From the IMG/VR virus record IMGVR_UViG_3300017730_001426, positions 1 through 24,083 of that record: a stretch of 24,083 nucleotides of DNA. One strand, written 5' to 3'. The notes below the pieces were generated by a model, which saw only the letters and a list, made by a program, of their open reading frames with translations, ran no database searches and had not been told where the DNA came from. Below are positions 1-24,083 of the stretch, one piece after another. The DNA comes from a virus. Each line of letters begins with the position of its first letter. Positions within the stretch are counted from its first letter, which is position 1. Made by a program: the position numbers and the translations under genes.

Positions 1-1190
1 AATAATAACTCTCTAAGTTGAACTGTAGAGTTAGGATTGAAGTCAGAACCTTTAGCTTTCTCGTAAGCTTTTACTTCGGTAAACTTATATAGTTCTGCAA
101 CTGCCTTATTAATATCTTCATTCATTCTCTTTTGTCCAAACTCTAGTCTAGTCTTATCGAAAGGTACACCGTTAGACTCTGCATCTTTAAGGAACCTTAC
201 TCCTTCGATGAGTAGATTCTTGTACACCCAATACAGTTTATCATTACTTCTAAGAGGAGCTTCAAACTTCTCAAACAATAATAAAGTAACTACTGCATCC
301 ATTGCTGCATATGTTTTCATTACTTCAAATGGTATCAAGTCATAACTGAAATCTCCTTTGAGTATTCCATGAGTCTTACAATAACTTTCTCTCCACTGGT
401 CTAGCTCTTGTTCATAATCTCCGTATGGTGTGTGTTTGATTGCTAACTGTTTAAGTCCATGTTTTCCTGGTTGTTCATCAAACATATAATGCATTAGCAT
501 TGTATCTTCAAATCTTGGGAACTTAAAGTTGAAATGATATTCAAACCATTGTAAATCGAACTTACTATTATGAAATACTATTCTCTTAGTATCAAATATC
601 TTTTGCATAAGAACTTCGACTTCTTCGTCAATTGCTTCACAGTCAACATAAACTCCATGGTCAGCTTCATAAGACATAGAGAATCCTAGCATATAGCCAT
701 CTCTACAATATAAAGCAGAAGTCTCACTATCTAGTGCGACATAATCTTTTGGGTCTGCTAATGCTTTATTAAGATAAACTAGTAGGTCACTTGTTTCCGT
801 GATTCCATAACATTTATCTTCTCCGAGTCTTTCTTGTTTAAGTTCTCCGCTTACGTATTTCGATATACTCTCGACTGCACGCTCGAATTCTGTCTTTGCT
901 TCTGGTTTGAACTTAATCATTGCAGGATTAATTAAACCTAAAAACTTAGAATCGCAAACTTTTCCATTGAACTCTGTTACTGATGTCTTTTTTGTATACA
1001 TTTTGAAAGCTTCTGAACCTACAAGAATGAGCCATTCGTACGCATCAGTATCGATTTCTATATCCACATCTTTTTTCAAGACTTTTTTGATACTCGAATT
1101 TGAGCATAGAGCATATCGGTCTACCTCAAAATCAAAGTATCTATCCCAGTTGGTAGATGACATCTTTGTTTCTATTATTGCTACTGCCAT
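1..1190 (-). CDS. Family-A DNA polymerase with 3'-5' exonuclease, N-terminal part; cut by window edge
   Basis: Replicative DNA polymerase; about 396 N-terminal residues are present and the gene runs off the left edge, so the polymerase domain itself is not visible. The DEDDy exonuclease domain is clear: D154 and E156 in a DSET motif, N208 and D212 in an NxxFD motif, and Y294/D298 in a YAAMD motif. Residues about 56-105 (LVGSEAF..., GKV..., INPA) resemble the C-terminal half of a family-4-like uracil-DNA glycosylase fold. The first catalytic motif of that fold is absent and the usual His-Pro is Asn-Pro, so a glycosylase activity is unlikely. UDG-like segments fused to phage polymerases are known, for example in SPO1-type phages. 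ATG at 1190 is preceded by GAGGAA about 8 nt upstream and overlaps the end of the upstream nuclease gene by 10 nt. Family-A assignment rests on the exonuclease domain and phage context. Confidence 0.9.
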   Translation of the reverse strand, partial: MAVAIIETKMSSTNWDRYFDFEVDRYALCSNSSIKKVLKKDVDIEIDTDAYEWLILVGSEAFKMYTKKTSVTEFNGKVCDSKFLGLINPAMIKFKPEAKTEFERAVESISKYVSGELKQERLGEDKCYGITETSDLLVYLNKALADPKDYVALDSETSALYCRDGYMLGFSMSYEADHGVYVDCEAIDEEVEVLMQKIFDTKRIVFHNSKFDLQWFEYHFNFKFPRFEDTMLMHYMFDEQPGKHGLKQLAIKHTPYGDYEQELDQWRESYCKTHGILKGDFSYDLIPFEVMKTYAAMDAVVTLLLFEKFEAPLRSNDKLYWVYKNLLIEGVRFLKDAESNGVPFDKTRLEFGQKRMNEDINKAVAELYKFTEVKAYEKAKGSDFNPNSTVQLRELL

Positions 1191-2020
1191 TGTTTTAATT
1201 CCTCTAAAATTGATTGTTTTGCAGCAGGAGTGAAACACTCTGTTGAGCCATTGCCTACTAGTAATTCAGGTTCTGTTGCAAACTCTTTGTTGTTTTTAAT
1301 AATTTGTTGTTCTATATAGTGGGCATGTCCCCAGCCTATGTTGTTTATTGTTAGTATTGTATCAAACTCATGCTCAGGAAATCGTTTCTCTGGGGTCTTG
1401 ACAGTAATACCTATCTTTATAAATTTGCCAAAATCTAAAAAGTATAATGTTGAATCTTCTTTTCTTGCACAGGCTAAACAACCTATGTCTTTATCTGTCC
1501 ACGCATGAAAATGATGAGTGAACTCATGTCCTACAGGGCATACTACTTTTATAGTATCTTTAGCATCTGTAGGTTCTTTTAATACTGTCCAAGATTCATG
1601 TATATCTGCTCTTGAATATTCAGTCTGACGATGATTAACCATTCTCTTAGCTTCGGTTTGCATATCGCACTGCTTGTAGTTTCTGTAAAAACCTTCTACA
1701 TCATATAACTTTCTTTGTATCTCAAACCATTCATCTTGTAGTATAGGAGTTTTATCTTCTATGTGTTTTTTCTTATACTCAAATAGTATTGCCTTAGCTA
1801 GTGGATGCCATCTCTTTCCACCTTTCTCCCATAGGGACGGCTTATGAAAAGTCAGATTGTATTTCTGTTTAGCTTTTCTAATTGATACTGGCGTTCTTCC
1901 TAATGTATCTGAGCAGAACTCTACATCCCACTCTTGTTCTTCACAAAAAGTATAATCATACTCAGTCCACAATTCATTTGTAGACCTGTTAGTAGCACAA
2001 TTTTTATAGTTATTCGCCAT
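1181..2020 (-). CDS. GIY-YIG-like (T5orf172/MUG113-type) endonuclease with zinc knuckle
   Basis: 279-aa protein between primase and polymerase. The C-terminal domain (about 190-265) carries GIY-YIG superfamily signatures of the T5orf172 type: Tyr193 in LYF, KIGIT at 202-206, Arg213, a probable metal-binding Glu237 and a terminal TECF motif at 260-263. Just before it is a probable zinc-binding module with C161, H165, C181 and C184 (CPxGHEF...GCLAC), a common companion in phage homing-type nucleases. The N-terminus has a short helix-turn-helix-like stretch around residues 38-58. It overlaps the primase end by 11 nt and the polymerase start by 10 nt, so it is well embedded in the replication operon. 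It may be a homing-type nuclease or a domesticated recombination or repair nuclease; target unknown. Confidence 0.75.
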   Translation of the reverse strand: MANNYKNCATNRSTNELWTEYDYTFCEEQEWDVEFCSDTLGRTPVSIRKAKQKYNLTFHKPSLWEKGGKRWHPLAKAILFEYKKKHIEDKTPILQDEWFEIQRKLYDVEGFYRNYKQCDMQTEAKRMVNHRQTEYSRADIHESWTVLKEPTDAKDTIKVVCPVGHEFTHHFHAWTDKDIGCLACARKEDSTLYFLDFGKFIKIGITVKTPEKRFPEHEFDTILTINNIGWGHAHYIEQQIIKNNKEFATEPELLVGNGSTECFTPAAKQSILEELKQWQ

Positions 2021-2858
2021 ATAATTTCTTCTTAAGTCTGTCTATCTGGTCACGATTTAAGTTACCAGGATCTGTATTTAGTGGTAAAGTTACTATCCTT
2101 GCTGACATATCTAGCTTCTCAGCTAAACCTTTGGCAGCTTCTGCAGCTCTGCTTCCTGCTTCGTCTCCATCAAACATGATGTCAACTCCTTGTACTCCCT
2201 GCATTTTTAATAAAGATAGCTTTACCCAATTCACTTGTTGCGTTCCAAAACAGCAAACAGTATTCTTTAGACCTTTGTCCCATAAGTTGAGAGCATCGAA
2301 TATGCCTTCCACTAGAATAACTCTGTTCTGAATTGGTTTTACCTTGGCAGGACAAAAGGGCATTTCTGCCCCGCCAGGATAGATATAGTACTTCGATTGT
2401 CCCATACCTGCTTCACTGATTAATCTTCCGATTAAGGCAACAGTTTTTCCTGTGATATTACGGATTGGAAAGACAATTCTGCCCTCAAACTTAGGAGTGT
2501 TCCAAGTGAACGCATCCCATATCTGTAGAGTTTCCTCTGAGATATTTCTTAGCGGTCCACCTGCCCATCTTATTCTCTCCTTAGGTAATTGAATACCTAC
2601 TGTTTGAGACTTGACTTTCGTAATTCCTTCACGAATACGATGGAGCCTTACTTCTAAAGGGCTAGAAGGTGCTCCAAAGTATGTAAACAAATTTCCTTTA
2701 AAACCACAGGAAAAACAGTTGAATACGCCAGTAACTCTATCCACTCTCATGCTTGGATTAGTGTCGTCATGTTCTGGGTTAAGGCATTTAACTTTAGCGT
2801 CTTTACCACTAAGTTGATAATGTATTCCTTTTTCCTGTAAAAGTTCTTCTGCTGTCAT
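2010..2858 (-). CDS. DNA primase, zinc-finger plus TOPRIM
   Basis: 282-aa DnaG-like primase that makes RNA primers at the phage fork with the helicase encoded at 5295-6662. The N-terminal CHC2-type zinc finger shows C25, H30, C48 and C51. The TOPRIM domain shows the conserved Glu184 in ILVEGIFDA and the acidic DGD pair D230/D232 in IMFDGDEAG. It is shorter than bacterial DnaG and has no helicase domain, as in other phages with separate helicases. The next Met is residue 37, inside the zinc finger, so ATG at 2858 must be the start. The -10 box of promoter P1 ends 10 nt upstream, which leaves almost no 5' leader and no room for a Shine-Dalgarno site. Confidence 0.95.
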   Translation of the reverse strand: MTAEELLQEKGIHYQLSGKDAKVKCLNPEHDDTNPSMRVDRVTGVFNCFSCGFKGNLFTYFGAPSSPLEVRLHRIREGITKVKSQTVGIQLPKERIRWAGGPLRNISEETLQIWDAFTWNTPKFEGRIVFPIRNITGKTVALIGRLISEAGMGQSKYYIYPGGAEMPFCPAKVKPIQNRVILVEGIFDALNLWDKGLKNTVCCFGTQQVNWVKLSLLKMQGVQGVDIMFDGDEAGSRAAEAAKGLAEKLDMSARIVTLPLNTDPGNLNRDQIDRLKKKLYGE

Positions 2859-2868
2859 AATTATATAT

Positions 2869-2897
2869 ATTATATCAAATTTTTAACCCCGTGTCAA
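2869..2897 (-). promoter_or_regulatory. Promoter P1, consensus sigma-70 type, upstream of primase
   Basis: On the minus strand TTGACA (2897-2892) and TATAAT (2874-2869) are separated by exactly 17 bp, a perfect consensus. An A-rich tract (AACAAAAATAAT) lies just upstream of the -35 box and the -10 box continues as ATAT. Initiation 7 nt downstream would fall near 2862, only about 4 nt before the primase ATG. Confidence 0.9.
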
Positions 2898-2921
2898 GGA
2901 TTATTTTTGTTATGTGACTTA

Positions 2922-3419
2922 TTATTTCCACTTAGCGTCATCTTTGTTATGTTTCCATTTTAGTTTATCTCCAATGCGTTCGAACTCTCTCATATCCATA
3001 CCACTTGGGTCAACCTCATGTTCGTAGTATCTAGACTTCCAAACTAGTTCTGCCATCTGGAACCAGACTGCTATTGACTTGTCTCTAAAATCTGTGTCTC
3101 CCCATAGGTAATATAAAAGCCACCACTCCTGATCGAAGCGGCAGACTCTTATTTCTTGGTTGTGTATCTCTGGAAGGTCCAATGCGGCTCTCATTCGTTG
3201 AGAGCCGGCAATGGGGTACCAGTTGGGCATGCACAGGATGGGAGATTTGACCCCATGCTGCCTCAAGCTGTCTATTAAAGGTTGGTTAGGCGGAACATTT
3301 GCTATGTTCTCTTTTACTTTATCTTGCTCTAACATCCAACCTATTGTTCTTACATACCATGTATGTGGTGGTAACGGTATTAGTTCAGCAGTTTCTCTAC
3401 TTACTCTATCATCCGCCAT
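2922..3419 (-). CDS. ParB/sulfiredoxin-like domain protein
   Basis: 165-aa protein. Residues about 47-82 match the ParB/sulfiredoxin fold: a 'PLIDSLRQHGVKSPI' strand-helix unit followed by 'PIAGSQRMRAALDL', where the G-x-x-R motif corresponds to the nucleotide-binding loop of ParB CTPases and Srx. No ParB DNA-binding helix-turn-helix is evident, and residues 95-165 are Trp-rich and charged without a recognised domain. It is the last gene of the P2 operon. AAGGAG inside the end of the 53-aa gene precedes its ATG, and the two genes overlap by 11 nt. Phage single-domain ParB-like proteins can be nucleases or nucleotide-modifying enzymes; the activity here is unknown. Confidence 0.65.
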   Translation of the reverse strand: MADDRVSRETAELIPLPPHTWYVRTIGWMLEQDKVKENIANVPPNQPLIDSLRQHGVKSPILCMPNWYPIAGSQRMRAALDLPEIHNQEIRVCRFDQEWWLLYYLWGDTDFRDKSIAVWFQMAELVWKSRYYEHEVDPSGMDMREFERIGDKLKWKHNKDDAKWK

Positions 3420-3570
3420 CGTTCATCTCCTTGTATCTTTGTGTCCATTCTTCTTCATAGATTAATCTAAATTCTTCTAGTGAAGGAATTGGTACATGTT
3501 CTAGTTTACTTACTTGTCTTATATGTCTAGTGTAAGCTATTAATAATTGATCTTCTGTGTATAGTATCAT
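3409..3570 (-). CDS. Small conserved-position protein, 53 aa
   Basis: Short ORF encoding a 53-residue, Glu/Tyr-rich, probably helical protein beginning MILYTEDQLL. It has no recognised domain, signal or membrane segment. Its reality is supported by a GGAG Shine-Dalgarno site about 6 nt upstream, a 4-nt ATGA overlap with the preceding hydroxylase gene and an 11-nt overlap with the ParB-like gene. It fills what would otherwise be a gap in a tightly packed operon. Function unknown. Confidence 0.75.
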   Translation of the reverse strand: MILYTEDQLLIAYTRHIRQVSKLEHVPIPSLEEFRLIYEEEWTQRYKEMNDGG

Positions 3571-4166
3571 TGTTTTCTCCATATTTTATAAATTTTACCG
3601 TCTCCGTGCACACTAGGTACTTCGTCATAATATCCTCTAATTTTAGCAGGATTATGCCATTCAACTAATAAATGTATTCTACTAGTGTTTCCATTAACTA
3701 CGGAGTGGGTAACGGCATTATCCACTTCATATATGTTTCCTATGTCTAAGTGTCTTGTTTCTTTGCCCACTGTAAACATACAATCTTGGTTTGTTGTAAT
3801 AGGAACATGAACATCATGATTATGTACTACAGATATTCCTCCGTCAACATGAGGCTTTAGCTGCCCTTGTGGTCTAAGTCTGGCGAATAATATACTGATA
3901 TACTTTCCATATCCATAGTGTTCATACAACTTGCGATATAATATGTCAAACCAGTATTGGTCATAGTACTTATCATAAAATTCTGTTCTTGTTGCTGGCA
4001 TATGTGGTCTGCCTTTTGCATATTGCCACATTACAGGAATAGTGTCACAATCTTCAAATATTGTTAGTTCTGTTTTCCTTTGTACTCCTGTAGGATTATC
4101 CCAGTCTGCTTCATCAAATTCTATTGGATATGGTATTATATTATCTATCTGTCGAATTGATGCCAT
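3567..4166 (-). CDS. Aspartyl/asparaginyl beta-hydroxylase-like 2OG-Fe(II) dioxygenase
   Basis: 199-aa protein with the double-stranded beta-helix signature of the Asp/Asn hydroxylase family. H106 and D108 sit in a PHVDGG motif, the second metal His is H154 in VTHSVVN, and Arg163 in SRIHLLVEW is the likely 2-oxoglutarate ligand. These give a complete HxD...H...R set, so an active iron-dependent oxygenase is plausible. The substrate cannot be inferred; family members hydroxylate proteins, peptides or lipid A. It starts 22 nt inside the sulfotransferase gene with AAAGGA upstream of the ATG and is coupled to the 53-aa gene by ATGA. It is one of four predicted Fe/2OG-type oxygenases in the window. 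Confidence 0.8.
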   Translation of the reverse strand: MASIRQIDNIIPYPIEFDEADWDNPTGVQRKTELTIFEDCDTIPVMWQYAKGRPHMPATRTEFYDKYYDQYWFDILYRKLYEHYGYGKYISILFARLRPQGQLKPHVDGGISVVHNHDVHVPITTNQDCMFTVGKETRHLDIGNIYEVDNAVTHSVVNGNTSRIHLLVEWHNPAKIRGYYDEVPSVHGDGKIYKIWRKQ

Positions 4167-4750
4167 CTTGTAAAATCCTTTTTATAGAAAGTATATATTA
4201 AACTTCCTATTTTATCTCTATCAAACTCTGGAATGTCTACTCCTTTTCTAAGATGTTGGGGCATTACATCTAGTGCTACCCATATACTATCATCTTCTAA
4301 TCTAAGTACTCTGACTTCAGGTTCTCTATAATACATCCATTGTGGTTTGAAAAAGTTAGCAAACTTCTTAAAAGAGTTTTCATATTCAAACTTATCATTA
4401 TCAAAAAAGTTAAGACTAGGTAAAGTTGATAATGCTTTTATTGTCCAATCTTCTAAGTCTGTTTCAATCATTCCTAACATTAGAAAATGTTTATATATAC
4501 TAACCCATCTATCAATAGGATGTCTAATCATTGTAATATATTTATAATCTGGAAACTGTACATATGCTTCATCATATGTGAAGTGCCAGTCTGTTATATC
4601 CTTTCCCTCTTTTTTATGATGAATTATAAAAGGATGATTAGAATGTCTGAGTACAGCATTGATTTTGTATTGATGCTTTAACCCCTGAGTGACAGATGTT
4701 CCTCCGCACTTTGGAATGTGTATAAAACATCTATTGCCTGGAATTATCAT
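4145..4750 (-). CDS. PAPS-dependent sulfotransferase
   Basis: 201-aa sulfotransferase-family protein that would transfer sulfate from PAPS to an acceptor hydroxyl or amine. The N-terminal 5'-phosphosulfate loop is intact (HIPKCGGTSV, residues about 11-20), and the 3'-phosphate-binding segment is present (IRHPIDRWVSIYKHF, about 76-90). Length suits the compact carbohydrate-type sulfotransferases. It overlaps the deoxynucleoside kinase by 4 nt (ATGA) upstream and the hydroxylase by 22 nt downstream. The acceptor is unknown: cell-surface glycan, a virion glycan or a small molecule are all possible. Confidence 0.85.
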   Translation of the reverse strand: MIIPGNRCFIHIPKCGGTSVTQGLKHQYKINAVLRHSNHPFIIHHKKEGKDITDWHFTYDEAYVQFPDYKYITMIRHPIDRWVSIYKHFLMLGMIETDLEDWTIKALSTLPSLNFFDNDKFEYENSFKKFANFFKPQWMYYREPEVRVLRLEDDSIWVALDVMPQHLRKGVDIPEFDRDKIGSLIYTFYKKDFTRWHQFDR

Positions 4751-5301
4751 AGTCTTTCTATAACTTCTTCTACATCACAAGGATTATTCCAATCCAATGT
4801 AATTATGTTTCCAGTATATTCTTCTGCCCATTCATCATATCTATTACATAAATCAGTTAAGTAGTTATCTGTAATTCCTACTTCTTTTTCTCTCGCTCTT
4901 TCTTTTTGTCTTTGTATCGAAGTTTCAGGACTTACTTTTAAATATAATATTACTCTAGGTTTTGGTTTATGTAGTGCCTTGTACAGCATATCACAAACAT
5001 TCCAATCTTTATAACTTAAGTCTCCTCTAGCAGTGAGCATATTCTGAAATATTTTATCTTCAAAGATTGTTCGGTCTTGTATTCCCCCGAATCTACTAAG
5101 AATTAAACATCCCTTTGCTCTTGCTGTCATCATATACACTTGCATATGAAAAGCCCACCTAGCATTATCTTTATAGAAGTCTGCTAGGTATGGGGAGATA
5201 GGCTCTTTTATATAAGCTATGTCTAAAGCATCGCCTAATTGTCTGGCTAAAGTTGTTTTTCCTGCGCCCATAGTACCTGCTATTCCTATATAGTTTACCA
5301 T
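4747..5301 (-). CDS. Deoxynucleoside/deoxynucleotide kinase
   Basis: 184-aa P-loop kinase. Walker A is GTMGAGKTT (residues 9-17). A segment with FYKDNARWAFHMQ, then QDRTIFEDKIF, then an Arg-rich lid (QRQKERAREKE) and a YL...Y..W tail match the deoxynucleoside kinase family (dAK/dGK/dCK type). Such enzymes phosphorylate salvaged deoxynucleosides to supply dNTPs for phage replication. It lies between helicase and sulfotransferase, overlapping them by 7 and 4 nt. The exact base specificity cannot be read, and a deoxynucleotide monophosphate kinase is the main alternative. Confidence 0.8.
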   Translation of the reverse strand: MVNYIGIAGTMGAGKTTLARQLGDALDIAYIKEPISPYLADFYKDNARWAFHMQVYMMTARAKGCLILSRFGGIQDRTIFEDKIFQNMLTARGDLSYKDWNVCDMLYKALHKPKPRVILYLKVSPETSIQRQKERAREKEVGITDNYLTDLCNRYDEWAEEYTGNIITLDWNNPCDVEEVIERL

Positions 5302-6662
5302 GGCATGTCGTCTACCTTTTCTGCTGTTCCCATAGTTTCTTTCATTTCAGCTTTCTCGTCTGGGTCTAGCGCAGTATGAGGTCCAACCTTTAGTGTGTTC
5401 CAATCCATCTCTGAGGTAAAGCCTGCAACTTTTGCATTTCTTCTTTTCTTACAGGAAAACTTCATACAATCTGATTGATCAAAATGGTCTATACTATAGA
5501 AAGCATCTACAGCATTGTCGACATTTGTTGAAAATTTAGCAGAACCATCTGCTTTAGTTTGAATTGCTGTAACAGTAGTAGTATCATACTCCTGTGCCAA
5601 CGTTTTAAAATATTTAGATATCTCTATCTGTTCTGTCCAGTCGTATTGACCTGCCTTTTGATTATTACTTCTTTTTACTTGGTTGAGATAATCAATAATA
5701 ATTACACCTGGATTATGTAATTTCTGTAAGTTCTGTCTTACAACACTAGCAATTTTTGCTGTGGTAAGGGCTGGGTCATAATAAATTTCTATCTGTGGTT
5801 TAGAGTAGTCAATTCTATTTCTAACTAACTCTTTATGGAACTCTTTGAAGTTAGCTTTCTCTAAGTTATCATACTTTGCTAATACTTCTTCTCCATCTAC
5901 GAATCTTCCTGCCCACCATTCTCCTACTTTATTCCACTCATGTGGCTCTAAGTTTTGGTGGATTAATCGGTTAGCGTTTACTTCGGTTTCAATCGCTACT
6001 ATTCTTTGCAGAATATCTTTACTGTTCATTTCTATTGTGAAATACAAAGCACTACGACCTTGTTTTCTTACTGTACTTGCAATATTACAGCATACTAAAG
6101 ACTTACCACCACCTGATGTAGCACCGAGCATGATAAGTTCGTCTGACTTGAATGAATATTCTAAATCGAAGTCTTGATTCAGTCCTAGACTTATTCGTTT
6201 CTTGTATGTTTCATCATCGTCAAACAACTCAATAGTTTCCATACTCTCATTTGCATCTTGAGTATCTACTTTATCTTCTACAGACACGACTATTTCTTGA
6301 AGTAAATCAATGTTTTCTCTTGCGTCTGATATTGCGATTTGGTTATCTATGTATGACTCGATTGAGCCTAAGATTTCTGATTGGGTAAATTGGTTCTTGA
6401 GATAGTCTAGCAATAAGTCTGCCTCGACATCTGTTTCCACAGTTTCGATAGCGTATATTTTCTCTTGTAGTTCAGCAGAACGAACTTCTAGTTTTAGTTC
6501 TTCAAATGTTGGTAGATTTTTATATTTAGCTACATGCTTATCTACAATATTCCATAACTTTCGGTACTCTCCTTCAGGTAGGTAATGTTGTTTTAAGCCG
6601 TTCCAAGTATCAAAATCGCCAAGCGACAAGATTTGCTTCAGTAATGCACTTTCTAGTGTCAA
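5295..6662 (-). CDS. Replicative DNA helicase, DnaB-like
   Basis: 455-aa RecA-fold helicase. The C-terminal motor has Walker A GATSGGGKS (180-188), a catalytic-position Glu211 in FTIEM, Walker B IIIDYLNQV (321-329), a sensor-like AIQTK with Gln368, and a basic KKRR segment near residue 405. The N-terminal 150 residues are helical and acidic, consistent with a collar or primase-interaction domain. The start is TTG at 6662, preceded by GGGAGA about 9 nt upstream; no better ATG lies before the conserved core. A UACG-capped hairpin lies between this gene and the SANT-like gene upstream and may lower its expression relative to that gene. Confidence 0.93.
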   Translation of the reverse strand: MTLESALLKQILSLGDFDTWNGLKQHYLPEGEYRKLWNIVDKHVAKYKNLPTFEELKLEVRSAELQEKIYAIETVETDVEADLLLDYLKNQFTQSEILGSIESYIDNQIAISDARENIDLLQEIVVSVEDKVDTQDANESMETIELFDDDETYKKRISLGLNQDFDLEYSFKSDELIMLGATSGGGKSLVCCNIASTVRKQGRSALYFTIEMNSKDILQRIVAIETEVNANRLIHQNLEPHEWNKVGEWWAGRFVDGEEVLAKYDNLEKANFKEFHKELVRNRIDYSKPQIEIYYDPALTTAKIASVVRQNLQKLHNPGVIIIDYLNQVKRSNNQKAGQYDWTEQIEISKYFKTLAQEYDTTTVTAIQTKADGSAKFSTNVDNAVDAFYSIDHFDQSDCMKFSCKKRRNAKVAGFTSEMDWNTLKVGPHTALDPDEKAEMKETMGTAEKVDDMPW

Positions 6663-6699
6663 ATTGAATCTCCCAAGACAATTTAGTGGTTAAAAGATA

Positions 6700-6723
6700 C
6701 GAAAGGCTCCGTAGAGCCTCTCG
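6700..6723 (-). terminator. Hairpin with UACG tetraloop between SANT-like gene and helicase
   Basis: In minus-strand RNA, CGAGAGGCUC pairs with GAGCCUUUCG around a UACG loop closed by C-G, a UNCG-type stable tetraloop. One pair is G-U in minus RNA but would be A-C in plus RNA, which points to a minus-strand RNA structure. It is followed by an imperfect U tract (UAUCUUUU). A smaller 5-bp hairpin (GGTTA/TAACC, 6736-6748) spans the upstream stop codon. It may be an attenuating terminator or an RNA-processing or stability element. Confidence 0.6.
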
Positions 6724-6742
6724 CGAAGGTGAAAAGGTTAGA

Positions 6743-7459
6743 TTAACCTATTTCTTTTTTAGCTGCGCCATTGTAGTCGCTGCATTGTAGACCTCTTCTA
6801 GTAAGCATTGTTTTCACGCCTCTTACTGTTTTGCCGATTGTGTCAGCAATAGCATCTACAGTCATACCGTCGATGTCTAGGTCTGCTAAAGGATCAGCTT
6901 TGCTTGAACCTTTAGTTTCTTTTTGCTTAGGAATCGCGTTGATTTCCCCAGCTCTAAGTAAAGATAATGCTTTTCCTCTGATAGAGTTTACACTTCTACC
7001 TAAGCCTTCAGCTATATCTTCAATGAAAGCTCCGTCGTTTACCATTGAAACGAATTGGCTTTCTTCTTCCTCGTTGTAAGACTTAACAGTCTCAACTTTA
7101 GGAGCAGGTTTAACATGTTCTGTTAACTGCATAGAAAGAATTTTACCTTGAATTGACTTAGCACTAAAGTGTCCGCCTTCAAAGTTTGCAGCGATATCTG
7201 CGTATGTGTATGAGCCAGAGTTATCTGTCACGAAGTTACTTAAAGTAGCTTCTTGCTCATCTGAGAAAGATTTAGTAGCTGAAGCTGAAGCTAGTTCAAC
7301 ATCAAAACCCATCTTTCTTAATTTGCTAGATACACTTCTTACTGAAGTTTCTAACTGTTCTGCAGCAGAAGCTACAGTTGCCTGTGATACAGGGCTTTCG
7401 TCACCGACAAAAGAAGTCAATTCTGAAGTTCTTTCATCTGTCCATTTTGGTAATGCCAT
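6743..7459 (-). CDS. Multi-repeat SANT/HTH-like DNA-binding protein
   Basis: 238-aa protein built from about four related helical repeats: KWTDERTSEL...SVSSKLRKMGF (1-53), FSDEQEATL...SIQGKIL (64-113), YNEEEESQF...SIRGKALSLL (127-172) and TVDAIADTIGK...GVKTMLTRRGL (195-225). Each has an acidic/aromatic first helix and a final S-x-R/K-x helix resembling a SANT/Myb or tri-helical HTH recognition helix. A related repeat occurs in the protein at 14567-15037. The ATG at 7459 is preceded by GAGG about 10 nt upstream, 4 nt after ligase B. It is probably a dsDNA-binding or genome-organising protein used in replication; specificity unknown. Confidence 0.65.
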   Translation of the reverse strand: MALPKWTDERTSELTSFVGDESPVSQATVASAAEQLETSVRSVSSKLRKMGFDVELASASATKSFSDEQEATLSNFVTDNSGSYTYADIAANFEGGHFSAKSIQGKILSMQLTEHVKPAPKVETVKSYNEEEESQFVSMVNDGAFIEDIAEGLGRSVNSIRGKALSLLRAGEINAIPKQKETKGSSKADPLADLDIDGMTVDAIADTIGKTVRGVKTMLTRRGLQCSDYNGAAKKEIG

Positions 7460-7463
7460 TTTA

Positions 7464-8219
7464 TTAATCCTCTAATAAATGTTTTAGGTTAGTTATAATA
7501 TTAACACCTCGGTCACGAGCTGTCTGTGTTTTTGCTGACTCGATTCCAGACTCATTAACCAGATGAGTCACATCTTTTGTCAGACTTGATTTTACGACAA
7601 ATCCATATTGACTAAGCACTTGCTCTGCATGAGCTTTAGTTTTATAACTTTTAAGTCTACCACTAATACACACAACTCCTGAAACCTTTGTTTTTTCTAA
7701 TATTTTATTTGTCCATTTGAAAGGTAGTGTGTTGTTGTAGTCGTCTAGGTAGTATTCAGTCTCTAACCAGTTAATTAGATTAGCAGTTGCTTTCGGTCCA
7801 ATGCCCGCTTCTGCACAAGTCTTCTCGCTTATATCTTCAATATGAGATATACTATTGCATAATTTTTGAGAAGCTGATCGCCCGATAAGCGGAATCGAAA
7901 ACGCTGGTAGTAATTTAACCAACGGTAACGATTCAGAATTACGAATCTCTGTCCAGAGTTTCTCTCCTAATCTAACTGAACCTAGTCTTGCCTGTAAATC
8001 CTCTACAGTTAATTCATATAATTCAGCGTAGTCTTGGATGTTCAGCTTACTTACAGCTGCAGGTCCAAGTCCTTTTATCTTTAGTGTGGAAGCGAAGTTA
8101 ACCACTTTCTTGTCCCACTGTGATGCGCAAAGGTCGTTTTTACAGAATAACTGGTCATTAACGAACTCTAAGACACTGTCACACGAAGGGCAGTTAGTCG
8201 GTGGTATAATTTGTTTCAC
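7464..8219 (-). CDS. ligB: NAD-dependent DNA ligase, C-terminal subunit (Zn finger-HhH-BRCT)
   Basis: 251-aa protein equal to the C-terminal half of bacterial LigA. It has a Cys4 zinc finger (C10, C13, C26, C31), helix-hairpin-helix repeats from about 45 to 165 (IKGLGPAAVSKL, EAGIGPKATANL), and a BRCT domain from about 178 to 251 containing SGRLKSYKTKAHAEQ. It lacks the adenylation and OB domains, which are encoded separately at 12895-13833. The two chains presumably assemble into one nick-sealing ligase; phage T5 also encodes its NAD-dependent ligase as A and B subunits. The start is GTG at 8219 with AAAGGAAAC about 6 nt upstream. It is the first gene after promoter P2. Confidence 0.9.
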   Translation of the reverse strand: MKQIIPPTNCPSCDSVLEFVNDQLFCKNDLCASQWDKKVVNFASTLKIKGLGPAAVSKLNIQDYAELYELTVEDLQARLGSVRLGEKLWTEIRNSESLPLVKLLPAFSIPLIGRSASQKLCNSISHIEDISEKTCAEAGIGPKATANLINWLETEYYLDDYNNTLPFKWTNKILEKTKVSGVVCISGRLKSYKTKAHAEQVLSQYGFVVKSSLTKDVTHLVNESGIESAKTQTARDRGVNIITNLKHLLED

Positions 8220-8248
8220 TTACGGTTTCCTTTCTAAATATATAATAT

Positions 8249-8277
8249 ATTATACAAAAAGTTTGGGCATCTGTCAA
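8249..8277 (-). promoter_or_regulatory. Promoter P2, consensus sigma-70 type, upstream of ligase subunit B
   Basis: Minus-strand TTGACA (8277-8272), 17-bp spacer, TATAAT (8254-8249), followed by ATAT and preceded by an A-run. Here the leader is about 20-25 nt and holds a good AAAGGAAAC Shine-Dalgarno site before the GTG start. It should drive the operon from ligase B to the ParB-like gene. Confidence 0.9.
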
Positions 8278-8289
8278 GAACTATTTTTT

Positions 8290-8306
8290 GTTTGGTACAC
8301 CCAAAC
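8290..8306. repeat. Perfect 6-bp inverted repeat just upstream of P2
   Basis: GTTTGG and CCAAAC arms flank a 5-nt centre (TACAC), about 12 bp upstream of the P2 -35 box and downstream of the 35-aa gene stop. In the minus strand it is followed by A-rich rather than U-rich sequence, so it is not a classic intrinsic terminator. An operator or a 3'-end stem for the upstream transcript are both possible. Confidence 0.4.
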
Positions 8307-8324
8307 TTCACTTCAGAGTATCGA

Positions 8325-8432
8325 TTACTCCTCATAGATGTGAGTATCTTCAATATACTTTCCCTTATTTCGGTAATGAAACCATAATGCTTTAACTTTT
8401 TTAACTAAAGACTTTATCCAATTTTTTATCAT
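8325..8432 (-). CDS. Small basic protein, 35 aa
   Basis: Short ORF encoding 35 residues that begin MIKNWIKSLVKKVKALWF. The N-terminal half is a basic amphipathic helix (K-W-I-x-x-L-V-K-K pattern) and the C-terminal half is polar with an acidic end. An AAAGGA Shine-Dalgarno site lies about 6 nt before the ATG, and the gene overlaps the SGNH-like hydrolase by 32 nt as the last member of the P3 operon. No domain is recognised; membrane-surface or nucleic-acid association would fit the composition but is speculative. Confidence 0.65.
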   Translation of the reverse strand: MIKNWIKSLVKKVKALWFHYRNKGKYIEDTHIYEE

Positions 8433-9213
8433 ATATATCCTTTATAATTCTCTCTGCCATTAACTTATTGCCTTCCTCTAGTGGATGGTCTTTTGGTCCA
8501 AATGGCACCTTGTGTCTTTTGCACATATCATAGAAACCTTCTTCTTTCATGTGCGGTAATTCTCTATACCAATCTTTTAATTTCATAGTGTTCTGCGACC
8601 ACACTACATTAGCCCCTTCTTGCTGTGGGTCATCTATATGTTTTAGTGCTACTTTTATTTGTCCATCACTTAAGTTATAAAATAAGTATGGTATTCCATG
8701 TGCTTTGAGTAGATACTTTACTGATAACATGTATTGCATACTCCATCTTAAATTATATACTGGGTATCTAACATCTCTACCATAGCCCTCTACTCCTGCG
8801 TGCATTTTTCTATCCATGTCTTGGTGAAAGAACATTCGTGAATCGTGGCTAAGCTTAAATGGATATTTCGATTCGCATCTGTGAGACATCCAAGCAGCTT
8901 GTCTCCAAGTGTTAGTGGTTGGATTTATATATTCAAATCTATTTATTCCAGACCATACTATAATAGCTAACTTTATCTTAACATTTTGTTTTACAGCATA
9001 ACGTTCAGCGTCTAATTGTACCTCTCCTGCTAAGCCTTTCTCTGAGCAGATATCATCTATAACTACTCTTGATATTCTATCATTACTTCCACCTACTTTA
9101 GAGTGCCTTAGCCAAGACTGTCCAAAGTGTGTAGATACTATTGAAGGGAACTGGTCTTGTCTTCTCTTTATTTCCATTCCCTGTACAAAGCTACATCCAT
9201 TCCAATAAATCAA
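8401..9213 (-). CDS. SGNH/GDSL-like hydrolase family protein
   Basis: 270-aa protein with recognisable SGNH blocks in order: GCSFVQG at the N-terminus (block I Ser), GGSNDR near residue 41 (block II Gly/Asn), VWSGINRFEY near 86 (block III G-x-N), and KDHPLEEGNKLMAERI near the C-terminus (D-x-x-H-type block V, here DH-P). Family members deacylate or transfer acyl groups on glycans and lipids. It overlaps the carbamoyltransferase by 4 nt (ATGA), so the two are translationally coupled and may act on the same substrate. The catalytic assignment is moderately supported because the spacing in block V differs from canonical GDSL enzymes. Confidence 0.65.
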   Translation of the reverse strand: MIYWNGCSFVQGMEIKRRQDQFPSIVSTHFGQSWLRHSKVGGSNDRISRVVIDDICSEKGLAGEVQLDAERYAVKQNVKIKLAIIVWSGINRFEYINPTTNTWRQAAWMSHRCESKYPFKLSHDSRMFFHQDMDRKMHAGVEGYGRDVRYPVYNLRWSMQYMLSVKYLLKAHGIPYLFYNLSDGQIKVALKHIDDPQQEGANVVWSQNTMKLKDWYRELPHMKEEGFYDMCKRHKVPFGPKDHPLEEGNKLMAERIIKDIYDKKLDKVFS

Positions 9214-10538
9214 AATACTTTTACTCCATACTTCTTTTCAAACTTTAATGCTTGTTCCCAATTATTTACCATTGGTTGTCCTTTAATATTTAAACTTGTG
9301 TTTAATAACATCGGCACTTTAGTAACTTCGTAGTATTGTTCTAGTATGGGTCGCAGTGCTGACTTACTATTTGCTTTAACAACTTGTACTCTCGCTGTTC
9401 CATCACAATGTGTGACTGAAGCGTAGTCATGTTTTGCTTTCGCCACGAACTGCATATACTCATTAGTATATCCTTCAAAATATTCATCTACAAACTCCTC
9501 CAAAATCGCTGGTGCGAAAGGACGAAACTTTTGTCTGCGTTTAATGGCATTAACGGTATCTTTAATGTCGTAACGCACATCACCAAGCAAACTCCTATTA
9601 CCAAGTGCACGAGGTCCAAATTCTGCTTTTCCATTTGCTACTCCTGCTACTTTATTATTTATTAATTCTTCAACTACTTTTATTGGATTTAATTCTCTTT
9701 CTATATCGAATCCAAGAAAGCAATCATCATATTTGATTCTTTGTTTTGTATGTGCTAGAATTGCTCCTAGCGAACTCCCAGCATCTCCTGGGCTTGGAAA
9801 TATCCACATATCATCAAAGAGTGGTCTTATTTTTGAATTTGCCACACAATTTAATGCTACTCCACCTCCATAAACTAATTTACTTCCATACTTTCTAGCC
9901 TTACGCATGATATCTAATATCTCGCTTTCTATAAACAACTGTGCTGAAGCGGCTATATCTTCAGGTGTACTCCAAAACCATTTCTTTAATGGTATTCCTT
10001 TATGCAGATTTGTGTGCATTATGTCTCCCATATCTACACAGGGCGTTCCATACGCTGCCATACCCATTGTTATGTATTCATCTTCGTTTGGTTTTAATCC
10101 GATGCGTTTCGTGATAGCACTATAGAATAATCCTAGGGAGTCTGGATATGTTCGACTCCATACTTTCTCTCCATCTTTCCATATACTTGCTGTATCGTAC
10201 TCACCGATTGCATCTATTACAACGCATACTACATCATCTTTAAAAGGAGCAGTATAATATCCTGCTGCCATATGACTCTCATGATGTCCTACAAATGTAT
10301 CGTATTCTTCGCCATTGATAGTGGCTTTTTGACCATTCTTTAATCTACGCATATTCTTCAAGTCTGTATCTTCATAGAATATACTAAGGTCGTGTCTTGC
10401 TTTTAAGAAGTCGGGAACATACCTTTCGTTCTTTACTCCTGTATATCTCTCGGCGTGTGTAGCAAAGAGTATCTGATTATTATTTACTACAGCTACAGCT
10501 GCATCGTGAAAACCTTCACTAATCCCTAAATATTTCAT
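9210..10538 (-). CDS. Carbamoyltransferase, NodU/TobZ-like
   Basis: 442-aa O-carbamoyltransferase family protein, expected to make carbamoyl-adenylate from carbamoyl phosphate and ATP and transfer carbamoyl to an acceptor. Motifs in order: HDAA (11-14), GHHESHMAAGYY (84-95), VVIDAIGEYDTA (107-117, nucleotide-binding fold), GGGVALN (224-230), PSPGDAGSSLGA (249-259), AEFGPRALGNRS (305-316), and the C-terminal FRPFAPA and LLNTSLN...GQP segments. The frame is open to 10727, but the conserved fold begins at ATG 10538 (MKYLGISEG). The upstream 63 residues only shadow the GIY-YIG gene. It is shorter than the usual 550-600 aa. It overlaps the GIY-YIG gene by 20 nt and the SGNH gene by 4 nt. The acceptor is unknown. 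Confidence 0.88.
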   Translation of the reverse strand: MKYLGISEGFHDAAVAVVNNNQILFATHAERYTGVKNERYVPDFLKARHDLSIFYEDTDLKNMRRLKNGQKATINGEEYDTFVGHHESHMAAGYYTAPFKDDVVCVVIDAIGEYDTASIWKDGEKVWSRTYPDSLGLFYSAITKRIGLKPNEDEYITMGMAAYGTPCVDMGDIMHTNLHKGIPLKKWFWSTPEDIAASAQLFIESEILDIMRKARKYGSKLVYGGGVALNCVANSKIRPLFDDMWIFPSPGDAGSSLGAILAHTKQRIKYDDCFLGFDIERELNPIKVVEELINNKVAGVANGKAEFGPRALGNRSLLGDVRYDIKDTVNAIKRRQKFRPFAPAILEEFVDEYFEGYTNEYMQFVAKAKHDYASVTHCDGTARVQVVKANSKSALRPILEQYYEVTKVPMLLNTSLNIKGQPMVNNWEQALKFEKKYGVKVF

Positions 10539-10899
10539 GCTTCTTGGGGAAGTCCTCCAGTATTTTTGAGTCCATGACAAAGCACTCGGTGTGTCCACCG
10601 AAATGATGCTGTGTCTTATGTCTGTCCATTTCATATTTCTTGTGTAGCTTCTGCTCCCATCTCCAGCAGTCGTATATCGTCCCGCTCCATATTCTCTGTA
10701 TTCTGATGTCGTAGTTCGTAAAGCCACGCCCTCTTTTTACTACGTCTTTGAATGTTCGCCCTTTTGCGATGCCGACCTTTATTGTTTCTCTTTCCCATGT
10801 TGCCTTGTTTACAAGGATAACTCCATAGAGCACTCCTTCTTTATCCTTTTCCCACGGATGATTGTCGAAGTAAGTTTTGTTATAAACTCCTCCACTCAT
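10519..10899 (-). CDS. Small GIY-YIG-like (T5orf172-type) nuclease
   Basis: 126-aa protein that is essentially one GIY-YIG-like domain. It has Tyr25 in VLYGVIL, the IKVGIAKG core strand (40-47), basic residues R56/R58, the likely catalytic Glu82 in WRWEQKLH, and a HTECF ending (103-107). The TECF tail and core match the larger nuclease at 1181-2020, but the zinc knuckle is missing. It lies between the 37-aa protein (ATGA overlap) and the carbamoyltransferase (20-nt overlap). That position suggests a homing or mobility role for the surrounding cassette, although it could also be a structure-specific nuclease. Confidence 0.7.
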   Translation of the reverse strand: MSGGVYNKTYFDNHPWEKDKEGVLYGVILVNKATWERETIKVGIAKGRTFKDVVKRGRGFTNYDIRIQRIWSGTIYDCWRWEQKLHKKYEMDRHKTQHHFGGHTECFVMDSKILEDFPKKHEIFRD

Positions 10900-11009
10900 G
10901 TGTTATCACTATCTCTATATTTCAGCATAGATTTATCAAATTGCTTTCGTGCAGTTCTTTTGAAAGACCACTCTAAAAGTTTACTTATAATATCACTTAT
11001 GTACTTCAT
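10896..11009 (-). CDS. Small basic protein, 37 aa
   Basis: Short ORF encoding MKYISDIISKLLEWSFKRTA followed by a charged tail, 37 residues. It has an amphipathic or hydrophobic N-terminal helix and a basic middle. A GGGAG Shine-Dalgarno site lies about 9 nt upstream. Four-base ATGA overlaps join it to the QueC-like gene on one side and the GIY-YIG gene on the other, strong evidence that it is translated. No known domain; function unknown. Its N-terminus loosely resembles the 35-aa protein at 8325-8432 in composition. Confidence 0.7.
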   Translation of the reverse strand: MKYISDIISKLLEWSFKRTARKQFDKSMLKYRDSDNT

Positions 11010-11698
11010 TCTTGAAAGCTCCCTTCTTGTACTTTATGTACAGACTTCCACGCAACTTTCTTCGCATATTTTAATTCTATACACTTGTCACATTTATCAC
11101 AAGGTAAATATTTATCATTGCTCATTAAATCTAATTCACCAGTACAACTCCACACCATTTCCAATAACTCTGGCTCGGCTTTCAGCAACATTGCCACAAG
11201 TTCGGACTTCTGCATCCATTCAAAAGGAAATACATTAGTAGGTAGTTTAATTATATGGTGTGGTTTAATCCCGTGTGGGTCTAGCGTCTGACTCCACCCA
11301 CAAGCTATTGCTCTAAATGGAAACTTTAATTGTAATCTCTGTCTAAATGAATCATCAGAGTTTGCTCCCCATATAATAGCTTTGAATCTGACAAAGGGAT
11401 TGCCAACCATTAGTGTAGAGATAGCAGATAGATGTTGTAAAACTGGGTAGTTGTTTCTTCTATTTTGTTGAGGCATATTAGCTTCGTCTACTAGAAGTCT
11501 AACACCCATATAGTCGGCCTGTTCTTGGGCAGCTGCTAATTGTGCATCTGCTACATTTCCCCAACCTTCTTTATTATATAAATGTAAAGCAACAGGGGTA
11601 TATCCTTTGGCGACTGCATACCATAGAGCTGCAGCACATTCTAGTCCACCACTAAGGTTTACTATTGCGTCTATATCATCTCTAATTTTTTCAGCCAT
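11006..11698 (-). CDS. QueC/ExsB-like PP-loop ATPase (7-cyano-7-deazaguanine synthase-like)
   Basis: 230-aa N-type ATP pyrophosphatase of the QueC family. The PP-loop is LSGGLEC (15-21), with Glu and Cys replacing the usual Asp-Ser. IIWGANSDDS (108-117) matches the QueC GxNxxD region and WMQKSEL corresponds to its KxE segment. The C-terminal zinc site is complete: C185, C200, C203, C206. QueC converts 7-carboxy-7-deazaguanine to preQ0 with ammonia and ATP. Phages use related enzymes for deazaguanine DNA modification, but no QueD, QueE, FolE or DpdA-like gene is seen here. The substrate may therefore be different. It overlaps the radical SAM gene by 28 nt and the 37-aa gene by 4 nt. Confidence 0.75.
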   Translation of the reverse strand: MAEKIRDDIDAIVNLSGGLECAAALWYAVAKGYTPVALHLYNKEGWGNVADAQLAAAQEQADYMGVRLLVDEANMPQQNRRNNYPVLQHLSAISTLMVGNPFVRFKAIIWGANSDDSFRQRLQLKFPFRAIACGWSQTLDPHGIKPHHIIKLPTNVFPFEWMQKSELVAMLLKAEPELLEMVWSCTGELDLMSNDKYLPCDKCDKCIELKYAKKVAWKSVHKVQEGSFQE

Positions 11699-12447
11699 TT
11701 TATCTTATTCCTATCTCTGTTAGTTGGTAATCTATTACATGTTGCACAAATTGGATTTGCTGCACGATTACCTTCCCATAATTCTTGTTTTAACTTCTGT
11801 AGTTCAGGATTGTGTTCCCATACATTAAAGAAGTTATCTGTTTTAATATTTCCAAATACATTAGTATCTGTCCAATCATTACAGCACATTTGTATGCTGC
11901 CGTCCCAATGAATCCAACCTTTAGTTTTAGGTAGAATACATACTTCATTAATAGCTGACCTATCTGTAGCAATACGATTGTAAATATCACTTCTATTAGA
12001 TACTTGGATTGGAGTCTCTCCCCATTCCTCTGGTTCCATACTTTGGTCCCAATATCTATGTGTTGCTCTAGGCATCAGCTTTTTACGTTCTTCCATTTGT
12101 TCTTTAGATTTATAACTATTAATTATTAATGTATCAAACAAGTTAAAGTACTGCATCTTTTGTTCTAATTTATAACCATTAGTTAAGATTCTTGTTCTAT
12201 ATGTTCTATTAGCGTGATGTAATATTAAGGCGAGAGTGCCAAAGTCGGGATGCAGAGAGTTTTCTCCTCTGCCTGTGAAACATATTGTCCCTTTAAAACT
12301 ATGTAGTGTTGATACAAACTGTTTAAATAAGTCAATAGACATATACTCCTTTGCATTAGGATATCCACTACTACGAGGGCAGTAGTTACATGTTTCGTTG
12401 CAGATGCCTGAGACATCTATGTTAATAAGTATCGGGCTCATATACAA
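11671..12447 (-). CDS. Radical SAM/SPASM domain protein
   Basis: 258-aa radical S-adenosylmethionine enzyme. C16, C20 and C23 form the CxxxCxxC motif for the [4Fe-4S] cluster. Residues about 55-65 (CFTGRGENSLHPDF) match the strand after the GGE region of the family. The C-terminal third carries a SPASM-like cysteine set (CILP, MCCNDW, then CATC) for auxiliary clusters, with the typical 'GNIKTDNFFNVW' spacing. Relatives modify peptides, proteins or small molecules by hydrogen abstraction. It is not QueE-like in motif or layout. It overlaps GNAT by 26 nt and the QueC-like gene by 28 nt. Translation could begin at Met1 or Met3. Confidence 0.82.
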   Translation of the reverse strand: MYMSPILINIDVSGICNETCNYCPRSSGYPNAKEYMSIDLFKQFVSTLHSFKGTICFTGRGENSLHPDFGTLALILHHANRTYRTRILTNGYKLEQKMQYFNLFDTLIINSYKSKEQMEERKKLMPRATHRYWDQSMEPEEWGETPIQVSNRSDIYNRIATDRSAINEVCILPKTKGWIHWDGSIQMCCNDWTDTNVFGNIKTDNFFNVWEHNPELQKLKQELWEGNRAANPICATCNRLPTNRDRNKIKWLKKLEMI

Positions 12448-12898
12448 ATATCCAATTCTTTCTTCCTGCTGAGTCTGTGTTTGTGCCTACTTCTTTGAAA
12501 CCAAAGTCTAAGAAAGGTTGTTTGCCTCCTTCATAAGTTATTTCTAGCATCATTCTAGGACTTCCATAGTTTTTCATACAGAACTTCTTGCCTTCAGTCA
12601 AATCTCTAGTAGTACATCCGCCTTTGTATTCAGACATCCACGCCTGTCTACGGAACGCAGGATATTCATATATAGTTCCATCATCTCCTTTAAATTTCTT
12701 TTTATAGCATAAAGCATTGACTCCAATCATTTCACCATTCTCATACCACATCATATAATATTGATGCTTGTCGTATTTATCTTCTAAGTCTTGATAGCAT
12801 ACTTTGTTTTCTACAATGAATCCTTGTATTCTTAGTTGTATTACGCGATAGAGTTCATCAACAGTTAACTGCTGATAATGTTTAATTTCACAAATCAT
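12422..12898 (-). CDS. GNAT-family N-acetyltransferase, ElaA-like
   Basis: 158-aa protein with the ElaA-type GNAT pattern: 'LTVDELYRVIQLR', then 'FIVENKVCYQDLEDKYD', then a beta-strand pair around YYMMWYENGEMIGV. The C-terminus (FLDFGFKEVG...WIFVY) fits the usual GF...G final strand. The acetyl-CoA pyrophosphate-binding loop (Q/R-x-x-G-x-G/A) is not clear and may be degenerate. It overlaps ligase subunit A by 4 nt (ATGA) and the radical SAM gene by 26 nt. Acetylation of a small molecule, peptide or modified base is possible; the acceptor is unknown. Confidence 0.65.
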   Translation of the reverse strand: MICEIKHYQQLTVDELYRVIQLRIQGFIVENKVCYQDLEDKYDKHQYYMMWYENGEMIGVNALCYKKKFKGDDGTIYEYPAFRRQAWMSEYKGGCTTRDLTEGKKFCMKNYGSPRMMLEITYEGGKQPFLDFGFKEVGTNTDSAGRKNWIFVYEPDTY

Positions 12899-13833
12899 AC
12901 TCTTTTTACTATTCTCGGGATTATTTCTCCACTTCTAATTACTTCTACATCACAACCTATCTCTAACCCCAATGCATCTATATAAGCTATATTATGCAGA
13001 GTTGCTCTAGAAATAGTTGCTTCTCCAATCACACAGGGCTCTAAGATTGCAACTGGTGAAACAGCACCTGACTTCCCGACATTCCATTCAACGTCCAAGA
13101 GCCGAGTAACTACTCCAGCTTGTCTTGTCTTCAGAGCGAAAGCTCCTCTAGGATGATGTGATGTGTAGCCTAATTTTTCAAAATATATATTAGAGTCGAC
13201 TCGTACAACTTTACCGTCCTGAGGAAATTCATTCCAATCACTTTGTGTGACAGTATTAAATCCCATATCTTTTACCATAGTCATATCCCCAATCCAATCA
13301 GCACAAATTGCTGGTTGAATACCATAAGATATAAATGTAAGACTACGGGATTTAAATTCTTCTAAGTCTTTTAGATTCAAAGCACCACTTGCATAATTTC
13401 TAGCATTTGGTATTGTTTTGGGAGCAACGACTTCTCCAGTAATCTGTTTGATACCTTTACTCCATATTCTATTTGGCACTAAAGACTTAATTTTATCAGT
13501 AATATCTAGACCTTCCCTACCATCTCCACGAGTGAGAGCCTGTGACAATACGCCGTCTACATAAGTTATAGACACAGCTGCACCGTCCATCTTGGCAGTC
13601 ATTACATGTGGTTGATTGGTGTCCCAATTTGGTTCTTCATCTTCGCCTATAAAGACTTTTTGAAGTGAATACATTGGGTAAGGATGTTTGTATCTTGTAC
13701 CTTCTAGAGTATGACCGACTTTATTCTCAAGTTCAGTATTCTCTACAAGTCTATCATATACATCGTCAGGCAACTGTGAGTTCCCTTCAGCATACATTCG
13801 ATTACAATATTCTAGGTATTCTGTCTTATTCAT
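12895..13833 (-). CDS. ligA: NAD-dependent DNA ligase, adenylation/OB subunit
   Basis: 312-aa N-terminal half of a split NAD-dependent ligase. A short Ia-like segment (YDRLVENTELE) is followed by the nucleotidyltransferase core. The adenylated Lys81 is in AKMDG, then TRGDG (101-105), TGEVV with Glu134, RNYASGALN (145-153), and PRGAFALKTR with Lys235. The OB fold follows (VGKSGAVSPVA, ATISRATLHN, SGEIIP). The protein stops exactly where the zinc finger begins in normal LigA; zinc finger, HhH and BRCT are supplied by the gene at 7464-8219. The ATG lies only 6 nt after the P3 -10 box and the next Met (residue 13) has no Shine-Dalgarno site, so translation should be leaderless. Confidence 0.92.
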   Translation of the reverse strand: MNKTEYLEYCNRMYAEGNSQLPDDVYDRLVENTELENKVGHTLEGTRYKHPYPMYSLQKVFIGEDEEPNWDTNQPHVMTAKMDGAAVSITYVDGVLSQALTRGDGREGLDITDKIKSLVPNRIWSKGIKQITGEVVAPKTIPNARNYASGALNLKDLEEFKSRSLTFISYGIQPAICADWIGDMTMVKDMGFNTVTQSDWNEFPQDGKVVRVDSNIYFEKLGYTSHHPRGAFALKTRQAGVVTRLLDVEWNVGKSGAVSPVAILEPCVIGEATISRATLHNIAYIDALGLEIGCDVEVIRSGEIIPRIVKRV

Positions 13834-13839
13834 ACATAT

Positions 13840-13868
13840 ATTATACAGAAATTCTAAGGATTTGTCAA
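13840..13868 (-). promoter_or_regulatory. Promoter P3, consensus sigma-70 type, leaderless start of ligase A
   Basis: Minus-strand TTGACA (13868-13863), 17-bp spacer ending TTCTG, TATAAT (13845-13840), then ATATGT and the ligase ATG. The sequence from TTCTG to ATG is identical to that at P5. Initiation 7 nt after the -10 box falls on the A of the start codon. It should drive the operon from ligase A through the accessory cassette to the 35-aa gene. Confidence 0.9.
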
Positions 13869-13884
13869 GTATTATTTTTGTGGG

Positions 13885-14187
13885 CTATAGGTATATCTTA
13901 TCTAATACATCTTTGAAATGAGTTTCAAGAACAGACTTAACTTCGGAGATAGATAATATCTCAACTAATCCCTCAAATAACGCCTTGCTATTATTAAAGT
14001 CTATTGGTATAGCTATGCCGTCCTTTGTTGGCTTCCATTCTTCGTCAAAGTCTAGGTAATATTTCCTAATATGTAAGTACTCAGTATTACGAAAACTATT
14101 TACAGTAAGGTAAACTCTCTCGTGTTTTTCTTCATTGTAATGTATTAGTTTCTCGTATACTGGAGGTGCATTATGTAGTTCTATCAT
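13885..14187 (-). CDS. PC4-like ssDNA-binding / transcriptional coactivator domain protein
   Basis: 100-aa protein. The middle matches the PC4 (p15) fold: a beta-strand 'VYLTVNSFRNTEYLHIRKYY', then 'DEEWKPTKDGIAIPIDF', then a helix 'ALFEGLVEILS'. The R-K-Y-Y and P-T-K-D-G-I signatures are the most telling. PC4-type proteins bind single-stranded DNA as dimers and appear in phages as replication or transcription accessory proteins. It lies at the end of the P4 unit, next to ligase and DNA-binding genes, which fits a role as phage ssDNA-binding protein or late-transcription cofactor. No other single-stranded DNA-binding candidate is visible in the window. Confidence 0.7.
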   Translation of the reverse strand: MIELHNAPPVYEKLIHYNEEKHERVYLTVNSFRNTEYLHIRKYYLDFDEEWKPTKDGIAIPIDFNNSKALFEGLVEILSISEVKSVLETHFKDVLDKIYL

Positions 14188-14227
14188 TCTTTAATATCGC
14201 TGCTAAAGGTACAATAGAAGTCACATT

Positions 14228-14443
14228 CTAAGGTACTAGAAGTCTGTAGCTATCGCAATCCCAACAAAATAATAATACTTGGTTGTTATTTGGTTTAGCC
14301 CTATTTCTTTTAGTCTGAATATGCTTGTTGTCAAAGTCCATGGTGCAGACATTATACTTCATTCTGCGACTGTTTTGACTACGATAAGTAATGATAGCAT
14401 CGCCTGCATTACTCACATTCTTTATAAAGTCATCTTTCTTCAT
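14228..14443 (-). CDS. Conserved-type small basic protein, 71 aa
   Basis: 71-aa protein with a basic centre (NKHIQTKRNRAKP) and a hydrophobic aromatic C-terminus (VLLFCWDCDSYRLL). A good AAGGAAAC Shine-Dalgarno site precedes ATG 14443. The composition suggests nucleic-acid contact or a small beta-barrel, but no family is recognised with confidence. It lies just past a strong terminator, so it is read either by readthrough from P4 or from a weak promoter that is not obvious here. Confidence 0.65.
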   Translation of the reverse strand: MKKDDFIKNVSNAGDAIITYRSQNSRRMKYNVCTMDFDNKHIQTKRNRAKPNNNQVLLFCWDCDSYRLLVP

Positions 14444-14516
14444 GCGTTTCCTTGTGGGTTGTTAAAGTCCTTTAGCGTCCCAACAATGGTATCGTCTTGC
14501 AAGGTGATTCTACAAG

Positions 14517-14555
14517 ATAAAAGAAGACCCAGCCTGCGAACAGACTGAGTTCTTC
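14517..14555 (-). terminator. Intrinsic terminator after SANT-like gene
   Basis: In minus-strand RNA a GC-rich stem (CUCAGUCUG ... CAGGCUGGG, with extra pairs GAAGA/UCUUC around one bulged A) is capped by UUCG and followed directly by UUUUAUC. The loop is at 14537-14540. It lies 12 nt past the stop of the 14567-15037 gene and should end most P4 transcripts, making that gene effectively monocistronic. Confidence 0.85.
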
Positions 14556-14566
14556 AAGGGGTAAAG

Positions 14567-15037
14567 TTAGTCGTTCAGTTCGTTAATTAACTGTGCGAAA
14601 TACTGAGCTGCTTTACCAGTAAGTTTACTGATAATAGCCGCATCTGGCTCTTTTCCAGCGTCTTGGATAGCACCTGTGAGTTCTTCCTGTGCACCTGCAA
14701 CAGAGACTCTAGTACCACCAGTTCCACCTGATTTGCCACCAGCCGCAGGAGTTTTCTTTACATAAACTCCAGCTTTTGTTAAAATCATTCTGACTCCATT
14801 TGGACTCTCGTTTATGTCGTCAGCAATCATCTTTACAATTTCCATACTTGTTTCAGGAGTAGGTTCCTCTGCAGTATACATCTCTACTGCCTGAGCTTTT
14901 AGTTCGTCTGTCCAAGCCATTTTTCTTTTCCTTGTTAAATTATATTTTGTTTTGTATTCGGCAAGAGTATAAGTATTACGGTAGCCAGGAGCCCAACCTG
15001 TGGCTTCTAGCATTTGTGTATAAAACCTGTCGCTCAT
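14567..15037 (-). CDS. SANT/HTH-like DNA-binding protein, possible dual start
   Basis: 156-aa protein. Residues 40-92 contain one SANT/tri-helical repeat (MAWTDELKAQAV ... SPNGVRMILTKAGVYVKK), closely patterned like the first repeat of the 6743-7459 protein. A Gly/Ala/Thr-rich linker (94-112) and a short helical C-terminus follow. The frame starts at ATG 15037 with AAGGAA upstream. An internal ATG at 14920 has its own AAGGAAAAG site about 7 nt before it and begins exactly at the SANT repeat. A 116-aa short form alongside the long form is therefore plausible. Promoter P4 upstream and the terminator at 14517-14555 frame it as a separate, probably strongly expressed unit. Confidence 0.7.
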   Translation of the reverse strand: MSDRFYTQMLEATGWAPGYRNTYTLAEYKTKYNLTRKRKMAWTDELKAQAVEMYTAEEPTPETSMEIVKMIADDINESPNGVRMILTKAGVYVKKTPAAGGKSGGTGGTRVSVAGAQEELTGAIQDAGKEPDAAIISKLTGKAAQYFAQLINELND

Positions 15038-15061
15038 TGCTTATTTCCTTATTATAAATAT

Positions 15062-15090
15062 ATTATACTAAAGATTTAAGCAAGAGTCAA
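15062..15090 (-). promoter_or_regulatory. Promoter P4, sigma-70 type, upstream of SANT-like gene
   Basis: Minus-strand TTGACT (15090-15085), 17-bp spacer, TATAAT (15067-15062) followed by ATAT. It is the only member with a -35 mismatch (T for A at the last base). The leader is about 20 nt and includes AAGGAA before the ATG at 15037. Confidence 0.85.
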
Positions 15091-15100
15091 GAACTAAATT

Positions 15101-15457
15101 TTATAAGCTATATCCGAATGTGAGAATATCTTCCTTATACAGGTCAGCAACACTAGTACGAGTCTTAAGTGTATACCAATTGTTCCACATGGGTGCTATA
15201 AATAGCTTGTCCAAAATGGAAGTATCTTTTACAGGTAATTCTAATTCCTCTAATTCATGTTTCCAATCTTCTAATCGGATTAAGACATCCATATCTTTAT
15301 ACATCTCTTTTTGTGATTGCATTGGGTTAGCTTGAAGCCATTCATCAAAACCAATATAGTTCAAACTGTTCTGATATTCAGTCACAGCTCTTTCATAGGG
15401 GTTTCTAATTACCCCAATCTTAGTTTTATTTGATACCAGATATAAACTCTGACTCAT
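15101..15457 (-). CDS. Short sulfotransferase-like protein lacking the PAPS loop
   Basis: 118-aa protein. IGVIRNPYERAVTEYQNS (about 14-31) matches the 3'-phosphate-binding segment of sulfotransferases, and the C-terminus (TSVADLYKEDILTFGY) matches the family's usual end. The N-terminal 5'-phosphosulfate loop (PKxGGTS) seen intact in the 4145-4750 protein is missing; there is room for only about 13 residues before the Arg motif. It may be a degenerate paralogue, a binding protein or a partner subunit. It overlaps the preceding 57-aa gene by 32 nt. The reading frame is intact, so it is retained as a gene rather than called a pseudogene. Confidence 0.65.
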   Translation of the reverse strand: MSQSLYLVSNKTKIGVIRNPYERAVTEYQNSLNYIGFDEWLQANPMQSQKEMYKDMDVLIRLEDWKHELEELELPVKDTSILDKLFIAPMWNNWYTLKTRTSVADLYKEDILTFGYSL

Positions 15458-15599
15458 AACTTAATTCCCTCGCTAATGCTTTGCAATCTTCAATTGTATG
15501 TTTCTTCCTAGTTGGAGATAGCTCCATGCCATCCAACTCATCCAACTTATCAAGTAAAGCTTTTAATTTAATGGCACAGTCGATTCTGTTGTGTGTCAT
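15426..15599 (-). CDS. Small protein, 57 aa
   Basis: Short ORF encoding a 57-residue, Lys/Leu/Glu-rich, probably helical protein beginning MTHNRIDCAI. AAGGAAC lies about 6 nt before the ATG, and an ATGA overlap couples it to the coiled-coil gene upstream. Its 3' end overlaps the sulfotransferase-like gene by 32 nt. No known domain; function unknown. Confidence 0.7.
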   Translation of the reverse strand: MTHNRIDCAIKLKALLDKLDELDGMELSPTRKKHTIEDCKALARELSYESEFISGIK

Positions 15600-15805
15600 T
15601 TGAAGTTCCTTTTCAAAGATTCTAATTTATCTTCAAGTTCTGCTAACTTACCTATTTCTTGGTCTAAAGTTTCAATGATATCTCCATGCTCTGCTAGTCC
15701 AACATGTGAACCTAATAACACTTCTATATTCATTTTGTGTGCTTCTATGCAACCTTCATATAGTTTTTCTATTGCAGTAACTATTCTTCCTCTATAATTG
15801 CTCAT
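15596..15805 (-). CDS. Small coiled-coil protein, 69 aa
   Basis: 69-aa protein with a heptad-like C-terminal half (IIETLDQEIGKLAELEDKLE) suggesting a short coiled coil. No signal peptide or membrane segment. It is linked by 4-nt overlaps to the membrane-protein gene upstream and the 57-aa gene downstream, so it belongs to the P5 operon. No function can be assigned. Confidence 0.65.
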   Translation of the reverse strand: MSNYRGRIVTAIEKLYEGCIEAHKMNIEVLLGSHVGLAEHGDIIETLDQEIGKLAELEDKLESLKRNFK

Positions 15806-16050
15806 CCTAATAATCCTAATACAAAGTTCCTAATGAACCTTTCTCTGTGCCTACCGACATCTAAGGCGGCAAACATTAATAACGGAGTCAAAGGTAATGC
15901 CATTACTGACACTGACACTATGACTAATTCTTTATGCCTAAGGACAGGATTGGTCTTGTCTGTTAATACAGCTATTCTAAATGCTGGGAATACCAACTTC
16001 CAAATAACTATCGCCCAGCCAGATAACCAAAAGGCTATTAATATATCCAT
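15802..16050 (-). CDS. Small two-helix membrane protein, 82 aa
   Basis: 82-aa protein with two hydrophobic segments, about residues 4-24 (IAFWLSGWAIVIWKLVFPAF) and 43-64 (VIVSVSVMALPLTPLLMFAA), separated by a charged loop, with a basic C-terminus (RHRERF). The topology resembles small phage membrane proteins, including class II holins. A separate holin candidate lies closer to the endolysin genes, and this one is in an early-type operon. It could be a host-membrane takeover or superinfection-exclusion factor; no family recognised. Confidence 0.65.
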   Translation of the reverse strand: MDILIAFWLSGWAIVIWKLVFPAFRIAVLTDKTNPVLRHKELVIVSVSVMALPLTPLLMFAALDVGRHRERFIRNFVLGLLG

Positions 16051-16082
16051 GCTGTTTCCTTATGCTCATTTTATTGAGTGCT

Positions 16083-16733
16083 TTACAAATATTGTTGTAA
16101 ATGTTTTAAACTTCCCATTTCGTACGATGCTAAACAGTATTGTTTACCAGCCCACGGTAGATGTGGAAAGTATGTATCTTTTAAGTCATCTTGTGTACAT
16201 TCTACGGTACACACTAAGTAGACTCTAAAACCTCTTTCTTTTGCAAGTTCAGGTTTTAATTCTCTATCCACTATTGCAGGATAGTTTTGTCTGATTGCCC
16301 AAACTTTTTCTTTAGGCTCAAACTCCTCTGCTACACACTGATCTGGTAGTATAGCATTTCTTCTTCCTTCATAGTCAGTCATGGAGAGTTTCTGAGGCAC
16401 TCCGAGTCTTTCTACAATTCCTTTAATAAACGCAGGACTTCTATATAGTGATTTCGCTATATCAGACATGTTAAATCCATCAAGATACATCTGTACTGTA
16501 GATTTTATTTCCTGTTTATTAGCACCTTTTCCTTTGTTCTGAGACTTTCGTCTCGCTCTAAAGTCCATGGTTTCTTTGTGTTCTGTTATTATTTTGTTAA
16601 GCCTAGTGGTATTATACGCTATGTTTAGTATACCACACGCTTCTTTTTTAGTTATAGGCTTCTCGCCCTCTAGCAAACTAATTACTTTACTTATATTCGC
16701 TTCCGATAAGTTCTCGTGCTTCTTTATTCTCAT
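16083..16733 (-). CDS. Helix-turn-helix phage protein, 216 aa
   Basis: 216-aa basic protein. Two helix-turn-helix-like segments are visible: 'ITKKEACGILNIAYNTTRLNKII' (about 27-49) and 'EIKSTVQMYLDGFNMSDIAKSLYRSPAFIKGIVERLG' (about 76-112), the second resembling resolvase or sigma-factor type HTH units. The C-terminal part (from about 135, KVWAIRQNYPAIVDREL ... VYLVCTVE) looks like a compact beta-rich domain of unknown function. AGGGG lies upstream of ATG 16733, and the gene overlaps the DUF3310 gene by 47 nt. Probably a DNA-binding regulator or replication accessory factor. Confidence 0.6.
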   Translation of the reverse strand: MRIKKHENLSEANISKVISLLEGEKPITKKEACGILNIAYNTTRLNKIITEHKETMDFRARRKSQNKGKGANKQEIKSTVQMYLDGFNMSDIAKSLYRSPAFIKGIVERLGVPQKLSMTDYEGRRNAILPDQCVAEEFEPKEKVWAIRQNYPAIVDRELKPELAKERGFRVYLVCTVECTQDDLKDTYFPHLPWAGKQYCLASYEMGSLKHLQQYL

Positions 16734-16995
16734 TTTCTACCCCTAGTAAAATTATTGCATAATGCAGAATCTTTAATAAGTCCTGCTCGTTTCTTCCATC
16801 TTTCTTTCCGTACCTCTGCGCATACTTTATAATGTTGCCTAAGCAGAAGCCTTCTCCATGACCAGCATCGAAGATGAACTCGGTTGACTGGATTTTATTC
16901 ATACTGTAATGACTATCATAAGTCTTTATAATATGATTTTGTAGCATGTTCATTGCTACATCTTCGTTAAACTTGTTGTTATTATAGTCTGTCAT
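16687..16995 (-). CDS. DUF3310-family protein
   Basis: 102-aa protein. Its C-terminal half (FCLGNIIKYAQRYGKKDG ... DLLKILHYAII) matches the DUF3310 signature G-N-x-x-K-Y-x-x-R-x-x-x-K-x(n)-D-L-x-K-x-x-x-Y. This family is frequent in phages and often labelled nucleotide-kinase-like, but its biochemical role is not established. The stop of the upstream oxygenase gene and this ATG are directly adjacent. Confidence 0.75.
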   Translation of the reverse strand: MTDYNNNKFNEDVAMNMLQNHIIKTYDSHYSMNKIQSTEFIFDAGHGEGFCLGNIIKYAQRYGKKDGRNEQDLLKILHYAIILLGVENENKEARELIGSEYK

Positions 16996-17628
16996 TTACT
17001 TCTCTGTTGCGAAAAATCCTACTTGGACTAATCGTGCGTTTTCTTTGTTTGTTCCGAAAGATGCATTTAGTGGTGCATGCCAATAGTTTGCTGGATATAA
17101 TACACATCTATTGTATACATTTCCAACGTAAGTGTGCAACTCCCAATCTTCGTGGTTGCTTTTCCACTCTCCTTTAAAGCCAGCGTTTTTATCTATTTTT
17201 AACTTTTCTGACTTTGTAATTAAACCTGTTTTCTTACTTCTAAAAAGTGCTGTGCCTGTGTCAATTTTGGCTTTGGGTTGTAAATAAATTACGGCAGCCC
17301 AAGCTTGTCCATCAACACTTTCTGTTGTTCGCTCTAAAAATCCCGAACAATCATGATGAATCCAATTAAGAAACTCATTGTTCTTCTTAAGTCCAAGAGT
17401 AAATGCTCCATTGGAGTTTTTATTTGGAAAGTAAGTTATCTTTTTTCCAATAGTTGTTTCAAATCTATTCTTGATGAAATTTCTATTCTCATTTGAGAAA
17501 GTAGCTATAGTTCTATCTCCAGGAAATGCCATCTTTCTACCTCTACGACCTGGGTAGAAGTACATTCTTAATGCGTTTTCTCTTACCTCGTCTGGGTTTG
17601 GATAGAAATTATCAACTATGTGAATCAT
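16996..17628 (-). CDS. DUF6445-like Fe(II)/2OG oxygenase-type protein
   Basis: 210-aa protein starting MIHIVDNFYPNPDEVRENAL, typical of DUF6445-type phage proteins. It has FPGDRT at 35-40, an HxD metal motif (H91-H92-D93 in WIHHD), VIYLQP and TGTALFR strands, a distal His184 in YPANYWHAP and Arg199 before VQVGFF. The layout fits a 2OG-Fe(II) dioxygenase fold, although the substrate is unknown and the metal site is inferred from motif order only. It overlaps the coiled-coil gene by 17 nt and abuts DUF3310. Confidence 0.7.
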   Translation of the reverse strand: MIHIVDNFYPNPDEVRENALRMYFYPGRRGRKMAFPGDRTIATFSNENRNFIKNRFETTIGKKITYFPNKNSNGAFTLGLKKNNEFLNWIHHDCSGFLERTTESVDGQAWAAVIYLQPKAKIDTGTALFRSKKTGLITKSEKLKIDKNAGFKGEWKSNHEDWELHTYVGNVYNRCVLYPANYWHAPLNASFGTNKENARLVQVGFFATEK

Positions 17629-17851
17629 GCTTAGTGAGTTCGTCTATTACTTCCAGTCCGCCCTCTAACTTAGCTAGATATTCTTGTTTCTTTGCAAGTT
17701 GAGCTTTTAGATTGACAATATCATTTTCGACACCTGCCATCTGTGCTTCTAAGTTTTGTTTTAATACTTGACTATGTTCCATTGTTTCCACTGTTGGTTC
17801 CTTTACTCCTATTAGTTGGTCTAAAAAGTTTGTTTTAGTGCTTTTTGCCAT
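17612..17851 (-). CDS. Small coiled-coil protein, 79 aa
   Basis: 79-aa protein with a continuous predicted coiled coil from about residue 26 to 70 (QVLKQNLEAQMAGVENDIVN... with Leu/Ala/Lys heptads). No membrane segment, cysteine or catalytic motif. It overlaps the flanking genes by 17 nt on each side. Structural or adaptor role possible; unknown. Confidence 0.65.
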   Translation of the reverse strand: MAKSTKTNFLDQLIGVKEPTVETMEHSQVLKQNLEAQMAGVENDIVNLKAQLAKKQEYLAKLEGGLEVIDELTKHDSHS

Positions 17852-18023
17852 TTAATCTTACTCCATTTAGCATTTGGTATTCATCCCCATTGCTCTTTCT
17901 GACCACTATTGGTCGTTTTAGTACTTGAAACTGCGAATACTCTAATAATTTCTTATTGATTTCTTCGTCTGATGTTCCTTCTTTAAACATAAGGGCTCCT
18001 TTGCCCAGTTTAACTTTTATCAT
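17835..18023 (-). CDS. Small protein, 62 aa
   Basis: 62-aa protein beginning MIKVKLGKGALMFKEGTSDE, mixed alpha/beta in pattern, ending in a basic NGVRLNGKKH tail. It is coupled to the upstream 18020-18619 gene by a 4-nt ATGA overlap and to the coiled-coil gene by 17 nt. No domain recognised. The short beta-rich N-terminus could be a dimerisation strand, but no function is assigned. Confidence 0.65.
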   Translation of the reverse strand: MIKVKLGKGALMFKEGTSDEEINKKLLEYSQFQVLKRPIVVRKSNGDEYQMLNGVRLNGKKH

Positions 18024-18619
18024 ACTCTGGTTATCCTCTTATCATAGTCAGCGTAATCTTCATTCCACCAACTAGGCTTATCTCTGTATTTCCACTCGGC
18101 AAAGGTTGCTTTGTCTAAGTGATAATAATCTCGATACGATTGTATAACATCATCTTCGTTTTTCAACTCATCAGGCATAGCCATGAGGAAAGGAGTTTGT
18201 CCTAGCCTAGGCATATTCTTTGGTTCAGGTAGTTTGTTTACTACTTCTACGATAGATTTATGCTGTTTTCCATAACGATAGTGGTACTCATCGTTGAGCG
18301 CGTTAGCGTAACAATGAGCCCACTCAAAGTTATCCAATGATGACCTAACCCAAATCGTGCAGGGATGATTATACATCATCGGCAGATAAGGGGTAAGAGG
18401 TCGCTCTTCCATAGGAAGATGCTTTATCTTGGCTTTCTTACTGTTTAGTACTTCTCGTTCGTCCTTGTCAAGCGCACGAGGTACAAATCCCAGTACTTCG
18501 TCAACCCATATAGCGGTACACAAAAGTTGCGCTGCCTCGAGAGGCATTTTCACAATGTGTTTGTCAACGTGGTACTCGGCACATTTGTCTAAGTCTTGGT
18601 CTAGATAAAATAAATTCAT
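18020..18619 (-). CDS. Conserved phage protein of unknown function, 199 aa
   Basis: 199-aa protein beginning MNLFYLDQDLDKCAEYHVDK, with KMPLEAAQLL, HPCTIWVRSS and DEYHYRYGKQH segments and a C-terminal PDELKNEDDVIQSYRDYYH region. This His/Tyr/Trp-rich pattern recurs in a widespread group of phage and bacterial proteins. I recognise the pattern but no established activity. The many conserved His, Cys and Glu residues (C13, H17, H21, E28) could bind a metal. It directly abuts the 38-aa gene (TAG immediately followed by ATG) as second gene of the P5 operon. Confidence 0.7.
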   Translation of the reverse strand: MNLFYLDQDLDKCAEYHVDKHIVKMPLEAAQLLCTAIWVDEVLGFVPRALDKDEREVLNSKKAKIKHLPMEERPLTPYLPMMYNHPCTIWVRSSLDNFEWAHCYANALNDEYHYRYGKQHKSIVEVVNKLPEPKNMPRLGQTPFLMAMPDELKNEDDVIQSYRDYYHLDKATFAEWKYRDKPSWWNEDYADYDKRITRV

Positions 18620-18736
18620 CTATTTCCAACACTTGTAGACACCACATAAGCCATCTGCATTTTCTGTAGTTCCACAGTATTTGCATGGCTTATCTGATTT
18701 AGTCGGTTTATGTTTTGTTTCTGTAATCTTAATCAT
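18620..18736 (-). CDS. Cys-rich 38-aa protein, zinc-ribbon-like; first gene of P5 operon
   Basis: Short ORF encoding 38 residues. The basic N-terminus is followed by PCKYCG (C18, C21) and then C31 and C36, a spacing compatible with a single zinc knuckle. The ATG lies 6 nt after the P5 -10 box, and an ATG 4 nt further upstream hits a stop within four codons. The start is therefore fixed and the transcript is predicted leaderless. The next gene begins at the base after its stop. It may be a small regulatory or host-takeover protein. Confidence 0.7.
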   Translation of the reverse strand: MIKITETKHKPTKSDKPCKYCGTTENADGLCGVYKCWK

Positions 18737-18742
18737 ACATAT

Positions 18743-18771
18743 ATTATACAGAAAGTTTCAACACTTGTCAA
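18743..18771 (-). promoter_or_regulatory. Promoter P5, consensus sigma-70 type, leaderless start of 38-aa gene
   Basis: Minus-strand TTGACA (18771-18766), 17-bp spacer ending TTCTG, TATAAT (18748-18743), then ATATGT and the ATG, identical to P3 over this segment. The -35 box begins only a few bases after the stop of the holin candidate. It should drive the operon from 18736 down to about 15101. Confidence 0.9.
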
Positions 18772-18774
18772 GAT

Positions 18775-19152
18775 TTATTTTGAGTTTATCTTATCTTTAG
18801 CTGTTCCAGCGTATAGTCCAAACCATGCTGCACCTGCCCCTACAACGATACTAATCAAACCTGACTGCTCCATTGAAGGTTCTGGTAAATCCATAAACCA
18901 TATTGTACACTTATAAAGTAATACAATGTATACTGTTAGAAATAAACGAGGAAAGATTCTCCAAGCGTCTATCATAGAAGATAGCCAAATCCAGCGTTGC
19001 CACGGATTTTCTGGTTCTTTATCGTTTTCTAACTTTAATATTTCAGCTTTCAGATTACTGTTTTCGGTGACGAGTTCCATAAACTTATTAAGGTCTATTT
19101 CTACCTCATTCCTAGACATATCGCCTGAGAACTGATTACTTGCTTCTGCCAT
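18775..19152 (-). CDS. Holin candidate, 125 aa
   Basis: 125-aa protein with a soluble, helical N-terminal half (LNKFMELVTENSNLKAEILK) and two hydrophobic segments near the C-terminus: FPRLFLTVYIVLLYKCTIWF (about 67-86) and LISIVVGAGAAWFGLYAG (about 99-116), ending in a charged tail. The second helix, with Gly/Ala-rich small-residue faces, resembles marine phage holins. The frame extends to 19224, but ATG 19152 has AGGAG about 6 nt upstream and avoids a long overlap with the JmjC-like gene. The endolysin at 23598 has no secretion signal, so a holin is needed. Another small membrane protein at 15802-16050 is the alternative. Confidence 0.6.
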   Translation of the reverse strand: MAEASNQFSGDMSRNEVEIDLNKFMELVTENSNLKAEILKLENDKEPENPWQRWIWLSSMIDAWRIFPRLFLTVYIVLLYKCTIWFMDLPEPSMEQSGLISIVVGAGAAWFGLYAGTAKDKINSK

Positions 19153-19894
19153 AAATTTCTCCTGGCTCCCAATTGTACCACTTCCTTCTCGCTCCTGTCT
19201 CCGAATGTGACTTCTTGCCCTCATAAGGTTCTCTGAAGTGAAAACTAATTGATATTCTTGGGCTTAGCGTATCTACTTTATGATACTGCTTAGCAGGTAT
19301 ATATAATAAATCGCCGTCATCTAACTCTATAACTTCCAATAATTCAGGAGCATGTTTATTAGGACGGAGTCTTTCATTCTCCTTATCTTTCGGAGCAAAA
19401 TCTTTATAAATATACCATCTTATCTTTCCACTTACATGGAAAAGAAAATTGTCTGTAGAATCTGCATGAATAGGAAAACACTTAGCATCTTTTTGATTAG
19501 AGCAGTATATATTAGCCTGCCCAATACCATAGTGTTTTTCAAACTCTCTAGTCTGATTCCACATTGTTTTGTTTAAAAATTCAGAAAGTGTAATAATAAA
19601 ACTACTTCCATCTCTCCAAAGTTTTAGTAATTCTTCTCTAGTTTTCTTTTCTGGTGATTTTTTCTTACACCATTTGTTACCATTAGGTAATACTACTTGT
19701 AGTTGGGGAGTTCTATCCCATGATTGTATATTGTACTGATTTAGATAGTTATCTAATTCTTCCCAACTAAAATGATTTGCAAAAATGTTTTCTTTAGACT
19801 TAATCACAAAATGTTTCTTATCTTTATATTCTTCTAAAAAGCGTTTAAGTCCAATCGGCTGTAGTAATTTATCTAAACTAAGACTACTATCCAT
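19136..19894 (-). CDS. JmjC/cupin-like Fe(II)/2OG oxygenase
   Basis: 252-aa protein with a JmjC/ROX-type cupin. H143 and D145 are in FPIHADSTDN, a FLFHVSGKIRWYIY strand pair follows (typical of 'G.K.W.L/Y.P'), and ELDDGDLLYIPAKQYHKV carries the second metal His205, with Arg213 and SISFHF after it. Bacterial relatives hydroxylate ribosomal proteins or other substrates. The metal set is complete, so activity is plausible; the target is unknown. It overlaps the glycosyltransferase by 8 nt and the holin candidate by 17 nt. Confidence 0.78.
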   Translation of the reverse strand: MDSSLSLDKLLQPIGLKRFLEEYKDKKHFVIKSKENIFANHFSWEELDNYLNQYNIQSWDRTPQLQVVLPNGNKWCKKKSPEKKTREELLKLWRDGSSFIITLSEFLNKTMWNQTREFEKHYGIGQANIYCSNQKDAKCFPIHADSTDNFLFHVSGKIRWYIYKDFAPKDKENERLRPNKHAPELLEVIELDDGDLLYIPAKQYHKVDTLSPRISISFHFREPYEGKKSHSETGARRKWYNWEPGEIYGRSK

Positions 19895-20684
19895 TTTTTC
19901 TCATCTGTCTTACTATATTAGCATAGTCCCACCATACTTCCATTAAATCTTGTCTCCAATGAGTAGCTTTAGCAAAACAATTATACCTAGGATGCCATGG
20001 TTGATAGCTAAGTCCTGTTAAATGTAGTTGCCACATAAAATCTAATGACATTTGAGGTTTCTGCCAAAAGTCTCTCATATGCTGGTCTGGTACTACTATT
20101 GAGGGGTCTACTCCATCAAAACAGTTCCATCTTGAATCTAATGGTTCAATGTATTCTTTTGACTCTTGTTTAAATGGCATATTTAATTTTTCACCAAATT
20201 CCCACTTATAACTTTTACTAGTTTTTGCACTCCATTCTTCCATATCTTTTATACTATCCATATATGGTTTTGCTTTCTCGCAGTCGAATAACATTACACT
20301 ATCACACCACCAACCTCTTGGTACACCTAAGTCTGCTCCTTTCTTTCCATTATCTTGCTGAGCATCCCATACAAATCCAAAAGGTTTGCCATTCAACTTA
20401 GTATTAAATAAATGAGAAATATCTCTAAAGTTTATCATATCTACATCTGTATATAAAGCTCTACCTTTAAAATTACATAGCTCTGGAACTGCATATCTAA
20501 AGCAAGTAAAAGGTGTCCCCCAATATCTTCTATCCCAGTTTGGAAACATTGATGGTCGTAAGAATGTTATCTCTATCTCTTGATTGCTCGGCAAATTTTT
20601 ATAAATAGAATAAAGATATACTTGTTCAGCTAGCCAATCTTCTTTCTCACTTGTGCCTATAAATAATCTAATCGTATTTGACAT
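19887..20684 (-). CDS. Glycosyltransferase, GT8-like
   Basis: 265-aa protein with GT-A/GT8 features: an N-terminal beta strand (IRLFIGTSEKEDW), then WGTPFTCFRYAVPEL, then ALYTDVDMI with the D80-x-D82 metal motif, a DISHLF helix, and WWCDSVMLFDC and WNCFDG segments further on. It would transfer a sugar from a nucleotide-sugar donor to a glycan, protein or base. The open frame extends to 20756, but the preceding 24 residues are a hydrophobic stretch overlapping the upstream gene, and ATG 20684 (MSNTIRLF) fits the family start. The acceptor is unknown. Confidence 0.75.
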   Translation of the reverse strand: MSNTIRLFIGTSEKEDWLAEQVYLYSIYKNLPSNQEIEITFLRPSMFPNWDRRYWGTPFTCFRYAVPELCNFKGRALYTDVDMINFRDISHLFNTKLNGKPFGFVWDAQQDNGKKGADLGVPRGWWCDSVMLFDCEKAKPYMDSIKDMEEWSAKTSKSYKWEFGEKLNMPFKQESKEYIEPLDSRWNCFDGVDPSIVVPDQHMRDFWQKPQMSLDFMWQLHLTGLSYQPWHPRYNCFAKATHWRQDLMEVWWDYANIVRQMRKNG

Positions 20685-21177
20685 ATAATATCTTTGCTCC
20701 GTTTGATGCGTGAATAGAATGAAAAAACTTATTACCAATAATAGCACCTGTATCACAATGCAAAGGAGTATTGACTACATAATGTTTTTTCCAATTAAAT
20801 TGTTCGTAGTTTGGTATATCTAGAGTCTGGTCTAGATTATTTCTATCTTTTCCAATTACTACTGAAGCATGTTTTTTATTTAAAGAAAATATTACTACTG
20901 TACTTCTAATTGGTACTTGTATTGATTTTTCATTTGCTTCCATAGCAACAACCTTTGTAGGTTTTCTACTATCAATTGGATGTTTAAGTAAATCTAAAAA
21001 ATGTTTTGAATGGTTATACCACTTAGGATAAGTGAATGAATAGTCGTCTAAGTTGAAATGTTTTCTATACAATGGTACTGCATGCCAGAAAGGGAACATT
21101 GTGTCTCTCATATCAAGAGGAAAATCTAGTATATCAAGAGCAATTTCTTTAACTTCATTATTAAGCTGTCTAATCAT
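20668..21177 (-). CDS. Unknown protein, cupin-like C-terminal half, 169 aa
   Basis: 169-aa protein. The C-terminal half is beta-rich (VPIRSTVVIFSLN, HASVVIG, HCDTGAIIGNKFFHSIHASN) and resembles a double-stranded beta-helix such as those of phage hydroxylases. It lacks a convincing HxD metal pair, so a catalytically dead or divergent cupin is the best guess. The next gene upstream ends at the base before its start, and it overlaps the glycosyltransferase by 17 nt. It may be an accessory protein for the neighbouring oxygenases or glycosyltransferase. Confidence 0.55.
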   Translation of the reverse strand: MIRQLNNEVKEIALDILDFPLDMRDTMFPFWHAVPLYRKHFNLDDYSFTYPKWYNHSKHFLDLLKHPIDSRKPTKVVAMEANEKSIQVPIRSTVVIFSLNKKHASVVIGKDRNNLDQTLDIPNYEQFNWKKHYVVNTPLHCDTGAIIGNKFFHSIHASNGAKILYVKYD

Positions 21178-21837
21178 TTAATATGGTGCTCCTGCACCTC
21201 TAAAGAATCCTACTATAATATCTCGTTTACCTGATATTAGTGGTCTAGATTCGTGTTCATGTATTGATGTAAATATTGTAAGAGAGCCTTTCTCTCTAAT
21301 TGTAGGAAAAGAGTGTCTAAATGTTTCTCTTTGTTTTAAGAACTCAGGTGGGAAATTACTATCTATAAAGACATCAGGAGTAGTATAACTCTCTACTATC
21401 TCTAAATCACCGCCCTCATACTCATGACTATGGCTCAGTTGAATACTAAGACTTATCTTTCTAGTAGTCATTCCTGTATGGATTTCTTTCAACCCAGGTC
21501 TATAATCTCTATGAGCTCTAAAGTGCATCCCAGGTTCATCATATCGAACCATGTTTATTTCGTGCATCTTTCTTTCGTCGTAGAGATGAAACTTATATGT
21601 GTTATTGTTATATAAGTCTACTGCTTTCTTTAATTTATCATAGAATGGAAACTCTATCCGACTTCTCTTTTTACACTTGCGTATTTTGGAGTTATAACCA
21701 CTCCATCGTGTTGCCGCTAAAGGCCACTTCCTATCCTTGTTTATCTCATAAAGCTGAGTTATTTCTTCATCAGATAAAAAATTAGGAATATGTCCTACTA
21801 TGTCATGTTCTTTATGTACACTAACTTCTAGTTTCAC
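21178..21837 (-). CDS. 2OG-Fe(II) oxygenase, prolyl-4-hydroxylase/PKHX-like
   Basis: 219-aa protein with complete motifs: H109 and D111 in FRAHRDYR, the strand LSIQLSHSHEYEGGDLEI typical of the family, and SIHEHESRPLISGKRDIIVGFF where H195 is the distal metal ligand and R205 binds 2-oxoglutarate. This arrangement is the usual one in P4H/PiuC-like phage hydroxylases. It couples to the upstream 81-aa gene by 4 nt. Substrate unknown; a cell-surface glycan, peptide or virion protein is possible. Confidence 0.85.
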   Translation of the reverse strand: MKLEVSVHKEHDIVGHIPNFLSDEEITQLYEINKDRKWPLAATRWSGYNSKIRKCKKRSRIEFPFYDKLKKAVDLYNNNTYKFHLYDERKMHEINMVRYDEPGMHFRAHRDYRPGLKEIHTGMTTRKISLSIQLSHSHEYEGGDLEIVESYTTPDVFIDSNFPPEFLKQRETFRHSFPTIREKGSLTIFTSIHEHESRPLISGKRDIIVGFFRGAGAPY

Positions 21838-22079
21838 TTATTTTCTAATTGTTCAATTCTTTTTATTAAAGTATCATATCCATCAAATTCTTCGATACCG
21901 CACTTGGGATGAGCCCACTGCTCTAAAACTCCCACTCTATCTTCAAGGTGCTCACACCAATCTTCTTGTTCCTCAAATCTATTCTGTATAGTTGGATTAC
22001 TTTCTAATATATCATTGCCTTGTTGCATGATACGAAAGATTCTCCACTTCTGCAGAAGTTTTCTAAACACTATTAACAT
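21834..22079 (-). CDS. Small protein, 81 aa
   Basis: 81-aa charged protein with a basic N-terminus (MLIVFRKLLQKWRIFRIM) and an acidic, coiled-coil-like rest (RFEEQEDWCEHLEDRVGVLE, TLIKRIEQLE). The frame is open to 22103; ATG 22079 is chosen because it shortens the overlap with the upstream gene and has an AGAAG-like site before it, but ATG 22103 cannot be excluded. No function recognised. Confidence 0.55.
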   Translation of the reverse strand: MLIVFRKLLQKWRIFRIMQQGNDILESNPTIQNRFEEQEDWCEHLEDRVGVLEQWAHPKCGIEEFDGYDTLIKRIEQLENK

Positions 22080-22677
22080 AGTCACATGCTTCTTGCCATG
22101 CAACTTTATTTGTACTTGGTATCGCTAACTCTAGAACACACCTCGGTTTTTTGTTATAATTTCTATCTGCCATCCAATCATCTATTCCGTCTTGTTCTCC
22201 TATGAGTAGTGTCCAGTCAGCATTATATACTGAGTGTTGGTCTGGTATCTTTTTATATCTGCCTTTTGAAACATATCTAGTTTCTCCACGACCTGAATTA
22301 TGAATAAATCTAAGGAACATTTTACCTTTTCCTTTGCTGTTATTCCATCCAGTCCAACCCCAATAAGGTACTTGAGCCATGTATGTGTCCCAATACCATT
22401 GTTGAGTACCAGTCTTACTGCAAATAATATTTCTAAATATATTTCTTAATCTGCCGAAGTCTACTCCACCATCAGGTGATTCTCTACCTACATAATCAAT
22501 ATTATTTGTTAACTCGTGCTTACCATCATTTGCAGCCATAGCTGTGCGTAGTCTTGCTAAAGTTATGTTAGGTTTAGGTGCTTGATTATAACTTGCAGGC
22601 TGTTTGTAGACAGTCCTTGCCATTAAATCCAATCGAGTAATTACTTCTCTGTTTCTAATTTTTAGTGCTTGTATCAT
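22063..22677 (-). CDS. Phage protein of unknown function, 204 aa
   Basis: 204-aa protein with an aromatic-rich middle (WYWDTYMAQVPYWGWTGWNN) and a later WTLLIGEQDGIDDW segment followed by RCVLELAIP. The pattern suggests an alpha/beta enzyme or binding domain, but no family is identified. Met1 (22677) overlaps the o-spanin by 23 nt; Met19 (MARTVYKQ) is an alternative start with GGAT upstream. It sits between spanins and the surface-modification genes. Confidence 0.6.
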   Translation of the reverse strand: MIQALKIRNREVITRLDLMARTVYKQPASYNQAPKPNITLARLRTAMAANDGKHELTNNIDYVGRESPDGGVDFGRLRNIFRNIICSKTGTQQWYWDTYMAQVPYWGWTGWNNSKGKGKMFLRFIHNSGRGETRYVSKGRYKKIPDQHSVYNADWTLLIGEQDGIDDWMADRNYNKKPRCVLELAIPSTNKVAWQEACDYVNSV

Positions 22678-23047
22678 TGTTTAGTGCTTCTGGGTCTGTC
22701 ACTTTTTCATAGTAAACTACGACCTCTTTGAGTTCAGTTATATAACGCTTTAATTCTTGCATATTATATGACATCAACTCATAATCTGGTATGGACATAG
22801 CTACAAATACTACTTGTCCATGTTCTTCTGTTAATCTTTCGTGAAACTCGTCAATGTTTTTATCACTAACTACATACCATAAAGGTAGCTTTAAATCTAT
22901 TTCTCTTGGTAGAACAGGTTGTGTTATTATCCTGTCCATGGGCTTTGCTGTTACTTCTATTTGTTTAGTTGGGATTAGACTGCAACTCGACGCCATCATC
23001 AAGGCTATCAATGGTGCGACTAATTTCTTCGATTGACTCAAATACAT
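22655..23047 (-). CDS. o-spanin, outer-membrane lipoprotein (Rz1-like)
   Basis: 130-aa protein with an N-terminal hydrophobic signal (LVAPLIALMMASSC) and a lipobox-like A-S-S-C, so Cys22 would be lipidated and the mature chain anchored in the outer membrane. The remainder is soluble, ending in helices. The gene starts inside the i-spanin frame, overlapping it by 83 nt in another frame, with AAAGGAAC before the ATG. This matches the overlapped Rz/Rz1 architecture. With the i-spanin it would span the periplasm and fuse the inner and outer membranes at lysis. It is longer than most Rz1 proteins. Confidence 0.75.
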   Translation of the reverse strand: MYLSQSKKLVAPLIALMMASSCSLIPTKQIEVTAKPMDRIITQPVLPREIDLKLPLWYVVSDKNIDEFHERLTEEHGQVVFVAMSIPDYELMSYNMQELKRYITELKEVVVYYEKVTDPEALNNDTSTKN

Positions 23048-23360
23048 GTTTAGTTCCTTTGTTTATCTTTGGTTCTAGCAACCCAGGCTTTGCTGATGCT
23101 AGTTTTGTTAAATTGTGTCTCTTAAAGATGTCTAGGTATCTATTCATCTCTAACTGAGCTTCTTGGGACTTCTTTTGAAGTTCGCCTAGTTGTTGTGTTT
23201 GCAATGCAAAATCGTTCTGCATTGTCTTTATTGCTTCTTCCTGAGTAGCAACTGCTCCTTCAAGTGCCATATTATTTGCTGTTAGCACTTGGTTTTGTTG
23301 GTACAGGTAATAACTACCTAGACCCAACACTAATATAATTCCTATATAAAGTTGGTTCAT
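22965..23360 (-). CDS. i-spanin, inner-membrane (Rz-like)
   Basis: 131-aa protein with one N-terminal transmembrane helix (YIGIILVLGLGSYYLY, about 5-20) followed by a long periplasmic helical coiled coil (about 25-85, Gln/Glu/Lys/Leu heptads). This is the standard Rz topology, N-in/C-out. AAGGAG lies about 5 nt before the ATG, and the stop of the preceding gene overlaps the ATG by one base (TAATG). The o-spanin gene begins within its 3' part. It would act after the endolysin has degraded peptidoglycan. Confidence 0.78.
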   Translation of the reverse strand: MNQLYIGIILVLGLGSYYLYQQNQVLTANNMALEGAVATQEEAIKTMQNDFALQTQQLGELQKKSQEAQLEMNRYLDIFKRHNLTKLASAKPGLLEPKINKGTKHVFESIEEISRTIDSLDDGVELQSNPN

Positions 23361-23605
23361 TATAACTCCTTAATTTTATAATTGAGCCCTTCAGCTCCTC
23401 GTATCTCTACTATATCGCCGTCTTCGGTTTTGAACTGAAGATACTTATCTTGCTTCTTATAAAACTTTGCGACTATAAATGTTTCATCATCTGCGTCACC
23501 ATATACTGAATTATAACTTACTGTAAGTTCGTAGTAAGATAGAAATAGATTCTTAAACCAGAACCACCAATCATTTAACTTCTCTAAAAACTCTTGCTTA
23601 GACAT
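23360..23605 (-). CDS. Small conserved-type phage protein, 81 aa
   Basis: 81-aa protein with an aromatic N-terminal helix (LNDWWFWFKNLFLSYYEL) and a beta-rich, acidic remainder (DADDETFIVAKFYKK, VEIRGAEGLNYKI). The N-terminus could associate with a membrane but is too polar for a clear transmembrane segment. It overlaps the endolysin end by 8 nt and lies within the lysis cluster. Function unknown; a chaperone or regulator of lysis is only a guess from position. Confidence 0.65.
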   Translation of the reverse strand: MSKQEFLEKLNDWWFWFKNLFLSYYELTVSYNSVYGDADDETFIVAKFYKKQDKYLQFKTEDGDIVEIRGAEGLNYKIKEL

Positions 23606-24041
23606 GTTCCCAGATTGCTCCCTGATATAATAACGCTTCTGCTTCTCTTCTTCGCACTAAACCATCTAAAACTTTTCCACCTGCTTTGTTCCACCTTTTG
23701 ATTTGAGCAGGTACTCCAGCATGGTCGCCAGAGTTGATGACTTTCAACATTGTTGAAGCTTTGAGATTTCCATTACCGAGATTGAACACCCAAGACACAA
23801 TTGCATCGAATTGATTCTGAGAAAGTGGAACCGTTACCGCTGTGTTCACGTAAGTTTCGTACTCCTTCATCTCATGGTTAAACATTTCATCTGCTTCTTC
23901 TTGTGTTATTGTATCGCCCATACTTACGCCTTTTATATGTCCGTAGCCGATTGTTGGAACTCCTGCAGCACATTTATATGCTGTAAGTTCGCATCCTTCA
24001 AATTTTTTAATTAAGCTCTTGCCTTCTTCTGATATTGTCAT
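23598..24041 (-). CDS. Endolysin, GH24 (T4-type) lysozyme
   Basis: 147-aa muramidase that cleaves the glycan strands of peptidoglycan. The catalytic triad pattern is E-8-C-5-T: Glu in KFEG, then Cys eight residues on in YKCAAG, then Thr in VPTIGYGH. The middle residue is Cys, a known alternative to the Asp of T4 lysozyme. Family segments NQFDAIVSWVFNLG and RRREAEALL follow. There is no signal peptide, SAR helix or transmembrane segment, so release needs a holin. ATG 24041 has AAGGAAAAC about 6 nt upstream; the in-frame extension to 24083 runs through the terminator hairpin and is rejected. Confidence 0.92.
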   Translation of the reverse strand: MTISEEGKSLIKKFEGCELTAYKCAAGVPTIGYGHIKGVSMGDTITQEEADEMFNHEMKEYETYVNTAVTVPLSQNQFDAIVSWVFNLGNGNLKASTMLKVINSGDHAGVPAQIKRWNKAGGKVLDGLVRRREAEALLYQGAIWEHV

Positions 24042-24061
24042 AGTTTTCCTTTTTAAAAATC

Positions 24062-24081
24062 GGGGGAGAATACACTCCCCC
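24062..24081 (-). terminator. Intrinsic terminator upstream of endolysin
   Basis: A perfect 7-bp GC-rich stem (GGGGGAG/CTCCCCC) with a 6-nt loop, followed on the minus strand by GATTTTT. It should end transcription coming from genes to the right of the window, about 20 nt before the endolysin start. Readthrough or a promoter not visible within the window would then be needed for the lysis genes. Confidence 0.85.
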
Positions 24082-24083
24082 AT

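Follow-up and report, generated by a model that had tools for sequence, protein, structure and literature searches.

Protein hydroxylation and glycosylation systems are best known in eukaryotes and giant viruses; the mimivirus protein L230, for instance, combines a 2OG hydroxylase and its partner sugar transferase in one chain. Among separate enzymes of the two kinds, the MINA/NO66 ribosomal oxygenases have C-terminal dimerisation and winged-helix parts, and the sugar transferase LgtC acts on glycolipid. LH3/PLOD3 is likewise a single chain, and its 2OG hydroxylase cooperates with a sugar transferase (PMC6082870). In the marine phage Melnitz, the endolysin gp67 has been proposed to be driven by an early promoter, and the sections of that paper that deal with gp67 leave an enzyme cassette of the type described below unmentioned (PMC9004378). 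A literature search found no such cassette in titles or abstract openings.

The DNA analysed here (the window, 24,083 nucleotides) is positions 1 to 24,083 of virus record IMGVR_UViG_3300017730_001426, from a phage group that is marine and known mainly from sequence. A unit on its minus strand, 24041-18775, encodes a lysozyme, two spanins, u204, u89, a PKHD-type oxygenase (P4H), a DSBH (‘cupin-like’) protein (cup169), a GT8-family glycosyltransferase, a JmjC oxygenase and a 2-TM membrane protein, in genes that overlap or abut. Specifically, the endolysin (a phage lysozyme, 23598-24041; PF00959, 7.5e-51; phrog_7, 1.4e-64) is followed by orf81 (23360-23605), which adjoins the lysozyme in both of the layouts described below and for which no Pfam match and one PHROG at 0.18 were found. 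The two-component spanin consists of an Rz-like i-spanin (22965-23360; phrog_739, 2.4e-15) and an Rz1-like lipoprotein o-spanin (22655-23047; phrog_812, 6.9e-10), the latter starting inside the i-spanin gene and carrying a lipobox-like ASSC, as judged by reading the sequence. A sequence-only reading had held that these lysis genes are separated from the holin candidate by a GT8-like enzyme, oxygenases, a cupin-like protein and unknowns, and both the Pfam/PHROG matches and the recurrent gene order confirm this. Its statement that all the genes overlap was nearly right (the P4H stop at 21178 and the cup169 start at 21177 merely abut), and overlapping or abutting genes on one strand bear out the single unit that it proposed. 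It also spoke of an interrupted lysis cluster, which is apt in that enzymes lie between lysis genes, but the stretch between the o-spanin gene and the 2-TM gene differs in content among relatives and is better named an exchangeable slot.

The glycosyltransferase (19887-20684, minus strand, with the start most likely at ATG 20684 and not at the listed GTG 20756) belongs to the GT8 family by PF01501 (7.3e-12; 45.8 bits vs a cut-off of 24.3) and has a DxD motif at D80 and D82, both of which are invariant, together with H221, in 31/31 sequences. Its nearest structures are weak matches, 3tzt at 2e-4 and LgtC at 6.4e-4 (LgtC-type range 2e-4 to 1.3e-3); one weak partial match was found among 50,697 phage records, and a DNA-level search of phage records gave no match. 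The nearness to 3tzt and LgtC would suit a GT8 that, during infection, alters the LPS or some other envelope glycan of the host and so masks a receptor from superinfecting phage, the oxygenases acting separately or on the same glycan. An epimerase-family gene added in one lineage and the location of the unit in the replication arm point the same way, but this explanation does not say why GT8 is so strictly linked to a relative of JmjC protein hydroxylases and to two iron-less oxygenase-fold proteins, and it is judged unlikely.

Of the linked enzymes, P4H (21178-21837, minus strand) is a 2OG-Fe(II) oxygenase of the PKHD/P4H type, with an HxD...H triad and a basic 2OG-binding residue (H109, D111, H195 and R205, invariant in 22/22), a PF13640 match of 38.9 bits vs a cut-off of 27 (1.7e-9) and PKHD hydroxylases as its nearest relatives (3dkq, PiuC, 6.3e-12). 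The JmjC_2 oxygenase (19136-19894, minus strand; PF08007, 7.2e-16) has H143, D145 and H205 invariant in 26/26 and is nearest to MINA/NO66 (MINA, 6.3e-10), with which it shares a JmjC catalytic domain with conserved H, D and H. It nevertheless falls outside the MINA/NO66 subfamily: the protein has 252 aa, only its JmjC region aligns (matches reach residues 19-252 of chains of 442-489 aa), and the C-terminal dimerisation and winged-helix domains were absent in a Pfam search. In phages, its relatives occur at 24.5-29.5% identity in 22 of the 50,697 records, each of which has cyanophage or Synechococcus phage in its name.

Predicted models suggest a double-stranded beta-helix 2OG-oxygenase fold for both u204 (22063-22677) and cup169 (20668-21177), also on the minus strand. 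The u204 model (AF2 pLDDT 88.7) resembles prolyl hydroxylases (VIA Z 10.9 against PHD2, 3.8 A, 152 aligned), with low Foldseek TM-scores of about 0.3-0.46; that of cup169 (pLDDT 94.7) matches ALKBH7 in Foldseek (6.3e-5, TM 0.53) and 6n1f in VIA (Z 10.9). Neither protein has the conserved iron triad of a catalytic 2OG oxygenase: no H, D or E is invariant across 30 u204 or 39 cup169 sequences (P51 being the only invariant residue of the latter), and on these residues the idea that cup169 is catalytically active, be it as a cupin or as an oxygenase, was rejected. The hydroxylase domains of LH3/PLOD3 and L230 also match the cup169 model (Z 9.4, 2.8 A, 129-132 aligned) but are outscored by other 2OG oxygenases (10.9 for 6n1f), and whereas LH3 and L230 unite their parts in one chain, the cassette uses separate genes and its cup169 is without iron ligands. 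Profile comparisons of u204, cup169 and P4H found nothing, and a crude search for collagen-like Gly-X-Y repeats flagged none in the ORFs of at least 60 aa of two large relatives (G001 and G003). A match of u204 to a tail-tube protein (Goslar, E 0.0075) was set aside, the fold having matched prolyl hydroxylases.

Relatives were sampled with the window's own proteins as seeds, keeping the best 80 matches per scan; layout counts and trees omit the window's own locus (L001) and five same-contig duplicates (L162-L165, L174). Among the matches listed, 57 relatives carry the enzyme cassette and 55 a short block of small genes (the compact layout), so that relatives with an uninterrupted lysis cluster do exist. 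Many contigs are near-identical: at 95% identity the 57 cassette loci reduce to 32 distinct GT8 proteins, and 52 loci encoding TM55, a 1-TM protein, to 14 distinct o-spanins. The core order u204-cup169-GT8-JmjC holds in 57/57 cassette loci that span the o-spanin to the 2-TM gene, and wherever a gene was called immediately before GT8 (79 cassette loci, with no call in five more), it is cup169. Since this order recurs in dozens of contigs, it is not due to chance. Cassettes usually hold one to three oxygenases of the PKHD/P4H type. Of the 57, 41 have P4H ahead of cup169, 11 have it behind GT8 and 5 have none called, which leaves JmjC as the only constant oxygenase. The small protein u89 (21834-22103, minus strand, with an alternative in-frame ATG at 22079) has relatives in the compact layout too.

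Such a slot might simply tolerate cargo, its genes being unrelated passengers with only position in common. Other genes have entered it as well (nine compact loci encode an acyl carrier protein there, and one cassette lineage encodes a cytochrome c), and layout labels change at least 6 times on the o-spanin tree, at least 8 on the 2-TM tree and at least 2 on the lysozyme tree (quick trees without a shuffle control). This account is rather improbable, however: the core order is kept despite wide divergence of the proteins (GT8 of cassette members at 41-72%, A4; u204 down to 25%, A1), and u204 directly follows the o-spanin in all 56 newly added loci (from the best 80 of 110 matches, some on contigs already sampled), with none seen elsewhere among those 56. 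A search of 10 contigs with compact or other layouts found neither JmjC nor GT8; these contigs are fragments, and an empty result of this kind shows little. No other cassette family was called in 15 bacterial loci with GT8 relatives, one of which has a DUF3310 match.

The preferred explanation, offered tentatively and at somewhat short of an even chance, is an accessory hydroxylation-plus-glycosylation cassette in the exchangeable slot of a lysis operon, modifying a virion or host envelope protein. Most likely, the oxygenases would place hydroxyl groups on the side chains of a protein and GT8 would then attach a sugar there, while the iron-less u204 and cup169 would serve to grip the target or keep the complex together. 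As the least conserved protein, cup169 would track a target that itself changes. The points in favour are the fixed core order, the invariant catalytic residues, dN/dS of 0.04-0.25 for P4H, GT8 and JmjC (four pairs), the likeness to MINA/NO66 and PKHD enzymes, the promoters and the epimerase. The last is an NAD-dependent epimerase-family gene between GT8 and JmjC in L298, L300 and L301 (PF01370, 2.5e-32 in L301), cut in L303; these loci are near-identical copies and thus one lineage, which counts against the proposal, as do the cassettes without a P4H call, the weak LgtC-type likeness of GT8, the lack of flagged collagen-like repeats in the two large relatives and a promoter right after the 2-TM gene in only 18/35 cassette regions. 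Nor is sharing an operon proof that the enzymes work in one pathway. It is more likely that the cassette decorates a protein than that it joins the lysis step: it would share the operon and itself be no lysis component. If so, marine phages hold a dedicated, swappable cassette for protein hydroxylation and glycosylation, a defined gene set in which virion or envelope modification can be studied.

Gene order and promoter pattern suggest that cassette and lysis genes form one transcription unit, the timing of which would follow from its place in the replication arm. The unit lies opposite in strand to terminase in G001 and G003, the two large relatives examined over their whole length; in G003, terminase shares its strand with the portal, head and tape-measure genes, and the lysis genes share theirs with DnaB and PolA. 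The late co-expression suggested in the sequence-only reading is therefore not supported, and its version of events, in which the enzymes take part in release by acting late on virions or the cell surface, is improbable; compact relatives, moreover, carry the lysis genes but no cassette. That version can draw on the shared unit with endolysin and spanins and its translational overlaps, and on perfect sigma-70-like promoters, of the same type, that occur on the structural strand too (3/16 in G001 and 4/16 in G003) and make a late start possible, as the time of expression cannot be read from promoter type. If the preferred explanation is right, a gene may sit in a lysis cluster without having a late, lysis-related function.

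Promoter and hairpin counts refer to distinct regions where so stated. A promoter with at most one mismatch lies 300-1000 b before the lysozyme ORF in 36/36 distinct cassette upstreams (0/36 shuffles). In the window, a perfect TTGACA-N17-TATAAT promoter-like site (18743-18771, minus strand) follows the 2-TM gene, at the same position as in relatives; a promoter with at most one mismatch was found there in 48/66 distinct regions (0/66 shuffles), namely 18/35 of the cassette regions vs 30/31 of TM55 type. Just before the endolysin, a G-rich, terminator- or attenuator-like hairpin with a T run (24061-24082, minus strand) could delay read-through, which would again suit late action. Sites of this type number 10 within 15000-24083 vs 4.4 expected, cassette relatives have hairpins with different stem letters before the endolysin, and upstream folding reaches z<-2 in 23/27 distinct cassette upstreams vs 1/20 of TM55 type (mononucleotide shuffles).

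The 2-TM protein (18775-19152, minus strand, with its start most likely at ATG 19152 and not 19224) has two segments of modest hydrophobicity (Kyte-Doolittle values 1.64 and 1.58) and a single match, phrog_10198 of ‘unknown function’ (1.6e-19). As a small membrane protein in a lysis cluster it qualifies as a holin candidate. The sequence-only reading was to be refuted by a true holin next to the endolysin outside the window, and this has a partial counterpart in a one-TM peptide of 41-44 aa encoded there, just before the endolysin region, in many relatives, and in TM55 by terminase. TM55 is encoded in the short-block slot of 52/55 compact relatives (among the matches listed), and the idea that cassette phages have lost it was rejected: terminase is present in 3/5 large cassette contigs tested, and TM55 adjoins it in all three (G001, G003 and G004, the last two with identical TM55 and hence not independent), while in G016 TM55 lies at an opposite-strand site. 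It was not found in G002 and G005, which gave no terminase match either, nor in G017, G018, G019 and G020. Given the 41-44 aa peptide and TM55 by terminase, the holin may be a protein other than the 2-TM one. A fuller scheme, quite unlikely as a whole, would have JmjC and PKHD enzymes make hydroxyl acceptors that GT8 glycosylates, the two degenerate oxygenases bind the target (cup169 in an arms race), and TM55 by terminase have lysis enzymes and trigger made from different arms, perhaps at different times; these phages would then split their lysis genes over two genome arms. Homologues of the 2-TM protein in VH7D, D386 and C48C1 lie amid other genes and are annotated as hypothetical; a stretch homologous to it adjoins lysozyme in HMO-2011, and the 2-TM gene is close to lysozyme in L078-L080.

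The genes treated here all lie on the minus strand of the 24,083-base IMG/VR fragment, where the lysis unit (24041-18775) runs from the endolysin through orf81, the i-spanin with its embedded o-spanin, u204, u89, a PKHD/P4H-type oxygenase (P4H, 21837-21178), cup169, a GT8 enzyme and a JmjC_2 oxygenase to the 2-TM protein (19152-18775). Adjacent genes share 1 to 23 bases, except that P4H and cup169 abut, the o-spanin is nested, and u204 and u89 share 41 bases if TTG is the start of u89. The sequence-only reading had described lysis genes with enzyme genes between them, and gene calls and profile matches confirm this. The endolysin gene is preceded by a G-rich hairpin and T run (24082-24061, minus strand), and a perfect sigma-70-like site (18771-18743, minus strand) lies 3′ of the 2-TM gene.

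Searching with three of the proteins (2-TM, GT8 and o-spanin) and taking the best 80 hits of each yielded at least 222 loci beyond the window's own. Where the o-spanin precedes the 2-TM gene, the space between them holds either a cassette (a u204-cup169-GT8-JmjC core, with or without P4H; 57 loci, gap 2,892-4,245 bases) or a compact block, usually of u89-like, u44, u75 and the one-TM protein TM55 (55 loci, 197-1,111 bases); the 2-TM gene comes first in 9 loci of this sample. TM55 lies inside the locus in 0/57 cassette versus 52/55 compact cases. At 95% identity, the cassette loci represent 32 distinct GT8 proteins and 25 o-spanins, and the 52 TM55 loci 14 o-spanins. Because the layout changes repeatedly on quick trees of the o-spanin (at least six switches, 109 rows), the 2-TM protein (at least eight, 109 rows) and the lysozyme (at least two, 86 rows), the sequences suggest that the two layouts are swapped by recombination at the flanks. 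Other genes also occur here: an acyl carrier protein gene between o-spanin and 2-TM in nine compact loci (L067, L021, L022, L033, L041, L042, L043, L047 and L069; PF00550, 1.7e-10 for L067, 1126-1356), and, between two oxygenases within a cassette, a cytochrome c gene (L304 8566-9015; PF00034, 6.1e-7, tested in L304, which is also the contig of L212), with a similar ORF in L214/L305.

In the large cassette contigs G001 (88 kb) and G003 (105 kb), terminase and lysis unit are on opposite strands. Specifically, the terminase of G003 (PF03237, 5e-20) is encoded on the same strand as the portal, head and tape-measure genes, and the lysis unit on that of DnaB (PF03796) and a family A DNA polymerase (PF00476). 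The argument that the enzymes are expressed late is therefore not supported, and the new point is an exchangeable cassette slot within a lysis unit that is surrounded by replication genes. The structural strand of G003 also encodes the curli secretion proteins CsgG (PF03783, 3.7e-49) and CsgF (PF10614, 3.2e-19) at 47964-49257 (minus strand of L241, 7964-9257); a passage of PMC9004378 discusses such genes for phage Melnitz.

G001 and G003 each contain 30 promoter-like sites that have no more than one mismatch, far more than expected by chance (shuffle means 4.5 and 5.9), and every perfect site has a 17-base spacer. The lysis strand holds 13/16 and 12/16 of the perfect sites, respectively; the structural strand has the remainder, and sites of this type thus occur in both arms. 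A promoter-like site of this kind lies 300-1000 bases before the lysozyme ORF in 43/43 cassette loci (36/36 distinct upstreams, 0/36 shuffles), and directly 3′ of the 2-TM gene in 48 of 66 distinct regions versus 0/66 shuffles (18/35 cassette, 30/31 TM55-type); several cassette loci without such a site right there have an extra gene after 2-TM. Within the unit, a site with at most one mismatch occurs in 3/52 cassette loci. This pattern fits a single transcription unit from before an Hsp20 gene through the 2-TM gene. Upstream of the endolysin, folding at z<-2 is found in 23/27 distinct cassette upstreams versus 1/20 TM55-type ones, and a terminator-like rule matches 14/28 versus 1/22; the hairpin marks cassette phages more than TM55-type phages, and may attenuate or process the transcript.

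Three membrane proteins are candidates for the holin: the 2-TM protein, TM41 and TM55. TM41, a one-TM peptide of 41-44 residues, is encoded at most 520 bases upstream of the lysozyme ORF in 35/44 cassette and 25/29 TM55-type loci reaching there. Its gene adjoins the endolysin in the cassette loci inspected, and an IscA-like ORF separates the two in the compact loci inspected (in L011, 627-938, an IscA/HesB-like match to PF01521 at 5.5e-4, under the curated cut-off). No TM41 was seen before the endolysin in L051 and L216, from another cassette branch. Since all cluster proteins of locus L002 are 98-100% identical to the window's and L002 has TM41, after its Hsp20 gene, the window's phage very probably encodes TM41 too. 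That Hsp20 gene (L002 918-1298; PF00011, 4.3e-13) lies two genes before the endolysin. TM55 is found about 2 kb from terminase, on its strand, in G001 (7143-7319) and G003 (41629-41805), likewise near terminase on its strand in G004 (9040-9213), and in G016 (36216-36368) on the other strand from the lysis unit. Five large contigs were tested for terminase; the three that match all carry TM55. Azospirillum phage Cd also encodes a TM55-like protein, three genes after its lysozyme, and a marine Ayaqvirus has one in the midst of its head and tail genes.

Alignments of relatives show catalytic residues kept in GT8, P4H and JmjC, and dN/dS indicates purifying selection on all three. The nearest structures are MINA and NO66 for JmjC, PKHD hydroxylases for P4H and, weakly, 3tzt and LgtC for GT8. 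Two rival readings are live: modification of LPS by the cassette, which we consider doubtful, and cassette genes that are unrelated cargo, which we consider unlikely. The best-supported reading, held tentatively, is hydroxylation followed by glycosylation: the oxygenases would hydroxylate a target, presumably a protein, and GT8 would then glycosylate it, with u204 and cup169 as putative binders of that protein. Confident predicted models of u204 and cup169 (pLDDT 88.7 and 94.7) show a 2OG-oxygenase fold, with a best Z of 10.9 for both and modest TM-scores in Foldseek, and no conserved iron ligands were found in their alignments. The proposed mechanism would resemble that of LH3 and mimivirus L230, which have hydroxylase domains similar to the predicted fold of cup169. 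Close pairs of cup169 are relatively rich in replacements (dN/dS 0.94 against L085, on few changes, and 0.55 against L086), which suggests faster evolution; the o-spanin also gives 0.51 against L085, and cup169 gives 0.08 against L089 and 0.28 against L098, two comparisons close to saturation at synonymous positions.

An epimerase-family gene lies between GT8 and JmjC in one lineage (L298, L300, L301 and, cut, L303). Among 50,697 phage records, GT8 has one partial match (34.9% identity over 40% of its length), and no cassette family was called beside the distantly related GT8 genes of 18 viral loci (L141-L158). Elsewhere in the window, outside the unit, are more genes of modification type: an Asp/Arg-hydroxylase family gene (PF05118, 3567-4166), a sulfotransferase (PF03567, 4145-4750) and a DUF6445 gene (16996-17628). 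An NAD-dependent DNA ligase is split over two window genes (12895-13833 and 7464-8219; matches to phrog_3359, 1.4e-100, and phrog_3498, 6.5e-57), with the adenylation and OB domains in one and the C-terminal part and BRCT in the other.
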